Assembly: GCF_000299395.1 (NCBI RefSeq)
Contig: NC_018656.1
Span: forward strand, 1,240,001-1,304,000
From: Candidatus Nitrosopumilus sediminis
Lineage (GTDB): Archaea; Thermoproteota; Nitrososphaeria; Nitrososphaerales; Nitrosopumilaceae
Length of the DNA: 64,000 nt
Direction of reading: 5' to 3'
How positions within the stretch are numbered: the stretch's first letter is position 1; the number at the start of each line of letters is the position of its first letter. Under the pieces are notes generated by a model that saw only the letters and a list, made by a program, of their open reading frames with translations, searched no databases and was not told the origin of the DNA. A program made the position numbers and the translations under genes. Positions 1 through 64,000 of this stretch are shown piece by piece.

Positions 1-1360
1 ATAGGAATTGAGTAACAGTAGAAAATATTCTCTGACTGCCTGGGCTTCCAAGCACCATCCAAAGTTTAGAATTATTGAAAATTAATGCAGGAGATACAGA
101 AGTCCACGGTATAGCATTAGGTCTAATGTAAAAGGGATGATTTGGGTTAGTAAATTCAAATGCAGACATGTAATTGTTGTATAAAAATCCCAACCCATCA
201 GCTGCTGCTTTAGAACCATAGGCAAGTTCGATAGATTGAGTGATACCTACAGCATTTCCCTCATCATCCATAGTTGATAGATGTGTTGTATCTTCACCAC
301 CAAAATCAGGATCAATCATGGGCAATGTGGCATCCATAGAATTATGAATTGAATCAGCCATCTGTTTTGCAAAGGATCTTTGGAGATGTATTTTTTCCAC
401 AATTTGATCATATGTGTGTCGATTAAATGGTCGCTGAACTCGATGTAAGAATGCTTTTCTGAAGGTTTCTGCAACAAAATGATATGAGCTAGGTTTTGAG
501 CTACGCAAAAATTTGGAAGGGAGATGATTAAGCATCATGAGTGTAAGTAACAAAGTTCTTCCAGCTGCAGGGGGAGGTAGTGTTACAACAGTTAAATGTC
601 TATATTTTCTGCTAATAGGTTTTCGAATTAATGGTTCTGGTATGTATGACAAATCTTCTTCCTGAATTAGACCTCTATTATTTTTCATATCAAGAGCAAT
701 TTTTTTTGCAATTTCACCATGATAGAAAATTTGATATCCATAATCTGAAATCATGCCAAGCGTTGCAGCTAGATCTTTTTGAACGAATCTATCTCCAACA
801 TCATATGGAACAACACCATCTTTTAAGAAATATTTCGCACCTGATTTAGATTTGATTGAAAGAAAATTTTTTAGTTCTCTTTCTTGTAAGTCATGTTGGA
901 GTTGGGTAATTTTGTATCCTTTTTTGGCAATGTGAATTGATGGTGCAACTATTTTTTGCCATTCCAATTTACCGTATCTTTCATGTAGAAATCCAATTAG
1001 AGCCAAAGTGCTTGGAACTGTGGTTGCTTTGTACCCCAGACGACGATTTTTTGTCTTTGTGTAAGCTGATGAATTTGCCAAAGAAGGAGAACGACTAGAG
1101 CCATCAATTGCGTATGATTTTCCATTAACATGAATAATTCCCATAGATTGGCCTCCAATTCCAGAAGCTTGAGGTTCACACACACCTAATGCAAGGGCTG
1201 TTGCACATGCTGCATCAATTGCATTGCCTCCTTTTTTGAGCATTTCAACTCCTGCCTTTGTTGCATCAGGAAATGCTGATGACACCATACCTCTTTTTGC
1301 AACGGAGCATTTCTTGTTAGAAGTAGCTTTGAATGATTTTTCTATTTGTTCAAGCTTCAA
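1..1360 (-). CDS. ggt: Gamma-glutamyltransferase (3' end beyond window)
   Basis: The reverse strand reads through without a stop from a TTG at 1358-1360 (AGAAGGA ribosome site just upstream) to the window edge, so the C-terminus is missing. The N-terminal region has the family pattern MLKKGGNAIDAACAT followed by GIGGQSMG. The Thr-Thr-His-x-Ser motif that supplies the N-terminal nucleophile threonine of Ntn-hydrolase gamma-glutamyltransferases lies near residue 358 (DTTHLSTMD, codons at about 275-292). The enzyme transfers or hydrolyses gamma-glutamyl groups of peptides; members mature by self-cleavage before that threonine. No signal peptide is evident, so a cytoplasmic form is likely. It follows the K+ channel stop by 15 nt and is probably the last or a late gene of that operon. 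Only a TTG start is available. Confidence 0.88.
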   Translation of the reverse strand, partial: MKLEQIEKSFKATSNKKCSVAKRGMVSSAFPDATKAGVEMLKKGGNAIDAACATALALGVCEPQASGIGGQSMGIIHVNGKSYAIDGSSRSPSLANSSAYTKTKNRRLGYKATTVPSTLALIGFLHERYGKLEWQKIVAPSIHIAKKGYKITQLQHDLQERELKNFLSIKSKSGAKYFLKDGVVPYDVGDRFVQKDLAATLGMISDYGYQIFYHGEIAKKIALDMKNNRGLIQEEDLSYIPEPLIRKPISRKYRHLTVVTLPPPAAGRTLLLTLMMLNHLPSKFLRSSKPSSYHFVAETFRKAFLHRVQRPFNRHTYDQIVEKIHLQRSFAKQMADSIHNSMDATLPMIDPDFGGEDTTHLSTMDDEGNAVGITQSIELAYGSKAAADGLGFLYNNYMSAFEFTNPNHPFYIRPNAIPWTSVSPALIFNNSKLWMVLGSPGSQRIFSTVTQFL

Positions 1361-1375
1361 TTTCCAATTCCTTCT

Positions 1376-2179
1376 TTAATTACGAGATATATCCTTTCCA
1401 CAGTGAGGACAGGTATTGTTATTCTGCATCTTCTTTTTTCTTAGCTCTTCAGTAAATGCAGATGCCATAATCCCTGTAGGGATTGCATAGACAGCAATTC
1501 CAATTACAGCAACACCAGCAGCAATTAATTTCCCAGGCACAGTTACGGGGTAAACATCACCATAACCTATAGTGGTAAGAGTAACAATTCCCCACCACAT
1601 AGATGCAGGAATGCTAGAAAAAGCTTCAGGTTGTACTTCATGTTCGGCATGATACATCAAACTAGATGCAAAAATCAATACAATAAATAAAATAAAAAAT
1701 GCAACTGCTAAGTCCCCTGCCTTTGATTTGAATACATGTCCCAAAGTTTGCATCGGATCAGAATACCTTGCAAGTTTGAAGAGTCTGAACAATCTCAAAA
1801 GTCTAATTATTCTAATGAAGCGAGTATCTGCAACCACAAAAGGTAAGAAGAATGGAAGTATTGCAGCTAAATCAACTAGCATCATAGGAGTGAATACAAA
1901 TCTAATAAAACCTAACTTTGAATTTTGATATTTTGGGTTTAGTTTACAAACCATAATTCTTCCAATGTATTCTGATGTGAAAATAATAATGGAAAATACT
2001 TCAAAAGGAGTAAAGAGATAACCGTATTCATCTAAAACAGATTCTTCTGTTTCAATTATAACTACAATAACATTTACAGTAATCAAAGCGATAATGAAAA
2101 ATTGAAAAGTTTTTGTAACTTTATCATCAGTTGTCCCTTCAAGAATTTCATATGTTCTTTGCAGTGCTCTGTTGCTCAT
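1376..2179 (-). CDS. Voltage-gated potassium channel, six-TM, C-terminal zinc motif
   Basis: 267 aa. Four voltage-sensor helices precede a pore: S4 is arginine/lysine-spaced around residues 120-137 (RFIRIIRLLRLFRLFKLAR), and the K+ selectivity filter TTIGYGD is at about 202-208, followed by S6. This is the KvAP-like archaeal Kv architecture; four subunits would form a K+-selective membrane pore gated by voltage. The tail carries CPHCGKD at about 257-263, only one CxxC pair, so a zinc site would need to form between subunits. It sits between the CorA-like gene (57 nt upstream) and gamma-glutamyltransferase (15 nt downstream) on the same strand. Confidence 0.92.
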   Translation of the reverse strand: MSNRALQRTYEILEGTTDDKVTKTFQFFIIALITVNVIVVIIETEESVLDEYGYLFTPFEVFSIIIFTSEYIGRIMVCKLNPKYQNSKLGFIRFVFTPMMLVDLAAILPFFLPFVVADTRFIRIIRLLRLFRLFKLARYSDPMQTLGHVFKSKAGDLAVAFFILFIVLIFASSLMYHAEHEVQPEAFSSIPASMWWGIVTLTTIGYGDVYPVTVPGKLIAAGVAVIGIAVYAIPTGIMASAFTEELRKKKMQNNNTCPHCGKDISRN

Positions 2180-2236
2180 TGTTTGTACTCAATTTGTTGA
2201 AAGACTAAAAATATAGGTTTTTTACAGAGATTCAAA

Positions 2237-3883
2237 TTAAAGCCATCTCTTTTTCCTAAACCAAGCAATCATAATTCCAGATATTGTTGCCATTGCAATT
2301 AACATTACAAAATAACTTCCTTCCCATTCTAGTTCTGGCACATATGAAAAATTAGTTCCATAGATACCAGCTATGAATGTAATTGGAATGAAAATTGCTG
2401 CAACTATGGTTAAAGTCTTCATTACTTCATTCATACGATTGCTCACACTTGAGAGATAAGTATCGAGCATACCCCCAATTACATCACGTAGTCCTTCAAT
2501 AGAATCAGTGACTTGGATTACGTGATTATAAACATCACGAAGATATGTTCGAGTACCATCAGAAATCAAAATGGTGGAATCTCGTCCCAAATAGTCCACG
2601 ATTTCACGTGCAGGCCAAATGGATTTTCTCAGTGCAATCATCCGTCGCTTTAATGTTTGAATAGTCTGCATAGTCTCAGGTGTAGGATTTTTCATCAATT
2701 CTTCTTCTATGTTTTCTGTCATGTCACCGACTTTTTCAATAACTAGAAAATAACTGTCAATAATTGCATCAATTATTGCATATGTAAGATAATCACTTTG
2801 AAGTTTTCGAATACTTCCTGAGCTGTTTCTTAATCTTTTTCTAATTTGATCAAAAAAGTCTGCACTATGTTCTTGAAAAGTCAAAACATGGTTTTGAGCT
2901 AAAATAACAGATACTTGTTCTAATTCTAGTTTGCCTGTTTCATCATCATAATGAGGCATCTTTAACATAATCAAGACATAGTTATCAAATACCTCGATGT
3001 ATGGTCTTAATTCAGTATTCATTATGTTTGACTGATGGAGTGCATGGATGTCAAAATTATCCCCAAATTTTTTAATGATTTCTGCATCATGAACACCAAC
3101 CACATTAATCCAAGATACATTTGGTTTGTTTTTAGATTCTAAACATTCTTCAATTGTGGCATTGCCTATTTCGTTGATATTTTTCTCATCATATTCAATT
3201 AAATTCATTGTGACTTGATCAACTTTTCTTTCTCCAACATGAATTAGAGCTCCAGGACGTTGTCCAATTGTATCAACCAAAGTTGTTTTCTGGGTTTTAG
3301 TTTTATTCATAATGCGTGTAATACCTGCAATATCTTGCAATCCAAGATCTTTTGTGATTTCTTTAACTTTGGATGTCTTGCTTGCTACCCCCACAATAAT
3401 AAAGCCAGCAATTATTGAAAAAATAACACTAACAGTTAACGGGGTAAAATCACCTATTATTGCAGCCTGATAAATAGCAGTTACATCAGTTTTTGATCCC
3501 GTTTCAACAATGAATCCAATTATTGTATCAAGTAAAAAGAACAAGAAAGAGATTGAGGCACCAATAATTATAGCAGTTACAACAGTAATCTTTGGTGGAA
3601 TTTCAATATCTTTTTCACCTTTGTAAGGAGACAAATATTTTTTGTATCTAATTATTAACAACGCCATCACAGTGATAATAATTGTTGAGATAATCCACCA
3701 ACCTACAAGCCATGGTCCTTGATGTGAATCAATTTGTTCAACTCCAGATATAAGATCTTGGATATTTCCTGTTAGAGGTAATGAAAATAAAGATGTTGCA
3801 ATTCCAATAACAATTTGATACAAAAAAGCAAAAGTAAATCCATAAACAAGCCTGTTTATGACTATGCCAATTTTATCTCTCAT
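2237..3883 (-). CDS. CorA-like divalent-cation transporter with extra N-terminal membrane domain
   Basis: 548 aa, longer than usual CorA proteins (about 320-370 aa). Residues 1-180 hold about four extra hydrophobic segments of unknown role. From about residue 205 the sequence follows the CorA cytoplasmic funnel, with the long stalk helix and two C-terminal TM helices separated by YGTNF near residue 508, in the place of the CorA YGMNF selectivity motif. A Mg2+ or related divalent-cation flux role is therefore inferred; the GTN variant occurs in CorA-like relatives whose ion preference differs. The start lies 5 nt downstream of the stop of a 54-aa ORF, suggesting one transcript. Confidence 0.85.
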   Translation of the reverse strand: MRDKIGIVINRLVYGFTFAFLYQIVIGIATSLFSLPLTGNIQDLISGVEQIDSHQGPWLVGWWIISTIIITVMALLIIRYKKYLSPYKGEKDIEIPPKITVVTAIIIGASISFLFFLLDTIIGFIVETGSKTDVTAIYQAAIIGDFTPLTVSVIFSIIAGFIIVGVASKTSKVKEITKDLGLQDIAGITRIMNKTKTQKTTLVDTIGQRPGALIHVGERKVDQVTMNLIEYDEKNINEIGNATIEECLESKNKPNVSWINVVGVHDAEIIKKFGDNFDIHALHQSNIMNTELRPYIEVFDNYVLIMLKMPHYDDETGKLELEQVSVILAQNHVLTFQEHSADFFDQIRKRLRNSSGSIRKLQSDYLTYAIIDAIIDSYFLVIEKVGDMTENIEEELMKNPTPETMQTIQTLKRRMIALRKSIWPAREIVDYLGRDSTILISDGTRTYLRDVYNHVIQVTDSIEGLRDVIGGMLDTYLSSVSNRMNEVMKTLTIVAAIFIPITFIAGIYGTNFSYVPELEWEGSYFVMLIAMATISGIMIAWFRKKRWL

Positions 3884-3888
3884 CTTAA

Positions 3889-4053
3889 TTACACCTCATT
3901 TGAGATCCTTTGAATTATTATTAAAACAGGTTTGTTTTTTTTCACTTGTTTGATTTTAATTGATGGTGAGTTTGGTGCATATCCAACTTTTGCGATAGCA
4001 TGCATTAAATCAATCAATACAGGCAGTCTAATTAACTGATATTCTAAACTCAT
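3889..4053 (-). CDS. Small coupled protein, 54 aa, unknown function
   Basis: A short frame beginning MSLEYQLIRLPVLIDLMH and ending IIIQRISNEV. Its ATG overlaps the TGA of the ATP-grasp/M20 gene (ATGA at 4050-4053), a classical translational-coupling arrangement, and its TAA lies 5 nt before the CorA-like start, so it fills the gap between two genes exactly. The predicted product is small, basic in the middle (IKIKQVKKNK) and has a hydrophobic C-terminal beta-like stretch. I recognise no family. Position and coupling are the main evidence that it is a real gene. Confidence 0.6.
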   Translation of the reverse strand: MSLEYQLIRLPVLIDLMHAIAKVGYAPNSPSIKIKQVKKNKPVLIIIQRISNEV

Positions 4054-6218
4054 TTTTGAGCACATCTAAAGATGACTGATGCCAATAATGCAGCACGATC
4101 TACAATGCTGTCATGAATTATGTATTCTTTAGTTGAGCGATAGTTATGTCCTAAAGGTCCAAACCCATCTAATGCTGGAAGTTTAGTTGGAACATTACTA
4201 ATATCTGAAGAGATAAGTTGAGAATGTTTTTTGATTTTAATTTCATGTTTTTTAGCAAGATCTTCAACCATCTCATAAAATTTTGTGTCAGAAGGTTCTT
4301 CTAACACTGCAGGTCTAGTTTGAATTTTATTTATGGATACATCCAATTTTTTAGAACCTGTTTCTCTTTTTTTCATTATAGTTTGAATTTTTGATTCAAG
4401 TAATTCTCCGAGTTTTTTTGTTTTATAACTACATATCAATGTCAATGTGGCAAAATTTGGAGTATTACCATGAGAACCCTTTGAAACAACAGAGGTAGTT
4501 CTTAATCGATAATCTTTTTCGTCTTTTGATAGCTTTTCAAGTGCAGTAAGTTTTTTTGCTAAAACAGGAATTATTCCATGAATGTCTGAGGTGGGTTGAT
4601 CATTAGGAGTAGTAAATCTAATTTGATAATCATTCCTACCATAACAAGTAGTTATAATCCCACCATCTTTACTACCTGATTTTAATCCAATGATATATTT
4701 TGATTTTTTAGAATATTCTTTAACGAATTTTTTGCTAAATCTTCCACCTAAACTATCATCAGTGGTAAGTAATACAGCACATCTTACTTTTCGAAGTTTT
4801 TTGGCAAAACGTAATGCATGTAATGCACCTAGCATTACTGCCAATCCACCTTTACTTTCTGCAATACCTGAACCCAATATTTTGTCATTTTCTTCATGAT
4901 AGCTAATTAGATCATCAGGTCCATAGTGCGTATCAAGATGGGAGATTAGAAGAACATCATTTTCAGGCTCTGTATGATTTTTAAAATAATAAAAATTTCC
5001 AACATCATATTGTCTATGAATATGCTCACTAAATCCAAGATGTTTTAATCTCCTAGAGATCATATTTCCTAGTTGATTTACATTTTCAATATTGTATACG
5101 TGGGTATTTAGATTCACAAAATTCTGCAGGGTTTCTTTTATGCTATGTAAGTGTCCCCTCAGATAGGTTCTAGCAACGACACGTAATGGTTGAGTTAAAT
5201 CAGTCTCATTGTCATGTTGATGGATAGAAGATCCAAAATATCGAATTACAGATACATCTAGGATTTTATTTATTAAAGAATCATATGTATATCCAGCAAC
5301 TTGTGCTGCATAATAATACGAGCCACCAAGTCCTAGACTTGCCATTGAATTTAATTCAAGAATGTAAAGATTCTCGTCTTTGTCCATCCTAAAATCAACT
5401 CTAGCATAATCATTTAATCCCAAAGAGGCAAATGCCTTGATGCACATCTGCTTCATTTCTTCTGTTTTTTCTTTAGATAATTTTGCAGGACATGTTTTAT
5501 CAACACCACCCTTTTTCTTTTTATCAGATATCGTTTGTATTTGATCTGGATCATCTAGATTGATTTCAACTATTGGAAGAACATCTATGTTAGGACTATT
5601 TCCCAATAACCCTACTGCAAATTCTCGTCCTGAAATGAATTGTTCTACTAGGATATCCTGTTGGAATTTTTCAATTTGAACTCTTACTGCAGCTCGAAGA
5701 TCATCCCAATTATCCACTACTTCCATTCCCATAGATGTGGATTCTAGTTTTGGTTTAACAATCACAGGAAACACTAGATCATCGTATGTATCTTCAGGAG
5801 TTCTAAACACCCAAAATCCAGGAGTTGGAATATTGTTTTTCTGTAAAACAATTTTTGTCATTACCTTATCTTGAACAACTGCATGTCCTGCAGGGCCTGA
5901 CCCCATGTATGGAATTCCAAGCATCTCCATCATTGCCGGAACATGTGTGTATCTGTTCTGACCTTGAATGCCATACGCCATGTTGAAAACCATTCCAGGG
6001 GTTTCACCTGCAACAACTTTTGGCATAAATTCTCGTAATTCATCAGCGAGATGGATATCTCCTTCAATCACTTTTACAGTATGACCACCTTTTTCTAATG
6101 CTCTTGCAACTCTTTCTACAGCCTTTGTACTGTAATGCTCTTTTGTAGTCATTCCAAAAACATTGATTACATCATTTGGATCTATCTGAGTTTCATTATA
6201 GATTAAGGCAACTTTCAT
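4050..6218 (-). CDS. ATP-grasp (D-Ala-D-Ala ligase-like) fused to M20 metallopeptidase-like domain
   Basis: 722 aa with two enzyme domains. Residues 1-330 follow the D-alanine-D-alanine ligase/ATP-grasp fold: FPVIVKPKLESTSMG (ATP-binding lysine and glycine-rich loop), ILVEQFISGREFAVG, and the metal-binding end RVDFRMDKDENLYILELNS. Residues about 345-722 resemble M20 (ArgE/DapE/carnosinase) hydrolases: ISHLDTH, SGIAESKGG, TTDDSLGG and C-terminal GPLGHNYRSTKEYI. In the M20 half the usual Asp of the second motif is Glu and the usual Glu-Glu pair is Asp-Asp, and the third ligand motif is not apparent, so hydrolase activity is uncertain. The fusion suggests making and trimming (or proofreading) of a small peptide or amino-acid conjugate; substrate unknown. 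First gene of the operon. Confidence 0.85.
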   Translation of the reverse strand: MKVALIYNETQIDPNDVINVFGMTTKEHYSTKAVERVARALEKGGHTVKVIEGDIHLADELREFMPKVVAGETPGMVFNMAYGIQGQNRYTHVPAMMEMLGIPYMGSGPAGHAVVQDKVMTKIVLQKNNIPTPGFWVFRTPEDTYDDLVFPVIVKPKLESTSMGMEVVDNWDDLRAAVRVQIEKFQQDILVEQFISGREFAVGLLGNSPNIDVLPIVEINLDDPDQIQTISDKKKKGGVDKTCPAKLSKEKTEEMKQMCIKAFASLGLNDYARVDFRMDKDENLYILELNSMASLGLGGSYYYAAQVAGYTYDSLINKILDVSVIRYFGSSIHQHDNETDLTQPLRVVARTYLRGHLHSIKETLQNFVNLNTHVYNIENVNQLGNMISRRLKHLGFSEHIHRQYDVGNFYYFKNHTEPENDVLLISHLDTHYGPDDLISYHEENDKILGSGIAESKGGLAVMLGALHALRFAKKLRKVRCAVLLTTDDSLGGRFSKKFVKEYSKKSKYIIGLKSGSKDGGIITTCYGRNDYQIRFTTPNDQPTSDIHGIIPVLAKKLTALEKLSKDEKDYRLRTTSVVSKGSHGNTPNFATLTLICSYKTKKLGELLESKIQTIMKKRETGSKKLDVSINKIQTRPAVLEEPSDTKFYEMVEDLAKKHEIKIKKHSQLISSDISNVPTKLPALDGFGPLGHNYRSTKEYIIHDSIVDRAALLASVIFRCAQK

Positions 6219-6258
6219 CTTGCAGATCCTGATTTTTAATAGATATTAACCTATTCGA

Positions 6259-6423
6259 CTAAGATTGTTTGGTTTTTTTCTGCATCCACAACTGTTCGTT
6301 AATTTCATGACATTTACAATCAGCAGATTTTCCTTTACAATTTTTCTGGTGTAATGTAGAATCACATTTGTTACAATCAGGATCTCTCCAGCTTGCTTGG
6401 TTTCCACAATTAGGACATCTCAT
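6259..6423 (-). CDS. Small zinc-ribbon protein, 54 aa
   Basis: Frame starting MRCPNCGNQASWRDPDCNKC with two CxxC pairs in the first 20 residues and a further C-x5-C-x-C-H cluster at about 29-39 (NCKGKSADCKCHE). This would bind one or two structural zinc ions. Function unknown; thaumarchaea carry many such small zinc proteins. It lies alone between the ATP-grasp gene start and an intergenic hairpin. Confidence 0.7.
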   Translation of the reverse strand: MRCPNCGNQASWRDPDCNKCDSTLHQKNCKGKSADCKCHEINEQLWMQKKTKQS

Positions 6424-6556
6424 GTTTACATGTACGTTTCCAAAATTATAAAGACAAATAATTTTAAATTAGTATTGAAGTAAAATAACCAGTTATCTTA
6501 ATTCTGATTTAAATCAACTAGAATTAATTTTAATAATTTGAATTAGTATTGTAATA

Positions 6557-6626
6557 CAGTGAATTCGTGATAAGACAGCTGTCTGCTCCCTTTGATGACA
6601 GGTCTGCCTTCATAGAATTCACTGTT
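6557..6626. other. Long imperfect hairpin, candidate structured RNA
   Basis: Arms ACAGTGAATTC (6557-6567) and GAATTCACTGT (6616-6626) are perfectly complementary over 11 bp. Inside, read on the minus strand, AGACCTGTC can pair with GACAG-CT-GTCT (two-base bulge), leaving a 13-nt loop. The segment is noticeably more GC-rich than its AT-rich surroundings and contains no convincing gene. It lies about 70 nt downstream of the amidohydrolase stop. It may be a small RNA, a 3'-UTR structure or a remnant inverted-repeat element. Confidence 0.5.
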
Positions 6627-6696
6627 AAATGTTGAAAAAGTCAATATAAAAAATAAATATTCACACAATGAATTGTTTTGGCATCCTATCATTATT

Positions 6697-7497
6697 TTAT
6701 GAAATCTTAAACAATTTTTTTGCATTTTTATACATCAAATTATCTCTGAATTCTTTTTTGATATTTAGTTTAGCTACAAAATTGAGATATGAATCCATAT
6801 TGCTAATTGGCCAATCTGTGCCATAAAGCAAATACCTAGGTTCACCTGCATAATTGATCAATTCTGCAACTTTGTCTCTCATCATCTTTTCAAAAAAGTG
6901 ATCAAATGAGCCTATAACAAGCCCAGAAACATCAGCATAGACATTTTTATTTTTGTAGATTACTTCTTGTGCATCTTGAATCCAAGGATTTCCTAAATGA
7001 CACATTACAATTTTTAATTCAGGATTATCTACTGCAACATCATCAAGATTAAGTGGCCTGGAATATCGTAGCTTTCCTTTTTCAGAATATGTATCTCCAG
7101 TATGAAACATTACAGGAATATCAAATTCAATACATGTATCATAGACCTTCTGATATTGTTTATCATAAGGATAATAGTGTTCATAGCCTGAATAAATTTT
7201 CATAGCTTTAATTTTACCTTCTTTGATCCACTCCCGATAGATTTTAAGATCATCATCGGTGTGATTATCTATTGTAAATCCTGCTGCAATTCCAAGATTA
7301 TCATATTTTTTGATAGCATCAATGATCTGCTTAGTTGATGGCCTTTCTGAATTTTCTTTGTAAGAGGATAATATTATTGCATAATCTACATTGTTGCTTG
7401 TCATCTCAGTTTGAAGCATTTCTAATCTATCTTCAAGTAAAGGAACATGTTTAGTCAGTTCATATTGATTTACATGTACATGGCAATCAATTATCAT
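6697..7497 (-). CDS. Amidohydrolase-family TIM-barrel metal hydrolase
   Basis: 266 aa, amidohydrolase-2 type. Starts MIIDCHVHVN, the HxH metal-binding motif of beta strand 1; further ligands are in MFHTGDT (about residue 130), MCHLGNPW (about 175) and GTDWP (about 232). Members hydrolyse or decarboxylate small cyclic or carboxylated substrates; the substrate cannot be told here. Its ATG overlaps the TAA of the upstream GNAT gene by one base (TAATG), so the two are very likely co-translated. Confidence 0.85.
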   Translation of the reverse strand: MIIDCHVHVNQYELTKHVPLLEDRLEMLQTEMTSNNVDYAIILSSYKENSERPSTKQIIDAIKKYDNLGIAAGFTIDNHTDDDLKIYREWIKEGKIKAMKIYSGYEHYYPYDKQYQKVYDTCIEFDIPVMFHTGDTYSEKGKLRYSRPLNLDDVAVDNPELKIVMCHLGNPWIQDAQEVIYKNKNVYADVSGLVIGSFDHFFEKMMRDKVAELINYAGEPRYLLYGTDWPISNMDSYLNFVAKLNIKKEFRDNLMYKNAKKLFKIS

Positions 7498-8153
7498 TAT
7501 TTCTCAACGAAGTAAGGATTTTTCCATTCAATAAAAGTTGCATTGTTCAATGAACGAGGGTCTTTCATATAGTTAGGAAGGATTTTAATAAATTTAAAAT
7601 CATTTCGTATCTGAAACGACAATACAGGTTCCTTAATTTCATGTCGTTTTACTTTTGCAACATATTCTAAAGGGGTTAATTCATTTGCATATTCACAATA
7701 ATTAGATAATCTTGCACCAGCAATTATTCTTCGTAGATTAAGCTCAATTGCCAATTTTTTTCTTGCATCATATAATTTTGTGGCAATTCCTAATCTTCTA
7801 TAGTCAGGATGTGATGATACATCTGCACCGTATAGTGTATCTCCTTTTGGGTTGTGGTTTTTAAAAAAACTATCTCCACATGCATCTTTCCATGTATGAT
7901 TTTCATATTCTGACTTTAGTTTTATTATCAAACTGCTACAAGAGCCAACAATTTTTTCATGATATTCTGCAACAAACTGACCTTGAGGAAAAACTTTCAA
8001 GTGAGCCTCCAATTGTTCAGGTTTCCAATAAACACCTTCTGCAGCCATAGTTGGAAATGCAAGTTTTTGTAATTCCACAATTTTTGGAATATCATTTGAT
8101 GTCATTAATCGTATAACGACATGACTGCGTCTAGTTTTGGAGGAGGAATTCAT
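7497..8153 (-). CDS. GNAT-family N-acetyltransferase
   Basis: 218 aa. The acetyl-CoA-binding segment is visible as HPDYRRLGIATKLYDARKK at about residues 116-134, matching the R/Q-x-x-G-x-G/A loop of GNAT enzymes. N-terminal IRLMTSNDIPKIVELQKLAF is the usual first strand and helix. Acceptor unknown; the operon partner is an amidohydrolase, so acylation and amide hydrolysis of one metabolite is possible but unproved. ATG start; 3' end overlaps the next start by one base. Confidence 0.85.
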   Translation of the reverse strand: MNSSSKTRRSHVVIRLMTSNDIPKIVELQKLAFPTMAAEGVYWKPEQLEAHLKVFPQGQFVAEYHEKIVGSCSSLIIKLKSEYENHTWKDACGDSFFKNHNPKGDTLYGADVSSHPDYRRLGIATKLYDARKKLAIELNLRRIIAGARLSNYCEYANELTPLEYVAKVKRHEIKEPVLSFQIRNDFKFIKILPNYMKDPRSLNNATFIEWKNPYFVEK

Positions 8154-8420
8154 GTTTTATTTTAGAAATGTTTGAACAAACAACCATAATTAGTGTAATG
8201 ATTTAGCAACTTTATCAACTGCAAAAAAAGTGCTTAAAATCTAATCAATAGTTGATTTCATTTCGTATAAAGTCAACTCAATTATTGTTTAAATAATAAC
8301 ATTCAAAGCTTGAAATGTGAAATGCCAATGTACTATAAACAAACAGTGTATGTTTCATTATATTTTAAAGAACCCAGATTCAATTAAACCAAAAAAATAA
8401 TCAAAAAATTGGAATTCAAT

Positions 8421-8879
8421 ATGTTTAAAGTTGAGAACAAGTCCGTAAAAACTATGTCAAGCATTACTGCTGAGAATATTAAAAAATTAGATATTGCATG
8501 TAAGGAATTATCCAACGAAGATAAAATTAGACATGTGGGAGTAATCAATAATCTTGGTAAGTTGATTGCAGGAGGTTTCAAAGCAGGAACATCACCACTC
8601 ATAGATACAGACAAAATTGCCATGACATACATGCAGATGCAATTAGATTTTAAAATGAGGCAAGAGCTAGACGAAGTTCTGGGGCCAATTGACTATATTG
8701 CATCAAGAAGAACAAAACAATTGATTATCAGCGTACCAATAGGTGATAACTTGGTGCTCATTTCAGCAGAGCCTGATGCAGATGATAAAAAAATAATCAA
8801 AAAGGCAGAAGAATTGTTTGATGATATATCGATATCGGAAGTTAATTTAAAAAATAAAAAATTATTTTGTAAGTACTAG
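8421..8879 (+). CDS. Thaumarchaeal small protein, DUF6659/roadblock-like
   Basis: About 152 aa from ATG 8421 (a TTG at 8409 is an alternative). The pattern KIRHVGVINNLGKLIAGGF, followed by a TTKQLIISVPIGDN-like strand and LVLISAEPDADDKKI, is one I associate with a thaumarchaea-specific family (recalled as DUF6659, unverified) with a roadblock/profilin-like alpha-beta fold. Function is unknown; several copies per genome seem common. A decayed relative lies at 57.75-58.13 kb. The 3' end overlaps the convergent secreted-protein gene by 18 nt. Confidence 0.7.
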   Translation: MFKVENKSVKTMSSITAENIKKLDIACKELSNEDKIRHVGVINNLGKLIAGGFKAGTSPLIDTDKIAMTYMQMQLDFKMRQELDEVLGPIDYIASRRTKQLIISVPIGDNLVLISAEPDADDKKIIKKAEELFDDISISEVNLKNKKLFCKY

Positions 8880-9890
8880 AGAGTAGCTTACAGTGAATGG
8901 TTCTGAATTCATCGTATGAAGTGCCAATGCGTTACCTGAGAACTGTGTAGAGCCAGATGCCTTGGTTGGAACTAGAGATAGTGCATAGTATGTTTTACCA
9001 TCTGTAGTCCAGCTTGGTAAACCTATTACCTCACCTTTAGTGAGAGGTCCTATCAAAGTTACAATTTGCACTGGTTCAGATGCATCAAATGTTAGATGAC
9101 CTGAATATGCCTGTTCTCTAGGAGGTAGCAATAGAGCTAGTTGATGGGTTTCATGTCCAACTCCTGGATCTTGTTCAGAAGTTATGGTTTTTCTAAAGAC
9201 TTTTTGTCCATCAGTGATGTTCTCAGTATATGTTACAGAGTAGCTTACAGTGAATGGTTCTGAATTCTTTGTATGAATTGCAATGGCATTTCCTGAGAAT
9301 TGCCATACACCTGCAGCAGTTTCTTTATCTACAAATGTTAAACCAAACTTTGTTTTGCCATCAGTACTCCAAACTTTTTGTCCTTTGACATTACTATCTT
9401 TTAATGGACCATGCAATGCTACAAGTTGAACATTTTCAGATGCAGTATATGTCATAAATCCACGATATACTTTGTCAGAAGGTGGTAACACTATAGCTAG
9501 TTGGTGGTTTTCATGTCCTTGACCTGGATCTTGAACAGATGTTAAAACACCAGTAACAGTTTTTGGTACTTTTAGGGTTGCTACAGACTTTGCAGCTTTC
9601 ATTGTTTCAGATTTTGTATCTTTCTTTGGAACTTCTTTAGCTTTTTCTGCTGTTTCTGCTTTCTTTTCAGATTTTACTTGTTCTTTTTTCTTTCCTTCAA
9701 CAGGTTTTTTCTCTGTTACAGGTTCAGAACATAATCTATCGCCACAGACTTTGTTTGAATTAATCTTATTTGTGAATGTACCTTTAGATTTGGCAGCATC
9801 AACAGATTGGATCACTCCCATAGGTCCTGCGATAGTTCCTGTTAATAGAACAGCAACTGCAAAAATTGCAATTAAAGTTGTTATAGTCAT
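8862..9890 (-). CDS. Secreted protein with two GHExHQLA domains
   Basis: 342 aa with a signal-type N-terminus (ITTLIAIFAVAVLLTGTIAG), a lysine/glutamate-rich linker (about 60-105) and two copies of a domain of about 110 residues. Each copy begins with QDPGxGHExHQLA (about 122-134 and 240-252), continues with a Y-x-G...ASExVQ-x-V-x-L-x-GPL strand and ends with F-x-GNA-x-A-x-HT...PF. The conserved H, E, H and late H residues could form a metal site. Two cysteines in CGDRLC occur before the linker. A single-domain relative is at 52.08 kb. Function unknown; outside the membrane by inference. Confidence 0.8.
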   Translation of the reverse strand: MTITTLIAIFAVAVLLTGTIAGPMGVIQSVDAAKSKGTFTNKINSNKVCGDRLCSEPVTEKKPVEGKKKEQVKSEKKAETAEKAKEVPKKDTKSETMKAAKSVATLKVPKTVTGVLTSVQDPGQGHENHQLAIVLPPSDKVYRGFMTYTASENVQLVALHGPLKDSNVKGQKVWSTDGKTKFGLTFVDKETAAGVWQFSGNAIAIHTKNSEPFTVSYSVTYTENITDGQKVFRKTITSEQDPGVGHETHQLALLLPPREQAYSGHLTFDASEPVQIVTLIGPLTKGEVIGLPSWTTDGKTYYALSLVPTKASGSTQFSGNALALHTMNSEPFTVSYSLVLTK

Positions 9891-9997
9891 TGCATCTTGA
9901 TGAGTTTTTACTATATTTAACAGGATCCAAAAAATCTATTCTTGTTTTAATAGATCTTAGAATAGATTAGCCCATATTTCCGATTTAAAATATAGTG

Positions 9998-11329
9998 TTA
10001 GCGATATACTTGCAAAATTATTTTATGCAGTTCTGCTTTTGTAGAGAGTAATTCTTTACGTAGTGCATCTATCTTCAGAGTAGATTCAGAAATAGTATTA
10101 TCACGTTCTTCTTTACTAATTGAACTTGAAGTTAAAACAGAATTGAGTTTGTCCTGTTCTATTTTCATATCATCTTTCAAAGAATTAATCTTATTTTCTA
10201 GTGTCACTATAATTTCAGATGATTGTGTCTGACCTGCTAATTTAATTAAGATTGAATTAGAATTAAGTGCCGTAATTTTTCCAGTTGAAATCTGGCATGA
10301 ATTAGGAGAAATCTTTTCTGCCATCTGTATTGTCTTCTTCGATATATCAGAAGATAATTCCACTATTGGGATTCTTAAACCAGTATTATCTGTGCAAATC
10401 TCAAAAATCATATTATATGCCATAGAATTTTCAGGCTTATCTTCTGGTTGTACAAGTGCCTCATGAACCGATATAATTTCAGAGACTACACCGTCAACAC
10501 TTACACCTGTTATGGATTTACCTTTTGGAATTGGTGCAATATCACTGGTTGGACTTAAGTTTAGAAACAACAAATATTTTTGAAGTTCATATCGTACATT
10601 TTTTAGTTCATCTCTAATCTCGGTTATTTTTTTGTGAATTGCAGAGACTTTTTTTGCTCGATCAGTACTTGGTGGCTCATTATTAATAGATGACAATTTT
10701 TCTCTTTGAATAGCAATATCAGATTGTAAAGTGGTAATTTTATTTTCAAGTTCAGTTATCGACTCAGTAATTCCACCATGATTTAGTAATTTAGCAGATA
10801 TACTATTAGGATCAGATGCTTTTACTAGAGATGCAGTAGTATAGCAAGACTTTAGATAGACATCTCGGAGTTTTACAGATTTTGTTTCAGAATCAGATAT
10901 AATAATTACCTCAGGAGATTTAATTTTTTCATCTAGTGCACAGATTTTGAAAACATAGTTGAAAGTGTTAATTTTTGGAAAAGATTCTACTACGCCAGGC
11001 TTTTTGTATTGCTTAGTTGTTGCCATGTGAGTAAGTGTACCTATTGGTTTTGATTGTTCATCAGATTCTTCCATTATTTTAGAAACTGGAAGTGCATATC
11101 CTCTTTCAACTAACAGATCAACAATTTCAGAAGTAACACATGCGGCATCCCCATTAGAAGTACGAATTATTTTTACAAGATGTTCTTTACAGACTACTTC
11201 CTTTGGAGTAAAATTAAGATCCATCTGATCTTTTGGAGGAATTACATCTGCAAACACAAAATTTGATGTAGTTACAGTAGATGCAAGTAGTACAAAGATC
11301 AAAAAGAATACAGAGAAAAATTTAGTCAA
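9998..11329 (-). CDS. Secreted coiled-coil protein, paralogue 1
   Basis: 443 aa. A signal peptide (FFSVFFLIFVLLAST) precedes DVIPPKDQM and the motif CKEHLVKIIRTSNGDAACV, a pattern frequent in thaumarchaeal exported proteins. The rest is an internal duplication: a beta-rich segment (FNYVFKICALD...DSETKSVKL) followed by a coiled coil, then a second beta segment (YNMIFEICTDN...) and second coiled coil. Each coiled coil starts with LENKI. The neighbour at 11378 shares the whole architecture, so the pair arose by tandem duplication. Cell-surface or envelope role is inferred; no enzyme motif seen. Confidence 0.75.
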   Translation of the reverse strand: MTKFFSVFFLIFVLLASTVTTSNFVFADVIPPKDQMDLNFTPKEVVCKEHLVKIIRTSNGDAACVTSEIVDLLVERGYALPVSKIMEESDEQSKPIGTLTHMATTKQYKKPGVVESFPKINTFNYVFKICALDEKIKSPEVIIISDSETKSVKLRDVYLKSCYTTASLVKASDPNSISAKLLNHGGITESITELENKITTLQSDIAIQREKLSSINNEPPSTDRAKKVSAIHKKITEIRDELKNVRYELQKYLLFLNLSPTSDIAPIPKGKSITGVSVDGVVSEIISVHEALVQPEDKPENSMAYNMIFEICTDNTGLRIPIVELSSDISKKTIQMAEKISPNSCQISTGKITALNSNSILIKLAGQTQSSEIIVTLENKINSLKDDMKIEQDKLNSVLTSSSISKEERDNTISESTLKIDALRKELLSTKAELHKIILQVYR

Positions 11330-11377
11330 TTTTACAATCTTCCGTATATCTCATAAAATCTACTAAAATCAAAGGGA

Positions 11378-12703
11378 TCATGAAGCTTTAAGCAATAATG
11401 AATTGAGTTTTACTCTATTTTCTAAAATATCATTACGCAATTCACTGATTTGTTCTGTTAGTTTTAGAGCAAGTGGTTCAGTGGCAGAATCGAGTTTTTT
11501 AGAAACTAAATCTCCCAGATTACTTCTCATATCAGCTAGAGAAGCCTCCATTTCTTTTATCTGAGTCTCTAAAGATTTGATTTGTGAGGAAACCGCAGAA
11601 TTTCCACTTATTGTTGGAACGATAGATTCAGAATCTAGTGCATTAATTCTTGTAATGCCAACCTGACATGAGTTTGGAATAATTCTATCAATTAATTTCA
11701 CATCAACGGATTCAGAATCTGAAGATACTGTGATTATAGGCAACCTAATACTTTGGGCACCAGCACATGCTTCAAAAACCACATTGAATCTTTTAAGTTC
11801 AGGATTATTAGAGCCAGTTGGAGATACACTATCAGTTACTGAGATCAGACTGGTACTCATCCCATCAAGGGGTTTTCCTGTAATGGATTTTGGTAAATCA
11901 ATTTTTGATGCTTTGACATTTGGTGGGACATACAAAACCATCAGATATCTTCTAAGTTGGTCTTGTAATCCTTTCAATTCTTTTTTCATAGATGCTATAT
12001 TATCCAAATCTTCATTTTTTGGGGATTGTTTATCAGATGTTGGAATTTTTTGTTTAGCAGTTGCAATTTTGCTTTTTAGATCAGCTATTTGAGTTTCAAG
12101 CGTAGAAATTTTTTCTGAAATTCCTCCTTTGTTTAGAAGGGTTGCAGCAATAGAGTTAGGATCTGCAGCTTTGATGTTTACAGAACTTGTGTAACATGAA
12201 CCAGGTTTTAATGCACTTGCTAACTTTACACTCTTTGTTTCACTATCAGAAGTTACATAGATTTCAGGAGCTTTTACTAATTTTGTAGTACCACAAGCAT
12301 CAAAGATATAGGCGTATCCAGAAATACTGGAAGATTTCGCACCAGAACTTGTTGAAAGTTGTTTCAAAGTTGCAATTTTTGTAATTGTTCCAGCGGATTC
12401 ACCTTTCATCAATTTTTTTGATTTGATTTCTTCTATTTTTTGCTCAGAGAGTTTTTTTGCCCATCCAGTCTTAGCTAATTTTTCAGCAGTAGATGGTTTT
12501 ACACATGAAGCTTTATCTGAAGAACTTTTTATTATTTTTACTAGCCCTTCTGCGCAGATTATTTGATCATTTGTAAAATCAAATTTCATCTGTTGTCTTG
12601 GACTAATTACATCTGCAAAAGATTGAAAAGGCAGCGTTCCTGAAATCAATACAATTCCAAGTAATACTGCAAATACAGGGATTAGATTCACAACAATATT
12701 CAT
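11378..12703 (-). CDS. Secreted coiled-coil protein, paralogue 2
   Basis: 441 aa, same layout as its downstream neighbour: signal peptide (VFAVLLGIVLISGTLPF), DVISPRQQM, CAEGLVKIIKSSSDKASCV, then two units of beta segment plus coiled coil (LETQIADLKSKIA and LETQIKEMEASLADM). Alternating cysteines in each beta segment (DACGTTK...GSCYT; EACAGAQ...NSCQV) suggest disulfides outside the cell. Spacing of 48 nt to the paralogue suggests cotranscription. Function unknown; perhaps an envelope-spacing or surface-binding protein. Confidence 0.75.
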   Translation of the reverse strand: MNIVVNLIPVFAVLLGIVLISGTLPFQSFADVISPRQQMKFDFTNDQIICAEGLVKIIKSSSDKASCVKPSTAEKLAKTGWAKKLSEQKIEEIKSKKLMKGESAGTITKIATLKQLSTSSGAKSSSISGYAYIFDACGTTKLVKAPEIYVTSDSETKSVKLASALKPGSCYTSSVNIKAADPNSIAATLLNKGGISEKISTLETQIADLKSKIATAKQKIPTSDKQSPKNEDLDNIASMKKELKGLQDQLRRYLMVLYVPPNVKASKIDLPKSITGKPLDGMSTSLISVTDSVSPTGSNNPELKRFNVVFEACAGAQSIRLPIITVSSDSESVDVKLIDRIIPNSCQVGITRINALDSESIVPTISGNSAVSSQIKSLETQIKEMEASLADMRSNLGDLVSKKLDSATEPLALKLTEQISELRNDILENRVKLNSLLLKAS

Positions 12704-12753
12704 TTCTTATGCTTAAAAAACATTCAGGTGGATTGATTTGATTCGGAATTAAA

Positions 12754-14076
12754 TCAACTAGTATTTTTTTTGTCCATTCCAATATTTTTTAGAAACTTGT
12801 TTGATTCTGTCAGAGCATATTTTTTAATTTTGAGCCTATCATCTTTGTTGATAGATTTTGATGCCAAATGTAGCATCTCATCCATAAGACGAATGCCTCC
12901 TTGTGCTCCTTTTTCAAGCCCTAATTGATACAAAAGAGGCAATTTTGCCATGTCAACAGGCACATTCATTTTAATTTCAGAAAGGGCGATTTTCTTATCA
13001 GGCATTTCAATTTCAGTGAATTTGTCCACTACTTTAGATAGCAATGTTGCTAGATTTTCACCTAGATTTCTCTCAAGTTTTGTATTCTTTTCTTTTCTAG
13101 CCATCATTACTATTCTCTTAATCTTTAGTAGAGCCTGATTTGTCTCAACAGAATCAAAGTCGTTTGCAGAAAGATCCAAACCAAAATCATGCATAAATGA
13201 TTCTGCAACATATGAAATAGATTCTTTCCTACAAGACGCTTTTGTTGTTCCGAAAGGACAGTTTTCACAGTTTGTTGTAAAGTATCTAGCACCTCTTTGA
13301 CCAAAGCTTGAAAGAATAATTTTATCTTGCTCGCGTAATTTAGCGATAGTTCTAGAAACAAGTCCTTCATCAATTAGTAACGCTTGAGAGATTTCTTGAT
13401 TAGAGTAAGATCCTTCGTCAATTAATTCTAAAATTTCTTCTTCTAATTCACCAGGAGAACGTCTTGATGGTTCATCAATGGCATCAGCTAAATAATGAGG
13501 TACAAGTTTATCATTCTTTTCATGATTAATAATGAAAAATTTTCCATCAAATTTTGCATTAAATCCAGAAAGTGTCTCAGCCTTTAAAATTTTAGCAATA
13601 ATTTTTTCAAGGTTTTTTATTTTAAAATCATTTAACATTTCAGTTAATTTAATAGTTGAAATTTGCACATTTTTTGCAGCAAATAAATGATACAATGCCC
13701 ACCTAATTTTCCTTTCATCACTTCTCTCAATCAATCTTAGCAAACTACAAAAACTATCAATTCTTGTCCATTTAATATCAGAGAATTCAGTTTTTGAATT
13801 TTTAATGAATAGTGCTCTATCCAATTCTTTGGCGAAGTCTTCAAATTGTTTTTTCAGTTCAGATTTTTTAATTTTTGATATTTGCTTAATTTTGGAACTT
13901 TTAGTCATCACATCTAATAACTCCTCTTTAGACAGAATTGTTTCACCTCGAAGTGATTTGGTTTCATATTTTAGAAATTCAAAAAATTCCAGAGTTCTAT
14001 TTTTGATAGAAATAGGAGGAAATACTCTAAGTCCAGAGAGATTAGAAGATGTTAGTCCCACAGAGGTACATAACAT
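12754..14076 (-). CDS. Winged-helix DNA-binding protein with cysteine cluster
   Basis: 440 aa. A winged-helix segment is visible at about 210-260 (LIDEGSYSNQEISQALLIDEGL then VSRTIAKLREQDKI). It is followed by TTNCENCPFGTTKASCRKE (about 267-285), three cysteines that could hold zinc or an iron-sulfur cluster. The N-terminal 150 residues and C-terminal 150 are helical. The layout faintly recalls TFE-beta/RPC34-type factors (winged helix plus Cys cluster), but the protein is larger and I do not claim it. Start choice uncertain: there is no obvious ribosome site at 14076. Confidence 0.6.
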   Translation of the reverse strand: MLCTSVGLTSSNLSGLRVFPPISIKNRTLEFFEFLKYETKSLRGETILSKEELLDVMTKSSKIKQISKIKKSELKKQFEDFAKELDRALFIKNSKTEFSDIKWTRIDSFCSLLRLIERSDERKIRWALYHLFAAKNVQISTIKLTEMLNDFKIKNLEKIIAKILKAETLSGFNAKFDGKFFIINHEKNDKLVPHYLADAIDEPSRRSPGELEEEILELIDEGSYSNQEISQALLIDEGLVSRTIAKLREQDKIILSSFGQRGARYFTTNCENCPFGTTKASCRKESISYVAESFMHDFGLDLSANDFDSVETNQALLKIKRIVMMARKEKNTKLERNLGENLATLLSKVVDKFTEIEMPDKKIALSEIKMNVPVDMAKLPLLYQLGLEKGAQGGIRLMDEMLHLASKSINKDDRLKIKKYALTESNKFLKNIGMDKKNTS

Positions 14077-14201
14077 ATTGATTATTTATGCCTATGAAGT
14101 CAACTACATGACTGAATTTATCATAAAAATAACCAGTTGGATTTGATTAGGTTAGAATCAAAAAAAATCTCCCTTAATACCAAAATTTGATTTTAAACAT
14201 C

Positions 14202-14381
14202 ATGAGCACTCAAACTCTCTACAAAGAAAATAGGCAACCTGAGCCACAAAAAATTCTGGTTGAAAGAATACCAGTACGAGAAAGGGAAAAACTTCCAAAT
14301 AAAAGAATTGAATCAACTCAAACTTATTCTTGGGAAGATTTCAGAGGGTTGTCTCTTGGATTTGAGGAGGATTGGAATTGA
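14202..14381 (+). CDS. Small hydrophilic protein, 59 aa, unknown
   Basis: Frame starting MSTQTLYKENRQPEPQKILV and ending SLGFEEDWN. The ATG at 14202 is preferred over the upstream ATG at 14187, which would add MILNI. Highly charged, no membrane segment, arginine/glutamate-rich centre (RIPVREREKLPNKR). The last codons contain GAGGAGG (14364-14370), a strong Shine-Dalgarno for a TTG overlapping the stop, hence a possible chain of tiny genes downstream. Function unknown. Confidence 0.55.
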   Translation: MSTQTLYKENRQPEPQKILVERIPVREREKLPNKRIESTQTYSWEDFRGLSLGFEEDWN

Positions 14382-14464
14382 TCAAATTTTTTATTCAAAA
14401 TCTTTTGAAAAAGAAAAGATCAGAAATGGAATTTGAAGAAGAGTTGTTGGAGACATTCAAATGA
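14378..14464 (+). CDS. Possible 28-aa peptide, coupled to upstream gene
   Basis: TTG at 14378 overlaps the upstream TGA and has GAGGAGG seven bases ahead. The product, beginning LIKFFIQNLLKKKRSEM, would be a short amphipathic, basic then acidic peptide. A T-run at 14387-14392 could instead end the upstream transcript. Too short for composition tests; kept because of the ribosome site and the overlaps on both sides. Confidence 0.3.
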   Translation: MIKFFIQNLLKKKRSEMEFEEELLETFK

Positions 14465-14529
14465 TTAAAATTTTACCAAACTCAAATGTATTGAAAATTA
14501 CTTTCTTAGATAATATTGGAGGTGATTAA
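14461..14529 (+). CDS. Possible 22-aa peptide, coupled
   Basis: ATG at 14461 overlaps the preceding TGA (ATGA), with GGAG at 14449-14452 as ribosome site. Product starts MIKILPNSNVLKITFLDN. Its last codons hold GGAGGTGA (14518-14525), an ideal ribosome site for the next tiny frame. May simply be a leader segment. Confidence 0.28.
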   Translation: MIKILPNSNVLKITFLDNIGGD

Positions 14530-14532
14530 GTA

Positions 14533-14598
14533 TTGGGAAAGAAAAAAAGAAATTATTTGATGATAATATGGAATGTTAATTTTAACACATGTTGCTAA
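14533..14598 (+). CDS. Possible 21-aa peptide
   Basis: TTG at 14533 stands seven bases after GGAGGTGA, the best Shine-Dalgarno match seen in this region. Product starts LGKKKRNYLMIIW, a basic then hydrophobic peptide ending in Cys-Cys. No known family; could be a decayed gene end. Confidence 0.25.
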   Translation: MGKKKRNYLMIIWNVNFNTCC

Positions 14599-14659
14599 TA
14601 GTTTAGGATTATTTCACTATAGTCAAAATCAAGTAATCAGAAATCAATATGGAATAAAC

Positions 14660-16264
14660 TTAAACTTTTTTAGTTTCAGTTAACAGATTCATGATTGCCT
14701 CATCTGTAATTATTCCAATAACCTTCCCATCAACAGGATCAACGACAGGTATCATGTCAAATGGATGTGAGTTCATCTTTTGAATTACAGAAAATAGATA
14801 TTCATCAGGCAATACAGCATGGAATTTTTTATACATTACATCACCAACAGTGGTCAAATCTCTTGTTTGTTTATGAGATTTGTTTATTTCTCGCTTTGAT
14901 ACTAGCCCTACAAGTCTATCATCATCAAAAACAAGAAATGGTTTTTTTGTTACTGTATTATTTTCAGTAAATTCTTTAATTGTAATATCAGGGGTTGTTT
15001 TAGAAAAGTCAGTATTAATTACTGCCATTGCAGGAGTGTCAGATACAACTTTTCTGAAATAAAATGCAGATAAACCAAGTTCTGATGCCCCAACCTTAAA
15101 GGGAGTAATTTTCTTTAATTTACGTTGAAGTTCAACACTTGAAATAATCATAGTAATAAGAGTGCCAAGAACCAAAAGAGAAAATATCTTGTTATCCATG
15201 ATTTCTGCTTGAAGCAAAGACAACATCAAGGCCAGATCAACTGCACCTTTTGACATTACGCCATATGCGACAGTCGTTGCAGGTCGCATTTTTGCAATAC
15301 GTACTGCAATATACGAACTCAAAAACTTGACACCAGTCATAATTATTAGAAAGACGGCAATAATCCACCATTCCAAATCCAAGAATGCAAGGCTGAAATG
15401 AAGACCTATTCCAGCAAAAAATATTGGGATGAAAAGTCCATACCCGATTGCACTGATATTTTTTGAAATTTCGTGATATTCATCCCTAGTCATCCTAGAA
15501 ACTGCAATTCCTAAAAGGAGTGCACCGATTGCACCATGTACTCCACTTATTTCTGCAAAATATGCAACAAGTAGAATCATTCCAATTACTATTCCAAAAT
15601 ATGCCGCCTGTACACGAAGATGATTTTTAATCAATCTGAAAAACTGTGGTAATCCATACACTGAAAGAAATGCAGCAACTCCAAAGAAAATTACCATCTT
15701 GGCAAACAACCACAACATCTCTGAAATCTCAGGAGTTTCTGAGCTTGTATCTATTTGAATAAATACACTGACAAAAATAATTGCTATAAACTCTACAATT
15801 GCAGTAACAGTAAAAATTTCAAGACCGATCGTGGATTTTAATTTTCCAAGATCACTTAGTACTTTTGCAGTAACACCCAAACTTGATGCAGCTATTACAC
15901 TTGCAATAGCGAAAGATTGGATGAAGTTCATATCTATTGCCAATCCAAAAATACCTGCAACCAAAAAAGGAATTAAAAATGCAACTGCGGCCCCGGCGAA
16001 AATTTTACCTTTCATTACTTTGAACAAACCAGCAACATCAATCTCTTCAAGACCAATTAAAAAAAACAAAAAGAACACACCTATAGAAACAAAAAGTTCT
16101 ATTGCTTCAATTGGATGTACTAACGCCAAAAAAGTAGGACCTACAATTATTCCTGCTATTACATTTCCAAGAATTGTAGGCTGCCCAATTCTATGAAGTA
16201 GTTCGCCCCCAAGTTTTGAGGCAATAACTAATACTGCTATAAATAAAATAGATTCAAATGACAA
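14660..16264 (-). CDS. CPA2-type cation:proton antiporter with C-terminal CBS pair
   Basis: 534 aa. Residues 1-385 form about 12 TM helices of the Kef/Nha CPA2 fold (GQPTILGNVIAGIIVGPTFL; GVHGAIGALLLGIAVSR; AYGVMSKGAVDLALML). The last 120 residues carry a CBS-domain pair (TIKEFTENNTVTKKPFLVF; TTVGDVMYKKFHAVLPDEYL; MIPVVDPVDGKVIGIITDEA), which in relatives binds adenosine nucleotides and gates transport. Expected role: Na+ or K+ exchange for protons at the cytoplasmic membrane. TTG start at 16264. Confidence 0.88.
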   Translation of the reverse strand: MSFESILFIAVLVIASKLGGELLHRIGQPTILGNVIAGIIVGPTFLALVHPIEAIELFVSIGVFFLFFLIGLEEIDVAGLFKVMKGKIFAGAAVAFLIPFLVAGIFGLAIDMNFIQSFAIASVIAASSLGVTAKVLSDLGKLKSTIGLEIFTVTAIVEFIAIIFVSVFIQIDTSSETPEISEMLWLFAKMVIFFGVAAFLSVYGLPQFFRLIKNHLRVQAAYFGIVIGMILLVAYFAEISGVHGAIGALLLGIAVSRMTRDEYHEISKNISAIGYGLFIPIFFAGIGLHFSLAFLDLEWWIIAVFLIIMTGVKFLSSYIAVRIAKMRPATTVAYGVMSKGAVDLALMLSLLQAEIMDNKIFSLLVLGTLITMIISSVELQRKLKKITPFKVGASELGLSAFYFRKVVSDTPAMAVINTDFSKTTPDITIKEFTENNTVTKKPFLVFDDDRLVGLVSKREINKSHKQTRDLTTVGDVMYKKFHAVLPDEYLFSVIQKMNSHPFDMIPVVDPVDGKVIGIITDEAIMNLLTETKKV

Positions 16265-16384
16265 ACTTGAACATATTTCAATATATCCATTAGATAAACT
16301 AAATGCGAATATCCATGCATAACATCAAACTAATTTTACAAAATTCCCCTGTAAACAAATGATTTTAAAGAACGAAAAATTGAT

Positions 16385-16804
16385 TTATGAATAATATTCC
16401 TTAAATCCTTTATCAGTAGGATGTAGTTCAGTTTTGGGTCCAAATAATCCTTGTTTATGAACGACTTTGAGTAATCCATTTTTTTCTAAATCTTCCAAGA
16501 CAGAATCAAGTTCTTGCGTATTCAATCCAGTATTCTTTTGAATACTTTCAAATGATTTTGAGCCTTTATTCAGTGCACCTAAAACAAGATCATTTTTTGA
16601 TTGAGGTTTGGATGATTCCATTTTAGACTTTTCTTGCACATTCATACTATTTTCAGCAAATCCGGATTGAAATTCATTTTGAGGTTTAGGTTGAGAGAAA
16701 TTTTTTCCTATTCCTTTTTTTGCTAAAATGCGAGGAATGATTCTTGCTAGTGGGATCGCCAAGAAAATTATGATGTAAATCCATGAAAAATTTGGATCAG
16801 CCAT
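16385..16804 (-). CDS. Membrane-anchored winged-helix protein
   Basis: 139 aa. One N-terminal TM helix (FSWIYIIIFLAIPLARIIPR), a flexible serine/lysine/glutamine linker (about 35-70), and a C-terminal winged helix (GALNKGSKSFESIQKNTGL; LEDLEKNGLLKVVHKQGLFG). The fold suggests DNA binding from the membrane, or protein-protein interaction. Targets unknown. It has its own gap on both sides, so is probably monocistronic. Confidence 0.7.
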   Translation of the reverse strand: MADPNFSWIYIIIFLAIPLARIIPRILAKKGIGKNFSQPKPQNEFQSGFAENSMNVQEKSKMESSKPQSKNDLVLGALNKGSKSFESIQKNTGLNTQELDSVLEDLEKNGLLKVVHKQGLFGPKTELHPTDKGFKEYYS

Positions 16805-16946
16805 TAGTACTTTTTCACAAAGATAGCATAAATTTGTTGAGAAGTATCTAATTTCTGAATAGATACCACATTAGATTGGTATAATAGTAGAAGATGTGAT
16901 ACTGTATACATTGTCAAAATATCAATCTCCTAAAGTTAATGTGAAC

Positions 16947-17774
16947 ATGAGTGCAGCAAAAGGTGTTGCAGTTGCAATTGTTCTTCTTATAATTATTGGT
17001 GTAGTCGCAACAGCTTCTGTAAAAATTGTTGATTCTGGTCACAGGGGGGTTCTATTGCATTGGAGTGCAGTTGATCTTACACAGCCCCCACTTGATGAAG
17101 GATTGCATTTTGTAGTTCCATTCCAAGATGAAGTTGTTAACATTGAAGTTCGTACACTAAAGTATGCAAGTGATGCCCGTAGTGCATCAAGAGACTTGCA
17201 AACAGTTGAAACAACTGTAACTGTAAACTACCACCCAGACAAAGAGGCAGTGCACAGACTATACAAGAATTTAGGACTTGATTACGAAAACAGGGTAATT
17301 CAGCCAGCAATAGAAGAAACAGTAAAACAAGTAACTGCAAAGTATAACGCTGAAGAATTAATTACAAAAAGACCTCTAGTTAAACAAGACATCGAAGCTG
17401 CAATCACTGAAAGATTGAATCAATTCGAAGTTATAACAGATGTAATTTCAATTACAGATTTTGAATTTTCACCATTATTTGCTCAAGCAATTGAATCTAA
17501 AGTAGAAGCAGAACAAAATGCACTTAGAGCAGAAAATGACTTGAGAAGGATTGAAGTTGAAGCAAGACAGACAGAAGCCAATGCAGTTGGTTTGGCAAAC
17601 GCAAACATTGCAGAAGCCAAAGGTGAAGCAGAAGCAATTGCCATTATTAACAGAGCACTTGCCGAGAATCCAAACTATTTGGATTGGCTAAAGACCCAAG
17701 CATGGGATGGTAAACTACCACTAGTGGTAGGTGAAGGCGGAACACCATTTATTCAAATTCCAGTAAAGCCTTAA
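16947..17774 (+). CDS. SPFH/Band-7 (prohibitin-like) membrane protein
   Basis: About 275 aa from ATG 16947; an upstream ATG at 16896 would add 17 non-typical residues. One N-terminal TM (GVAVAIVLLIIIGVVATAS) is followed by the SPFH domain (IVDSGHRGVLLHWSAVD; EVRTLKYASDARSASRDLQT; NYHPDKEAVHRLYKN) and a long charged alpha helix rich in Ala/Glu (about 195-245). Prohibitin-like proteins assemble into rings that organise membrane domains and protease complexes. Confidence 0.88.
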   Translation: MSAAKGVAVAIVLLIIIGVVATASVKIVDSGHRGVLLHWSAVDLTQPPLDEGLHFVVPFQDEVVNIEVRTLKYASDARSASRDLQTVETTVTVNYHPDKEAVHRLYKNLGLDYENRVIQPAIEETVKQVTAKYNAEELITKRPLVKQDIEAAITERLNQFEVITDVISITDFEFSPLFAQAIESKVEAEQNALRAENDLRRIEVEARQTEANAVGLANANIAEAKGEAEAIAIINRALAENPNYLDWLKTQAWDGKLPLVVGEGGTPFIQIPVKP

Positions 17775-17789
17775 GTTATTTAGAAAAGA

Positions 17790-18089
17790 TTATTTTTTGT
17801 CTTTAAGATTCTCTCTAATTGCATCATACATTGCAAGAAACTGTTCAGGTTCATTTTGTCTGTAGTTTTTTTCAAGGTTTTGGATTTCTTTGTGTGTAAT
17901 TTTTTCTCCTTTATTTTCATAGTATTCCTTGATAATTTGAGATGGAGTTTTTTTAATATTATATTTTCGAAGAGATTGGATGACAGATCTTTTACAATAC
18001 AAATCATAAATTAAAAATCGATAAACAAGATACCCAGACAAACCAATAATTGCAACAATGATTATAGGAATAATGATAATTGAGGCCAT
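17790..18089 (-). CDS. Small single-TM protein, unknown
   Basis: 99 aa: an N-terminal TM helix (IIIIPIIIVAIIGLSGYLVY), then a basic cytoplasmic helix-rich tail (RKYNIKKTPSQIIKEYYENK). Convergent with the Band-7 gene, whose stop lies 16 nt away. No family recognised. Confidence 0.65.
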   Translation of the reverse strand: MASIIIIPIIIVAIIGLSGYLVYRFLIYDLYCKRSVIQSLRKYNIKKTPSQIIKEYYENKGEKITHKEIQNLEKNYRQNEPEQFLAMYDAIRENLKDKK

Positions 18090-18188
18090 GCTAATGAGTA
18101 CAGTATTTTGATATTTGATTGTTATTCTTCATTAGTGAGAAAGTAGTAGATATTTCTTAAAGGAGAAAGGAGTAATAAATACATCAAG

Positions 18189-18665
18189 TTGGAGGCAAAT
18201 GACAAAAAATGGATTATTGTTGCCATGGTTGCAGGAATATTTGGATTAGCCGTAACTATAGGCTTTGTGGGGCAGGGAAATGTCAGACATGTGGATATTT
18301 TTTGGGCAGAAACTGTTGAGCAGACAATAGTTTTTGAAGACGTAGATGGAGAAACAAAAGTAAGAGGAATTAAAGGAGTTAGAGGAGATGCAAATCCAAC
18401 GTTGTTGTCACGAACATCATTTGCATATATTTTAACAGTGATAAATAATGGCACAACTTTTCACAGATTATACATAGACGGATTTAATGTTCAAACAAAT
18501 CTGCTAGAGCCAGGACAACAAGACACAATTACAATTTATCCAGATAAAGAAGGCGAGTTCACATATTACGATAAGAGAGAGAATCTAATACCATTAGGTA
18601 CGATAAAAATTGTAACAGTGGTTGCAAGTGACGAGTTTAAAGGAATTTGGAAAGATCTTATTTGA
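18189..18665 (+). CDS. Membrane-anchored cupredoxin-like protein lacking the copper cysteine
   Basis: 158 aa from TTG 18189 (a ribosome-like AAGGAG lies about 16 nt upstream, so the start is not certain). One TM helix (WIIVAMVAGIFGLAVTIGF) and an exported beta-sandwich with cupredoxin pattern: AYILTVINNGTTFHRLYIDG, LLEPGQQDTITIYPDKEG, then EFTYYDKRENLIPLGTIKI. In true blue-copper or CuA domains the position of YY or DK would hold Cys and nearby His/Met. Here that loop has none, so copper binding is unlikely or altered. Possibly a subunit related to oxidase subunit II. Confidence 0.65.
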   Translation: MEANDKKWIIVAMVAGIFGLAVTIGFVGQGNVRHVDIFWAETVEQTIVFEDVDGETKVRGIKGVRGDANPTLLSRTSFAYILTVINNGTTFHRLYIDGFNVQTNLLEPGQQDTITIYPDKEGEFTYYDKRENLIPLGTIKIVTVVASDEFKGIWKDLI

Positions 18666-18668
18666 ATC

Positions 18669-19538
18669 CTATTTTTTTCCTATTATAAAATCAACTTTAT
18701 AATTCAGAGTTGCTCGTGGATTGAGTTTTAAATTCCAAGGCAGGTATGAAGGTTTTTTTGTTTTTGCAGTTATTTTGAAATCAAACTCATTCAAAGTTGT
18801 GCGTAATGTAAATTCATCAAGAGGTTTTCTAACAGAGTTTGTTCCCCTATCAAAGTCATAAGGTTCAGAGATCACCAAATAGCCAGATGAAATTTGTTTT
18901 GACATATGTTTTAGCAACTCCATTGGTTCAATTAATTCCAAAATATTTAACGCCAAAATCAAACTAAACTGTAATTTTCCAAATACAGAAGATAATGAAT
19001 CAGCTATAAAATAATCAAGATTGTTTTTGTAAGATTTTTTTGCAATTTGTAACGCACTAAATGATCTATCTACTCCAAAAACCATTTTGTTAGAATCAGC
19101 TAAATACGAAGTCATAATTCCAATTGAACAACCATGTTCCAGTACAAGATCAGATTTTGGTAAATTGTCAATACTGCCTTTTATAAGGGAATAGAATTTT
19201 GAATTCCTACTATTTTCATATATTTTAGACCATCTTTCTTCTAGTTCCGTTCTGTCTTCGTTATGGGGATTTTTTGACAAAGACGATTTTAAGAATTTCT
19301 TGAGGTGTTGATTTTCAAGTGATTGGTATAGTTTGCTTCCTAATTTTTTACGAGGTGAGATATATGCAGTAAAATCATCCCACAAGACAGGTATTTTATC
19401 AATGATTGGAAATTCCAGATTACATTTTTTGCATTCTAGTATTCCTTCTTCAATTTCTTTATCTAGTTTGAATGCGTTTAATTCTAATTTTGAACCACAT
19501 CTGACACATCTTAAAAATTCAAGACTGGATTCTAACAT
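18669..19538 (-). CDS. SAM-dependent methyltransferase with N-terminal Trm112-like zinc domain
   Basis: 289 aa. Residues 9-50 match a Trm112-type zinc ribbon (LRCVRCGSKLEL...ECKKCNLEFPIIDKIPVL, two CxxC pairs). Residues about 130-240 form a class I methyltransferase: DLVLEHGCSIGIMTSYLA (motif I variant), VFGVDRSFSALQIAK and FSLILALNILELIEP. In eukaryotes and archaea Trm112 is a separate activator of RNA/protein methyltransferases; here it is covalently joined. Substrate unknown. Overlaps no neighbour; the + strand gene upstream ends 3 nt away. Confidence 0.78.
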   Translation of the reverse strand: MLESSLEFLRCVRCGSKLELNAFKLDKEIEEGILECKKCNLEFPIIDKIPVLWDDFTAYISPRKKLGSKLYQSLENQHLKKFLKSSLSKNPHNEDRTELEERWSKIYENSRNSKFYSLIKGSIDNLPKSDLVLEHGCSIGIMTSYLADSNKMVFGVDRSFSALQIAKKSYKNNLDYFIADSLSSVFGKLQFSLILALNILELIEPMELLKHMSKQISSGYLVISEPYDFDRGTNSVRKPLDEFTLRTTLNEFDFKITAKTKKPSYLPWNLKLNPRATLNYKVDFIIGKK

Positions 19539-19634
19539 TATCGTATAACAAATCGGTAAATTTTGAATTAATAATTTCTTTCATAGATAAAACCAAGATA
19601 ATCTTAAATGGAGTATTTTTGGATTTTATGCGAA

Positions 19635-20423
19635 ATGGGAGAATTTCAAGAATTTGCTGAGGCATTATTTGGACAATTATCAGTCGAGATTAACGAAGAG
19701 AAGGAGATTACAGAGTTGGCAGCCAAAGCAAAAGAAGACATTTCAGACAAGGTGAAATTCAAAGAATTAGATGAAATTGCAAATTCAGTGTTGCAGGATT
19801 TCAAAAACAAAGTTGAAGAATTTCTTGGAGTAAATGTTCCAGAAGATTTAATGTTAAAATTTCCGGAATTGGAAGAATTGAAGCGGGTAAAGGGGAACAA
19901 AGTCTTTGCAGATAAAGAATCAAAAGCGTTTGTTGAAGAACTGTTCAATGCTGTTGCAAAAGAAGATCTAAAAAAAATCGCAGAGTTGATGCAGCAAGAT
20001 ACTGCAAAGTATTTAGTTTATTCAACATATGCAATTCAATACATTTCAAAAATCACAACAACATATGGTGATTATCTTGATTCAGTAATTTATTTAAACA
20101 AATTCATCCTGTCAAGATATCCACAAATAATTTTGCACAAACAAGGTGAGCCATATGAGTCAAGATTTGAAAATGTGAATTCGGGGTATTTGGGGGCAGT
20201 AAAGATGGCAGTACTTGAAGAGTTGATTCATTCTGCACAAGGAAATCTTCAGCAAATAAACAAAGATGCGGCAATGGAAGTTAACAAAATCAATGAAGAA
20301 CTGGCAAAAGTCATTCTATCGTTAGATACTGAAACCATTAACAAGTTATCAGAGTATTGTCAATTACAAGCAGTTCCAGATGATTTTCCATTTGCAAAAA
20401 AAGCTAATTTATTTTCTTTTTAA
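19635..20423 (+). CDS. Conserved helical protein, unknown function
   Basis: About 262 aa from ATG 19635 (MGEFQEFAEALFGQL); ATG 19608 would add nine residues. Almost wholly alpha-helical, acidic, no membrane segment and no catalytic motif that I recognise. A TTAAAT element about 30 nt before 19635 would fit leaderless transcription. First of three genes on the plus strand (followed by a 121-aa protein and a SirB1-like protein) that may be cotranscribed. Confidence 0.65.
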   Translation: MGEFQEFAEALFGQLSVEINEEKEITELAAKAKEDISDKVKFKELDEIANSVLQDFKNKVEEFLGVNVPEDLMLKFPELEELKRVKGNKVFADKESKAFVEELFNAVAKEDLKKIAELMQQDTAKYLVYSTYAIQYISKITTTYGDYLDSVIYLNKFILSRYPQIILHKQGEPYESRFENVNSGYLGAVKMAVLEELIHSAQGNLQQINKDAAMEVNKINEELAKVILSLDTETINKLSEYCQLQAVPDDFPFAKKANLFSF

Positions 20424-20464
20424 ATCCAGATCATTTTCTAATTGAGCAAATTGGACCTGATGTA

Positions 20465-20830
20465 ATGACGTTCACCCACGTAGAGATAGACCCTAAAATA
20501 GGCGAGTCGATTCCTGAGCTTTTAGGAATTTACAAAAAATGGCTAGTTCCAATTCAGCAACATCACGCAGCATTTACCGCGATGGAGGGAATGGCAGCTT
20601 TTGCAATTGAAAATATCTTAAAAGATGATCAAGATTTTCAAAATTATCTTACGACGTTTATGGGCACAGACTTTTCAGCGTACCAAGTTAGGAAAAGCAT
20701 GGGCAAGGATTTTACAAAAACAATATATGAAAAACTAGGCAAAGACACCTTCAAAAAAATGATTCAAATTCCGCCAAATACTAGAGAGCTCAAAGATCCT
20801 CAACTATATCTTAAAAAACTGAGTTTGTGA
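20465..20830 (+). CDS. Small soluble protein, 121 aa, unknown
   Basis: Begins MTFTHVEIDPKIGESIPELL. Helical with an internal AFTAMEGMAAFAIENIL segment. No recognised family. Lies 42 nt after its upstream neighbour and 4 nt before the SirB1-like gene, so it is likely part of the same transcript. Confidence 0.65.
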   Translation: MTFTHVEIDPKIGESIPELLGIYKKWLVPIQQHHAAFTAMEGMAAFAIENILKDDQDFQNYLTTFMGTDFSAYQVRKSMGKDFTKTIYEKLGKDTFKKMIQIPPNTRELKDPQLYLKKLSL

Positions 20831-20833
20831 CAA

Positions 20834-21652
20834 TTGGAAGAAAAATTTGATCCGTTGGTTGCAGAATGGATGTCATTTGTAAAAAATCCAAATTTCAACT
20901 TGGTTGAAAAGTGTCTAAAATTTGCGCAAATTATAGAATATCCAGATCTGAATATTGATGAATACATAGAAAAAATAAACAGGATTGGAAAATCTCTAAA
21001 AGAATCAATCAGTGATGTAAGGAATCCAACATATTTGATTTCGATGTTAAATGAACATCTCTTTGAGAATCTAGGTTTTAGTGGAGATGATGAAGACTAT
21101 TACAATCCAAAAAATAATTTTCTAAACGAAGTTATCGATAAGAAAACAGGTCTACCAATTACTATTTCAATTCTATATGCAGAAATTGCAAAGTTCATTG
21201 GATTGGATCTTAAGATTGTAGGATTTCCTAGCCACATATTGGTAAAATACAATGAAGAGATGATTTTAGATCCATTTTATGATGGACGGTTGTTGGACAT
21301 TGACGACTTGCAAGATATTCTGGATGTAAATTATGGAGGCCAACTAGAATTTCAACCAGAATTTCTTGATGAAGTAAAACCAGAACAGATTCTTGTAAGA
21401 TTAACTCGTAACTTAAAAAATTCTTATGTTCAATCATTTGTATATGAGAAAGCATTACGATGTGTCAATATGGTTTTGGCAATAGAACCAGAATCAGCTG
21501 AAGACATTAGAGATAAAGGAATTATAGAAGACAGACTACAAAATCCAGAAATTGCTTTAAAATATCTGAATAAATATTTAGAAATCAATCCAAATGCGGA
21601 AGATGTAGACTTTATTTTAGAATTGATTAGAAGTATAAAGACAAAAAATTAA
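20834..21652 (+). CDS. SirB1/transglutaminase-core2-like protein with TPR tail
   Basis: 272 aa from TTG 20834. The central segment FLNEVIDKKTGLPITISILY and GLDLKIVGFPSHILVKY with PFYDGRLL is the SirB1 (Transglut_core2) signature. The usual catalytic cysteine is not evident at the expected position before the Ile-Ser-Ile-Leu strand, as in many members. The C-terminal 90 residues look like TPR helices (MVLAIEPESAEDIRDKGIIE; ALKYLNKYLEINPNAEDVDF). Role in the cell unknown. The stop overlaps the stop of the convergent 56-aa gene. Confidence 0.75.
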   Translation: MEEKFDPLVAEWMSFVKNPNFNLVEKCLKFAQIIEYPDLNIDEYIEKINRIGKSLKESISDVRNPTYLISMLNEHLFENLGFSGDDEDYYNPKNNFLNEVIDKKTGLPITISILYAEIAKFIGLDLKIVGFPSHILVKYNEEMILDPFYDGRLLDIDDLQDILDVNYGGQLEFQPEFLDEVKPEQILVRLTRNLKNSYVQSFVYEKALRCVNMVLAIEPESAEDIRDKGIIEDRLQNPEIALKYLNKYLEINPNAEDVDFILELIRSIKTKN

Positions 21653-21819
21653 TCAATAATAGAATCTATGTCTTGTCCTTTTTTGATCATTGATATTTCA
21701 TGACGAGCAATTTTGTTTCTTAGTGCTCCTTTGAGAATATCAACTTCACTTCGGAGTAATGCAATCTCATCTTCAAGTTTTGCTACTCTTTCATAGATGG
21801 TTTCAGCTTCTGAACTCAT
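21649..21819 (-). CDS. Small coiled-coil protein, 56 aa
   Basis: Frame MSSEAETIYERVAKLEDEIA with heptad leucines (LEDEIALLRSEVDILKGAL), then a basic/acidic tail ending DIDSIID. A short parallel coiled coil is predicted, perhaps a dimeric adaptor. Tail-to-tail 4-nt overlap with the SirB1-like gene. Confidence 0.62.
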   Translation of the reverse strand: MSSEAETIYERVAKLEDEIALLRSEVDILKGALRNKIARHEISMIKKGQDIDSIID

Positions 21820-21892
21820 AATTATCTATCAGCAAAAATTTGTCTTAAAAAGTTATGGGTGAAAATCTTGATGGGCAGGCTAGTTTTTTGAA

Positions 21893-22054
21893 CTATAATT
21901 CAAATTCTTGACGGCATTTTTCACATTTTGCTCTCTCCTCACCAGGTGAGCCAAGAATGAAAATTTTGCCAATTGTTTTACAAAGAGGACACATTCCAGT
22001 GGTAGCATTTTTTGGACCAGTGCGAATAATTTTTTGTGTTTTTCTTCGTCCCAT
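21893..22054 (-). CDS. Small zinc-ribbon protein, 53 aa
   Basis: Frame starting MGRRKTQKIIRTGPKNATTG with CPLC at about 22-25 and CEKC at about 44-47, a four-cysteine zinc ribbon with a basic N-terminus. The layout resembles small archaeal translation/transcription ribbons, but I cannot name one. Ends 36 nt before the tRNA-Ser 3' end. Confidence 0.65.
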   Translation of the reverse strand: MGRRKTQKIIRTGPKNATTGMCPLCKTIGKIFILGSPGEERAKCEKCRQEFEL

Positions 22055-22089
22055 ACAAAAACTTCTGAAATCCGTCTATTAAGTTTTAA

Positions 22090-22176
22090 TGGCGCGGGGA
22101 GGGGGATTTGAACCCCCGTGTCCTTGCGGACATAGGATTAGCAATCCTACGCCCTACCAGGCTAGGCGACCCCCGC
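22090..22176 (-). tRNA. tRNA-Ser (GCU)
   Basis: The minus strand starts GCGGGGGTCGCC and ends TCCCCGCG followed by encoded CCA. Acceptor stem pairs GCGGGGG with TCCCCGC (one G-T). The anticodon loop TTGCTAA gives GCU, decoding AGC/AGU serine. A long variable arm (TGTCCGCAAGGACA) and a G discriminator are typical of serine tRNAs. T arm is GGGGG-TTCAAAT-CCCCC. The last three bases give the CCA end only if the gene extends to 22090. Intron not seen. Confidence 0.95.
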
Positions 22177-22197
22177 ATAATGATGCCTAGAATTTAT

Positions 22198-22210
22198 CTG
22201 TAAATAAATT
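22198..22210 (-). promoter_or_regulatory. TATA box of tRNA-Ser
   Basis: Minus-strand AATTTATTTACAG lies about 26-30 nt upstream of the tRNA 5' end (22176), the normal distance for an archaeal TATA box. It overlaps the stop region of the upstream phosphoesterase gene. Confidence 0.5.
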
Positions 22211-22956
22211 CACTCGTCTGGAAATTGGCTATAATTATTCACAATTTCATCAATTGGAAGTCTTTTTCCACCTACAATTTTGAGATCCACTTGAACTTTT
22301 TTGTCATTAATTGTAAGAATATTGTAGGTATTCTCAAAAAACCCACGAACTCGTTCAGATGTAGCTGTTCCTGCATTTACTACAGTAAGTGATCTAAAAT
22401 TCCAAGCCCATGGTCTATGCTTATGTCCACACAATACCACATCTACTTTAGAATCTAAAACTGTTCTAAGAACATCACCTGCATCAACGACTGTAAGTTG
22501 ATCAGAACCAGTATCAGGAATTGCAATCAAGTGGTGATGCATTGCAACAATCTTTACCCTGTCTTTGTATTTTTTCATAGTTCTTTCTAACCACAAGTTT
22601 TGCCTATACCCAACTTCACCTTCATTTCTATCAGGTCTAGCAGTACCAACAGTAACTAAGACAACATCATCACCTAACTCATTTACAGTTTCAAATGGAA
22701 AAAATTTTTTGAATAACAAATAACCAGTGTTTCTATAATCATGATTTCCACTTATGGTGATAATTTTTTTAGTGTTAAATTTAGATAGTAATGATTTACA
22801 TTCTTCATATTCTTTCATCAATCCTTCATTAGTCAAATCACCAGTAATTACAATTACATCTGGATTTAGATCATTTACTTCATTAACTAAAATATCAAAT
22901 TTTTCTTGTAAAAATTGAGAGCCAACATGTAGATCAGAGATTTGAACAATCTGCAT
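22210..22956 (-). CDS. Calcineurin-like metallophosphoesterase
   Basis: About 248 aa from ATG 22956; an ATG at 22974 would add six residues. All signature motifs are present: QISDLHVGS (D-x-H), ITGDLTNEG (GD), SGNHDYRN (GNHD), MHHH and CGHKHRPW (GHxH). Two-metal phosphodiesterase or phosphatase, acting in the cytoplasm; substrate unknown (cyclic nucleotide or nuclease roles possible). Confidence 0.88.
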   Translation of the reverse strand: MQIVQISDLHVGSQFLQEKFDILVNEVNDLNPDVIVITGDLTNEGLMKEYEECKSLLSKFNTKKIITISGNHDYRNTGYLLFKKFFPFETVNELGDDVVLVTVGTARPDRNEGEVGYRQNLWLERTMKKYKDRVKIVAMHHHLIAIPDTGSDQLTVVDAGDVLRTVLDSKVDVVLCGHKHRPWAWNFRSLTVVNAGTATSERVRGFFENTYNILTINDKKVQVDLKIVGGKRLPIDEIVNNYSQFPDE

Positions 22957-23068
22957 TTGAATATCATTTAACAAATTAGGTATTAAATCATCTCTATAGA
23001 AAATATGTAGATAGTATTTTCAAATGCAAGGTAGAATTAAATAATAAACTCCTCAAAATATTGCAGTT

Positions 23069-24100
23069 TTGAGTAAAAAAGCAGCAGTAATGAAGGGGGA
23101 TGGTATCGGACCCGAAGTCGTAGATTCAATGTTAAAAGTCCTAAAGGAATGTAACTTTCAATCAGAATTGATCCTGTGTGAAGCAGGCTCAGAACAATGG
23201 GACAAAAATGGTAGAAAAGATGCATCATACATTCCTGATGCAACCATGAAAACATTGGAAGAGGCTGACTGCTGTTTCAAAGGACCTACTACAACAATCC
23301 CAGTTCCAGGTGCACCTAGAAGTGTTGCAGTAACATTAAGACAGAAATTTGATCTCTATGCAAATATCAGACCTACTAAAACTTATGATAGATTAACACC
23401 AGATAGAAAGCTTGATTGTGTATGTTTTCGAGAAGCTACAGAAGGATTGTACACAGGAGTAGAAGCGAAAATCACAGATGATGCAGCAATTGCAATTAGA
23501 AAAATTACAAGACATGGAAGTAGAAGATTGGTTGATTCAGCAGTAGATTGGGCGAATAAATTTAACATGAAAAAAATGGTTGCGATTACAAAAAGAAATA
23601 TCCTAAAACAGACAGATGGAATATTTTGGGATGAAACACAAAAAGCAGTAGAAGGAACTGGAATAGAATTATCTGAAATCTACATAGATAACATGGCACA
23701 GCAAATGGTAATTGCGACTGAACAGTTTAATGGTGCAGTATTAGTGAGTACCAATTTATTTATGGATATTATTTCTGAGCTTGCATCAGCTCTTGTTGGT
23801 TCAATTGGATTAATTTATTCTGCAAACATTGGAGACAATTATGCAATGTTTGAGGCAGCACATGGAAGTGCACCACAATTTACAGGACAGAACAAAGTAA
23901 ATCCTACTGCAACCGTTCTATCAGGAGCTTGGATGGCAGATTATATGGGTGAAAGGGAAATTAGGGACGCAATATTTGATGCAACTGAAAAAGTAATCAA
24001 TGAAGGAAAAGTAGTGACTTGGGATATTGGAGGTAATGCATCAACTACACAGATGACAGATGCGATTATCACATATGCAAAAGAAAATCTTAGAAAGTAA
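23069..24100 (+). CDS. Isocitrate/isopropylmalate dehydrogenase-family decarboxylating dehydrogenase
   Basis: 343 aa from TTG 23069. Beta-decarboxylating dehydrogenase fold: MKGDGIGPEV at the start, FREATEGLYTGVEAK in the substrate loop, KITRHGSRRLVDSAVDWA, IYIDNMAQQMV and GDNYAMFEAAHGSAP. The TEGLYTG substrate loop is closer to isocitrate than to isopropylmalate (which has TGGIY), so isocitrate dehydrogenase supplying 2-oxoglutarate is most likely; cofactor (NAD or NADP) not assigned. Convergent with the HemK-like gene. Confidence 0.85.
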   Translation: MSKKAAVMKGDGIGPEVVDSMLKVLKECNFQSELILCEAGSEQWDKNGRKDASYIPDATMKTLEEADCCFKGPTTTIPVPGAPRSVAVTLRQKFDLYANIRPTKTYDRLTPDRKLDCVCFREATEGLYTGVEAKITDDAAIAIRKITRHGSRRLVDSAVDWANKFNMKKMVAITKRNILKQTDGIFWDETQKAVEGTGIELSEIYIDNMAQQMVIATEQFNGAVLVSTNLFMDIISELASALVGSIGLIYSANIGDNYAMFEAAHGSAPQFTGQNKVNPTATVLSGAWMADYMGEREIRDAIFDATEKVINEGKVVTWDIGGNASTTQMTDAIITYAKENLRK

Positions 24101-24652
24101 TCACCAGGTGGTTTCTACAAGAATCAATTCCTCAAAGAATAGTTTCTTTTTTGCCATTATTCGAGTTTTCAGGCCTAATCTCTCAACATAATCAATCAAT
24201 TTTTGGTAATTTGACAAAGAAGATGTAACAAAGATAAATTTTCCACTTTCAGCCAGGTTATTAATTATAGAATCAAATATTTTTTTAGGAATTTCAAATC
24301 CTTCTGAACCGCCATCTGTTGCAACATCTATTATTTCATTAGTTGCAAGATAAGGCAGATTACATACAATAAAATCAAATTTAATTTTTAATGCATCTGA
24401 ACCATTACAACAAATCAGATTATTTGTTTTGTAAGAAGTTTGATGTTGTAATACGTTACAATTGACATCAGTGCCAACTACAAATGAAAAATTATCAGAA
24501 AGTAATTTGGTGAGATATCCAGAGCCACTTCCAACATCTAAAGCATAGTTTCCTCTTTCATTTTCGATATTATTTGCTATGAAAAAAGTATCCTCAGAAG
24601 GAGGATACTCGTCATTTTTCGAGAATTTTGTTTGCAAGATTAATAATTTCAT
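24101..24652 (-). CDS. HemK/Mtq2-like N5-glutamine methyltransferase
   Basis: About 183 aa from ATG 24652. Class I methyltransferase with YALDVGSGSGYLTKLL, GTDVNCNVLQHQ and the NLPY catalytic motif (VCNLPYLAT), followed by DGGSEGFEIPK as in HemK/PrmC. Such enzymes methylate the GGQ glutamine of release factors; in archaea the partner is aRF1 with Trm112. It overlaps the ksgA gene by about 41 nt, and later starts (TTG near 24640) are possible. Confidence 0.82.
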   Translation of the reverse strand: MKLLILQTKFSKNDEYPPSEDTFFIANNIENERGNYALDVGSGSGYLTKLLSDNFSFVVGTDVNCNVLQHQTSYKTNNLICCNGSDALKIKFDFIVCNLPYLATNEIIDVATDGGSEGFEIPKKIFDSIINNLAESGKFIFVTSSLSNYQKLIDYVERLGLKTRIMAKKKLFFEELILVETTW

Positions 24653-25319
24653 CTCCTGAAAGATCATCTACTCGTTTATCTATCATAGACTCTTTATCAA
24701 ATTGTTTTAAAATATTTTTAACAGTTTTTCTTCTATATGAAAATATTTTATTGATTGTTTGAATAAGATCTTTACTTAGATTGTTTTTTTTAGTTATTTT
24801 AAGAATAACAGAATCAATTTTTGGGGGAGGAGAGAAATTATTCTTTCCTACTTTAGATATATGAATTATATTAAATGCATGAGTTGCTATAATGCTTATT
24901 GCTTTTCTATTTTTGGATGATTTTGCAAGTAATTTGTCAGCAAATTCTTTTTGAACCATTATCACCCCATGGGAAAAAGATGTTTGTGCCAACCACTCAA
25001 TTGCATCCTTACTCCTAGAATATGGAAGATTAGATACAAAAATAGTGAAACTATCTTTTTTCTTTAAACCATCTCCAGATTTTAAAACAAGATTATCAAA
25101 GTGAGAAAATTTGGATTTAGCGTTTCTTACTAATGTTTCATCAACATCAACTGAGATTACTTTACCAGCCTTTTCACATAACATAGGAGTGAGAATTCCC
25201 TGGCCAGTTCCAATCTCAAACACAGTGTCATTTTTTGTGATTTTTGCTTCAGAAATGATGGATTTTGCTATAGAATCAGAGTTTAGAAAGTGTTGTCCAA
25301 GTTTTTTTCTTTTTATCAT
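24612..25319 (-). CDS. ksgA: 16S rRNA dimethyladenosine transferase (KsgA/Dim1)
   Basis: 235 aa. KKLGQHFLNSDSIAKSI is the family start, then VFEIGTGQGILTPMLCE (SAM), VISVDVDETLV, and FVSNLPYSRS (NLPY base-flipping loop). The C-terminal helical domain is shortened relative to bacterial KsgA. Dimethylates two adjacent adenosines in the 3' end hairpin of 16S rRNA during small-subunit assembly. Belongs to the L21e-RpoF-DUF655-KsgA-HemK archaeal cluster; its start overlaps the DUF655 stop by 4 nt. Confidence 0.93.
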   Translation of the reverse strand: MIKRKKLGQHFLNSDSIAKSIISEAKITKNDTVFEIGTGQGILTPMLCEKAGKVISVDVDETLVRNAKSKFSHFDNLVLKSGDGLKKKDSFTIFVSNLPYSRSKDAIEWLAQTSFSHGVIMVQKEFADKLLAKSSKNRKAISIIATHAFNIIHISKVGKNNFSPPPKIDSVILKITKKNNLSKDLIQTINKIFSYRRKTVKNILKQFDKESMIDKRVDDLSGDEIINLANKILEK

Positions 25320-25882
25320 CTCTTAACGAAGAGATTCATTCTACTTTCACCAGTAATTTCATCCAAGATTCTTTCTGAAATGTGTTTAATTGGTTCTTTA
25401 AATCCAACACGATCTTGTAAATCCTGATAGCTTTCAAACTTTTTTTGTTCTCGTTCCTCAAGCATTGTTTTCATGTATGTTTTTCCAATTCCAGGAATTA
25501 ATTCCAATGCGTGAATTCTAGGTGTTAGAGGTTGTGCATTGTTTAGATAGGTTACAAATTTTTCCTCATTATTAGTTACAATTTTTTCAACTACTGATTC
25601 CAATTCACTTTGTGCAGAGGAGGATATTCGAGCATAGTCCATCTTTCCTAAAACAGATAGAACTTTTGTTCTGCCTTCTTTTCCGATATAGATTTTCTCT
25701 CCAATTTCAAAGGTGGAGTTTGGAATTCCAAGAATTTCTAAAAGAGTTAGTCTGTCTTCACCAATTGCAGTAATGATAATTCCTTCTCTACCTTTTACAG
25801 TAGATGACTTGCCTCTAGTGTTGAAATCCAAAACATATGCATATTCTTCATACTTTCTAGCTGGGGGTTGTGCCCGATACAA
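25316..25882 (-). CDS. DUF655 RNA-binding-like protein
   Basis: 188 aa with YAYVLDFNTRGKSS, KGREGIIITAIGEDRLTLLE, and a helix-hairpin-helix LTPRIHALELIPGIGKTYMK (about 131-150) that could bind nucleic acid. This family sits between RpoF and KsgA in many archaea and is linked to translation or RNA processing by context only. N-terminal beta part resembles an OB-like fold. Start and stop match neighbours with tiny gaps or overlap. Confidence 0.85.
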   Translation of the reverse strand: MYRAQPPARKYEEYAYVLDFNTRGKSSTVKGREGIIITAIGEDRLTLLEILGIPNSTFEIGEKIYIGKEGRTKVLSVLGKMDYARISSSAQSELESVVEKIVTNNEEKFVTYLNNAQPLTPRIHALELIPGIGKTYMKTMLEEREQKKFESYQDLQDRVGFKEPIKHISERILDEITGESRMNLFVKR

Positions 25883-25902
25883 AATAAAATACTCCGAAAA
25901 AC

Positions 25903-26229
25903 TTACGAATGCTCCTTGATTATCTTGAGCATTTTTTCTAGTGTCTCAGCAAGAATTAATTTTTTCCAACCAAAGGTAAAGGAACGTAGTTCTGCCAAAC
26001 TTGTTGGTCTAATGTTTACTATTTCAACAGCTTCGTCTTCTGTTAATTCACATTCTTTGATTAGTCGTTTTTTCATTTCTTTTGCATCTTTTGATTCAAT
26101 AGATACAAATTTTGAAACATAATCATAAGTCCAACGTTGGATTTGATCCATTTCTTCGACATCAACTTTACCTAAAATTTCTTTAACTTCTGAAAGTGAG
26201 ATGGCTTGTTTCTTTTTTACTTCTTCCAT
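25903..26229 (-). CDS. rpoF: RNA polymerase subunit F (Rpo4)
   Basis: About 108 aa from MEEVKKKQAISLSEVKEIL (an earlier ATG at 26238 would add three residues and overlap L21e). Helical HRDC-like region: ECELTEDEAVEIVNIRPTSL is the conserved Rpb4 segment. Pairs with Rpo7 in the RNA polymerase stalk. Follows the ribosomal gene L21e directly. Confidence 0.9.
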   Translation of the reverse strand: MEEVKKKQAISLSEVKEILGKVDVEEMDQIQRWTYDYVSKFVSIESKDAKEMKKRLIKECELTEDEAVEIVNIRPTSLAELRSFTFGWKKLILAETLEKMLKIIKEHS

Positions 26230-26230
26230 A

Positions 26231-26530
26231 TTATACACCGAATGGTTTAATGTGATCCAATCTAGTGATTAAGGTTTTCGATTTATCACCTAGTTTTACA
26301 TCTAATGTAATAGCACGTCTACCAACTTTTGTAATCATACCTACTTTACCATGGTATCGTCTATGTGGTAATCCTTTGTGCTGTCTTGGATCAATAATGA
26401 CAAGTGCTTGTTGACCTTCTTTGTATTCACGTAACAAAAATGAGACTCCTCTTGGGGCCTTTTTCTTCATTACAGATCTTGATTTATGTTTAAATCCATG
26501 TGAACGACCAGAAGATTTCTTAGTTGCCAT
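26231..26530 (-). CDS. Ribosomal protein L21e
   Basis: 99 aa, basic: KSSGRSHGFKHKSRSVM, then EYKEGQQALVIIDPRQHKG, MPHRRYHGKVGMI-type segment and LITRLDHIKPF. Canonical length and pattern for eL21. Member of the conserved archaeal translation/RNA polymerase cluster. Confidence 0.95.
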   Translation of the reverse strand: MATKKSSGRSHGFKHKSRSVMKKKAPRGVSFLLREYKEGQQALVIIDPRQHKGLPHRRYHGKVGMITKVGRRAITLDVKLGDKSKTLITRLDHIKPFGV

Positions 26531-26580
26531 GAGTGTAAAACCTTCGAAAGCCCTATTTTAAGACTTAGAACAAGATATGC

Positions 26581-27642
26581 TCAATTTTGACCAACAAGAT
26601 CGGTTCTAAGTTGACCACAAGCAGCAGAAATCTCTGTGCCTTTTTCGATCCTAACTGTACAATTTATGCCAGCATCAGATAAAATTCGTTCAAATTCCAA
26701 GACATTTTTTTCCGAGGGGCGCTTAAAATCACCGGCTGTCGGGTTGATAGGAATTAGATTCACATGAGAGCCATTGCCTTTCAAAAGCCGTGCCAATTCT
26801 GTTGCAATTTCAGGGGAATCATTAATTCCAGCCATGAGTGCATATTCAAAAGTCACACGACGTCCAGTCTTCTTGAAATAGTTTCTACCTAATTCAATAA
26901 TTTCTTCTACTGAATTAGGACTAGCTGTTGGAACTAGCTTTTTACGTAATTCATTATTTGGAGCATGTAATGATATTGCAAGACCAATCTGTAGATTTTC
27001 TTCAGCAAGTCTTTCAATTCCAGATCTTATTCCAATAGTAGAAATTGTTATGTGTCTTTGACCCAATCCGAATCCTCTATCATGTGTTAAAATTTTTACA
27101 GCCCTAATCATTTCATCATAATTTGCCATGGGTTCACCCATTCCCATAAAAACTAAATTTGTTACATGCTCTCCGCGTTTCTCCAATATTTCTGCAAAGT
27201 GAATTACTTGAGATACAATATGTTCTGCTTTTAGATTTGTTTCAAATCCCATCTGACCAGTTGCACAAAATACACATCCCATTGCACATCCAATTTGAGT
27301 AGAAACACAAACAGTTGATCTTGGATGACCACCAATCTTGGTAGGATCATATTGCATTAGGACTGTTTCTACAGAATTATCATTAGATAGTTCAAGTAAT
27401 AATTTTGTTGTGTCTCCATCATCACTTACAATACGATGAATTTCTTTTGCAGAGCCTATAGTATATCCTGCTGCAGTTAATTCCTCTCTTAATTTTTTTG
27501 GAAGTTGTGGAATATCATCGAGCTGTTTTGGAAATTTGTAGTATAATGGAAGTAAAATTTGGTCTGCTCTATATCGAGGATATCCCATATTAATTACAAG
27601 TTTCTCCATCTCTTCAGGAAGCAATCGATACAAATCTGTCAT
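26581..27642 (-). CDS. rlmN: RlmN-family 23S rRNA (A2503-C2) methyltransferase, radical SAM
   Basis: 353 aa. The radical SAM cluster is CAMGCVFCATG (CxxxCxxC) at about 119-128, with VCVSTQIGC just before and NLVFMGMGEP after it; GTEISAACGQL near the end contains the second catalytic cysteine of RlmN. In bacteria it methylates A2503 of 23S rRNA (and some tRNAs). RlmN is mainly bacterial; its presence in this archaeal genome may reflect ancient transfer. Confidence 0.9.
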   Translation of the reverse strand: MTDLYRLLPEEMEKLVINMGYPRYRADQILLPLYYKFPKQLDDIPQLPKKLREELTAAGYTIGSAKEIHRIVSDDGDTTKLLLELSNDNSVETVLMQYDPTKIGGHPRSTVCVSTQIGCAMGCVFCATGQMGFETNLKAEHIVSQVIHFAEILEKRGEHVTNLVFMGMGEPMANYDEMIRAVKILTHDRGFGLGQRHITISTIGIRSGIERLAEENLQIGLAISLHAPNNELRKKLVPTASPNSVEEIIELGRNYFKKTGRRVTFEYALMAGINDSPEIATELARLLKGNGSHVNLIPINPTAGDFKRPSEKNVLEFERILSDAGINCTVRIEKGTEISAACGQLRTDLVGQN

Positions 27643-27705
27643 TATGTATTAACAGATTCACAAGAGGGATATTTTATAATTTGGTGATTTAATTGAAATG
27701 AAAAT

Positions 27706-27731
27706 CAAAAAGAGTAAAAAAATAGAAGAAA
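27706..27731 (-). terminator. T-rich terminator after radA
   Basis: On the minus strand, U-tracts (one of seven T at 27716-27722, others flanking) begin within about 10 nt of the radA stop. Archaeal RNA polymerase stops at such T-runs without a hairpin. Confidence 0.5.
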
Positions 27732-27739
27732 AAGAGAGA

Positions 27740-28927
27740 TTACTCTTCTACAGGATCTAAATCATCAGATTCGACTTCTACTGTAGCCTCTACCTCAGGT
27801 GTTTCTACTGTAGCCTCTACCTCAGGTGTTTCTACTGTAGCCTCTACCTCAGGTGTTTCTACTGTAGCCTCTACCTCAGGTGTTTCTACTGTAGCCTCTA
27901 CCTCAGGTGTTTTTGCCTTTTTGGTAGTTGCTTTTTTGGTAGTTTTTTTCGTCTTTTTCTCAGCGTCTTCTGGATCTATAACACCTGCTTCACCTAGAGC
28001 AAAGATTACTTCCTCTTCAGGATGATGAGGACTATCTACCATTCTAGCAATTCGTTTCTTACCTGATTTCTTAAAGTAGATTCTGTATGTACTTGTATGT
28101 GCAACTACATTTCCACCAATTGGACGAGTTGGATCACCAAAGAAGACATCAGGTGATGCCATAACTTGGTTTGTTGCAATTGCAGCACAGTTGTATGTTT
28201 CTGCAATTCTTGACAACAAATGAACAAAATGATTTAGTTTTTGTTGTCTTACTGATAGTGTTCCTCTTCCAAGATATTCAGCACGGAACAATCCTACTGC
28301 AGAATCTGCAATAATTAATTTAACATTGTTTTCTTCGATTACAGGACCAGCTTCTTCTAGAATTAGTACTTGGTGTGCACTGTTATATGCACGAGCTACT
28401 ATGATATTATCTAAAACTTTTTCAGGATCCATGTCATGAGCTTGAGCAATAGATACAATTCTTTCAGGTCTGAAAGTGTTTTCAGTATCAATGTATAATA
28501 CAGAGCCTTCAAGACCACCTTCTTCTTTGCTTTTTTGAACCATTACAGACATTGTATGAGCAAATTGTGTTTTACCACAACCGAACTCACCATAAACTTC
28601 TGTTAGGGCCTGAGTCTCTATACCTCCATCAAATAACGTATCAAGACAATTTGTACCAGTTGTAATTTTACCAATACTTTGTCGGTGTTTGTAAATTTCA
28701 GTTGCACTTGTAAAATGTTTGGCAATTAATCCACCTTCAACTAAATGTTGTCGGGCTTTATTGACAATTTTTTCAGCAGTATCCTTTTCCATTCCAGTTA
28801 TTTCTGCAATTTCAACAGGACCTCTAACGATGAGGTCCATGACGTTGTGGACACCTGCATCGGATAATTTTCTTGTAGTTACAGGACCTACGCCCTCTAA
28901 ACTATCTAATCTTAAATCTTCTACCAT
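27740..28927 (-). CDS. radA: RadA recombinase with repetitive acidic tail
   Basis: 395 aa. N-terminal helix-hairpin-helix (LEGVGPVTTRKLSDAGV), Walker A GEFGCGKTQ at 113-121, Walker B IADSAVGLF near 205-215, and the conserved RQQKLNHFVHLLSRIAE loop. Forms filaments on single-stranded DNA and catalyses strand exchange. RadA is normally about 320-330 aa; here about 70 extra residues follow, a lysine-rich stretch (KKTKKTTKKATTKKAK) and five TPEVEATVE repeats ending DDLDPVEE. The tail is probably disordered. A leaderless promoter is seen. Confidence 0.96.
   Translation of the reverse strand: MVEDLRLDSLEGVGPVTTRKLSDAGVHNVMDLIVRGPVEIAEITGMEKDTAEKIVNKARQHLVEGGLIAKHFTSATEIYKHRQSIGKITTGTNCLDTLFDGGIETQALTEVYGEFGCGKTQFAHTMSVMVQKSKEEGGLEGSVLYIDTENTFRPERIVSIAQAHDMDPEKVLDNIIVARAYNSAHQVLILEEAGPVIEENNVKLIIADSAVGLFRAEYLGRGTLSVRQQKLNHFVHLLSRIAETYNCAAIATNQVMASPDVFFGDPTRPIGGNVVAHTSTYRIYFKKSGKKRIARMVDSPHHPEEEVIFALGEAGVIDPEDAEKKTKKTTKKATTKKAKTPEVEATVETPEVEATVETPEVEATVETPEVEATVETPEVEATVEVESDDLDPVEE
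27777..27911. repeat. 27-bp tandem repeat, five copies, in radA 3' end
   Basis: Five identical 27-bp units, each coding TPEVEATVE on the minus strand, run without interruption. Perfect identity at nucleotide level implies recent expansion, and the copy number is likely to vary between strains. Confidence 0.95.
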
Positions 28928-28958
28928 ACCGTATAGTACGGTACCAGTACTTTATAAG
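28928..28958 (-). promoter_or_regulatory. radA promoter: TATA box and dyad at start
   Basis: Minus-strand CTTATAAA (28951-28958) lies about 24-31 nt before the ATG (28927), so transcription should begin at or near the ATG (leaderless). Between them, ACCGTA-TAG-TACGGT (28928-28942) is a perfect 6-bp dyad that touches the start codon, within a GTAC-rich segment; it could be an operator for a repressor or part of the initiator. Confidence 0.6.
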
Positions 28959-29010
28959 AGTATTGCTTGAGAAAATGATCGTAAAATGAGTAAATTTTAG
29001 TGAAAATTGA

Positions 29011-29193
29011 CTATCGTCTCTTTCTTCTTTGTCCAGGTTTGTTTTGACCTGGATATCTACCTAAGACAAATCGTTTTTTGAAATTACTTTTGTTTCCAAC
29101 ACTAGAGCTAGTGCCTACAATTTTTCTACCTTCAACTTTGGGTGTTTGTCCTCTTACTTTACCTGCTTTAGTAAGTGAACCGTGTGTTGCCAT
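29011..29193 (-). CDS. Ribosomal protein S30e
   Basis: 60 aa: MATHGSLTKAGKVRGQTPKV, ending in the basic GQNKPGQRRKRR. Standard archaeal eS30 length and pattern. Confidence 0.93.
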   Translation of the reverse strand: MATHGSLTKAGKVRGQTPKVEGRKIVGTSSSVGNKSNFKKRFVLGRYPGQNKPGQRRKRR

Positions 29194-29233
29194 GCTTTAA
29201 AATAAGAATTAGTGAATTTATGTATTTGGATGA

Positions 29234-30967
29234 CTACCAGTACTTGGCTTTAACAGTCTCAATGACTTTTTCGTGTTCCTTACTCTTTCTACGAGCATAT
29301 TTTTCCATTGCACCTAAAGGTACACCACCAAGAGATCGTGCGATTGCATTAAAGAAGTATCTCTGCGGTCCTTTTGAACCAGTCTTAGTCATGAATTTCT
29401 GAATACCATATTTGAAATTGTGTTGCCATGTCTTGTAAAGAACTCCTAGTTGTGCAGGAGTCATTTCATTTCCAATATGGAAGAAATCAGATTTTTCAAG
29501 TAATCCAATTGGAACAAATGTCAGTGCTGTAGCAGTAAACATAGAATCAGGTTGTTCGCGTTCTAATTCACTGAGTAGTCTAATAGTTTCCCAAGAATCC
29601 TCAGGAGTTTCGTCATTATCAAGACCCATGATTAAAGTAAATGCAGGAATCCAATAATCCTGGTTCAAAGTTTTAACGCCTTCTTTTACAACCCAGTGCC
29701 ATTCAGATGGATCATAAGGTGCAAGTTTTCTATCAGCATATTTACCGATTAATCTAAGACTGCCAGTTTCAAATCCAGCTTGAATTCCAATCATATTATC
29801 AGGACTAGCTCTTATGATTTTAGATAGATTAGGAATAAGTTTTTCATCTGCAATTGCACCTGCCAATGTACCATGAGTTGGATTTGTATGTTCAACTCCA
29901 GTAGACATAATTGCAGTAAACAATTCTTCTAAGGCTTCTCTATTTGGTTCCATTCCTTTTGCAGTTCTAGGATCCATACCATAAACAAAAATATCATCAC
30001 TGTGAATCCATGCAGATTTTGAACCACCTTTCTTAATGTTAACTTCAATTTCTTTTTTGACTTTTTCAGGTGAATAGTATCTTAAAGATCTTAATGTGAC
30101 ATCACAGAATTTACAGCCCCTACCACAACCACGCATTACTTCAACCATTCCATGCATACTTGGTTCAACGATGTCAGGAATTTCTTCTAATTCAGGTCTA
30201 TCCCAGAAATTTACAAATCTTCCATGAATTTTTTTGCCTTCTCTTTCAAATTCTTTAATGTTAACCTTAAAGTCACTTCTCTTTCTGAAAGGATCCATGT
30301 TTTCAAAATCGCCATTAATCAAATAGTTAAAGAATCGTCCTGCATGTCCATCAATTTCAGGTGCAATACCACCAAGCTCTCCTTCAAGGATTGCATAGAT
30401 TCCAAATTCTTCAATTTTAGCTGGATCGTAATTGTATTGCCAAGTTCCAGATGCACCAGAAATTACTTTGGCTTTACTTCCAGTTCTTGCTTTTGCAGCT
30501 TTTATTCTATGATGTAATTCAGCATTGTAAAATTCATCATATGATGTTTGTTTTCTACCATAAGTAAATGTCATAGTAACAGGACCCATTCCAAGAGGAT
30601 CCATTTCGTAAGTTCCAATAACTTCGGTTTCAGGGCCAATGAATTTTTCAATGTGATTTGGATGAGCAATAACTACATCTTTTCGTGCAAAGCCATCACG
30701 TAACAAACCAGCTTCTAATTTTCTTAATCCATATGGAGCATATTTTGCTACACCATCAATGTCAGGGGACCAATTACAAATGAAATCAAATAGAACTTTT
30801 GGAGTTACTTGATTTCCAAGAATTTTATACCAAAAACTGCTTTTATCCCTATTAGGGTCAAGTGCGGGAGCACATCCGAAAAATGTTGCAAGAGACAATC
30901 CCCTATAAGGAGACATCAAAGTTCTATCAGCAGTTAAGACTATTTTTGGAGTACCCATACCCTTCAT
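29234..30967 (-). CDS. Radical SAM protein (B12-binding-like class)
   Basis: 577 aa. The cluster motif is RGCGRGCKFCDVTLR at about 280-294 (CxxxCxxC), embedded in a radical SAM TIM barrel; the preceding 260 residues contain the family region with GPVTMTFTYGRKQTSYDEFY. Such proteins are conserved in archaea but the reaction is unknown. It is separate from, but close to, the S30e gene (40 nt). Confidence 0.85.
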   Translation of the reverse strand: MKGMGTPKIVLTADRTLMSPYRGLSLATFFGCAPALDPNRDKSSFWYKILGNQVTPKVLFDFICNWSPDIDGVAKYAPYGLRKLEAGLLRDGFARKDVVIAHPNHIEKFIGPETEVIGTYEMDPLGMGPVTMTFTYGRKQTSYDEFYNAELHHRIKAAKARTGSKAKVISGASGTWQYNYDPAKIEEFGIYAILEGELGGIAPEIDGHAGRFFNYLINGDFENMDPFRKRSDFKVNIKEFEREGKKIHGRFVNFWDRPELEEIPDIVEPSMHGMVEVMRGCGRGCKFCDVTLRSLRYYSPEKVKKEIEVNIKKGGSKSAWIHSDDIFVYGMDPRTAKGMEPNREALEELFTAIMSTGVEHTNPTHGTLAGAIADEKLIPNLSKIIRASPDNMIGIQAGFETGSLRLIGKYADRKLAPYDPSEWHWVVKEGVKTLNQDYWIPAFTLIMGLDNDETPEDSWETIRLLSELEREQPDSMFTATALTFVPIGLLEKSDFFHIGNEMTPAQLGVLYKTWQHNFKYGIQKFMTKTGSKGPQRYFFNAIARSLGGVPLGAMEKYARRKSKEHEKVIETVKAKYW

Positions 30968-31009
30968 GGAAATAATTTTATGATTTATTTTAAACCTTGC
31001 TAGAAAAAA

Positions 31010-31822
31010 TTAGTAATTTTCTAAAATTCCAGCCTTATTTCGATGTAAATGACCAAATTCACTGTTTTTTGACAAATGTTCTCCATCAAATACAGTTCCA
31101 TCTTTACAGACAAGATCTTCACCTACACAGCAACTACCACAAATACCAACTCCACATTTCATCATTCTCTCAAGACTGGCTTGGACGAATATTTTTCTAG
31201 AGTTAGCAAATTGTACAGTTTTGTACATCATAATTTCAGGACCGCAGACATACACTGCATCGTAGTGGGTATCATTAACTAATTTTTCAACTAAATCAGT
31301 TACAAATCCTTTTTCACCATAACTTCCATCATCAGTTGAAACAATTACCTGGTGAGGATTATTTTTTAGCAATTCATTTGATAAATCTTCAAAGAATACT
31401 TCGTCTTTTGATTTGGCACCCATTAACACAGTGATATCATCAGTAGGTTTTACAAAAGTAAGTAATCGCATCATTGGAACAAGACCGGTTCCACCACCAA
31501 CCAGCAAGAGTTTTCCTTCTTTGATATCAAATGAATTTCCATACGGACCTCTAATTCCTATTTGTCCTCCAACTGGAACATTGAATAATCCAGTAGAGGA
31601 AGGTCCATGTTTTCTAACTGTAAATGCTGCCTTTCCAGATTCTTTTGAAATCATTATACTCATTGGTAATTCATTAACGCCAGGAATCCAAACCATGGCA
31701 AATTGTCCAGGAAGAACATTTGGCATAACATCATCTGAAAAAACCAAAGTCCTAACAGTAGGTGTTTCATCAATTACTTTTTCAATTGTAACGATTGTTG
31801 GATGGTTATGATTTCTTTGCAA
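31010..31822 (-). CDS. pyrK: Dihydroorotate dehydrogenase electron-transfer subunit
   Basis: 270 aa. FAD-binding beta-barrel (PGQFAMVWIPGV), NAD-binding Rossmann region (LLLVGGGTGLVPMMRLLTF) and a C-terminal [2Fe-2S] site CGVGICGSCCVGEDLVCKDG (four cysteines). Passes electrons from dihydroorotate to NAD+ in class 1B dehydrogenase, forming a complex with PyrD. Start overlaps the pyrD stop by 17 nt. Confidence 0.93.
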   Translation of the reverse strand: MQRNHNHPTIVTIEKVIDETPTVRTLVFSDDVMPNVLPGQFAMVWIPGVNELPMSIMISKESGKAAFTVRKHGPSSTGLFNVPVGGQIGIRGPYGNSFDIKEGKLLLVGGGTGLVPMMRLLTFVKPTDDITVLMGAKSKDEVFFEDLSNELLKNNPHQVIVSTDDGSYGEKGFVTDLVEKLVNDTHYDAVYVCGPEIMMYKTVQFANSRKIFVQASLERMMKCGVGICGSCCVGEDLVCKDGTVFDGEHLSKNSEFGHLHRNKAGILENY

Positions 31823-32717
31823 GACCCACCATGTCCTTTATTGTGGAATAATTATTTTTCTTCATGTACTCTAAAATTCCTCTGTTAATATCATCAAAAA
31901 CTCCAACCCAGTTATCACCTATTGCACTACCAAGTTGAACTGCAGAAGCACCTGCCAAGAAAAATTCTACTGCATCTTCCCATGTAGAGACTCCTCCACA
32001 TCCAATGATAGGAATGTCAAATTTTGAAGAAATTTCATAAACACATCTTAACGCAATAGGTTTAATCGGAGTACCAGACAATCCACCAAATTTATTGCTA
32101 AGTATAGGTCGTTTGGTTTCAACATTAATGGCCATTGCACGAACAGTGTTAATTGCAGTTATAGCATCAATTCCAGAATCAACTGCATTGCTTACAGTAT
32201 TTAGATAATTACTGGTTCCCAAGCCAACTTTGGCAATTACTGGCACATTTGTTGCTTTTTTCACAGTAGAAACAATTGTTTTAACTAGTCCAGGATCATC
32301 TCCAACTTCTAATCCAACTTTAGCAACATGAGGGCAAGATAAATTCAATTCATATGCTTTAATTTTACAATTTTCAAATTCCTTTATCATGGTTTCAAAA
32401 TCTTCAGGTACAGAGCCCACTAAACTTACTATAATTGGTACATCCTGATTTGGTTCAATCATTTTAGCAAAATTCGAAGCACCGGGATTTGATAATCCAA
32501 CTGCATTTATCCATCCACCTCCTTTTACACTGAAGATTGTAGGGTTAGGGTAACCTTCCCATGGTGCAGTACTAAGAGATTTTGTAACAACAGCTCCAGC
32601 ACCGGATGCATAAAGTCGATTAAACACATCAAGAGATATACCTAAAATTCCAGATGCGAGCATTACAGGTTTATCTAATTGAATTTGACCTATGGAAGTT
32701 GCAATACTAGGTTCCAC
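31806..32717 (-). CDS. pyrD: Dihydroorotate dehydrogenase catalytic subunit (class 1B)
   Basis: 303 aa FMN TIM barrel: NPTIFSVKGGGWINAVGLSNPG, YELNLSCPHVA, VIAKVGLG, GIDAITAINTV, and the FMN phosphate loop GCGGVSTWEDA. The active-site base is Cys in NLSCPH, characteristic of class 1B. Pyrimidine biosynthesis step 4. Overlaps pyrK, and is divergent from nop5. Confidence 0.95.
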   Translation of the reverse strand: MEPSIATSIGQIQLDKPVMLASGILGISLDVFNRLYASGAGAVVTKSLSTAPWEGYPNPTIFSVKGGGWINAVGLSNPGASNFAKMIEPNQDVPIIVSLVGSVPEDFETMIKEFENCKIKAYELNLSCPHVAKVGLEVGDDPGLVKTIVSTVKKATNVPVIAKVGLGTSNYLNTVSNAVDSGIDAITAINTVRAMAINVETKRPILSNKFGGLSGTPIKPIALRCVYEISSKFDIPIIGCGGVSTWEDAVEFFLAGASAVQLGSAIGDNWVGVFDDINRGILEYMKKNNYSTIKDMVGLAKKS

Positions 32718-32802
32718 TTTGATTAGTGAGCATAGTTTCGAATATAACAGTTGATTCTTGATTCTGGTACCTTTTTTAAAGGCGATTTAGGATTAACTAG
32801 TC

Positions 32803-34101
32803 ATGCATTCTGTAATATTAACAGAGTTAGGAATCTCAGTTTTCAATGATGAAAAACTAGACAAAGCATTTGCTTTCTCAAATCCTGTTAAAGAATATCT
32901 TTTAGTGAAAAATAAAGAATCCAAATTAAATGAACTTGTAAATTATTTAGCATCTACTCAGAGAGGATTTTCTGTAAGTGATGAATCATTACTTGCAATT
33001 CTAAAAAAATATTCAATTGATTGTCATTTGATGGATTCTGCAGAATTAGATAGAGTCCAATCTACAAAACCACAAATTATCGTGGATTCAGGTTTTGCTT
33101 CTAATTTGCAAGATACACTTGGAAAACTAAGAGAGTTTGCTTTAGGATTTTCATCTTCAAAAGTTACCGAAGTCTCAGAAAGCCCAGATCTTCATATAAT
33201 TCAAGCAATTAATTCTCTAGATGAAATCGACAAGATTGCAAATGGATTGAGTTCAAGACTCAGAGAATGGTATGGATTGCATTTTCCAGAATTAGACAAC
33301 ATAATTGATAGTATTAACGGATATGCACAGATTGTAATGGCAGGTAAACGAGAATCATTAACTAAACAAATTTTTGAAGATGCAGGTTTTCCTGAATCAA
33401 AAGTAGAAATGTTATCATTAATTTCTTCAAAAAGTAGAGGGGGAGATATTTCAGATATCAATTTGGCAATTGTGCAATCAATCGCAAAACAAGTTTTAGA
33501 CTTTCACGAATTGCGTAAGAAACTCGAGGAACATGTTGAAAAAGAGATGCAAGAAATTGCACCAAATCTTTCAGCAATTCTTGGAACTGCAGTTGGTGCA
33601 AGAATTTTAGGAAGAGCTGGTAGTCTTAAAAAAATGGCATCACTTCCTGCCAGCACAATACAAGTGCTAGGAGCTGAAAAAGCATTATTCAGATCATTGA
33701 AAACAGGTTCTCAACCCCCAAAACACGGATTGTTATTCCAACATGCAATGGTTCATGCAGCTCCTAGATGGCAAAGAGGAAAAATTGCACGTGCAGTTGC
33801 TGCAAAAGCAGTGATTGCTGCTAGAGTTGATGTATACGGTGAGGGATTAAATCAAACTCTACTTGAAAAACTCAACATAAGAGTCGATGAGATAGGTAAA
33901 AAATACGAGAATCCTACTGAAAAAGACATCAGACCACCTCCATCATTTAGAAGAGAAGGAAGTTTTAGAGACAGTCCAAGAAGAGACAGTAGCTTTCTTT
34001 GCTGCTTTCTTTGCAGGTTTAGCATCAGCTTTCTTTGCTGCTTTCTTTGCAGGTTTAGCATCAGCTTTCTTTGCTGCTTTCTTTGCAGGTTTAGCATCTA
34101 A
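32803..34101 (+). CDS. Nop5/Nop56-58, C/D-box snoRNP core protein
   Basis: 432 aa. Standard Nop domain elements: REWYGLHFPELDNII, NLSAILGTAVGARILGRAG, SLKKMASLPASTIQVLGAEK, LFQHAMVHAAPRWQRGKIAR. Links L7Ae and fibrillarin on box C/D RNAs that guide 2'-O-methylation. Length to about residue 395 is normal; the remainder (FLCCFLCRFSI three times) is odd: it is the antisense of repeats in the minus-strand lysine-rich gene, so the natural end may have moved into the neighbour. Confidence 0.9.
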   Translation: MHSVILTELGISVFNDEKLDKAFAFSNPVKEYLLVKNKESKLNELVNYLASTQRGFSVSDESLLAILKKYSIDCHLMDSAELDRVQSTKPQIIVDSGFASNLQDTLGKLREFALGFSSSKVTEVSESPDLHIIQAINSLDEIDKIANGLSSRLREWYGLHFPELDNIIDSINGYAQIVMAGKRESLTKQIFEDAGFPESKVEMLSLISSKSRGGDISDINLAIVQSIAKQVLDFHELRKKLEEHVEKEMQEIAPNLSAILGTAVGARILGRAGSLKKMASLPASTIQVLGAEKALFRSLKTGSQPPKHGLLFQHAMVHAAPRWQRGKIARAVAAKAVIAARVDVYGEGLNQTLLEKLNIRVDEIGKKYENPTEKDIRPPPSFRREGSFRDSPRRDSSFLCCFLCRFSISFLCCFLCRFSISFLCCFLCRFSI

Positions 34102-34185
34102 AATGGTCTTTTTCTTCTTTAATTCATCAAGATCAGCTTTGATTTTTTCTGCTTCTTCAATTAGAGTATCTTTTTTCTTTACCAT
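33943..34185 (-). CDS. Lysine/alanine-rich histone-H1-like small protein
   Basis: 80 aa (ATG 34185; another ATG one codon earlier). N-terminal helix MVKKKDTLIEEAEKIKADLD followed by three AKPAKKAAKKAD units, then SSWTVSKTSFSSK. Such A/K/P-rich tails bind DNA or RNA electrostatically. The last 159 nt overlap the Nop5 3' end on the opposite strand. Codon content of this strand is natural for a basic tail, so I favour this frame as the origin of the repeats. Confidence 0.65.
   Translation of the reverse strand: MVKKKDTLIEEAEKIKADLDELKKKKTILDAKPAKKAAKKADAKPAKKAAKKADAKPAKKAAKKATVSSWTVSKTSFSSK
33992..34099. repeat. 36-bp tandem repeat, three copies, coding on both strands
   Basis: Three 36-bp units starting at 33992, 34028 and 34064; the third differs by one base at 34099, which creates the Nop5 stop codon. 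Minus strand reads AKPAKKAAKKAD; plus strand reads SFLCCFLCRFSI. Confidence 0.95.
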
Positions 34186-34240
34186 CAAATCACCTTAAAT
34201 TTTAATTTCAATTTCTTACTTATCAATCAGTATTTAATTC

Positions 34241-34705
34241 CTATTTAACAGTAAAAGTTCCTTTTGTAGAGATATTCTTTAGTTGTTTTGAGACCATTTC
34301 TATGACTATTTCATATGAGCCAGGAGTGGTGATCACTTCAGAAAACGTGTCTCCAACAGGAACAATTTTGCTTCCAGATTCAAAGCATTGCTCAAAGAAT
34401 CCACCTTGTGTAATTACATCACTTTTTTCAGAAGAATAAATTGTAATGTATAGATCTCCACAACTAAATGAAGAATCATCAATTTTGGCTTGAATTTGAA
34501 CAGGTTCAGACGTAGAATATTGCTCAGATAATCCAATTATTTCAATCGAAGCATCATGGACAATCCCTCCTTCTGAATAAGACATAGGCCACATGTTTAA
34601 TTCTCTATCAGGTTTCTGAAGAACATCAGATAGTACGACAGAACCGAATACTATTGAGAAAATTACAGGTAAAACAAATACGACAGAAACTCGTTTACTG
34701 ACCAT
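34241..34705 (-). CDS. Exported beta-sandwich protein, unknown
   Basis: 154 aa with signal peptide (VSVVFVLPVIFSIVFGSVVL) and a compact extracellular domain with YSTSEPVQIQAKIDD, CGDLYITIYSSEKSD and PGSYEIVIEMVSKQL, an Ig-like or filamin-like beta pattern. Two cysteines (CGDL, QCFE) may form a disulfide. Function unknown; divergent from the OLD-like ATPase. Confidence 0.65.
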   Translation of the reverse strand: MVSKRVSVVFVLPVIFSIVFGSVVLSDVLQKPDRELNMWPMSYSEGGIVHDASIEIIGLSEQYSTSEPVQIQAKIDDSSFSCGDLYITIYSSEKSDVITQGGFFEQCFESGSKIVPVGDTFSEVITTPGSYEIVIEMVSKQLKNISTKGTFTVK

Positions 34706-34809
34706 TTCGTTTTAAAATCTACAATTCCCTTATATCTATTTAGCAAAATTTCAAGGGTCAAGATCAATTTGACGAATGAGTTAAATCGTAGCCAACTAAA
34801 TATCGCTAG

Positions 34810-36903
34810 ATGCGACTTAGAAAATTCAGAGTTAGAGCATATCGTTGCATTCATGATTCTGGAGAAATAACAGTGGGAGATTTAGCAGCTTTTGTAGGGA
34901 GAAACGAAAGTGGAAAAACTACAATTCTTCAAGCACTTACACTGTTGAATAAAGATGAAGAAGTTTCAGAATTAGATCTTTGTGATGAAATGAATGAAGA
35001 ATTAAAAGAAGAAATGAGATTGGCCGAAGGCGAATTTGATCTAAGCCAAAATGAAATCAGCATAATAAAAGAAAAATTTCCAGGATTGCCAGATATAAAA
35101 AAGATTAAATTATTTAGAACAAATAAAAATCCAAGAGTTCAATATGAATTTGAAAACATTAAACTCAGTGAAGAAGAAAATAAGGGACTAAATTCGTGGG
35201 AGAACTTTTCAAAACAAATTTTTGGTTTCTTAGACACCATTCCAAACCATTTAAGAATTCAAATCGATACAAAATTTTTTGAAGAAGACGTCCCAAAAAA
35301 TCAAGAAACATTTGATAGAGGGATGGCAGAATTCAGCAATCAATTTCATGTTATAGCGATTCAAGAGCCCAAAGTCATTGAAGAGTGGGAAAAACTCTAT
35401 GAAAGTCCTGAAAACCAGTTTTCAAACCTTCTAAGCGGAGAAAGTGAGAAAGTAGCCTTGCAAAATTTTATTGCATCAGAACTGCATCCAAGGTTTGTTT
35501 ATTTTTCAGACTATAAGAAAATCTACGGAAATATCAATCTCAACGAATACCTCAGGGAAGAAAGTGGTCAACGTCCAGATTCAATAGAATTTGTTGAGGA
35601 ATTTGACAAAGCAGAAACAGTAAGAAATCTATTTTATTTAGCAGAGCTGGACATCAAAGAACTAGACAAAGTAAAAGAGAGCCCTTCAAAATGCATCAAA
35701 CTTCTCAATGCCGCAAGTAACAGATTAAGTAAAAAATTAAATCCAGCATGGAAAGGGGATCCAATCCATGTTGATTTGAGATACAATCCAGGCAACATAA
35801 TGAGTGTTGTAATTTCAGATGTTCATAAAGATGGAACCATAACAAATACAGGATTACTAAACAGAAGAGCTGAAGGTTTTAAATGGACATTTTCATTTAT
35901 TGTCAACTTTGCAGCTGAGACACAAAGAGCAGAATTGAAAGAAGCAATACTACTATTAGACGAGCCAGCTAGAAACCTACACCCAACTCAACAAATGGGA
36001 ATTTCAGATTTGTTGAAGAACTTAGCTGGATCAAATCAAGTATTGTATGCAACACATTCACCATTTATGATATTTGATTATACACCAGGCAACTTACTTG
36101 TCGTAGAACTGGACAAGAGGAAACATCTCAGCAGAATATTTTACGATTATTGGAATGCAGATGATAAAACACTGACGCCTATTTTGTATGGGCTTTGTAG
36201 AGGTCAAGTTGAATCTATTGTAGATAGAGAGATAGGAACAAACTCACGACCAATAATCATAGTAGAAACGATGTCAGATGCAATGTATCTTAATGCATTT
36301 GACAAATTCTTACAAGATCCAAATATTTCAATGAATCCATTAAATGTCATTGCAGCATATAGTAAAAATTCAGTTTTACCATTGGCAATATTTTACAGAA
36401 ACCATGGATATAGAACATTTGTTTTATTAGATAACTCTGAAGAATCTAAACAAATTTCTGCCCAGCTTGTTTCAAATGAATTTTCGGCAATTCAAACCAT
36501 ATTCTTTGAAAGAGAAGGTAAAAAACTCGAATCAATTGAAGATTATATTGCTCTTGAGGATTACCTGTATCCAGTAAACCAAACTTATGAAATCAAGCTT
36601 AGACAAGAAGGTTTTTCCAACCTTACCCCTCAAGATCTTGCATCTAAAGATGGCAAAGGGGTTTTAGAAAAATTAAGAAAAATATGGCAAGAACATAGAG
36701 ATGAAGATTGGGGAGAATTCAACAATGAAGAAATTACCAGATACATATGTGAGAAGATCGCACTTGAGGAGACCAGTTTTCTATCAGACAAAACCAAAGA
36801 TCAATTCAGAACATTATACAGACTAATTGCTGAGCGTATCAGACAATATCAAAATGAGGTTACAAAACCAGATTTGGGAAAATTCCAAAAGGCCAAGCCT
36901 TAA
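34810..36903 (+). CDS. OLD-like ATPase (RecF/SMC-type head plus TOPRIM-like domain)
   Basis: 697 aa. Walker A GRNESGKTT at 29-37; Walker B AILLLDEPARNLHPTQQMG near 380-398; then ATHSPFMI, the D/H-loop region. From about 480 a TOPRIM-like segment follows: PIIIVETMSDAMYLNAF (the Glu) and FVLLDNSEES (one Asp kept, DxD altered to DxS). This is the OLD (overcoming lysogenisation defect) layout, ATPase joined to nuclease. With the DxD altered, nuclease activity is uncertain. Lone gene; possible role in anti-mobile-element defence or DNA repair. Confidence 0.75.
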   Translation: MRLRKFRVRAYRCIHDSGEITVGDLAAFVGRNESGKTTILQALTLLNKDEEVSELDLCDEMNEELKEEMRLAEGEFDLSQNEISIIKEKFPGLPDIKKIKLFRTNKNPRVQYEFENIKLSEEENKGLNSWENFSKQIFGFLDTIPNHLRIQIDTKFFEEDVPKNQETFDRGMAEFSNQFHVIAIQEPKVIEEWEKLYESPENQFSNLLSGESEKVALQNFIASELHPRFVYFSDYKKIYGNINLNEYLREESGQRPDSIEFVEEFDKAETVRNLFYLAELDIKELDKVKESPSKCIKLLNAASNRLSKKLNPAWKGDPIHVDLRYNPGNIMSVVISDVHKDGTITNTGLLNRRAEGFKWTFSFIVNFAAETQRAELKEAILLLDEPARNLHPTQQMGISDLLKNLAGSNQVLYATHSPFMIFDYTPGNLLVVELDKRKHLSRIFYDYWNADDKTLTPILYGLCRGQVESIVDREIGTNSRPIIIVETMSDAMYLNAFDKFLQDPNISMNPLNVIAAYSKNSVLPLAIFYRNHGYRTFVLLDNSEESKQISAQLVSNEFSAIQTIFFEREGKKLESIEDYIALEDYLYPVNQTYEIKLRQEGFSNLTPQDLASKDGKGVLEKLRKIWQEHRDEDWGEFNNEEITRYICEKIALEETSFLSDKTKDQFRTLYRLIAERIRQYQNEVTKPDLGKFQKAKP

Positions 36904-37001
36904 GATTTAAGAAGTTTGCTCATGAAAAACACTAAACTAAGAAATAGAAAAATGAGGAAAAATCTTTAAGGTTTAAGTGAGAGATATTGAATTCGAATTA
37001 C

Positions 37002-39137
37002 ATGAATAGATCCTCTACTAGAGGAATTTTCCTAGCAGTTGTATTGTTATTTTCAATTGTATTGATCATATTTCCATCAAATGCATATGCTGAAGAAATT
37101 ACTGTTACAAGTATTGCACTAGATGAAACGTCTGTAATGGAATTAACAAATGATTCAGATAAAGAAATCAATACTTTAAGAATTTGGCTCGGAAGCGATT
37201 TTAATTTCAAGTCATTTAAAACAGAAAAGGGATGGGTTGGAGAGAAAAATGCTCAAGGAGTAATTATTTTTACATCATCTGAATCAATCAAACCGGGAGA
37301 ATCTGTAAAATTTGGAGTAAAGGCAGATAAGCCAATTTCAGGTATCAATTGGAAAGTCCTAGATAGCAAAAATACCCAAATAGATACGGGTAAAACTATT
37401 CCTGGAGAAATACAGAAAGTTGTCAAAAACACAAAACTAAATCAAAATTCACAAACAACAAGTGAAAGTATATCATCCGAGTCAATATTCAGAATAGTTC
37501 CAGAGAAACCAAACGTTGATTCAACAATTAGAGTTACAGGCGATAATTTTGGCCCATTGCAAGAATTTGATTTTTATATTGATTCAAAAAAACTTGGGAC
37601 TTTTGAGACAGATGAGAATGGTCATTTTATGACTACAATGAAAATTCCAAGTGACCAAAAAGCTGACAGAGTGGATTTTAAAGTAAAAGACCAGAAAGGT
37701 CAAGAAAAAAAATTGAGTCTCAGAATTGGAGAAAACATCAATAGAATCCCAGAGGAGGCAAATACGCCACTTACAGTAAAAGGAATTCCAAAGATCATTC
37801 ATAGAGGAGACTTTTTAGAGATTTTTGGAACTGCATCACCTGGTAGTGGAGTTACAATAGAGATTCAGGGACCAGATAATAATGTAATCAGAACAAGATC
37901 AGCAGAAGCTGATAGTAAAGGAAATTGGAAATTAGATCCACTATTAGTTCCATTGGATAGACCATTTGGAAAATATACAGGAATGATTTCAGATGGCAGA
38001 GAGACCATAACTGGAAGTTGGGAAATAAAATCAGATAAAGTAATCATCATTACTCCTAGTAATTTAAAGTTCGAACCAGGCGAAATTATGAAATTTAATG
38101 GTACGGCATTACCAAATAAATCAATTGAAATAGTATTAGAAGATCCTTTGGGAAAAGAAATTGTTTCAGACATCATTAAAGTTGATGAAACAGGCTTTGT
38201 AAAGTTTGAATTTCCAACTACACAAAATACACCAGAAGGAACATACACATTAATTGCAACACAAGAAAAAGAGAAAGAATTTACCTATGCAGGATTAGGT
38301 CAGCTTCCAACAATCCCAGTTAATTTAGAATTTGATAAACTCAGTTATAAAACTGGAGAAACTGCAGTTATCACAATATCAGGTAAACCATCAGAGATTG
38401 TCAACTTGTTAATTGTAGATCCTTCAGACAAACCAAAAGGGGAAGCTACATCTATTACTTTACAACCAGATGGACGAGGAACCCATTCCATAGAATTGAA
38501 AGGATATGCATCTGGAGTATATACGGCAGTTATCAGCAAAGGAAGCGCACAAAGTTCAGAAGTTTTTACAGTAGGTCTACAAACAGGTTCTGGAGAAATT
38601 GAAATTAACACAACAAAATTGGATTATCATCCAGGTGATTCCATATTGATTTTAGGAGATACCGGTTCAAATGTTCTTATTACAATTACCCTAATTGACC
38701 CAGATGGAAATGAAATAAAGGTCAAAGAAACATTTTCAGATAAAAATGGAAAAATTTCAGAAGGGTCTTTTAGAGTTCCAACAGATGCAATTCCTGGTGA
38801 ATGGGTGATCAATGCAAAAAGTGGATCAAACTTTGATAATGCCATTCTTAATGTAATCAAACAAAAAGATCAAGGAATGTCAGTAGAAGTAGGAGAAGGA
38901 CAAAAAAGTCCTTTGGGTGAAATAATCAACATACATGTTTTCGGAGCTTCGCAGACAGTAAAAATTGAAATTGTTGCCGAAGATGGAGAGATCATTGAAA
39001 AATTATCATTCCCAGCATCAGGAAGTGGAGAATTGAATCTACCATGGATAATACCAAAAGATACAGAGCCTGGAACATATACAGTCAAAGCCTCAGATGG
39101 AAAAAATAATGCTGAAACAACGTTTGAAATTCAATAA
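37002..39137 (+). CDS. Large secreted protein with Ig-like repeats
   Basis: About 711 aa from ATG 37002 (TTG 36987 possible). Signal peptide (GIFLAVVLLFSIVLIIFPS) and then repeated beta-sandwich domains with the pattern G-x-F-x-(F/V)-P...T-x-x-G-x-Y-T (e.g. GKFTGM-like and GTYTLIA, ASGVYTAVIS, PGTYTVKA). About six units of 80-95 residues. Cell-surface or S-layer-associated role inferred; no enzymatic or anchoring motif seen at the C-terminus (ends TTFEIQ). Confidence 0.75.
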   Translation: MNRSSTRGIFLAVVLLFSIVLIIFPSNAYAEEITVTSIALDETSVMELTNDSDKEINTLRIWLGSDFNFKSFKTEKGWVGEKNAQGVIIFTSSESIKPGESVKFGVKADKPISGINWKVLDSKNTQIDTGKTIPGEIQKVVKNTKLNQNSQTTSESISSESIFRIVPEKPNVDSTIRVTGDNFGPLQEFDFYIDSKKLGTFETDENGHFMTTMKIPSDQKADRVDFKVKDQKGQEKKLSLRIGENINRIPEEANTPLTVKGIPKIIHRGDFLEIFGTASPGSGVTIEIQGPDNNVIRTRSAEADSKGNWKLDPLLVPLDRPFGKYTGMISDGRETITGSWEIKSDKVIIITPSNLKFEPGEIMKFNGTALPNKSIEIVLEDPLGKEIVSDIIKVDETGFVKFEFPTTQNTPEGTYTLIATQEKEKEFTYAGLGQLPTIPVNLEFDKLSYKTGETAVITISGKPSEIVNLLIVDPSDKPKGEATSITLQPDGRGTHSIELKGYASGVYTAVISKGSAQSSEVFTVGLQTGSGEIEINTTKLDYHPGDSILILGDTGSNVLITITLIDPDGNEIKVKETFSDKNGKISEGSFRVPTDAIPGEWVINAKSGSNFDNAILNVIKQKDQGMSVEVGEGQKSPLGEIINIHVFGASQTVKIEIVAEDGEIIEKLSFPASGSGELNLPWIIPKDTEPGTYTVKASDGKNNAETTFEIQ

Positions 39138-39176
39138 TATCAAACAATTTTATTTCAGCTAATAACGATACTGATT

Positions 39177-39689
39177 ATGAATTTAAAAGACAAAATTGAA
39201 GATTATCCAAATTTTCCCAAAAAAGGTATTTTATTTAGAGACTTTAGTCCAATTTTAAAAGATCCATCAGCACTCTCATTTGTTGCAGACGAATTTTCAA
39301 AATATTTCCATCCAAAAGATATCGATATCTTTGCAGGAATAGAGTCAAGAGGATTCATCCTAGCCTCGATTTTGGCCTCAAGATACAACAAAGGAATGAT
39401 TATGATTAGAAAAGCAGGAAAACTACCTGGAAAAACTACAAAATTATCTTACACAATTGAATATGGAAAGGATACAATAGAAATTCAAAAAGACATCATC
39501 AAAGAAGGGGAGAAAGTACTAATTTGTGATGACTTGCTTGCAACTGGCGGAACTGCCAAAGCATCTGCAAAATTAATTGAAAAGGTAGGAGGAAAAATTG
39601 TAGGATTTGCATTCATTATTGAATTAGTTGATCTTAATGGAATGAAGGGAATTAGCAAGTATAATTGTAAATCACTGGTGAAATATTAA
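39177..39689 (+). CDS. apt: Adenine phosphoribosyltransferase
   Basis: 170 aa, DFPNFPKKG-like start ([16 protein letters not shown]), PRPP site [20 protein letters not shown], and AGIESRGFI. Converts adenine and PRPP to AMP. Its TAA overlaps the ATG of the MTA phosphorylase gene by one base, and the two enzymes form one salvage route. Confidence 0.95.
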
Positions 39690-40480
39690 TGGAAAAAGAT
39701 GTTGAAATAGGAATTTTTGGAGGAACTGGAATTTATGATTCAGGTTTACTTGAAAATGCACAAGAAGTAGATGTCAATACACCATATGGAAAACCCTCAG
39801 ACACAATCACAGTTGGGACTTTCAAAGGAAGAAAAATTGCATTTCTACCAAGACACGGAAAAAAACACACTATTCCTCCACATAAAATTAATTTCAAAGC
39901 AAACATTTGGGCATTCAAAGAATTAGGAGTTACTAGAATTATAGCACCATCAGCAGTTGGAAGCTTAAAAGAAGAATTAGAGCCAGGTCATTTTGCATTA
40001 CCCACTCAATTTTTAGATTTTACAAAATCAAGAGACGGTTCATTTTCAGAAGATGGAAGAGTAATACACATCTCAGTTGCAGATCCTTTTTGTCCAGAAT
40101 TACAGTCATCAATTCTTCAAGTAACAGATAATCAAGACATGGATATGCATAAAGATTGCACATACGTCTGTATCGAGGGCCCACGATTTTCTACTAAAGC
40201 TGAATCAAAATTCTACAGAACCACAGGTGCAGACATTATTGGGATGACATTAGTGCCAGAATGCCAGCTAGCAAGAGAAGCACAAATGTGTTATGCGTCA
40301 ATTTCAACTGTAACAGATTATGATGTATGGGCAGAAAAACCCGTTACTGCCAAAGAAGTTCTTGAAACACTTTCAAAGAATGTGGAAAAAACAAAAAAGG
40401 TCCTAACAGAATTAATTGATAAAATTCCTAAAACTAGAAGTTGTTCCTGTGCAAAAGCATTGGAAGAAGCTGAATTCTAG
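39689..40480 (+). CDS. mtnP: S-methyl-5'-thioadenosine phosphorylase
   Basis: 263 aa. PNP-family: [83 protein letters not shown]; the cysteine-rich C-terminus ([11 protein letters not shown]) is typical. Cleaves methylthioadenosine (from polyamine or other SAM routes) to adenine and methylthioribose-1-phosphate; adenine is then used by Apt. Confidence 0.94.
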
Positions 40481-40761
40481 TCATCAACAAAGGATTCTTT
40501 TTTGAGTCCTTCTGGAAGAGTTAAATCTCCTTGCAATAGATTTCGTTGAAGGGTTAAAATCACTTCTTCTACATCATATCCTAATTTTTCCAATTCGTTT
40601 TCAGTTGTTTGGGAGAGCTTTGCACCAATGTTTTGTCCACCAATTCTACCAAATGCAATAGCCGTGAAACGAAATTCATGTTCATCAATTGTGAAATTAC
40701 CAGTAATTTTTGCAGCCATTTGGCTTCCATGAATATTATTTATGTGAACTTTGAGATCCAT
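40477..40761 (-). CDS. Small conserved protein, 94 aa, unknown
   Basis: [20 protein letters not shown] then [20 protein letters not shown]. Mixed alpha-beta, no cofactor motif. Ends overlapping the phosphorylase stop (4 nt) on the opposite strand and is followed closely upstream by a zinc protein (7 nt), so probably in the same minus-strand transcript. Confidence 0.65.
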
Positions 40762-40768
40762 ACTAGAA

Positions 40769-41167
40769 TTAAATTTCTACAGCCTTGTTAATATTATCAT
40801 CAATTAAGAAACTCCAATGCTTATCATCTTCAACTTTGAAATCATTAACCTTTAAAGGAATTATTTTTTCATCCAGACACTCGTGTTTAATCTCGCCATT
40901 TTCTTTTAATTTTACTAATTTCCATTTGTATTTGCCCTGTTGAAGTTTACATACAGTAACTCCCCATTTTGCATCAGGATCTATTTTTGGCATTCCTACC
41001 AAGTCAGCTAATTCTTCTATTCCAAGTTGTTTCTCTTCACAGAATTTTTTCTTGCAAACACCACATCTCCAAACATCAACTGAACCTATAGTTCGTTCAT
41101 CAATATTGATATTTACCACACCAAAATATACTGGCTGATGTTTGCAGGTTTCAGTATCAATGCTCAA
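40769..41167 (-). CDS. Zinc-binding small protein, 132 aa
   Basis: Cysteine/histidine pattern: CKHQP near residue 8, CGVCKKKFC near 35-43, and a later TVCKLQ and HECLD. A zinc site from the first C/H and the CxxC is likely; the rest is beta-rich. Unknown function. Confidence 0.6.
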   Translation of the reverse strand: MSIDTETCKHQPVYFGVVNINIDERTIGSVDVWRCGVCKKKFCEEKQLGIEELADLVGMPKIDPDAKWGVTVCKLQQGKYKWKLVKLKENGEIKHECLDEKIIPLKVNDFKVEDDKHWSFLIDDNINKAVEI

Positions 41168-41189
41168 TGTTGTTCACCCAACATTAGTA

Positions 41190-41543
41190 TTATTTAGTTC
41201 TTGCATCATCATAGGGTTTTTCTAAAATCACTCCTATATTATCAACAATTTTGTTTCTCTTAAATTCAATATTTTGCCGCTCACACATCTTCCTATACAT
41301 ATTCACCGCAGTAAATCTAGGATGCATTGCTTCAAATTCGGTGGCAGATATATCGATAAAAGCGCCAAGGGACATTAGATCTTTTGATGCTTTTTCAGCA
41401 TCCTTGATTGAGATCTTTAATTTTTTAGCAATGGATTCAGAGGACATTTTACCAAGACAGGTAATCAGCAAATAGACTTTAGCCTGAATTGGCTCTAGTT
41501 GAATTTCAGAAACGAGATCTTTTTCAATTCCAGAATAGGACAT
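41190..41543 (-). CDS. TrmB-like winged-helix transcription regulator (short)
   Basis: 117 aa: QLEPIQAKVYLLITCLGKMS then ESIAKKLKISIKDAEKASKD and LMSLGAFIDIS, the helix-turn-helix and wing of the TrmB/MarR class. The usual C-terminal effector domain of TrmB is absent, so it may act as a DNA-binding module with a partner. ATG start. Confidence 0.7.
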   Translation of the reverse strand: MSYSGIEKDLVSEIQLEPIQAKVYLLITCLGKMSSESIAKKLKISIKDAEKASKDLMSLGAFIDISATEFEAMHPRFTAVNMYRKMCERQNIEFKRNKIVDNIGVILEKPYDDARTK

Positions 41544-41588
41544 TATTTTTAGAAATTATTGTAACAACATAAAATATGATCTATCAGG

Positions 41589-41807
41589 TTATTTTTTGAC
41601 TAGTATTTTTTTAGAAATCTTCAATGAAAATCCCATAGCAATAAAATGAACGATTGCGCCTAAAATTGCAGCATAAATCAAATTATCTAAAATGATCCAT
41701 ATAAGAACAAATGTAATGATAGAAGGAATTGTAATTATTGCTGCAATCAAAGTTCCTCTTAGTGCAATCTGGCTAATTGAAAGTTTAGATTGTTTGTCAT
41801 CAGACAA
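41589..41807 (-). CDS. Small two-TM membrane protein
   Basis: 72 aa with two hydrophobic helices (LIAAIITIPSIITFVLIWII and IYAAILGAIVHFIAMGFSL) and a short basic tail. Unknown role. Confidence 0.6.
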   Translation of the reverse strand: MSDDKQSKLSISQIALRGTLIAAIITIPSIITFVLIWIILDNLIYAAILGAIVHFIAMGFSLKISKKILVKK

Positions 41808-41888
41808 TATCTAAAATTTCAAAAATGGTAATAAAAACCAAAGATTAGTCAGAAAATATTGTCCTAATTTTTACTTGATTTTTGATTT

Positions 41889-42098
41889 TTATCTAGATAG
41901 TTGTAAAGATAACCTTTGTTTTAATTTTCTAGCTCGAGGTTTTGATCTCAACAGACATCCACAACATGGACACCAAAGTCCTTCCCAGGTAATGAATAAC
42001 TCACATTGAGTACATCGCTTTTGACCTTGTACATATCGACCACTTTTTTGACCATTACTTTCAGCCTTGAATTTTTTACAAGATTCATTGCAATGCAT
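41889..42098 (-). CDS. Small zinc-ribbon protein, thaumarchaeal type
   Basis: 69 aa with CNESCKKFKAE, KRCTQCELFITWEGLWCPCC and a basic tail (RSKPRARKLKQRL). Several cysteines (CxxC x2, plus CCGC) could make two zinc sites. I have seen this pattern widely in thaumarchaea without an assigned function. Starts one nt downstream of a 28-aa TM peptide. Confidence 0.7.
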   Translation of the reverse strand: MHCNESCKKFKAESNGQKSGRYVQGQKRCTQCELFITWEGLWCPCCGCLLRSKPRARKLKQRLSLQLSR

Positions 42099-42099
42099 G

Positions 42100-42186
42100 C
42101 TAGATATTTACCAATAATATTACTGCAGCACACACACCCATCAAAGCATACATGTATTTTCTATATTTGGGATTACTTGTTCGCAT
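42100..42186 (-). CDS. Tiny TM peptide, 28 aa
   Basis: MRTSNPKYRKYMYALMGVCA followed by AVILLVNI. One TM helix with positive residues before it. The stop is directly next to the start of the zinc-ribbon gene (1-nt gap). Too short for firm calls, but position and clear membrane character support it. Confidence 0.4.
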   Translation of the reverse strand: MRTSNPKYRKYMYALMGVCAAVILLVNI

Positions 42187-42221
42187 AACATTATGTCAGA
42201 TTAAAAAGCATTTAAGAATTA

Positions 42222-42557
42222 TTAGATGTATGCTACACCTTTTTGTTTAGTAGTAATATCAACAATTTCATCTATTGTAGATATGAAGATTTTTCCATCA
42301 CCTAGAGAACCAGTATGTGATGCATCAGTAATTATTGAAACTACTTCATCCACTTTAGAATCATCAACTACAATAAAAAATGTCAAGACATCATTGTATC
42401 GCTCAATGTAGCGTCCTAAACCTGGTTTGACATGTCTAACTCCTTTACCACGACCTTTTCCAGTAGTAATGGTTAACCCGCCAATTCCAGTTTTTTGTAG
42501 TGCATCTACAATATCTTTTTCTTTAGATGGTAAAACTACTGCCTCTATTTTCTTCAT
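42222..42557 (-). CDS. PII-family nitrogen regulator (GlnB/GlnK-like), atypical T-loop
   Basis: 111 aa. MKKIEAVVLPSKEKDIVDAL, GIGGLTITTGKGRGKG, and TGSLGDGKIFISTIDEIVDI are the PII core. The normal T-loop motif (tyrosine-51 region) is replaced by GKGVRHVKPGLGRYIERYND, so uridylylation at that tyrosine is not expected. It is the downstream end of a unit with UspA, zinc-membrane protein and SSS transporter, a nitrogen/urea sensing context. Confidence 0.88.
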   Translation of the reverse strand: MKKIEAVVLPSKEKDIVDALQKTGIGGLTITTGKGRGKGVRHVKPGLGRYIERYNDVLTFFIVVDDSKVDEVVSIITDASHTGSLGDGKIFISTIDEIVDITTKQKGVAYI

Positions 42558-42559
42558 GA

Positions 42560-42991
42560 TTACTTTACTATCATTATAGGTACTTTTGATTTGTGCATCA
42601 CATAGTTTGAGACGCTTCCAAGAAATGCTTCTTTAAGACCACCTCTTCCTCTAGAGCCCATCATAATCAAATCAACATTGTTCTTACTTTGATTAGCAAA
42701 ATTCGAGATAAGTTCTCCTGGATTTCCTTCTAGAATTTTTTGTTGTAAGGCAACACCTTTTTTTTCTGCATTTGCTTGTGCTTTTGCAAGAATCTTTTTT
42801 GCTTCAACAAACATTGTTTCTTTTACAACTCTAATATCTCGATATGACAGAGGTGAGAAAGGCACAATATAGAGTCCAACTATTTTTGCATCACATTGTT
42901 TTGCAAGCGTAATAGCTTCAACCAATGCCCTTTCAGAACACTTTGAGCCATCTAATGGAACAAGTATTTTTTTGTACAAACCATTTGCCAT
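42560..42991 (-). CDS. Universal stress protein (UspA family)
   Basis: 143 aa. KILVPLDGSKCSERALVEAI, and the ATP-binding GSRGRGGLKEAFLGSVSNYV with MHKSKVPIMIVK end, all typical. Stops 2 nt upstream of the PII ATG. A UspA domain is fused to a related SSS symporter at 53.6 kb. Confidence 0.93.
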   Translation of the reverse strand: MANGLYKKILVPLDGSKCSERALVEAITLAKQCDAKIVGLYIVPFSPLSYRDIRVVKETMFVEAKKILAKAQANAEKKGVALQQKILEGNPGELISNFANQSKNNVDLIMMGSRGRGGLKEAFLGSVSNYVMHKSKVPIMIVK

Positions 42992-43515
42992 TATCTTAAT
43001 TCCTCCGTTGTAAGTTGTGGTGTTTTACCTAAGATCATGTTTCTAACTTTAACCATCTTTCTTGCCAACATGAATCCTGCACCAGACATGCAACTTCCAA
43101 TTATTACATGTAGTATACTAGAATCTTGTTGTGGTGCCACTAGCATTACATATGCAAATCCGCCAATCATTAACATAATACCAAAAGCTGCAAACAGTGC
43201 CATCATTACGGGGACTCTTGAAGGAACTGGAGGCAACAGAGCAGCTTTTGATGAAGATTCAGTAAAATCAAGATCTTTGCAAACATGACAACAGCGATGA
43301 CGTTGTTTATTTTCCCAAGTCGTAGTTAAGAAAAAGAATTCCTGATGGCATGAGTCACAGGATCTTTTAGGAAGGGTAATTTTTCCATGATCATCAAAGT
43401 CTTGACCTATTTTTTCCATGCAGCCCTTACAAAAATATCCATGAATATGCCATTGTTTTTGGAAATTATATTTTTTCCATCCTAGCGTTACATTACAACC
43501 GGTACAAGAAGTCAT
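42991..43515 (-). CDS. Zinc-finger membrane protein
   Basis: 174 aa. N-terminal half has CTGCNVTLG, YFCKGCMEK, RSCDSCHQEF and HRCCHVCKD, four CxxC pairs that likely make two zinc ribbons, then two TM helices (VMMALFAAFGIMLMIGGFAY; LHVIIGSCMSGAGFMLARK). Sits between the SSS symporter (4-nt overlap) and UspA (1-nt overlap), so is translationally linked; perhaps a regulator of the transporter. Confidence 0.78.
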   Translation of the reverse strand: MTSCTGCNVTLGWKKYNFQKQWHIHGYFCKGCMEKIGQDFDDHGKITLPKRSCDSCHQEFFFLTTTWENKQRHRCCHVCKDLDFTESSSKAALLPPVPSRVPVMMALFAAFGIMLMIGGFAYVMLVAPQQDSSILHVIIGSCMSGAGFMLARKMVKVRNMILGKTPQLTTEELR

Positions 43516-45515
43516 TTCTCGTCTACTCCTGTTGCTTCTGGAGATGCTTTTTTACCACCAAATACTTTGGCAATTCCTTTTCTTGCCTCAATGATTGGCA
43601 AGAATATTATGAAGAAGGATGCAACACTTACCCAAACTATGGATATTCCGACCCAGATACTATAAGACATTATATCAAATACATGTCCAGATACAATCAA
43701 TGGTATTGGCCAGCCAATAATTAGTATCAATGTCATGATACCGCCGCCTTTTAGACTAAACTTGAATGCTTTCTTTAAAGTCTCCTCATCTTCAGTAACT
43801 TGGGCAGATTCTGCTTCACTTAGCTCGACAAGAGTAATCTTCTCTTTGAGGTCTTTCCAGTCAAAACTAGTCTTAGTAGCAAGGCTTCCAATTATTGCAA
43901 TTGCACCACCAGTCAAAATTCCTGCAATATTTCCAAATAGCATAGAGTAGTTGTGACCAAGACTTGCAAGAGATATTTCTCCATTAAAGCCTGGCAAGGA
44001 TGCAGCTACTGATATCCAAGTAGTTACTGCAACCATCAGACCAATAACTGCACCTAACGTGGCTGCAACTCTGTTTGTTCTCTTCCAAAGAATTGTAAGT
44101 GCTATTGGAATTACTGCTGCACCAATTATGATACCCATTGCCAAATAGACAAAGCCTAAACTTAATCCCATGTGTAATAGTATTACGGCCAAGCCACCCA
44201 TACCAAGTCCAAAGCCTACAATTGTCGCTCTGGATACTTTGACTAGTGTTTTTCCTGAGGCATTTGGATTCTTGTACGTCCGATAAATATCATAAGTAAT
44301 CAGTGATGAAACGGCAATTAGTTCTGCAGAGCCTGCAGAAGTTACTGCCATGAATAACATTGTAAGTACCATAATTGCACCGACTTCACCCATTAGTGCA
44401 GTAGCTGCTGCTGGAACTACTAATCCCAATTGAACTTGTTCAGGAGTCAAGTCAACATCAAGCGCTATCGCCGTCAAGCCCATCGTAGTAGCAAGTGTAA
44501 ATGGAATAGCAAACCAACATGCGCCACCAAGTAAGAAACCTTTGACAGTAGATGATGGCTTTGCTGCAATGGCTCGTTGCCAGTATGCCTGATCAACGAA
44601 AACAGTTCCAAAGTTTCCTACAATATTGATAATACCAAACATCAATCCACCAATAGATGCCATCGTCAAGAATGCACCTGCAGCATTTCCTTCAACTGGA
44701 TTTAACTTTGCAGCTTCAACAAGTTTATTGTACATACCTTCAACACCACCAGTAATGTCAGTGTTAACGTAAACTGCTGCAACAAATGTCAAGATTACAA
44801 CAAATATGATTATAGTATGCATATAGTCTGCAACAAATGTTGCCTTTAGTCCTCCAACTAGAGTGTAAATCATAACGCCAATAGGAATCAAGAAAGCAGC
44901 CAGAGAAATATCCATTCCAGTCAAGCCATTGACAACTGCAGATCCACCAAGAAGAAGCATGGCAGTTACAATCATGTTAGTCATCAATGCAAAAACTAAG
45001 AAGACTTTGTGTGAACCATTACCAAATCTTGCACGAATGATTTCTAGGAAAGTGTGTGCATTTGGTGCTTTACGTTTTAATTCAATAGCTAAAATTCCAA
45101 ATAATAAAACCTGAATTGATGCTCCTGCAGCATACCAAAATGGACCACTGATACCATACTGATATGCTACTGTCGAGGATTGGAGTAATGTTGCAGCCCA
45201 AGTCCAAGCAGAGACAATAGCAGCGGCAGTAAGACCAGTTTTGATTGTTCGTCCTGCAGTGTTAAACATCTCAGAGGTCTGGTTAACACCAAGGTATCTT
45301 TCTTCAATTTTTACCTCAACTGAAATGATGACAGCAAATACTGCACCTAAACCAACAACTATTGCCCAACCAATCCATTCAGGTAAAGCTTCACCAATTG
45401 CAAAGCCTTCTGAAATGGCACCTGCTGCAAAAACAGTTTGTGGAGTTCCGGCAAGGACAACTACAGCAACAAAAAATGCAGTAAATGCAACTGGGGTAAA
45501 TTTAGCCTTATCCAC
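43512..45515 (-). CDS. SSS-family sodium/solute symporter, candidate urea transporter
   Basis: 667 aa from GTG 45515. About 14-15 TM helices. SSS landmarks: AIVSAWTWAATLLQSSTVAYQ, VGGLKATFVADYMHT, IVGNFGTVFVDQAYWQRAIA, and MFMAVTSAGSAELIAVSSLI. This subgroup resembles DUR3-type urea permeases, and its place next to ureABC supports urea as substrate. The C-terminal region is a hydrophilic linker and TMs. Paralogue at 53602. Confidence 0.88.
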   Translation of the reverse strand: MDKAKFTPVAFTAFFVAVVVLAGTPQTVFAAGAISEGFAIGEALPEWIGWAIVVGLGAVFAVIISVEVKIEERYLGVNQTSEMFNTAGRTIKTGLTAAAIVSAWTWAATLLQSSTVAYQYGISGPFWYAAGASIQVLLFGILAIELKRKAPNAHTFLEIIRARFGNGSHKVFLVFALMTNMIVTAMLLLGGSAVVNGLTGMDISLAAFLIPIGVMIYTLVGGLKATFVADYMHTIIIFVVILTFVAAVYVNTDITGGVEGMYNKLVEAAKLNPVEGNAAGAFLTMASIGGLMFGIINIVGNFGTVFVDQAYWQRAIAAKPSSTVKGFLLGGACWFAIPFTLATTMGLTAIALDVDLTPEQVQLGLVVPAAATALMGEVGAIMVLTMLFMAVTSAGSAELIAVSSLITYDIYRTYKNPNASGKTLVKVSRATIVGFGLGMGGLAVILLHMGLSLGFVYLAMGIIIGAAVIPIALTILWKRTNRVAATLGAVIGLMVAVTTWISVAASLPGFNGEISLASLGHNYSMLFGNIAGILTGGAIAIIGSLATKTSFDWKDLKEKITLVELSEAESAQVTEDEETLKKAFKFSLKGGGIMTLILIIGWPIPLIVSGHVFDIMSYSIWVGISIVWVSVASFFIIFLPIIEARKGIAKVFGGKKASPEATGVDEK

Positions 45516-45616
45516 GAAAACAATTCTTTTGAGATTTACTTATCAATTGAAGAATTATAGTTCTTTATCTACTCAATTCAAAGTTGAAAGAGAATATTTT
45601 GTAAAATAAAATTCTA

Positions 45617-45628
45617 GTCGACGTCGAC
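45617..45628. promoter_or_regulatory. Palindrome GTCGACGTCGAC upstream of the SSS symporter
   Basis: A perfect 12-bp palindrome, very GC-rich in an AT-rich intergenic stretch, 102-113 nt upstream of the SSS GTG start. The following minus-strand T/A-rich TTTTATTTTA (45602-45611) could be a TATA box, putting the palindrome just upstream. A nearly identical site is at 51995-52006. Confidence 0.55.
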
Positions 45629-45670
45629 ATTATTTGAAATTGAGATGAAGAAGATAAAGTTTGAAAAGTT

Positions 45671-47383
45671 TTAAAACAAGTTGTAAAGTCGTGACATAGA
45701 AACTTTGTCTGCAGGATCTACCGTTGCAAGTTTTCCATCAACTTTCACTTCATATGTTTCAGGGTTCACTTCAATCTCAGGAGTGAGATCATTATACAAC
45801 ATGTCTTTCTTTCCAATAGAACGACAGTTTTTCACAGGAACCAGTTTCTTTTCTGAATTAATTTCAGATTCAATACCTTTGTCCAATGCTAGTTGTGATG
45901 TGAAGGTTACAGAAGTAGATTGTATTGTTTTACCAAGTGCCCCAAACATAGGACGATACAATACTGGCTCAGTTGTAGGGATGGAGGCATTTGGATCACC
46001 CATTATTGAATACGCAATAAAGCCACCTTTGATGATCATTTTTGGTTTGACTCCAAAGAACTGAGGAGACCAAATAACAATATCAGCCAATCTTCCTGGC
46101 TGCATAGATCCAACATAATCAGAAATTCCATGAGTTATGGCAGGATTTATCGTGATTTTGGCAAGGTATCGCTTCACTCGAAAATTATCATTTCGGACAT
46201 TGTCTTCGGGGAGCTTTCCAGTCATCTTTTTCATTTTATCAGCAGTCTGCCAGTTTCTAGTTGTAACTTCTCCAACTCTTCCCATAGCTTGACTGTCTGA
46301 AGATATCATACTCAATACCCCAATATCATGAAGTACATCCTCTGCTGCAATTGTCTCACCTCGAATTCTAGACTCTGCAAAGGATACATCTTCAGGTACT
46401 GAAGGGTTAAGATGATGGCAGACCATCATCATATCAAGATGCTCAGCTAGTGTGTTTACTGTAAAAGGTCTTGTAGGATTTGTAGATGACGGAAGTATGT
46501 TTTCCTCACCAGCAACTTTCATAATATCTGGAGCATGACCTCCTCCAGCTCCTTCAGTGTGATAAGTATGGATTGTTCTTCCAGCAATTGCTTCAATGGT
46601 ATCATCAACAAATCCACATTCATTTAGCGTATCTGTATGAATTGCAACTTGAGTGTCAGTTTTATCTGCAACACTCAAAGCTGAATCAATTGCAGCGGGG
46701 GTTGAACCCCAGTCTTCATGTAATTTTAATCCACAAGCTCCTGCCTCTATCTGTTCAAGTAATGCAGTTTCAAGTGAATCATTTCCTTTTGCAAGAAATC
46801 CAAAGTTTAATGGTAACTCATCAACGGATTCAATCATTCTATGAATATTCCATTTACCGGGAGTACATGTTGTCGCATTTGTTCCATCAGCAGGACCAGT
46901 TCCTCCGCCAATCATTGTAGTGGTACCATTACAGATTGCATGTATTGCTTGTTGAGGAGAAATAAAATGAATGTGTGAATCGATTGTTCCAGGAGTGCAA
47001 ATTGTATGCTCACCTGCAATTATCTCAGTGTTTGATGAAATTATCATATCAACATCATCCATGATGTTAGGGTTTCCGGCGTTTCCTACACCAACAATTT
47101 TCCCATCTTTAATTCCAATGTCTGCTTTGATTATTCCTAAAAGAGGATCCATCACAATTGCATTGGTAATAACAAGATCAACGGATTCTGTTCTGGATAC
47201 TCCACTTGCTTGTCCTAATCCGTCACGTACACTTTTTCCTCCACCAAATACAGCCTCATCACCATATGTGATCAAGTCTTTTTCAATTTCTATAATTAAA
47301 TCAGTATCAGCAAGACGAACTCTATCACCTACAGTAGGACCAAACAAATCAACGTAGTTTTTTCTTGGAATATTTAGAGTCAT
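45671..47383 (-). CDS. ureC: Urease alpha subunit
   Basis: 570 aa. Family motifs: nickel-ligand histidines in [12 protein letters not shown], the carbamylated lysine in [12 protein letters not shown], ligands in [14 protein letters not shown], and the active-site flap histidine in [22 protein letters not shown]. Hydrolyses urea to ammonia and carbamate. Last of ureABC; stop-start overlap (4 nt) with ureB. Confidence 0.98.
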
Positions 47384-47757
47384 GATGTCATTCCCTTGAA
47401 TCCTTTTTCGATAGCTTTCTTGAATGCCTCTTCTTTTTTTTCATCTAGATTTCCATTTACTAAACCGCTAAACCCATAAACAATTTTTTTTCCGCCAAAT
47501 TCTGTTAGTTCAATTTCTTTTGTTTCTCCTGGTTCAAATCTTACTGATGTTCCAGCAGGAATGTTTAGATGGTATCCGTAGGATTGTTTTCTTGGAAATT
47601 CAAGTGCCTTATTTACTTCAAAAAAGTGCGTGTGTGAGCCTACCTGTATTGGTCGGTCTCCAGTATTTCTAACACTGACAGATGTTGTGGATTTTCCCAC
47701 ATGAGCAGTAATTGGCTCATCAGATGTAAAATATTCACCAGGGAACATATTTCTCAC
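47380..47757 (-). CDS. ureB: Urease beta subunit
   Basis: 125 aa: [40 protein letters not shown], and [16 protein letters not shown]. Standard UreB. Overlaps ureA and ureC by 4 nt each. Confidence 0.97.
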
Positions 47758-48056
47758 ACAATAGGGTCATGAACAGTCACCAGTTTAGTTCCATCTTCAA
47801 AAGTTGCTTCTACTTGAATGGAATGGATAAGATCTGCAACACCTGGCAATACATCATCTTTTGATAGGACATTTTTTCCAGAACTCATAAGCTCTGGAAC
47901 AGTTTTTCCATCTCTTGCTCCTTCTAAAATATGATCAGCAAGAATAGATACTGCTTCGGGATGATTGAGTTTCAATCCTCTACCTTTTCTTCTACGGGCA
48001 AGTTCTGCTGCAACAAAGACATTTAGTTTCTCTAATTCTCTAGGAGTAAGCATCAT
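47754..48056 (-). CDS. ureA: Urease gamma subunit
   Basis: 100 aa: [58 protein letters not shown] and [11 protein letters not shown]. Standard UreA. First gene of the operon; an adjacent Met codon offers an alternative start. Confidence 0.97.
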
Positions 48057-48078
48057 TGAATGGAATAGGGTATTAGTG

Positions 48079-48087
48079 TATTTAATA
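48079..48087 (-). promoter_or_regulatory. TATA box of ureABC (leaderless)
   Basis: Minus-strand TATTAAATA is centred 27 nt upstream of the ureA ATG, so the transcript would start at the start codon. Confidence 0.5.
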
Positions 48088-48118
48088 ATTAAAAATGTTA
48101 AAAATATCTAAGAAAGTA

Positions 48119-48142
48119 TAACTTTGTCAAAAAATAAAGTTA
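48119..48142 (+). promoter_or_regulatory. Inverted repeat over the ureEFGD promoter
   Basis: TAACTTT (48119-48125) and AAAGTTA (48136-48142) are perfect 7-bp arms separated by 10 bases. A TATA-like AAGTATAAC lies at 48114-48122, about 27 nt before GTG 48146, so the dyad covers the TATA box and initiation site. Candidate operator. Confidence 0.5.
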
Positions 48143-48145
48143 CTT

Positions 48146-48631
48146 GTGTTAGAAGTTAATGCACCAATAGGGAATATTTTTCTAGACAAAGGATTTGATG
48201 AGATAAAAAGTGGGAATTTTGAAAAACTCAAGATTTCACGAATGGAGTTAGAAAAAAGAATTTTGAGAAGAAAGGGGGATCGTGGAACAGATGTTGGTTT
48301 TAACTTAGACCCAGGAGTGAAACTTCGTCATGGCGATGTCATTGATAATGGAAACACAAAAATTGTAGTAGAACAATTACCAGAAAAGGTAATTTCCATT
48401 AGACTAAAAACCAAAAACATGGTCGATGTAATGGTGCTATTAGGACATATAATTGGAAATAGACACAGACCAATTTCCATTCAAAGCGAAGAGATTGTGT
48501 TTCCAATTCAGGCAGACTCAGAAAAAGAAGTTTTTACAAAATTATTTCATAACATTATCAATCATATTGAGATGACAGTAGATGAGCGAATATTTTCTCC
48601 CCATTCAGGTGCTGATGTACATGAACATTGA
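48146..48631 (+). CDS. ureE: Urease accessory nickel metallochaperone UreE
   Basis: 161 aa from GTG 48146. DRGTDVGFNLDPGVKLRHGD, MVLLGHIIGNRHRPISI, and a short histidine tail (GADVHEH). Delivers nickel to the apo-urease complex. Divergent from ureA by 89 nt. Confidence 0.94.
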   Translation: MLEVNAPIGNIFLDKGFDEIKSGNFEKLKISRMELEKRILRRKGDRGTDVGFNLDPGVKLRHGDVIDNGNTKIVVEQLPEKVISIRLKTKNMVDVMVLLGHIIGNRHRPISIQSEEIVFPIQADSEKEVFTKLFHNIINHIEMTVDERIFSPHSGADVHEH

Positions 48632-49322
48632 TGAGATAGAACAAGAGTTAGGAGTAATGCAGTTATCAGACTCGTTTTTTCCCACAGGCATTTATGCTAC
48701 TTCAAATGGATTGGAATTTCTTTTCACAGAAAAAAAGATTCATGGAATGGCAGACTTGATCAAGTTGATTAGAATTAACATTACTCAGCAAATAGGACCA
48801 TCAGATTGTGTTGCACTTGGAAATGTATTTGATAGTGTAAACAAACAGGATTTTGATCAAGTGATCGAAACAGACAATATTATTTTTGCAACAAAACCGA
48901 TAAAAGAAATTCGAGATGCATCAGTAAGATCAGGGGTTCAGTTAATCAAATGTGTGGTAGAATTTGTAAAAGATGATAAAATTTTGAATCAATACATGGA
49001 CAACATAATAAAGAACAGAGTGCATGGAGTTTTTCCGGTAGCATTTGCAGTTTGTTGTAATGCCTTAAAAATTAAAAAAGAGAAAAGCATGATGATGATG
49101 CTATATGGCTTTACTGTAGGTATTGTAGGTGCAGCACTACGATTAGGATTAATTCAGCATTTTGAAGGTCAAAAAATTATTCACAATATCAAACCAATTA
49201 TCAGTCAGACCATCAAAGAAAATTCAAATAAATCACTTTTGGAAATATGGCAATTTGCTCCTCAAATAGATATTGTTCAGATGTCACATGAGAAAATGGA
49301 TTCTAAAATGTTTATTACATAA
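48621..49322 (+). CDS. ureF: Urease accessory protein UreF
   Basis: About 233 aa from ATG 48621 ([20 protein letters not shown]); ATG 48582 is inside ureE and less likely. Pattern [20 protein letters not shown] is the UreF core. GTPase-regulating chaperone linking UreG to the urease complex. Overlaps ureE by 11 nt. Confidence 0.92.
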
Positions 49323-49339
49323 AAATAGGATTTTTCATT

Positions 49340-49996
49340 ATGACTCATATTCCTAGAATTGGGATCGGAGGACCTGTTGGTTCAGGAAAAAGCATGCTTA
49401 TCGAAAGATTGGTACCAATGTTAGCAGAAAAAGGATACAGTGTAAGTATAATTTCAAATGATGTGATTTCAAAAGAAGATGCCGATAGAATGAGAACGAA
49501 TTTGGCTACCAATAGAGGATTACTTCCTGAAAATTTAGTCATAGGTCTTGCAACAGGCGGATGCCCTCACACTGCAATTAGAGAAGATCCGTCCATGAAT
49601 CTTTCTGTAATAGAAGAAATGGAATCAAAACATCCTGATCTTGATCTTATAATTATTGAAAGTGGTGGAGACAACATTACAACTACATTTAGTCCTATTC
49701 TTGCAGATTATTTTATTTACATAATTGATGTTGCAGGAGGAGACAAATATCCAAGAAAGGGAGGATTGGGAATTGAAAGTTGTGATCTTTTAGTCATTAA
49801 CAAGATTGATCTTGCCAAGATGGTCGGAGCTGATCTTGAAGTCATGAGAAGGGATGCAAGAAAGATTAGAAATGAAAAATCGTTTGAATTTATCAACTGC
49901 AAAACTGATGAGGGCGTTATGAAAGTAACTGAGCATATTATTCATAATGTATTGCTAGACTCTGCTCCAAAATCAGCAATTACACAAAAGGTGTGA
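49340..49996 (+). CDS. ureG: Urease accessory GTPase UreG
   Basis: 218 aa. P-loop [17 protein letters not shown], then [38 protein letters not shown], and NKIDLA. Drives GTP-dependent nickel insertion. Confidence 0.97.
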
Positions 49997-49999
49997 TTT

Positions 50000-50926
50000 T
50001 TGAATAAACTGGAATATTACACACCGGATGACATACCAAAAGAAATCCAGGCATATGAGACCAAAGTAGAACAATTAGGAGTTGGAAAATCAGGAAAAGT
50101 AGGCATTCTTGATTTAGAACTTCAAACAGATAATGAAGGCAAGACAATTGTTACAAAACAATTTTCTCAAGTTCCATTACAAATACAACGAGCTCTATAT
50201 CCTGAAAGATCACTTCCTAAAATGGCATATCTTTATGTGATTTCACCATCTGGGGGGATTTTACAAGGAGATAGATACAGGACAGATGTCGTATTAAAGA
50301 ACAAGGCCATTGCTCACATGACAACTCAAGGTGCGACTAGAATCTACAGCATGAACACAAATTCTGCATCACAAATTCTAAACATTACAGTTGATGAGGA
50401 CTGCTATTTTGAATACATCCCTGATCAAATTATTCCATACAAAAACTCTAGATATTATCAAAAAGTAAATCTCAATGTTCATAACAATTCCACTTTGATT
50501 TATTCAGAAATTTTAACGCCAGGAAGAGTTGCCATGAAGGAGTCTTTTGAATACGACATATGTTATCTTAGAACACATTGTAAAGACCAAAATAAAAAAA
50601 TCAGATTTTTAGAAAATACAAAAATTGAACCAAAAAAGATGAGAGTTGAAGATTTTGGAGTATTAGGGGAGTACGAAATAGTTGGAACAGTTTACATCTT
50701 GACTAGAAAAGATAACGTGAATGAATTAGAAAACAATCTTAATGAATACATTAGAAATTCAGATAGTGTTTCTGTTGGAACATCTATTCTTCCAGACGAA
50801 TCAGGAATAATAATTAGGGTTTTAGGAAATAAAACAGATAGTGTCTTTGATGTGATTTTCAAAATACTTGAAATTAGCAGGAAAAAAATTCTCGGGGCAG
50901 AATTTAGTAAAATAAGAAAAAGTTAG
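50000..50926 (+). CDS. ureD: Urease accessory protein UreD/UreH
   Basis: 308 aa from TTG 50000. Contains YLYVISPSGGILQGDRYRTD, AHMTTQGATRIYSMN, EYIPDQIIPYKNSRYYQ and LTPGRVAMKESFEYD. Scaffold binding UreF/UreG to urease; nickel passage. Starts 3 nt after ureG. Confidence 0.94.
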   Translation: MNKLEYYTPDDIPKEIQAYETKVEQLGVGKSGKVGILDLELQTDNEGKTIVTKQFSQVPLQIQRALYPERSLPKMAYLYVISPSGGILQGDRYRTDVVLKNKAIAHMTTQGATRIYSMNTNSASQILNITVDEDCYFEYIPDQIIPYKNSRYYQKVNLNVHNNSTLIYSEILTPGRVAMKESFEYDICYLRTHCKDQNKKIRFLENTKIEPKKMRVEDFGVLGEYEIVGTVYILTRKDNVNELENNLNEYIRNSDSVSVGTSILPDESGIIIRVLGNKTDSVFDVIFKILEISRKKILGAEFSKIRKS

Positions 50927-50931
50927 AATGA

Positions 50932-51672
50932 TTACAAATTACTCAATATTCCAATTTCAAAGAGGATATTTGCTCCTATGATAAAGCTGATTATAGCTGT
51001 TCCATATCTAAAAAATCGATTAAGGAGAGATACCCTATCAGTCAGCAAAACAGGCAGTCCTATCAAACCACTGATAGCAACCATACCAATAACAGAGCCC
51101 AGCCCAAATAGAAGAATAAAGGTCAGAGCCATCTCCATATTGTCAAGAGTTGTAGCAGCTAATGCAATCAAACTTCCACTTCCGGCCAATCCATGAATCA
51201 GACCAATCAGGTATGATTTGTGTTCATGTTTGTGATCGTCGTCGTTGTGTTCATGAGCATCAAAATGTAGATGTCCATCAGAATGTTGATGTGGATGTAT
51301 ATGTTGAATCTTGGATTTTTTTTTCCAGATTGCAGTAATTCCTAAAAATATCAGCATTACACCTACCATTAATTCAAGACCAGTGAAGATCTCAGTAGTT
51401 ATATTGACTGTAAAGAAATATGCAAAAAATCCAATTGCTACAAGTGTTGTAGTATGTCCTGCACCCCAAAAAATTCCTACAAGTGATGATTTTGTAAATG
51501 CAGTTTTTAGTTTATTTTTTATTCCATTTTTAGACTTTCTTTTGAATAATTGTGTTCCAACTGCTGCTATATGATCAGGCTCAAATGCATGTTCGATTCC
51601 AACCATTAATCCCAATCCCATGATTAGAGCAGGGGTAAAATCACCAATGGAATAAATTATTTCTTCAAACAA
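50932..51672 (-). CDS. NiCoT-type nickel/cobalt transporter with His-rich loop
   Basis: 246 aa, six or seven TM helices. The H-x4-D-H signature is visible as HAFEPDHIAAV in TM2. A loop of about 35 residues rich in His (HIHPHQHSDGHLHFDAHEHN) could buffer metal. Supplies nickel to urease by context: convergent with ureD, 5 nt apart. Confidence 0.88.
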   Translation of the reverse strand: MFEEIIYSIGDFTPALIMGLGLMVGIEHAFEPDHIAAVGTQLFKRKSKNGIKNKLKTAFTKSSLVGIFWGAGHTTTLVAIGFFAYFFTVNITTEIFTGLELMVGVMLIFLGITAIWKKKSKIQHIHPHQHSDGHLHFDAHEHNDDDHKHEHKSYLIGLIHGLAGSGSLIALAATTLDNMEMALTFILLFGLGSVIGMVAISGLIGLPVLLTDRVSLLNRFFRYGTAIISFIIGANILFEIGILSNL

Positions 51673-51728
51673 TTCTAAACATCATATTGAAAACCAATAA
51701 TGAATTATTAAGAATTTAAAATGGATTT

Positions 51729-51908
51729 TTAAGTGGAAAATAAATTAATTTTTTGTTTTTTTTCTTTATCAAGCCATTCAGGAATTATTATTGCTCGGAT
51801 AAATTCTTGTGTAGTAATGCCTCTTTTTGATGCCAGTCTCTTAATTTTTTGATAAACCGAATTATCCATTGTCATGAAAAATTTTGTTGTCTTTTTAGAT
51901 TTTTCCAC
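51729..51908 (-). CDS. Ribbon-helix-helix (CopG/Arc-like) DNA-binding protein
   Basis: About 59 aa from GTG 51908 (VEKSKKTTKFFMTMDNSVYQ); TTG/ATG starts further up to 51947 would add a poorly conserved hydrophobic leader. Pattern TTKFFMTMDNSVYQKIKRLA then GITTQEFIRAIIIPEWL is a typical RHH. Acts as dimer on short palindromes. Divergent from the 52080 gene, with the palindrome in between. Confidence 0.75.
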   Translation of the reverse strand: MEKSKKTTKFFMTMDNSVYQKIKRLASKRGITTQEFIRAIIIPEWLDKEKKQKINLFST

Positions 51909-51994
51909 CACAAAGAAGATGATGTAATATTTTAAAATATTTATCAATATAAAAAAATAGTAATAAATATCAGCACAAGAGTTTTAGACATATA

Positions 51995-52006
51995 GCCGAC
52001 GTCGAC
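51995..52006. promoter_or_regulatory. Palindromic site GCCGACGTCGAC
   Basis: Shares CGACGTCGAC with the site at 45617-45628; core CGACGTCG is a perfect palindrome. Here it is about 14 nt upstream of a TATA-like TTATTTAAT (52020-52028) for the plus-strand gene at 52080, and about 48-59 nt upstream of the longest RHH frame. Confidence 0.55.
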
Positions 52007-52079
52007 TAAACAAGTTTCAAGTTATTTAATCTCTGAAATATCTATCAGACATAACTAACAAGTTTTCATTATCATTCCA

Positions 52080-53153
52080 ATGACATATGACAAAGTCAAA
52101 ATCGGTTTTCTCATGACAATACTCTCTATCTCTTTGACATCTATTGTACTTGCTGAATCTTTTGCAGAAGAAAATAATCTTAGTCAAGAACAAGAACGCC
52201 AAAACGCAATTGAACAACAAACTAGCTTGTTCTCAAATAATCCTATATTTGGAAAAAAAATTGCCATGGAGGGATATGATAGGTTGATTTCACAGGTGGA
52301 TCCTGGCATAGGACATGAAAATCATCAGCTAGCAGTGATAATCCCTATTAGTGATAAAGAATATACTGGAACTTTATACTATTCTGCATCTGAACCTGTT
52401 CAGCTTGTGTCACTTAGAGGTCCACTGGAACCTGGGGAAGAGAAAGGGAAATTCATTTGGACAACAGATGGAAATACAAACTATGAAATTACTCTGATCA
52501 ACGAGTATAGTTCCTCTGGGGAATGGAATTTTGTTGGGAATGCTCTTGCAGTGCACACATTCAAAAATACTCCATTTGTGATAGACTACAAAGTAGACTA
52601 TGAAGAAGTAAGCGAGTCATTAACACTTCCACTCAACAGTCTAAATGATGTCAACATTATGACAGAATTTAATTTTGATTCAGGTACTGTGAAGATAGAT
52701 AGTTTTGATGTGTTCAAACAAGTAAGTGGATTTGGCAAGGTTCAACCTGTTGTTAATCTACAAGGAATTGTAGGAATTGACAAAAGTATCCTATACAGAG
52801 CTGCAGATGCTGAATTTAATGTAGGTACAGGTCCATTTGGATTAGATCATAAGTTCTCAGAGTTTGGAATGTCAGTGTATCTTGAACAAGGAGATATGCC
52901 AATAAGAAAGATAACCTATAGGGAATGTGACATTACGAACTACTCAATAGATACTCTGTATGACAATGATTACAGCTATAACAGAGCCTCTGTTTTTGTG
53001 ATCGTAGATAATTTTGAGATAACCTGTGCAGGAATGCAACCATATCACTATGATTATCAGAAATACATTGATGAGTATGGAGTGGATGCAGTCATGAAAA
53101 TGAAAAACATGAAGATGAGCCCAAAAACACATAATGATTATGGCATAGATTGA
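52080..53153 (+). CDS. Secreted protein with one GHExHQLA domain and a second beta-rich domain
   Basis: 357 aa. Signal peptide (LMTILSISLTSIVLAESFA). Residues about 75-190 hold one GHExHQLA domain (QVDPGIGHENHQLAVIIPIS; SASEPVQLVSLRGPL; FVGNALAVHTFKNTPF), same as the pair in the 8862-9890 protein. The remaining 160 residues form a beta-rich domain with three cysteines (ECDITNY, FEITCAGMQPY). Function unknown, outside the cell by inference. Confidence 0.78.
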   Translation: MTYDKVKIGFLMTILSISLTSIVLAESFAEENNLSQEQERQNAIEQQTSLFSNNPIFGKKIAMEGYDRLISQVDPGIGHENHQLAVIIPISDKEYTGTLYYSASEPVQLVSLRGPLEPGEEKGKFIWTTDGNTNYEITLINEYSSSGEWNFVGNALAVHTFKNTPFVIDYKVDYEEVSESLTLPLNSLNDVNIMTEFNFDSGTVKIDSFDVFKQVSGFGKVQPVVNLQGIVGIDKSILYRAADAEFNVGTGPFGLDHKFSEFGMSVYLEQGDMPIRKITYRECDITNYSIDTLYDNDYSYNRASVFVIVDNFEITCAGMQPYHYDYQKYIDEYGVDAVMKMKNMKMSPKTHNDYGID

Positions 53154-53176
53154 TGAGTTAATCTAGGGCCAAAAAA

Positions 53177-53185
53177 TTTTTTTTT
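53177..53185 (+). terminator. T-run terminator after the 52080 gene
   Basis: Nine consecutive T residues 24 nt after the stop, typical archaeal poly-U terminator. Confidence 0.55.
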
Positions 53186-53237
53186 ATTAAATCAATTTAC
53201 AAGATAAAACGCTATCTTTCATACTTTCATAACATAT

Positions 53238-53633
53238 ATGATGATTCAGATTAAATTTGTTGTTCAAAATAATAATTTTACAAAGACAAAAAAAATTCAA
53301 TTTTGTAAAAATCATGAAAAAAATCTTGAAATAATGTATGGAATTATTAAAGAATCGATTGACAGAAAAGAGAAAAATGATTTAGAGCAACTAATGATGA
53401 TTTGTTGTTTTCATATGGTAAAAGAGATTAGAGAAAATACAACCACAAGAATTATTCAAAATAAATTGATAAAAGAATTGTTTAAACATCAAAGTATAAT
53501 GCAAATTTTTAAAGATATTAAGAATATGTCCATAGAGGCCAAAATAGACAATTTTCCAAAAAAAGTGCTACACTTTTCACCTAAAAATAGAGATTTTATG
53601 CCTATTCTAGCAGGACTACAGGTTTTGAAGTGA
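53238..53633 (+). CDS. Unknown protein, 131 aa
   Basis: Begins MMIQIKFVVQNNNFTKTKKI; helical, lysine/isoleucine/asparagine-rich, with two cysteines in LMMICCFHMVKE. No recognised family. Its 3' end overlaps the convergent SSS-UspA gene by 32 nt. AT-rich even for this genome, so could be acquired or spurious; the long uninterrupted frame and the ATGATG start favour a gene. Confidence 0.5.
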   Translation: MMIQIKFVVQNNNFTKTKKIQFCKNHEKNLEIMYGIIKESIDRKEKNDLEQLMMICCFHMVKEIRENTTTRIIQNKLIKELFKHQSIMQIFKDIKNMSIEAKIDNFPKKVLHFSPKNRDFMPILAGLQVLK

Positions 53634-55911
53634 GTTTGAGTACTTTTTGTGTAACATTACCCAAGTTTGAAGTAGATTTTCCTATACCTTTTTTGCTCAT
53701 AATTATCATATCAATCTTGAGCTTGTCTGCAAGTTCTGTAATTTTTTCAGCAGGATCTCCCAATTTGACAATACGTTTGTAATCATTGATTTGTTTAGGT
53801 ACAACTACACTTCTAAGAATTAATCTACCTTCTTCTTGAATCTGAGATGCTAATTCTTCGTCGATATTTTCTTCATTTTCATCAGTCCATTCTATTACAT
53901 GTAACAAATAGATCCTTACTTTGGCAGCCCCTCTGAAAAGATAATTAGCATGATAAAGGGATTTCAATGATCTTGCAGACCCATCTATAGGAACTAAAAT
54001 TTTCATCACAGGTGAATCATTTCCAGAAAAATGCGAATAATCAGATTGTTCCATCATGTCTGAATCCATATTTGCTTTGTGAAAAACTTCACTGATATTT
54101 TTCCTAGCCTCAATTAATGGCAGAAATATTATGATTCCTGCTGCACTAAACGCCCAAATTATTGCAAGCCAAATCCAAAGATGGAATGATTGCTCCTCAA
54201 AGACAAATTCAGTTAGATAGAATGATGCAGGCCAGACAATTACAAGAAAAACAGATATTGAAAAACCAGCTCTTTTACAAAATTTTAGAGAGCGTTGAAG
54301 AAATTCCTCATCAGTATCATGTTTTAACATGGAACGGACCTTGTCATCAACAACAAGGATTTTTTGTTTCATGATATGAAAATCAAAGTTTTCAGGTTTT
54401 ATCATACTTCCAACAAGCGTAATGCCCAAGCCAGTAGTAATTGATACAATATTTCCAATCAAAAGAGGTAAGAGATTTCCAGTTGAAGAAAGAGTAATTT
54501 CTCCATACATCGAATCAGCAGACAAAAGCCATGATGAAATACCACAACCAAGTCCTATAATGGCAGCAGAGGTTGCGGCATACTTGTTGGTTTTCTTCCA
54601 CAAGATAGAAAAGGAGATAGGAGCTACTGCAGAACCAATCAGAATTCCCATCATAAGATAAACATATTGTAAACTAAAGCCGGAATGAAATAACAGTGAT
54701 GCTAGTAATCCCATGCCTATTCCAAATCCCAGAATGGTGAATCGAGAAATTTTTATCAATTCACGACCTGATGAAGATGGTTTTAGATACGTACGAAAAA
54801 CATCATAGGTAACAAGAGATGAGACGCTGACTAGTTGGGATGAGCCTGCAGCAGTAACTGCCGTAAAGATGATTGTAAGAAGAAGTATGGCTCCGAAATC
54901 CCCCATAAGATTTGATGCTGCAGTAGATGCAACCAAGCCCAACTCAATCTCATTTTCTGTTAAAGTGACTCCAGTAGCTATCGCTGCTAATCCAAGTGTA
55001 GTAGCAAGGGTAAATGGAATCGCAAACCAAGCTAAACCTCCCAAAATAAACCCCCCAGTGGCAGCCTTTGGTCTAGAAGCAATAGCTCTCTGCCAATAAG
55101 ATTGATCTACAAATACTGTTCCAAAGTTTCCTACGATGTTAATTATACCAAATATTAGAGCACCCATAGACGCTAATGTCAGATATGTTCCAAATGCATT
55201 TCCTTCAACAGGTTTTAGAATGGATGCCTGAGTTAATTTTTCATACATTCCAGAGATTCCACCAATTTCAGGAGTGGCAAAATAAATGACAGTTACAAAG
55301 ATTAGTACCACTACAAAAATTAAAGCAGCATTGAGATATTCTGCAAAAAATGTTGCCTTTAGACCACCAAAAATTGTATAAAGAATTATTCCAACAGGTA
55401 TAAGAAATGCAGCTAGTGTAATGTCGATTCCAGTTAAAGAATTGATTACCGCTGCTCCACCTAACACAAGCATAGCAGTTACAATGGTATTTGTCATCAA
55501 TGCAAAAAATAGAAAAACTTTGTGAGAATGCTTTCCAAATCTAACATAGATCATTTCAGGAAAAGTGTGAGTCATTGGCGCTTTTCTTTTTAATTCAAGT
55601 GCAAGAATTGAAAACAAAATTACCTGAATTGATGCTCCTGCTGCATACCAAAAAGAACCTCCCAATCCAAATTCATATGTCACAGTAGAAGATTGTAAAA
55701 GGGTTGCAGCCCATGTCCAAGCAGAGACAATAGATGATGCAATTAACCCAGTTTTGATGGTTCGTCCTGCAGTATAGAACCATTCAGATGTTTTTCTAGT
55801 ACCAAGCCATTTTGTTTCAGCCTTTACCATTAATGTGACTGATAATGCCATGATCAGTCCAACTCCAATTAATATGATATATCCGATATTTTCAGACAGA
55901 ATAGAAGGCAA
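53602..55911 (-). CDS. SSS-family symporter fused to a C-terminal UspA domain
   Basis: 769 aa from TTG 55911. Residues 1-600 are an SSS symporter closely like the one at 43512 (WFYTAGRTIKTGLIASSIVS; IVGNFGTVFVDQSYWQRAIA; IFTAVTAAGSSQLVSVSSLV). From about 625 the sequence is a UspA domain: MKILVPIDGSARSLKSLYHA, then GDPAEKITELADKLKIDMII, and MSKKGIGKSTSNLGNVTQKV. The ATP-binding Gly pattern of UspA is only partly kept. Role: solute (urea or amino compound) uptake with built-in nucleotide or stress sensing, by inference. Confidence 0.88.
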   Translation of the reverse strand: MPSILSENIGYIILIGVGLIMALSVTLMVKAETKWLGTRKTSEWFYTAGRTIKTGLIASSIVSAWTWAATLLQSSTVTYEFGLGGSFWYAAGASIQVILFSILALELKRKAPMTHTFPEMIYVRFGKHSHKVFLFFALMTNTIVTAMLVLGGAAVINSLTGIDITLAAFLIPVGIILYTIFGGLKATFFAEYLNAALIFVVVLIFVTVIYFATPEIGGISGMYEKLTQASILKPVEGNAFGTYLTLASMGALIFGIINIVGNFGTVFVDQSYWQRAIASRPKAATGGFILGGLAWFAIPFTLATTLGLAAIATGVTLTENEIELGLVASTAASNLMGDFGAILLLTIIFTAVTAAGSSQLVSVSSLVTYDVFRTYLKPSSSGRELIKISRFTILGFGIGMGLLASLLFHSGFSLQYVYLMMGILIGSAVAPISFSILWKKTNKYAATSAAIIGLGCGISSWLLSADSMYGEITLSSTGNLLPLLIGNIVSITTGLGITLVGSMIKPENFDFHIMKQKILVVDDKVRSMLKHDTDEEFLQRSLKFCKRAGFSISVFLVIVWPASFYLTEFVFEEQSFHLWIWLAIIWAFSAAGIIIFLPLIEARKNISEVFHKANMDSDMMEQSDYSHFSGNDSPVMKILVPIDGSARSLKSLYHANYLFRGAAKVRIYLLHVIEWTDENEENIDEELASQIQEEGRLILRSVVVPKQINDYKRIVKLGDPAEKITELADKLKIDMIIMSKKGIGKSTSNLGNVTQKVLKLTSKPVVLLE

Positions 55912-56023
55912 GTAAGATAGGATTTGAAAAACAGGTATTAAAATAGAATTAACATGATAAGATAGTTTCTAACCTACAATAATAGAATTAGATAAATTTG
56001 TTAAATAGTTGATTTAGTAATAA

Positions 56024-56569
56024 TTGCCATTGATAGACAAGATTGATGAGTTAATAATTTCAGCACTTTCTCAAAATTCAAAACAAGAGGTATTTGAGAT
56101 TTGGGATTTTTTAAAGGGATTTAATTATAATTTAACAGAGGAGGAAATAGAATCTAGAATATCAAAACTTGAAGAAGAGGGAATTATCAAAGGATATACA
56201 ATTACTGTTGATGTAAAAAAGATTCCACATAGGGTTATACGTGTAGATCTTGTCACTTTTAGAACATCACAAGCACTCCCAAAAAGAATAGAAGGATTGA
56301 AAAAATATCTCAATGATGCACCATTTGTTTTATTTTCAGGTAGAACACGTGGAGGATATGATTGGATTACAGTCAAATCATTTTTGTCAAATGAGATGGC
56401 AGATCAAGAAAACGATATTTATCGAAATTTGTTTGGAGATATTATTCAGACATATGAGGTGTACGATTTTGTTCCACAGACAGAAGCATCAATTTATGCA
56501 CTGACATATACAGAAGAGGAATACAAAAAATTTCTCAAAGAATGGGCGCCTCCATTTATTGGATCATAA
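56024..56569 (+). CDS. Lrp/AsnC-type transcription regulator
   Basis: 181 aa from TTG 56024. N-terminal helix-turn-helix (LIDKIDELIISALSQNSKQE; LEEEGIIKGYTI) and a C-terminal RAM-like effector/oligomerisation part (FRTSQALPKRIEGLKKYL; GRTRGGYDWITVK). Divergent from the SSS-UspA gene by 112 nt, so a local regulator of it is plausible. Confidence 0.82.
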   Translation: MPLIDKIDELIISALSQNSKQEVFEIWDFLKGFNYNLTEEEIESRISKLEEEGIIKGYTITVDVKKIPHRVIRVDLVTFRTSQALPKRIEGLKKYLNDAPFVLFSGRTRGGYDWITVKSFLSNEMADQENDIYRNLFGDIIQTYEVYDFVPQTEASIYALTYTEEEYKKFLKEWAPPFIGS

Positions 56570-56587
56570 GAAAAACAGGGCAAGAAA

Positions 56588-57439
56588 TTATTGCAAATGT
56601 TTCTTTTTGAAGTGGATGGTTTCATCTATCATTGAATGAGTTTTTAATCTTAGACCCATCAAGAATTTAATCATCTCTACTCTTTGTTTTGGGTTAATAC
56701 CGTGTGCATCTTCTATAAGATCATCAATTCTTGAAAGGGTTATTTTTAGAGACAGATTGGTTTTCTTTATCAAGTTAAGTGACTTGGAATTTTTGTCAGG
56801 TGTTTGTTTGTATAGATCAGATTCAGATTTGATCTTCTTTTTCATGACTCGAATTTGTTTTATTGTTAGTTTGTTGTTGACTATTTCATCCACAAATTCA
56901 CTTTTCAGCGAAGCATCAACATTTGTTAGTTCTAAGGCCTGACTTACGCTCAAATTACTGCAAATTATCTTCTCACGGACATCTTCGGGGAGTTTTAAAA
57001 GCTGCATTCTATGAGATACATACTCTTCACTTTTTCCAATTTTTTGACCAAGGTCACTTACTCCACCCCACCCATATTCATTGACATATTTTTGATATGC
57101 TTCAGCTTCTTCTATAGGATCCATAGATTTTCTTTGAATATTCTCAGTCAGTTGAATTTCATATGCTTGTTTATCAGACAAATCTCTGATTTTGCTTGGA
57201 ATGAATCTCCAACGCAGTGATCTACATGCTGCAAATCTTCTATGTCCTGCAACTATCTCAAATCCATGATCTAGAGGCCTAATGACAATAGGTTGCAATA
57301 GTCCATGCGCTTTTATGCTAGATTTCAGATTTGTTAATTCTGGAGAATTTGGTGAAACAGCATATCTAACAGGGGATTTAGATGGTCTAATCATTCTAAT
57401 TTCAATAGGCTCTACGATAGAATTATCAATTATTTCCAT
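56588..57439 (-). CDS. ParB-like partition protein (orphan)
   Basis: 283 aa. ParB/Srx nuclease-like N-terminus: LLQPIVIRPLDHGFEIVAGH RRFAACRSL-type boxes (the AGHRRFAAC box near 64-72 and TENIQRKSMDPIEEAEAYQ near 113-131), then helix-turn-helix GVSDLGQKIGKSEEYVSHRM. In bacteria it binds parS and CTP and loads SMC. No parA is adjacent. Convergent end near the Lrp gene. Confidence 0.87.
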   Translation of the reverse strand: MEIIDNSIVEPIEIRMIRPSKSPVRYAVSPNSPELTNLKSSIKAHGLLQPIVIRPLDHGFEIVAGHRRFAACRSLRWRFIPSKIRDLSDKQAYEIQLTENIQRKSMDPIEEAEAYQKYVNEYGWGGVSDLGQKIGKSEEYVSHRMQLLKLPEDVREKIICSNLSVSQALELTNVDASLKSEFVDEIVNNKLTIKQIRVMKKKIKSESDLYKQTPDKNSKSLNLIKKTNLSLKITLSRIDDLIEDAHGINPKQRVEMIKFLMGLRLKTHSMIDETIHFKKKHLQ

Positions 57440-58115
57440 TCACAAACACTCCCATATCCTAAATTGATGAATAGAAAATAGTATTTAGACTTTAATAGAA
57501 ATTTTATGAAAAAAATATAATAATTTTAGATTGTTATTGAATTAATTGATAAAATTTGGATCAATTTTAAAAAAAATCCACATATTGCTTTAAGAGTTAT
57601 CAAAATGAAATAATTTTACTATGCAGCCAGAACCGGTTTTTTTGTTCTATGTGGTGTTGTTTTTTTGAAAACAAGTAGATTAAGTTAATTAGAAAATATT
57701 ATCTGGATTTTTAATCTATCAAATCCTTCAATGGTACTTGTGTTTTAGTTTGACTCTAAGTTCTGCAAATACTTTAGAAGATATTGTCGCAAGTTTAGAA
57801 AACTAATTTCAAATCTGGGAGGGCGATTTGTCAGATCACATTGACACTCCAAATAGAGTCTCAAGTAAACATATGATAAAAAAGCATGACCTACAATTTG
57901 TTTCTAGCAGATAATTGACTCCGTTCTCATCAATGAATTTGATTCTAGTTTCAGTAGAAGTAGATTTTTGAACAGAGGTTCCACCTGGAAAATCTGCAGT
58001 AATTGAATATGACAAAGTTACAATGATTACTATTCCTCTTGAAAAAAAGGAATTGTTGTTAATCAGTACAGAGCCTGAAGATGATTATTACAAAATTGTT
58101 GCTAAAGCTAGAAAA
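57440..58115. other. 676-nt region between parB and a small membrane gene
   Basis: No intact gene. Very AT-rich up to about 57740 (T-tracts, palindrome AACCGGTT at 57631-57638); the right half holds the degenerate DUF6659-like remnant described separately. A minus-strand open frame here contains SYSITADFPGGTSVQKSTST and is antisense to it; it lacks a convincing start. Confidence 0.6.
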
Positions 58116-58127
58116 TTACTTTTTTAA
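57750..58127 (+). pseudogene. Decayed DUF6659-like gene remnant
   Basis: The intact C-terminal piece at 57972-58127 reads EYDKVTMITIPLEKKELLLI then STEPEDDYYKIVAKARKLLF, matching the end of the family member at 8421 (IISVPIGDN; LVLISAEPDADDKKI). An in-frame TGA precedes it. Upstream, a short frame from TTG 57750 (LTLSSANTLEDIVASLEN) resembles an N-terminus and is broken by stops. The central part is not recoverable. The last 12 nt overlap the convergent membrane gene. Confidence 0.55.
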
Positions 58128-58499
58128 GGATTTTTTTGTTTTATGAGCTGCCTTTGTTCCCATTTTTAACACCTTTAACTTCTTTACCAAACTTACCCCA
58201 ACTTTCAAAACCTTGAATGTTGAGAAAATTGGAATTAAAACCAACATTATAATATCAATCCAATATTTTTTTACAAATTTTTTTGGGTCATTGACTTTTC
58301 TGTATTTTATTACCAAATCAGATACTAGTAGTACAATTAATGGCCATATCAGAATATCAAAAAATGGCTTCCATTCTTTTGGTAAATCGATTAGTGGTTC
58401 TACAAGACTTATTACTTTGTATTCAAATGAAATTATACCAATAAAGAACAACAATACAACTATCATTGTTGCAATGTCTAAGATCTTTAAGACATTCAA
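58116..58499 (-). CDS. Small membrane protein resembling a voltage-sensor domain
   Basis: 127 aa: an S1-like helix (IATMIVVLLFFIGIISFEY), S2 (FFDILIWPLIVLLVSDLVIK), S3 (KYWIDIIMLVLIPIFSTFKV) with an acidic Asp, and a lysine-repeated amphipathic S4-like helix (FKVLKVGVSLVKKLKVLKMG). No pore. It looks like the first four helices of an ion channel in isolation. 13 nt downstream of the multicopper oxidase stop. Confidence 0.6.
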   Translation of the reverse strand: MNVLKILDIATMIVVLLFFIGIISFEYKVISLVEPLIDLPKEWKPFFDILIWPLIVLLVSDLVIKYRKVNDPKKFVKKYWIDIIMLVLIPIFSTFKVLKVGVSLVKKLKVLKMGTKAAHKTKKSLKK

Positions 58500-58512
58500 G
58501 TTAGTTTCATGT

Positions 58513-59847
58513 TTAGGTTATCGTAACAGTTCCCTGCATCCAAGGATGTAAGGTACAGAAATAATCCAATTCTCCTGGTTTTTCAAACTGATATGACCAT
58601 GTTTTTCCTGCTTGGATAAACCCTGAATCAAATGAATTTTCCTTGTCAGTTACAGTATGTATAACAAAGTCTTCGTTTGTCCATGTAACAGTTGTTCCTG
58701 ATTCAATTTCTATTGCAAGAGGATCATAGGATTCTACAATATCTGGATTCCATGAATCCTTGACAATGTCTACTTTGTCTGTCTTTATTTTAGGAATATC
58801 ACTAACTTTGGCTTCTCCCAAGTTATCATATGTGATTAGTTTTGGTTGCTCCAATGATCTTATCAAATCTTCTTGCCACTCTATCATGGAATAACTTCCT
58901 TTGTTATTACTTGGAGTTTGAATATCAGATAATGATGATGCATCTTCTAACACTTCAATTATTGCCATAGAGCCACGTTCTTCCTGTATTCCATGAACAT
59001 GAAATAGATATTTTCCTGGAGTGTCCCATGTTGCCTCTATAATTGCAGTATCGCCGTTTCCAATTAGATGAGTTTGTGCAAAGTATGGTTCATTCCATAA
59101 AATCCCTGAAGGGTATACTTTCATTATTGTACTATGTACATGGAAGGGAGATTGCAATACCCCGCCAACTCCCATTACATAGAATCGGGTTAATTCTCCT
59201 GAAACCACTTGAATTGGATTATCCATGTACTGGTTTGCATATCCATTTACTGGATAAAATTCTGTAAAATATTCTAGTGCATTGTTAGGATCAAACTCAC
59301 TTAGAGTGAAAAAGTATTCTCGTGCAGGCTCCATTGGACGTATTGCAGGATCAATTATCATTGCACCAAACATTCCCATCCTCACATGTTCAGATGTTGG
59401 AAATGCATGGCAATGATACATGAACATGCCAGCTTCATGTGCAACAAAATGATACGTGTATTCTTCACCAGGCATTATCTGTGGAAAAACACCATCATTT
59501 GTAGAATCATGAGTTCCATGAAAATGGATTGTGTGTGCATAAGGAGTTTCATTTACAAATTTTACAGTAACGTCATCACCTTCTGAAAATCTCAAAGTTG
59601 GTGCAGGAACTGTTCCATTGTACGTCCAGACTTTAGCTTGGACACCAGGAGACACTTCAATTTCAGCATCTTGAGCAATTAACGTATAAGACAATGTCTT
59701 AGGATTAGGATTTGTAAATTTTGGATAAATCTCAGATGATTCGGCTGTGGTTGTTTGAATTTCTGGAGATTGGATAAATGCTACAAATGCAATACTGAAT
59801 CCAATTAGTACTCCCACCACTACAAACATTGTTGTATTTTGTTTCAT
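58513..59847 (-). CDS. NirK-like multicopper oxidase with C-terminal plastocyanin domain
   Basis: 444 aa. One N-terminal TM/signal (MFVVVGVLIGFSIAFVAFI). Domain 1 has HTIHFHGTHD and type-1 copper YHCHAFPTSEHVRMGMFG; domain 2 holds SPFHVHSTIM and LFHVHGIQEERGSM, supplying type-2/3 histidines; residues about 375-444 are a third cupredoxin with its own blue site (HTVTDKENSF, CTLHPWMQG). This three-domain build is typical of thaumarchaeal NirK-annotated proteins, proposed for NO/nitrite chemistry in ammonia oxidation; the actual reaction is unproved. Exported. Confidence 0.85.
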   Translation of the reverse strand: MKQNTTMFVVVGVLIGFSIAFVAFIQSPEIQTTTAESSEIYPKFTNPNPKTLSYTLIAQDAEIEVSPGVQAKVWTYNGTVPAPTLRFSEGDDVTVKFVNETPYAHTIHFHGTHDSTNDGVFPQIMPGEEYTYHFVAHEAGMFMYHCHAFPTSEHVRMGMFGAMIIDPAIRPMEPAREYFFTLSEFDPNNALEYFTEFYPVNGYANQYMDNPIQVVSGELTRFYVMGVGGVLQSPFHVHSTIMKVYPSGILWNEPYFAQTHLIGNGDTAIIEATWDTPGKYLFHVHGIQEERGSMAIIEVLEDASSLSDIQTPSNNKGSYSMIEWQEDLIRSLEQPKLITYDNLGEAKVSDIPKIKTDKVDIVKDSWNPDIVESYDPLAIEIESGTTVTWTNEDFVIHTVTDKENSFDSGFIQAGKTWSYQFEKPGELDYFCTLHPWMQGTVTIT

Positions 59848-59859
59848 CCTATTTTTCTC

Positions 59860-59976
59860 CTATAACACCAAAGATAATACCACTATAGAAACAGCTGCAA
59901 TGACATAGAATCCATAAAATGCCTTTTTGTGGCGAGGCATGGTAAGTTTTACTTTTTGTTTTAGTTCGAAATTCAT
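59860..59976 (-). CDS. Small TM peptide upstream of the oxidase, 38 aa
   Basis: MNFELKQKVKLTMPRHKKAF then one TM helix (GFYVIAAVSIVVLSLVL). Stop is 12 nt before the oxidase start, so cotranscribed; basic N-terminus inside. Possibly an accessory subunit of the oxidase complex. Confidence 0.5.
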   Translation of the reverse strand: MNFELKQKVKLTMPRHKKAFYGFYVIAAVSIVVLSLVL

Positions 59977-60148
59977 TATATTGTCTCCATTAGTGTAAAG
60001 CGAGAACATTGTGAAAAAAATTCACAATTACTTTCGTGTCTAGGGAAATGTTGTTCTCGCATAAGATAGACATGATACTCTAGATGATTAATCATAGTAA
60101 GCTAAAGAGCTTACCATAATCTATATTCACCTATTGATAACCACAATC
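59977..60148. promoter_or_regulatory. Divergent control region with four inverted repeats
   Basis: Between the 38-aa/oxidase unit and the 49-aa peptide. GCGAGAACA (60000-60008) pairs with TGTTCTCGC (60052-60060); nested ATTGTGAA (60008-60015) with TTCACAAT (60021-60028); ATGATTAATCAT palindrome (60084-60095); GTAAGCT (60097-60103) with AGCTTAC (60108-60114). Likely operators of one or more dimeric regulators. Confidence 0.6.
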
Positions 60149-60298
60149 ATGAAATCACAGAAAAACTCAACTTGGGATAAAATGGTTCATGCCCCTTTCA
60201 AAAAGGTTGTAAAATTCGATCTTCTCTGTATCGGAATAGGTATAGTAATAGGAATGGGTGCAGGTGCATATCTTGTTGCTAGCGGATTACTAGGCTAA
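60149..60298 (+). CDS. Small TM protein, 49 aa
   Basis: MKSQKNSTWDKMVHAPFKKV, then a glycine-rich TM helix (LLCIGIGIVIGMGAGAYLVA). Divergent from the oxidase unit and sharing its dyad-rich region, so probably coordinated with it. Function unknown. Confidence 0.55.
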   Translation: MKSQKNSTWDKMVHAPFKKVVKFDLLCIGIGIVIGMGAGAYLVASGLLG

Positions 60299-60304
60299 CA
60301 ATAG

Positions 60305-60311
60305 TTTTTTT
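60305..60311 (+). terminator. T-run terminator
   Basis: Seven T residues (then another five) starting 7 nt after the 49-aa stop. Confidence 0.5.
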
Positions 60312-60342
60312 ATTTTTAATTAATTCCAAAGATACTTTATAT

Positions 60343-60825
60343 TTGGTAGACCTTAATTTTTACTGTTTGGCAAGTTACAAAGGAGCATATTCAAATGAAC
60401 AATCATTGAATTTTGTCATCCCCATAATCATAATTCTGTTTTTAGGTATAATCTATATCATGACACAAAGAGCAGATTCGGGTTTTGTTAGTTTTATTCT
60501 AATTGGCGCAGCAGCCCTTACAATGTTTTATTGGGCTAGAGTTCTAAAAAGAATGGCAAAGGATCAAAAACCAACATACACACAATCCAGAGAACAAGAA
60601 ACAAAGAATTGGGTTTATGATTTGATTAAGGGAGAAAATGAATTTGTTTTTGTTGCCGAAGTCCCAGGTCCAGAAGATAAGATTGCAGTTAGATTAGTAG
60701 ATGGCATATTATACATTAGAGGAACTGCAGGATTTTCAAAAGAAGTTCCCATAGAAGGAGTAAACGAAATGCAAATTTTTGATTTTAAATACAGAAATGG
60801 TGTATTAACACTAAGAATAAAGTAA
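60343..60825 (+). CDS. Membrane-anchored Hsp20/alpha-crystallin-like protein
   Basis: 160 aa from TTG 60343; ATG 60460 (MTQRADSGFVSFILIGA) is an alternative that keeps one TM only. Two TM helices (FVIPIIIILFLGIIYIM; SFILIGAAALTMFYW) and a C-terminal small-heat-shock-like beta domain (FVFVAEVPGPEDKIAVRLVD; GILYIRGTAGFSKEVPI; KYRNGVLTLRI). The GxLTLxI end is the alpha-crystallin signature. Acts at the cytoplasmic face of the membrane by inference. Confidence 0.72.
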   Translation: MVDLNFYCLASYKGAYSNEQSLNFVIPIIIILFLGIIYIMTQRADSGFVSFILIGAAALTMFYWARVLKRMAKDQKPTYTQSREQETKNWVYDLIKGENEFVFVAEVPGPEDKIAVRLVDGILYIRGTAGFSKEVPIEGVNEMQIFDFKYRNGVLTLRIK

Positions 60826-61947
60826 CTATAGACTTTTTGCTAGTTCTAATTTTTGTGGTAGATATTTGTCGGTAATATTTGTCAGACCATATTTTGAGAA
60901 AGCCTCCAGTTCTGCTTTTCGTTTTAATCTAAGAAATACATCTAATTCTTTTTTCCAAATTCCATCCTGATATCTAGGATCTTTTTGAAGATCATAACAT
61001 CTCTTAATGTCAGATTCAGTCATAGGAATAGTTGGCAACTTGTATTTTTCAATATCAGTAGCCCATACGCCTACCCATTTTGCATCAGGTACTGTTAGTT
61101 CTCTAAGATGAGCAGCATTTGCAGAACCAGATTTGATAACCATTGCAATGTGTTCTCCATACACATCTCCGTCAGTTAAAACAATTACAGGCAACCCCAT
61201 TTCATCATGTAATCGCTTTAACAGAGTTCGAGTTGAACGTGGTGCTTGTCCACCAGTATTGATGATAATTGATTTGAATTTTTTATCTATTTGTTCTTCA
61301 ACAAATCTTGTAAAGAGACCACCTTTTTCAATTGCAATAACAATTTCTGCACTTGTATCTACTAATTCAGCAGTAGTCAAACTAGGACCTATTGAATAAC
61401 CATCAGGATGATTTGACAAATTCATAGTTTTTCCCTCATAGCCAGGAATTGTATATTCTATATTCAAATCACCAAAAATTGAGCTTCTCTCCTCAGGGAA
61501 TATATGAAAATCTTCTCGTGGTTTAGATGTTACAGCTTCTAAATCCACAATAATATTATCAGATTCGGATTGATCTTCAAATTCAATAGCGAAAGCCTGA
61601 GATGAATAATATACATCTCTTAATGTGGATGATTTTTTTTCATGAGTTAGTCTATTTGCAAAAAATGCTAACCACATTAATTGCGTAAAAGATCTTAATT
61701 GTGCAGAATTTCTTGAGCTTCTAACAGCTGCATTATTTCCCAGAATATACTGTCGGAGTTTTTTATCATAAACTATGTTACTTACGGATCTACTTGGGAT
61801 TGAAAATTTAGGAAATTGTCCATTATCCAAGTCATCATATATTTTTGCACCGTGACTTTTGAGCATCTCAAGGATGTTTTTTTGTTTTTCATCAGCTTTT
61901 TTGCTTCGTGCATTTATTTTGTTTTGTTGTTTTTTAGTTGTTTTCAA
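60826..61947 (-). CDS. top6A: DNA topoisomerase VI subunit A
   Basis: 373 aa. Spo11/Top6A fold: NIVYDKKLRQYILGNNAAVR, catalytic tyrosine region RDVYYSSQAFAIEF, and TOPRIM PVIVLTDGDVYGEHIAMVI (the Asp pair). With Top6B forms the ATP-dependent type IIB topoisomerase. Start overlaps the Top6B stop by 14 nt. Confidence 0.95.
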   Translation of the reverse strand: MKTTKKQQNKINARSKKADEKQKNILEMLKSHGAKIYDDLDNGQFPKFSIPSRSVSNIVYDKKLRQYILGNNAAVRSSRNSAQLRSFTQLMWLAFFANRLTHEKKSSTLRDVYYSSQAFAIEFEDQSESDNIIVDLEAVTSKPREDFHIFPEERSSIFGDLNIEYTIPGYEGKTMNLSNHPDGYSIGPSLTTAELVDTSAEIVIAIEKGGLFTRFVEEQIDKKFKSIIINTGGQAPRSTRTLLKRLHDEMGLPVIVLTDGDVYGEHIAMVIKSGSANAAHLRELTVPDAKWVGVWATDIEKYKLPTIPMTESDIKRCYDLQKDPRYQDGIWKKELDVFLRLKRKAELEAFSKYGLTNITDKYLPQKLELAKSL

Positions 61948-63802
61948 TTTCTTTTTCCTCCTCTATTTTTTTAGATTCAACTGCATTTTCTTCTAATAGT
62001 TTCTGGTAATTAGGTGCTTTTTTCTTACCAGAAAGTTCTGTACAAAATTCTGCAATAAGCGGAATATATTTTGCATAAAGATTTGCTCTCTTTTTCGCCA
62101 TATCAGCTTGGCCTCTTTTAGACATGTATGCTGCTAATTTTCTGGATAGGAATTGCAATGCCAATCTTAATTCTCTTTCTATTTCCGGTCGATCAGCAAC
62201 ATTTTCTTTTCCTGCTGTTTTATACGGGATTCTAGTTGAGCATATATGAGATACAATAATGAATGGAGGATCACCTTTTACTTTGTATCGACCCCAATCG
62301 GTATCATTAACGACTTTTAAAACTACATCGCTTCCTTCATCATAAAGTAATGGAATTCTGTTGGCATATCGATACACATGTGGTCCTCCAGATTTAATAT
62401 CTCCACCATATGCAATTCCCATCTCAATAATGAATGGGAAACCAGAATATGCTGATGGTGGACGTTGAACCACTGCAGTAAAATCAGGATTAAAGAACTT
62501 TTTAATTCCTTTTTCCAAAGGCTCCTCTCCTAAGGGAGCCAAGCATGTTGAATCAGGAGCCATAAAATCTTCAAATTTTTGAAGTGAATCACTAAGATGC
62601 ACTAATTCTTGATTGGATAAAGTACCCATTCGTTTTTCGGGTTTGAAACCTGCAAATTCTGCAAATTTCACAGCAGTTGTTGGACCTATCCTTTGAAATC
62701 GTTTTGTAAGAAATGTGGTAAGAGGTTCACCTTGAACTGTATTAGTTAGTTGTTTGTAATACTGACTTTCAGGATCCATGTCGATTGATTTTGATTGTGA
62801 ATCACCAAAATCCCAATAAAATAATTTTTTATTTGGCATGTCAATATCTTCGATTCGTATTTTGTTTAGTTTATCAAAATCCATTTTTAAAAACGACATC
62901 AAAGCAATTACAACTCTTACCTGTCGTGGAAGCGTTTTCCATTTTTTCTTTGCTTTATCCATAATTCCTGTGAAACTAAGATTTTTTGCGGATAATCCTA
63001 AATCCTTTCTTACTTTTTCAATCATGGCATCATCAATTGTAGGAATTTCAAATTGGGATTCTACAATCATTCTTCTAATTCTTTCTACATCAATTCCATG
63101 TGGATGAGGGCGAATTATTGTAGGTGGAGGTGGAATTTCTTTTACAAATCTAGGATGGCTAAATTTTTGCCCTTTTGGATCATCGAAAGTAATAGAGGCA
63201 TACGGAGTAATCAAAGAAGTTTCATAAACATAATCTCTAATTTTGTTTCCTGCTTTAGAATAATCACCTTCTAAACAAATACTGACGGAAAGTCCTTTTT
63301 TTGAAACTTCTTTAGTTATATGTTGTACAATTACGGGTTTATTTTTTTGAATATCAAGTAGCAATTCAAAGATATGTTGAGTTTCACCATCAACAGAACT
63401 TTTTACAGTAACAGGTTTGTTAGTTGTAATTTGCCCATAAAGAATTGCCATAGTTGCTCCAAGTCCAAACATACCCCTTGCTTGTTTGAGTCCAAATTTT
63501 GAACCATAAAGTACAGTTCCAAAAGCAAGCGGAATGTGTTCTGCATCGATTCCAGGTCCATTATCCTTTACAGTCAAAATGTAGGGTTTAGGATCTGGTT
63601 TTTCAGGCTCAACTGCCTTGATTGTTAGATGAACATCAGGAAGAATCCCTTTTTGATCACATGCATCCAATGCATTTTCAACGAATTCCCGAACGGCAGT
63701 ATAAAGAGATCTTGTAGGATTACTAAATCCAGCTAAATCACGATTACTGTAAAAGAATTCACTCGGAGAAATTTGATTAAACTTTTCCTTAATAGAAGAC
63801 AT
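61934..63802 (-). CDS. top6B: DNA topoisomerase VI subunit B
   Basis: 622 aa GHKL ATPase: VREFVENALDACDQKG (N box), TVKDNGPGIDAEHIP (G1), ARGMFGLGATMAILYGQ (G2), then H2TH-like and transducer parts. The C-terminus ends in an acidic, lysine-rich tail. ATPase subunit controlling DNA gate opening. Confidence 0.96.
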   Translation of the reverse strand: MSSIKEKFNQISPSEFFYSNRDLAGFSNPTRSLYTAVREFVENALDACDQKGILPDVHLTIKAVEPEKPDPKPYILTVKDNGPGIDAEHIPLAFGTVLYGSKFGLKQARGMFGLGATMAILYGQITTNKPVTVKSSVDGETQHIFELLLDIQKNKPVIVQHITKEVSKKGLSVSICLEGDYSKAGNKIRDYVYETSLITPYASITFDDPKGQKFSHPRFVKEIPPPPTIIRPHPHGIDVERIRRMIVESQFEIPTIDDAMIEKVRKDLGLSAKNLSFTGIMDKAKKKWKTLPRQVRVVIALMSFLKMDFDKLNKIRIEDIDMPNKKLFYWDFGDSQSKSIDMDPESQYYKQLTNTVQGEPLTTFLTKRFQRIGPTTAVKFAEFAGFKPEKRMGTLSNQELVHLSDSLQKFEDFMAPDSTCLAPLGEEPLEKGIKKFFNPDFTAVVQRPPSAYSGFPFIIEMGIAYGGDIKSGGPHVYRYANRIPLLYDEGSDVVLKVVNDTDWGRYKVKGDPPFIIVSHICSTRIPYKTAGKENVADRPEIERELRLALQFLSRKLAAYMSKRGQADMAKKRANLYAKYIPLIAEFCTELSGKKKAPNYQKLLEENAVESKKIEEEKEIENN

Positions 63803-64000
63803 CTTGATCTTCCCATAATTGCATTTTTTCTTGTTTGACTTTTCTGTTAGCAGCTTCTAATTTGGTATAAACAGCACCATGCATACTTCCACTAGAGATA
63901 GAGGATATTGCATCAACTGCTAAACGTAGTTTACTTGCATCACCAATAATTGAAACAGTTTTTCCATAAACTGAGATATGAGTACCACTAAGATTTTCCA
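63789..64000 (-). CDS. KH-domain protein, Krr1/Dim2-like (5' end beyond window)
   Basis: The open frame runs into the window edge; only the C-terminal 69 residues are seen. GKTVSIIGDASKLRLAVDAI, SGSMHGAVYTKLEAANRKVK and QLWEDQDVFY match the archaeal Krr1/Dim2 (Pno1) family, which binds 16S rRNA near its 3' end. Overlaps the Top6B start by 14 nt. Confidence 0.82.
   Translation of the reverse strand, partial: ENLSGTHISVYGKTVSIIGDASKLRLAVDAISSISSGSMHGAVYTKLEAANRKVKQEKMQLWEDQDVFY

Follow-up and report, generated by a model that had tools for sequence, protein, structure and literature searches.

The window, a 64,000-nucleotide stretch of the Candidatus Nitrosopumilus sediminis genome, encodes a protein in which a ligase fold of the D-Ala-D-Ala ligase (Ddl) type is joined to an M20 peptidase fold. 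To our knowledge, peptidoglycan (murein) is absent from archaea. What might such a ligase make, and does the attached peptidase half still cleave anything? Archaea of the Nitrosopumilus type rank among the most abundant marine nitrifiers. In some marine ammonia-oxidising archaea the fusion of an apparently working ligase to a probable pseudo-peptidase occurs together with the same two amidases, which suggests an as yet undescribed route to a small peptide-like compound.

The fusion gene and its distribution

The gene lies at 4050..6218 on the minus strand and is a single open reading frame of 722 residues without internal stops, which we describe as a putative ATP-grasp amide ligase joined to a pseudo-M20 domain. 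Residues 1-330 (5229..6218, minus strand) form the Ddl-like ATP-grasp half, in which the ATP/Mg residues are kept and the D-Ala pocket is changed. They are followed by a linker at residues 331-344 (5187..5228, minus strand), assigned with low confidence from the AlphaFold model, where pLDDT is below 50 at residues 330-343. Residues 345-722 (4053..5186, minus strand) comprise a full M20 fold, for which carboxypeptidase G2 (CPG2) is the closest solved structure. In terms of Pfam families, Dala_Dala_lig_C matches residues 143-320 (E 1.8e-33) and Peptidase_M20 matches residues 423-716 (E 6.2e-12; 46.3 bits against a cut-off of 24.6). Two further M20 proteins are encoded by the same genome (1.69 Mb, one contig), both matching the M20 family more strongly.

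The initial annotation had proposed an ATP-grasp/M20 fusion, to be discarded if the halves proved to be separate, frameshifted proteins. Given the intact frame, the two Pfam domains and some 30 relatives in which a single frame also spans both halves, the fusion is not a frameshift artefact, and the joining of separate genes by a frameshift is ruled out. Most of 21 public Nitrosopumilaceae loci likewise carry the fusion as one frame, and some loci end at contig edges. The AlphaFold model, built with 37 sequences, has a mean pLDDT of 83.5 and a pTM of 0.56, and the packing of the two halves against each other in it is uncertain. In the fusion alignment, 17% of the columns are invariant in the M20 half vs 47% in the ATP-grasp half.

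Of 300 Thermoproteota genomes sampled, 15 carry the fusion, all of them Nitrosopumilaceae. Of 151 Nitrosopumilaceae genomes sampled, 26 carry it, with the match in one (G325) divided between two contigs. G089 gives a 27th match, to a standalone ATP-grasp, and is kept outside the 26. Within the genus the distribution is patchy. Outside the Nitrosopumilaceae, no fusion was seen in the 300 Thermoproteota genomes or the sampled plasmid records; no full-length fusion is present on plasmids among 72,556 records, and no M20 half was found in viral contigs at the sensitivity of that scan. The literature search returned no paper that treats this gene or a fusion of this type.

The ATP-grasp half

The comparison was made against DdlB, in which we take the set running from K97 to N272 to be the ATP/Mg residues, and H63, S150-Y216 and G276 to be the D-Ala pocket. 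K97, K144, E180, E187, R255, D257, E270 and N272 are all kept in the 30 fused and 7 standalone rows of the alignment. The pocket positions are altered: H63 corresponds to Y82, S150 to T161, Y216 to Lys, Val or Ile at position 234 (K234 in the window protein), and G276 to S294. Glu27 of the fusion stands at about DdlB E15, a match made by eye. In Foldseek, the fusion model matches Ddl enzymes with a TMt of about 0.8, and the curated NCBIfam cut-offs for Ddl are missed by a wide margin (165 vs 243 and 152 vs 246 bits).

The natural reading of these residues is that the ATP-grasp half is an active ligase for a substrate other than D-Ala. The initial annotation had excluded D-Ala-D-Ala as the product since archaea lack peptidoglycan; the loss of the D-Ala pocket residues supports this conclusion beyond that mere absence.

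The M20 half

A profile of the M20 half, built from 25 copies with identities as low as 40%, matches carboxypeptidase G2 with an E-value of 1.8e-19, and the model matches the same structure in Foldseek with an E-value of 2e-25 and a TMt of 0.77. In the model the M20 fold is whole, but its metal site is not. We take H112, D141 (bridging), E176, E200 and H385 to be the metal ligands of CPG2, and E175 its catalytic base. According to the profile alignment, H427-x-D429 (4932..4940, minus strand), corresponding to CPG2 H112 and D114, is kept in all copies. E454 (4857..4859, minus strand) replaces the bridging ligand D141 in all 25 copies, and D488-S489 (4752..4757, minus strand) replace the catalytic base E175 and the ligand E176, with D488 in 25 of 25 copies and S489 in 24, the remaining copy having Phe. 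Both K513 (4680..4682, minus strand), in place of the ligand E200, and R694 (4137..4139, minus strand), in place of the ligand H385, are invariant.

Hence, one CPG2 metal ligand is kept (H427), one is changed from Asp to Glu and three are lost in the 25 copies, while the Glu that acts as catalytic base in M20 peptidases is shortened to Asp. Overall, five of seven functional positions (metal site plus catalytic pair) are replaced, with near-zero variation among the copies. Among other CPG2 positions, R324 is kept, and H229, N275 and R288 are also changed in the window protein.

These results confirm, with corrections, what had been read from the letters alone. The replacement of Asp by Glu in GIAESKGG holds, and the apparent lack of the third ligand is explained by K513. 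The proposed change from Glu-Glu to Asp-Asp in TTDDSLGG, in contrast, was one residue out of register, the alignment giving DEE to DDS, and R694 is a fifth position which the initial annotation did not contain. As to its question whether all metal ligands are replaced once aligned to carboxypeptidase G2, they are not: three are lost and one is substituted, but H427 is kept.

In the fusion alignment GIAESKGG is invariant and TDDSLGG nearly so, which indicates the substitutions are not due to chance. Since the substituted residues do not vary either, the pattern suggests selection for a new role and not decay. Judged from its residues, the M20 half is probably a pseudo-peptidase, although H427, D429 and the acidic E454 remain and may allow weak binding of a metal or some unusual chemistry.

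Partner genes of the fusion

The second gene of the island encodes a CorA-family transporter of 548 residues (2237..3883, minus strand), which has an extra N-terminal membrane part and carries GTN (IYGTNF) at the usual GMN of CorA. The third encodes a K+-channel-like protein of 267 residues (1376..2179, minus strand). It is followed by a GGT-family Ntn amidase gene, cut by the window start (1..1360, minus strand; C1:1239735-1241360 in the genome) and, beyond the window, by an FGase-family gene (C1:1238965-1239729). The order fusion-(CNNM)-CorA-K+ channel-GGT-FGase recurs across 26 loci, usually as one operon, and at two loci (L023 and L057) the fusion is directly adjoined or overlapped by the GGT-like gene. 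Elsewhere in the window, two or more neighbouring genes encode similar proteins of about 440 residues that look secreted (9998-11329 and 11378-12703). A third may lie at 12754-14076, and the set resembles tandem paralogues.

Among the 151 Nitrosopumilaceae genomes, the GGT-like gene is present in 25 of the 26 with the fusion and in none of the 125 without it, and the FGase-family gene in 24 of 26 and 0 of 125, respectively. CorA occurs in 23 genomes with the fusion and 5 without, and the K+ channel in 19 with and 2 without. Fisher p-values range from 1e-27 to 2e-16 across partners, with kinship ignored; the genomes are related and not phylogenetically independent, and a single island shared by habitat could produce such co-occurrence. 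The link holds even where the genes lie on separate contigs (G162 and G318). G257 is the sole fusion genome in which no GGT was matched; there, a GGT remnant of 68 residues adjoins the fusion and is followed by unrelated sequence. At that locus (L056, 2436-2657) the GGT-like gene ends beside an intact fusion, representing either a decaying module or a misjoined contig.

The fusion gene belongs, therefore, to a co-inherited module with the GGT-family and FGase-family genes, which is the principal new result of the analysis. The upstream amidohydrolase was ruled out as a member, being present in 36 genomes of which 21 lack the fusion. No conserved small precursor-peptide family was found beside the fusion in the 26 loci, considering ORFs of at least 80 aa.

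The GGT-like protein scores above the cut-off of the NCBI GGT model (367 vs 358 bits) and keeps the N-terminal nucleophile Thr of the small subunit (T358). The eight archaeal copies in the comparison all have S, E, Y and A at the positions of R114, N411, Q430 and D433 of E. coli GGT, which we assume form the γ-glutamyl pocket. Because the nucleophile is kept but these pocket residues are changed, the protein probably acts on a different acyl group, as an amidase or an acyl transferase. A γ-glutamyl product, as might be read from the name GGT, finds no support, since the pocket is lost. The FGase-like partner matches the Pfam FGase profile (N-formylglutamate amidohydrolase) with an E-value of 1.1e-43, and the sequence search yielded no solved relative.

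Relatives in rhizobia and other Thermoproteota

Among plasmid-borne proteins, the ATP-grasp half is most similar to standalone enzymes of nodulating rhizobia, with 39-45% identity along its entire length. Examples are those on the symbiosis plasmids of Bradyrhizobium barranii (WP_011090946) and Sinorhizobium fredii NGR234 (WP_010875202). In the tree, the rhizobial enzymes and the ATP-grasp halves of the archaeal fusions form one clade with 100/100 support, with the other Thermoproteota groups apart. Several of the changed pocket residues are common to the fusion and its closest ATP-grasp, that of Bradyrhizobium. On plasmid NZ_CP088281.1 of B. barranii, a soybean symbiont, the gene stands in an operon of aminomutase, GGT, 7TM protein and ATP-grasp (L085, 4282-9047). 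Of the plasmid proteins, the one closest to the archaeal GGT is the GGT of this operon (36%, the next being 32.5%), whose pocket is altered in the same kind of way.

Other rhizobial ATP-grasp genes neighbour β-alanine (panD) or diaminobutyrate (ectB) genes, and more distant Ddl-like ligases of Thermoproteota adjoin lysine-2,3-aminomutase-like genes. These neighbours suggest a β- or diamino acid substrate, and no more than suggest it. No LAM_C-type aminomutase was matched in the genome of Ca. N. sediminis itself, so that the archaeal substrate may differ.

In three loci of other Thermoproteota (L061, L063 and L065), two Ddl-like ligases lie beside the lysine-2,3-aminomutase-like gene; in L065 the second ligase is itself fused to a GNAT domain, and L061 has a GNAT gene nearby. 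ORFs of about 660 aa from other Thermoproteota were ruled out as the same fusion, given a different N-terminal domain that appears methyltransferase-like by eye. Single ORFs of about 640-690 aa (L066, L067, L069 and L070, and also L068 and L071) appear to combine a SAM-methyltransferase part, recognised by eye, with a Ddl-like ATP-grasp, and form a separate clade.

Proposed function and alternatives

We consider it reasonably likely that the fusion is an ATP-dependent amide ligase with a non-catalytic M20 binding module, and that two amidases process its peptide-like metabolite. An amino-acid-like substrate would have its carboxylate activated by the ATP-grasp half, as an acyl phosphate, and then be coupled to an amine. 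D-Ala is probably not this substrate; judged by the genes around relatives, it may be a β- or diamino acid or a short peptide. With Lys513 and Arg694 in the metal pocket, the M20 half would be unable to hold two zinc ions or to hydrolyse, and would most likely have a non-catalytic role, either binding a substrate or product that bears a carboxylate or holding the protein together. The product would then be handled, through acyl transfer or hydrolysis, by the co-inherited GGT-family and FGase-family amidases. The initial annotation had a peptide-like compound being made and then either degraded or bound by the M20 half. The intact ATP/Mg residues, the M20 metal site dismantled in every copy and the two co-occurring amidases speak for synthesis and binding, as predicted from sequence, whereas degradation by the M20 half is unsupported.

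Ectoine is the best-known solute of this group, and many strains lack its genes. True EctC matches occur in 11 genomes, and the idea that the module replaces ectoine is unsupported, since nine of these also carry the fusion. Ectoine is among the known solutes of these archaea (PMC3043068, PMC8788347), and nothing in the literature found on their solutes describes the present gene. A salt or ion role is plausible from the transporters and the overlap with EctC, although habitat alone could explain both. A role in ion or osmotic balance, guessed from the K+ channel and the CorA/CNNM transporters in the island, is tentative. Rather doubtful is the broader proposal of a trans-domain module of marine ammonia-oxidising archaea and legume symbionts making an undescribed peptide-like metabolite, in which, in the archaea, the replacement of zinc by Lys and Arg side chains yields a carboxylate-binding site and the product acts as a compatible solute or organic counter-ion linked to the transport of K+ and Mg2+.

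Three other explanations were weighed. The fusion might modify a protein or peptide, as RimK does, with the M20 half recognising the target and no small-molecule pathway involved. This is unlikely: a 7TM protein of the 7TM_transglut type does accompany the rhizobial ATP-grasp, and the two amidases could trim or exchange an added group, but the ATP-grasp is of the Ddl type, not the RimK type, and among ORFs of at least 80 aa in the 26 loci no conserved small precursor-peptide family was found. We judge slightly less probable a bifunctional synthetase/hydrolase, in which the M20 half would cleave the ligase's amide or another one through a rearranged or mononuclear metal site, acting as a built-in off switch. 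The entire fold is retained and an altered site is imaginable with H427, D429, E454 and D488 conserved; however, three of five metal ligands have become non-ligands, two of them basic (K513 and R694) in 25 of 25 copies, and H692 of the window protein, near R694, is unconserved and so provides no substitute ligand. The least probable is a functionless, weakly constrained M20 half riding on a working ligase, as its faster evolution and the many substitutions to unrelated residues might suggest, given that 26 of 26 genomes retain it (with the split match of G325) and the replacing residues are invariant, unlike in decay.

The ligase with a binding M20 module consequently remains our preferred reading. 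One ligase strictly co-inherited with two amidases predicts a specific, findable metabolite, and the dismantled M20 site with its invariant Lys and Arg is a clean test case for the conversion of a metallo-hydrolase into a binding domain. No earlier description of the module was found in the literature searched, although its parts, a Ddl-like ligase and an M20 pseudo-enzyme, are of known kinds.

Comparison with known systems

The osmolyte operon for N-acetylglutaminylglutamine amide (NAGGN) comprises a GNAT-ATP-grasp fusion, an asparagine-synthetase-like amidotransferase and an M42 hydrolase. It resembles the archaeal module in linking, within a single operon, an ATP-grasp ligase to a metallopeptidase-fold hydrolase, which is an analogy only, as none of its three components is seen in the archaeal module. 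Closer are the KamA-linked pairs of other Thermoproteota, whose Ddl-like ATP-grasps are 35-43% identical and keep the ATP residues. They differ in being standalone, in pairing with lysine-2,3-aminomutase-like and GNAT genes, either convergently or on the same strand, and in belonging to a separate clade.

In comparison with Ddl itself (NF002378, TIGR01205), the ATP-grasp half shares the fold and the ATP/Mg residues, yet it differs in the altered D-Ala pocket, the sub-cut-off scores, the attached M20 half and a host without murein. The M20 half has the two-domain fold of carboxypeptidase G2 and the M20 glutamate carboxypeptidases and keeps the positions of H112, D114 and R324, whereas D141 is changed to E, E175 to D, E176 to S, E200 to K and H385 to R, such that a dinuclear site would not be expected. 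Although the rhizobial standalone ATP-grasps lack an M20 half and have aminomutase and 7TM partners instead of the FGase, they share motifs with the archaeal fusion and, in Bradyrhizobium as in the archaea, a GGT-family partner.

Follow-up and report, generated by a model that had tools for sequence, protein, structure and literature searches.

Domain copies in the window and in the genome

The 64,000-nucleotide stretch of DNA analysed here (the window) contains two genes that share a domain of about 108 amino acids. Gene P1 (8862..9890, minus strand) encodes 342 residues with an export-like N-terminus followed by a CGDRLC motif (9729..9746, minus strand), a Lys/Glu-rich linker and two tandem domains, the C-terminal end lying 3 residues past the second domain. 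The pattern CGDx[LI]C recurred in 36 of 97 distinct domain-bearing ORFs, a biased sample (loci L009–L089, L125–L134 and L136, and the window) in which some ORFs are cut at contig ends. Copy A of the domain spans P1 residues 112–221 (9228..9557, minus strand) with His126, His129 and His206, and copy B residues 222–342 (8865..9227, minus strand) with His246, His249 and His325. Gene P2 (52080..53153, plus strand) encodes 357 residues and consists of an export-like N-terminus, a single domain copy C (residues 65–175; 52272..52604, plus strand; His79, His82 and His159) and a C-terminal sequence of ~180 residues with no Pfam match. These coordinates, and the count of two copies in one protein and one in the other, agree with an earlier note on this DNA. 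Export of both proteins is likely from their N-terminal hydrophobic segments, judged by eye, which is in line with the earlier placement of a site outside the cell.

Alignment of the three copies (122 columns) contained 41 invariant columns. The blocks ASExVQxVxLxGPL and GNAxAxHT..PF were present in copies A, B and C as had been described, and the motif reported as QDPGxGHExHQLA was common to all three from the DPG onwards; its leading Q was not, copy C reading QVDPGIGHENHQLA with V before DPG. When copy A was searched against the whole genome with tblastn, copies B and C were recovered with E values of 1.8e-35 and 2.5e-34, respectively, so that their likeness is not due to chance. Genome-wide (one contig, 1,690,905 bases) this search gave eight copies in five genes (E 8e-73 to 4e-30), namely P1 (two copies), P2 (one), genes at 1,088 kb and 1,061 kb (two each) and a gene at 1,571 kb (one). 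The earlier note, which covered the window alone, undercounted the copies.

The C-terminal part of P2 (~180 residues; 52638-53150, plus strand), searched with phmmer among 1,729 ORFs, matched its own copy, locus L088 and, weakly, repeats in locus L050. The latter repeats lie at 675-2252 (minus strand) of that locus.

Family searches and predicted fold

Pfam searches with P1 and P2 produced zero matches at E ≤ 10, hence neither protein is assigned to cupredoxins, cupins or PF24298. An NCBIfam search with both proteins gave a single match, which scored 12.8 bits where the cut-off is 122, and a profile of the eight copies aligned to PDB chain sequences matched only HtpG (E 0.98, chance level). 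The claim that no named family shows this pattern was thus borne out. Titles and opening abstract lines of the papers listed on copper in ammonia-oxidizing archaea (AOA), S-layers and related subjects (including PMC12153357 and PMC9038741; supplementary files aside) held no description of the domain. Judged by these sequence searches, the family was previously unnamed and is in neither Pfam nor NCBIfam.

AlphaFold2 models were obtained for the A-B tandem (49 tandem sequences; pLDDT 93.0, pTM 0.86) and for copy C (96 sequences; pLDDT 94.0, pTM 0.84). DSSP assigned eight strands to domain B, and six elements each to A and C, in which two neighbouring pairs run together. The domain is therefore a confidently predicted beta-sandwich; its strand order and its structural neighbours lead us to read it as a jelly roll of eight strands. 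The best structural match of the tandem was Ena2A (Z 8.2; 3.1 Å over 94 residues). Copy C matched Ena2A (Z 7.9; 2.8 Å, 90 residues), 7a02 (Z 7.7; 2.4 Å, 86 residues), PirA (Z 7.6), GOLD (Z 7.2) and CBM29 (Z 6.2), and Cry-type jelly rolls were also among its neighbours alongside PirA; Z values under 8 may, in such a search, mean only a common arrangement of strands. With Foldseek the tandem gave six matches at E ≤ 0.001 (viral coat proteins, vicilins, a complement protein and AerE), all with TM of 0.25 or less, and copy C gave zero at this threshold in the PDB and in a viral library. Cupin-type folds were frequent among the weaker matches of copy C, with E of 1.6e-3 or worse and query-normalised TM of about 0.23 to 0.34. 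CorA/MopE was not among the fold matches listed for either query. The structural relatives of the modelled domain show general resemblance only, and none is clear.

Conservation and joint loss of the histidines

Two sets of 198 and 223 distinct copies were compared, identical copies being counted once and those shorter than 85 residues (one set) or 80 residues (the other) excluded. In the profile numbering used below, the HxxH motif corresponds to H14, E15 and H17, and the His of the later AxH motif to H94. Among the 198 copies, H14 was conserved in 191, E15 in 187, H17 in 192 and H94 in 193; Trp62 was conserved in 93%. In the 223-copy set, H17 was kept in 212 copies, 209 of which also kept H94, and of the three exceptions two came from truncated ORFs, while the remaining one, L133, was placed differently in two alignments. 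Of the 11 copies that had lost H17, nine had lost H94 and two had kept it; the HxxH segment was wholly unaligned in three of the 11. In the six H17-less copies of the smaller set, H14 was gone from all six and H94 from five, while S6, D9, Y30, G32, S39, F86 and F101 were kept in every one. Leu72 (91% conserved) was lost from all six, as consistently as the histidines.

Similarity-weighted coupling was computed over long-range pairs of columns that are at least 90% conserved. Across the 198 copies the H17-H94 pair ranked first of 503 (phi 0.89), H14-H94 fourth and E15-H94 only 169th. With divergent copies included (223 copies, 363 pairs), Gln44-Asp65 came first, H17-H94 second, H14-H94 twelfth and E15-H94 96th; the fact that Gln44-Asp65 outranks H17-H94 here suggests that part of the coupling reflects divergent subfamilies.

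The Glu was replaced in 16 copies that keep both H17 and H94. H14 was retained in eight of these; in the other eight it had changed along with the Glu, to Gln, Asn or Pro, so that the first His is dispensable. These 16 replacements and the coupling rank of 169/503, compared with rank 1 for H17, speak against the Glu as a ligand, and it was rejected in that role. On the evidence of conservation, H17 and H94 are the dependable pair, with H14 accompanying them in most copies and the Glu expendable. The earlier proposal of a metal site built from conserved His and Glu is accordingly supported for the histidines, which behave like a site in that the second and later His are lost together and the first His partly with them, and is not supported for the Glu.

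In the AlphaFold2 model strand 24-29 directly follows the HxxH motif, and strand 96-101 has H94 at its end. In a canonical jelly roll these two strands (C and H) are neighbours and pair, which would bring the histidines together. From the strand order and the co-loss we infer that the histidines may be in contact.

Lineage range

A pattern scan of one genome per bacterial or archaeal species returned 221 matches, 155 of which encode relatives of the domain; the 78 loci kept of these 155 were all thaumarchaeal. Among 398 genomes from the phylum, the domain was found in 70 and archaeal AmoA in 73, all 70 lying within the 73, i.e. 70/73 genomes with AmoA compared with 0/325 without it. The 73 genomes represent three families, and a fourth family (G026) also has both AmoA and the domain. 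Ammonia-oxidizing archaea form one clade, and the match between domain and AmoA is therefore a lineage signature rather than independent proof of function.

Several AmoA-positive genomes had no domain: G148, G234 and G393 (97-99% complete), G011 (96%) and G023 (95%), and the less complete G003 (82%) and G008 (78%). A broader profile at E ≤ 10 still produced zero matches in the five near-complete genomes; four positive-control genomes matched it and nine AmoA-negative genomes did not. The domain is hence not essential, and its candidacy as a universal hydroxylamine-oxidizing part was lowered by the same five genomes. In viral contigs 65 pattern matches were seen, with zero confirmed by tblastn, and plasmids gave zero tblastn matches with copy A at E ≤ 0.01.

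Gene neighbourhoods

The tandem-domain gene at 1,088 kb of this genome begins 32 bases after a 1706-aa ORF, whose product aligns with the solved cell-surface protein 8c8k along almost all of its length (1452 bits); we take 8c8k to be the S-layer protein of N. maritimus. At nine further loci from other genomes, some of which may be one species seen twice, a tandem-type gene follows, on the same strand, either an S-layer gene or a homologue of that gene's C-terminal end, its open frame starting after 12-58 bases; at a tenth (L037) the distance is 174 bases. The S-layer neighbour is full length in L028, is ~400 aa long and matches only residues from about 1334 onwards in L030, L058, L087 and L037, and runs off the end of the locus in L101, L103, L108, L112 and L139. 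Stand-alone ~400-aa homologues of the S-layer C-terminal end just before a tandem-domain gene are seen, for example, at 4330-5556 of L030 and 4318-5529 of L058.

The S-layer-linked tandem proteins checked (this genome, L028, L030, L103, L112 and L139) all end 3 residues past the last domain. SlaB, as portrayed in excerpts of PMC11153153, is an S-layer anchor with a C-terminal transmembrane domain. The tandem proteins checked do not fit this description; identity with SlaB was rejected on this difference, and they are probably not SlaB. The archaeal ammonia monooxygenase complexome lists S-layer cross-links and unnamed exported proteins (excerpts of PMC10030591).

Other neighbours recurred with particular architectures, counted over 137 loci with any matched gene, many of which have short flanks. 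A plastocyanin-fused gene occurred with citrate-synthase-like and UvrC-like genes in 24 loci from other genomes, and a DUF7482-fused gene with aspartokinase-like and CobJ-like genes in four. P2 had a UreD-like and a DUR3-like gene nearby in three loci, namely the window, L088 and L136. In the window these are a UreD-like gene (50000..50926, plus strand) and a DUR3-like solute-symporter gene (53602..55911, minus strand). A NiCoT/NicO-like gene with a His-rich loop (50932..51672, minus strand) adjoins P2 in the window and in L136, and was unmatched in L088. All of these neighbour-gene names are our presumed assignments.

Some further features of the window were noted in passing. Two similar DUR3-like transporter genes flank the urease genes (53602-55911 and 43512-45515, both minus strand), the first with a C-terminal UspA-like domain by eye. 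Upstream of P1 and on its strand lie genes for two similar export-like proteins (9998-11329 and 11378-12703, minus strand), relatives of which are found near some other domain genes. Inspection by eye also pointed to a NirK-like multicopper oxidase that carries an additional plastocyanin-type domain at its C-terminus (58513-59847, minus strand) and to a RadA-like protein with a repeated acidic tail of TVETPEVEA repeats (27740-28927, minus strand). The ORF at 32803-34101 has an unusual C-terminal tail, which was set aside because on inspection it seems to be an overlap with a Lys/Ala-rich gene that runs the other way. A published copper-limitation motif of N. viennensis, searched in six other genomes, gave three matches versus four with the reversed pattern and was uninformative.

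Fused partners and domain tree

At E ≤ 1e-5, PF00127 plastocyanin was present in 28 of the 97 domain-bearing ORFs; the remaining 69 had no match, some of them being cut. Further fusions at the same threshold were to Kazal_1 (six ORFs), DUF7482 (four) and Cache (two). Seven of the 97 carried CxC-rich segments with 15 to 34 CxC that matched no family and that we read as possibly metallothionein-like. Long segments of this kind, with up to 34 CxC, lie between or around domain copies in some Nitrosopumilus (L031 5491-7929, L032 5308-7311 and L041 5500-6984). Some proteins hold two or three copies of the domain.

In G026 and in a family of genomes that we guess to be Nitrosocaldus-like, the domain heads proteins of ~715 aa with a PF00127-near segment and a YNCE-like propeller. 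In the four such proteins scanned, the PF00127-near segment reached E of 2.5e-4 to 3.5e-3, exceeding the curated cut-off in one of four, and the propeller exceeded its own in three of four. Examples are the ORFs at 3323-5473 of L131 and 160-2298 of L132 (~715 aa), where the cupredoxin-like segment between domain and propeller ends in CxxHPxM.

A midpoint-rooted tree was built from 117 copies picked by group, with several deep supports of only 0.07 to 0.41 and one P1-type gene (L139) labelled SLA. In this tree the copies of Nitrosocaldus type group with those of the DUF7482 group. Copies of the CxC group make up a separate clade (0.94) beside the plastocyanin group (0.41, weak), and the domain of P2 falls among copies fused to plastocyanin (supports 0.78 to 0.90).

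A candidate metal-binding module of the archaeal surface

We tentatively regard the domain as a surface metal-binding module of ammonia-oxidizing archaea, acting outside the membrane and most likely with copper, a reading that is quite possible though somewhat short of probable. The HxxH pair and the later AxH His would most likely come together, because the neighbouring strands C and H of a canonical jelly roll would bring them there, as a candidate histidine site whose metal would most likely be copper. Present in tandem or as single copies, the module could either lie free, below the S-layer or inside it, or be held in place by its N-terminal segment. In the pseudoperiplasm it would take up copper, buffer it or pass it on, presumably to the copper proteins that serve ammonia oxidation and electron transport. 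Its settings in the envelope would comprise a place behind the S-layer gene, fusion to plastocyanin, fusion to CxC-rich segments and, in P2, a copy redeployed beside urease and urea-transport genes. The plastocyanin and CxC-rich fusions and the pairing with S-layer genes point to copper and to the envelope. Ammonia-oxidizing archaea depend heavily on copper (excerpts of PMC7785015).

In favour of the copper module we count the joint loss of the histidines, the AlphaFold2 fold, a Cys-free domain with copper-type partners, the AmoA range, the S-layer pairing and the precedent of CorA. Counting against it are the dispensable first His, the share of the coupling that reflects divergent subfamilies, the equally consistent loss of Leu72, the three H17-less copies with an unaligned HxxH segment, the five domain-less AmoA genomes, the one-clade nature of the AmoA pattern, the mixed record of CorA and the neighbours of P2, which would suit nickel as well as copper.

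The same S-layer pairing would also fit a structural or adhesive module, i.e. an S-layer accessory or a carbohydrate-binding-like subunit in which the histidines brace a loop or hold a structural ion and no metal is supplied. Tandem repetition of the domain and its neighbours in the structural searches, the Ena endospore-appendage subunits (Z 7.9 to 8.2), GOLD (7.2) and CBM29 (6.2), agree with such a role, although these Z values are within the range of a common arrangement. We consider it rather unlikely: the histidines are lost jointly while several fold positions stay, the domain is fused to plastocyanin, cupredoxin-like and CxC-rich parts, and the S-layer-linked tandems end 3 residues past the last domain, unlike SlaB (excerpts of PMC11153153).

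The plastocyanin-type fusions of Nitrosopumilaceae, those with a propeller in Nitrosocaldus-like genomes, and the inferred His site could also be accommodated by a redox enzyme, with a His-ligated type-2-like copper centre that passes electrons to or from the fused type-1 domain and whose substrate would be a small molecule outside the cell, for instance a reactive oxygen or nitrogen species. This is improbable given that 69 of the 97 ORFs (some cut) lack PF00127 at E ≤ 1e-5, that the presence of two and three copies in one protein is easier to reconcile with binding than with catalysis, and that the domain is missing from five near-complete AmoA genomes. We regard as very improbable a reading in which the domain is a new kind of extracellular copper redox centre of ammonia-oxidizing archaea. 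Its jelly-roll His site would then exchange electrons with type-1 copper proteins, whether fused to it or nearby, and take part in the steps that follow ammonia monooxygenase (handling of hydroxylamine, NO or reactive oxygen) in the many lineages that have the domain, a substitute doing so in the few that lack it. For P2 at least, nickel binding in the service of urease has to be weighed too, because P2 lies between UreD-like and DUR3-like genes in its three loci, with a NiCoT-like gene adjoining in two, and tandem genes in L025 and L033 are ~2 kb from a UreD-like gene. Yet the domain of P2 groups with copies fused to plastocyanin (0.78 to 0.90) and the other copies of this genome have no urease gene among their matched neighbours, which leaves the nickel role decidedly improbable.

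For the copper module, the family supplies concrete proteins with which copper capture at the archaeal surface can be tested, since it occurs in 70 of 73 sampled AmoA genomes and none of 325 others, has members joined to copper proteins and has genes next to those of S-layer type. It is also an unannotated family with eight copies in a 1.69-Mb genome, absent from Pfam and NCBIfam.

Comparison with known systems

Plastocyanins and cupredoxins (PF00127, PF13473) are often in the same polypeptide as the domain (PF00127 in 28/97 ORFs), but the domain itself has zero Cys in 161 copies, and P1 and P2 have no Pfam match; it thus lacks a type-1 copper site of its own. DUF7482 (PF24298) is likewise a separate region, occupying residues 192-463 of the ~490-aa L011 orthologue after the domain (residues 42-149). 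Its lineage range is similar (67 of 398 genomes over the cut-off), but it occurs without the domain in L135, and either is also found in genomes without the other.

Cupins and further jelly rolls that bind metal (oxalate oxidase, D-lyxose isomerase and cysteine dioxygenase) have the type of beta fold that we read in the domain and are frequent among its Foldseek matches, but their E values were 1.6e-3 or worse with low TM, and P1 and P2 matched no Pfam family. Ena endospore-appendage subunits gave the highest structural scores, yet at 7 to 10% identity, and no family stands out because PirA (7.6) and GOLD (7.2) score nearly as high.

A close parallel in proposed role is CorA/MopE* of methanotrophs which, according to excerpts of PMC3912023 and PMC11784148, is a copper(I)-binding, beta-rich surface protein of a copper-monooxygenase organism with His ligands, features of which the surface location and the His ligands are candidate ones in the archaeal domain; the MopE* structure is entry 2VOV (excerpts of PMC3912023). 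A role of CorA in S-layer attachment has been proposed (same excerpts of PMC3912023 and PMC11784148), and deletion of corA in M. buryatense left the S-layer intact (excerpts of PMC11784148). The copper site of CorA/MopE* differs in that it consists of two His and a Trp-derived kynurenine (PMC3912023 and PMC11784148, excerpts), whereas the archaeal domain is a repeated unit of ~108 aa with three conserved His. No sequence relationship between the two was found with the one profile tried against PDB sequences (only HtpG, E 0.98). By analogy, the domain of ammonia-oxidizing archaea would resemble CorA in role, not in sequence.
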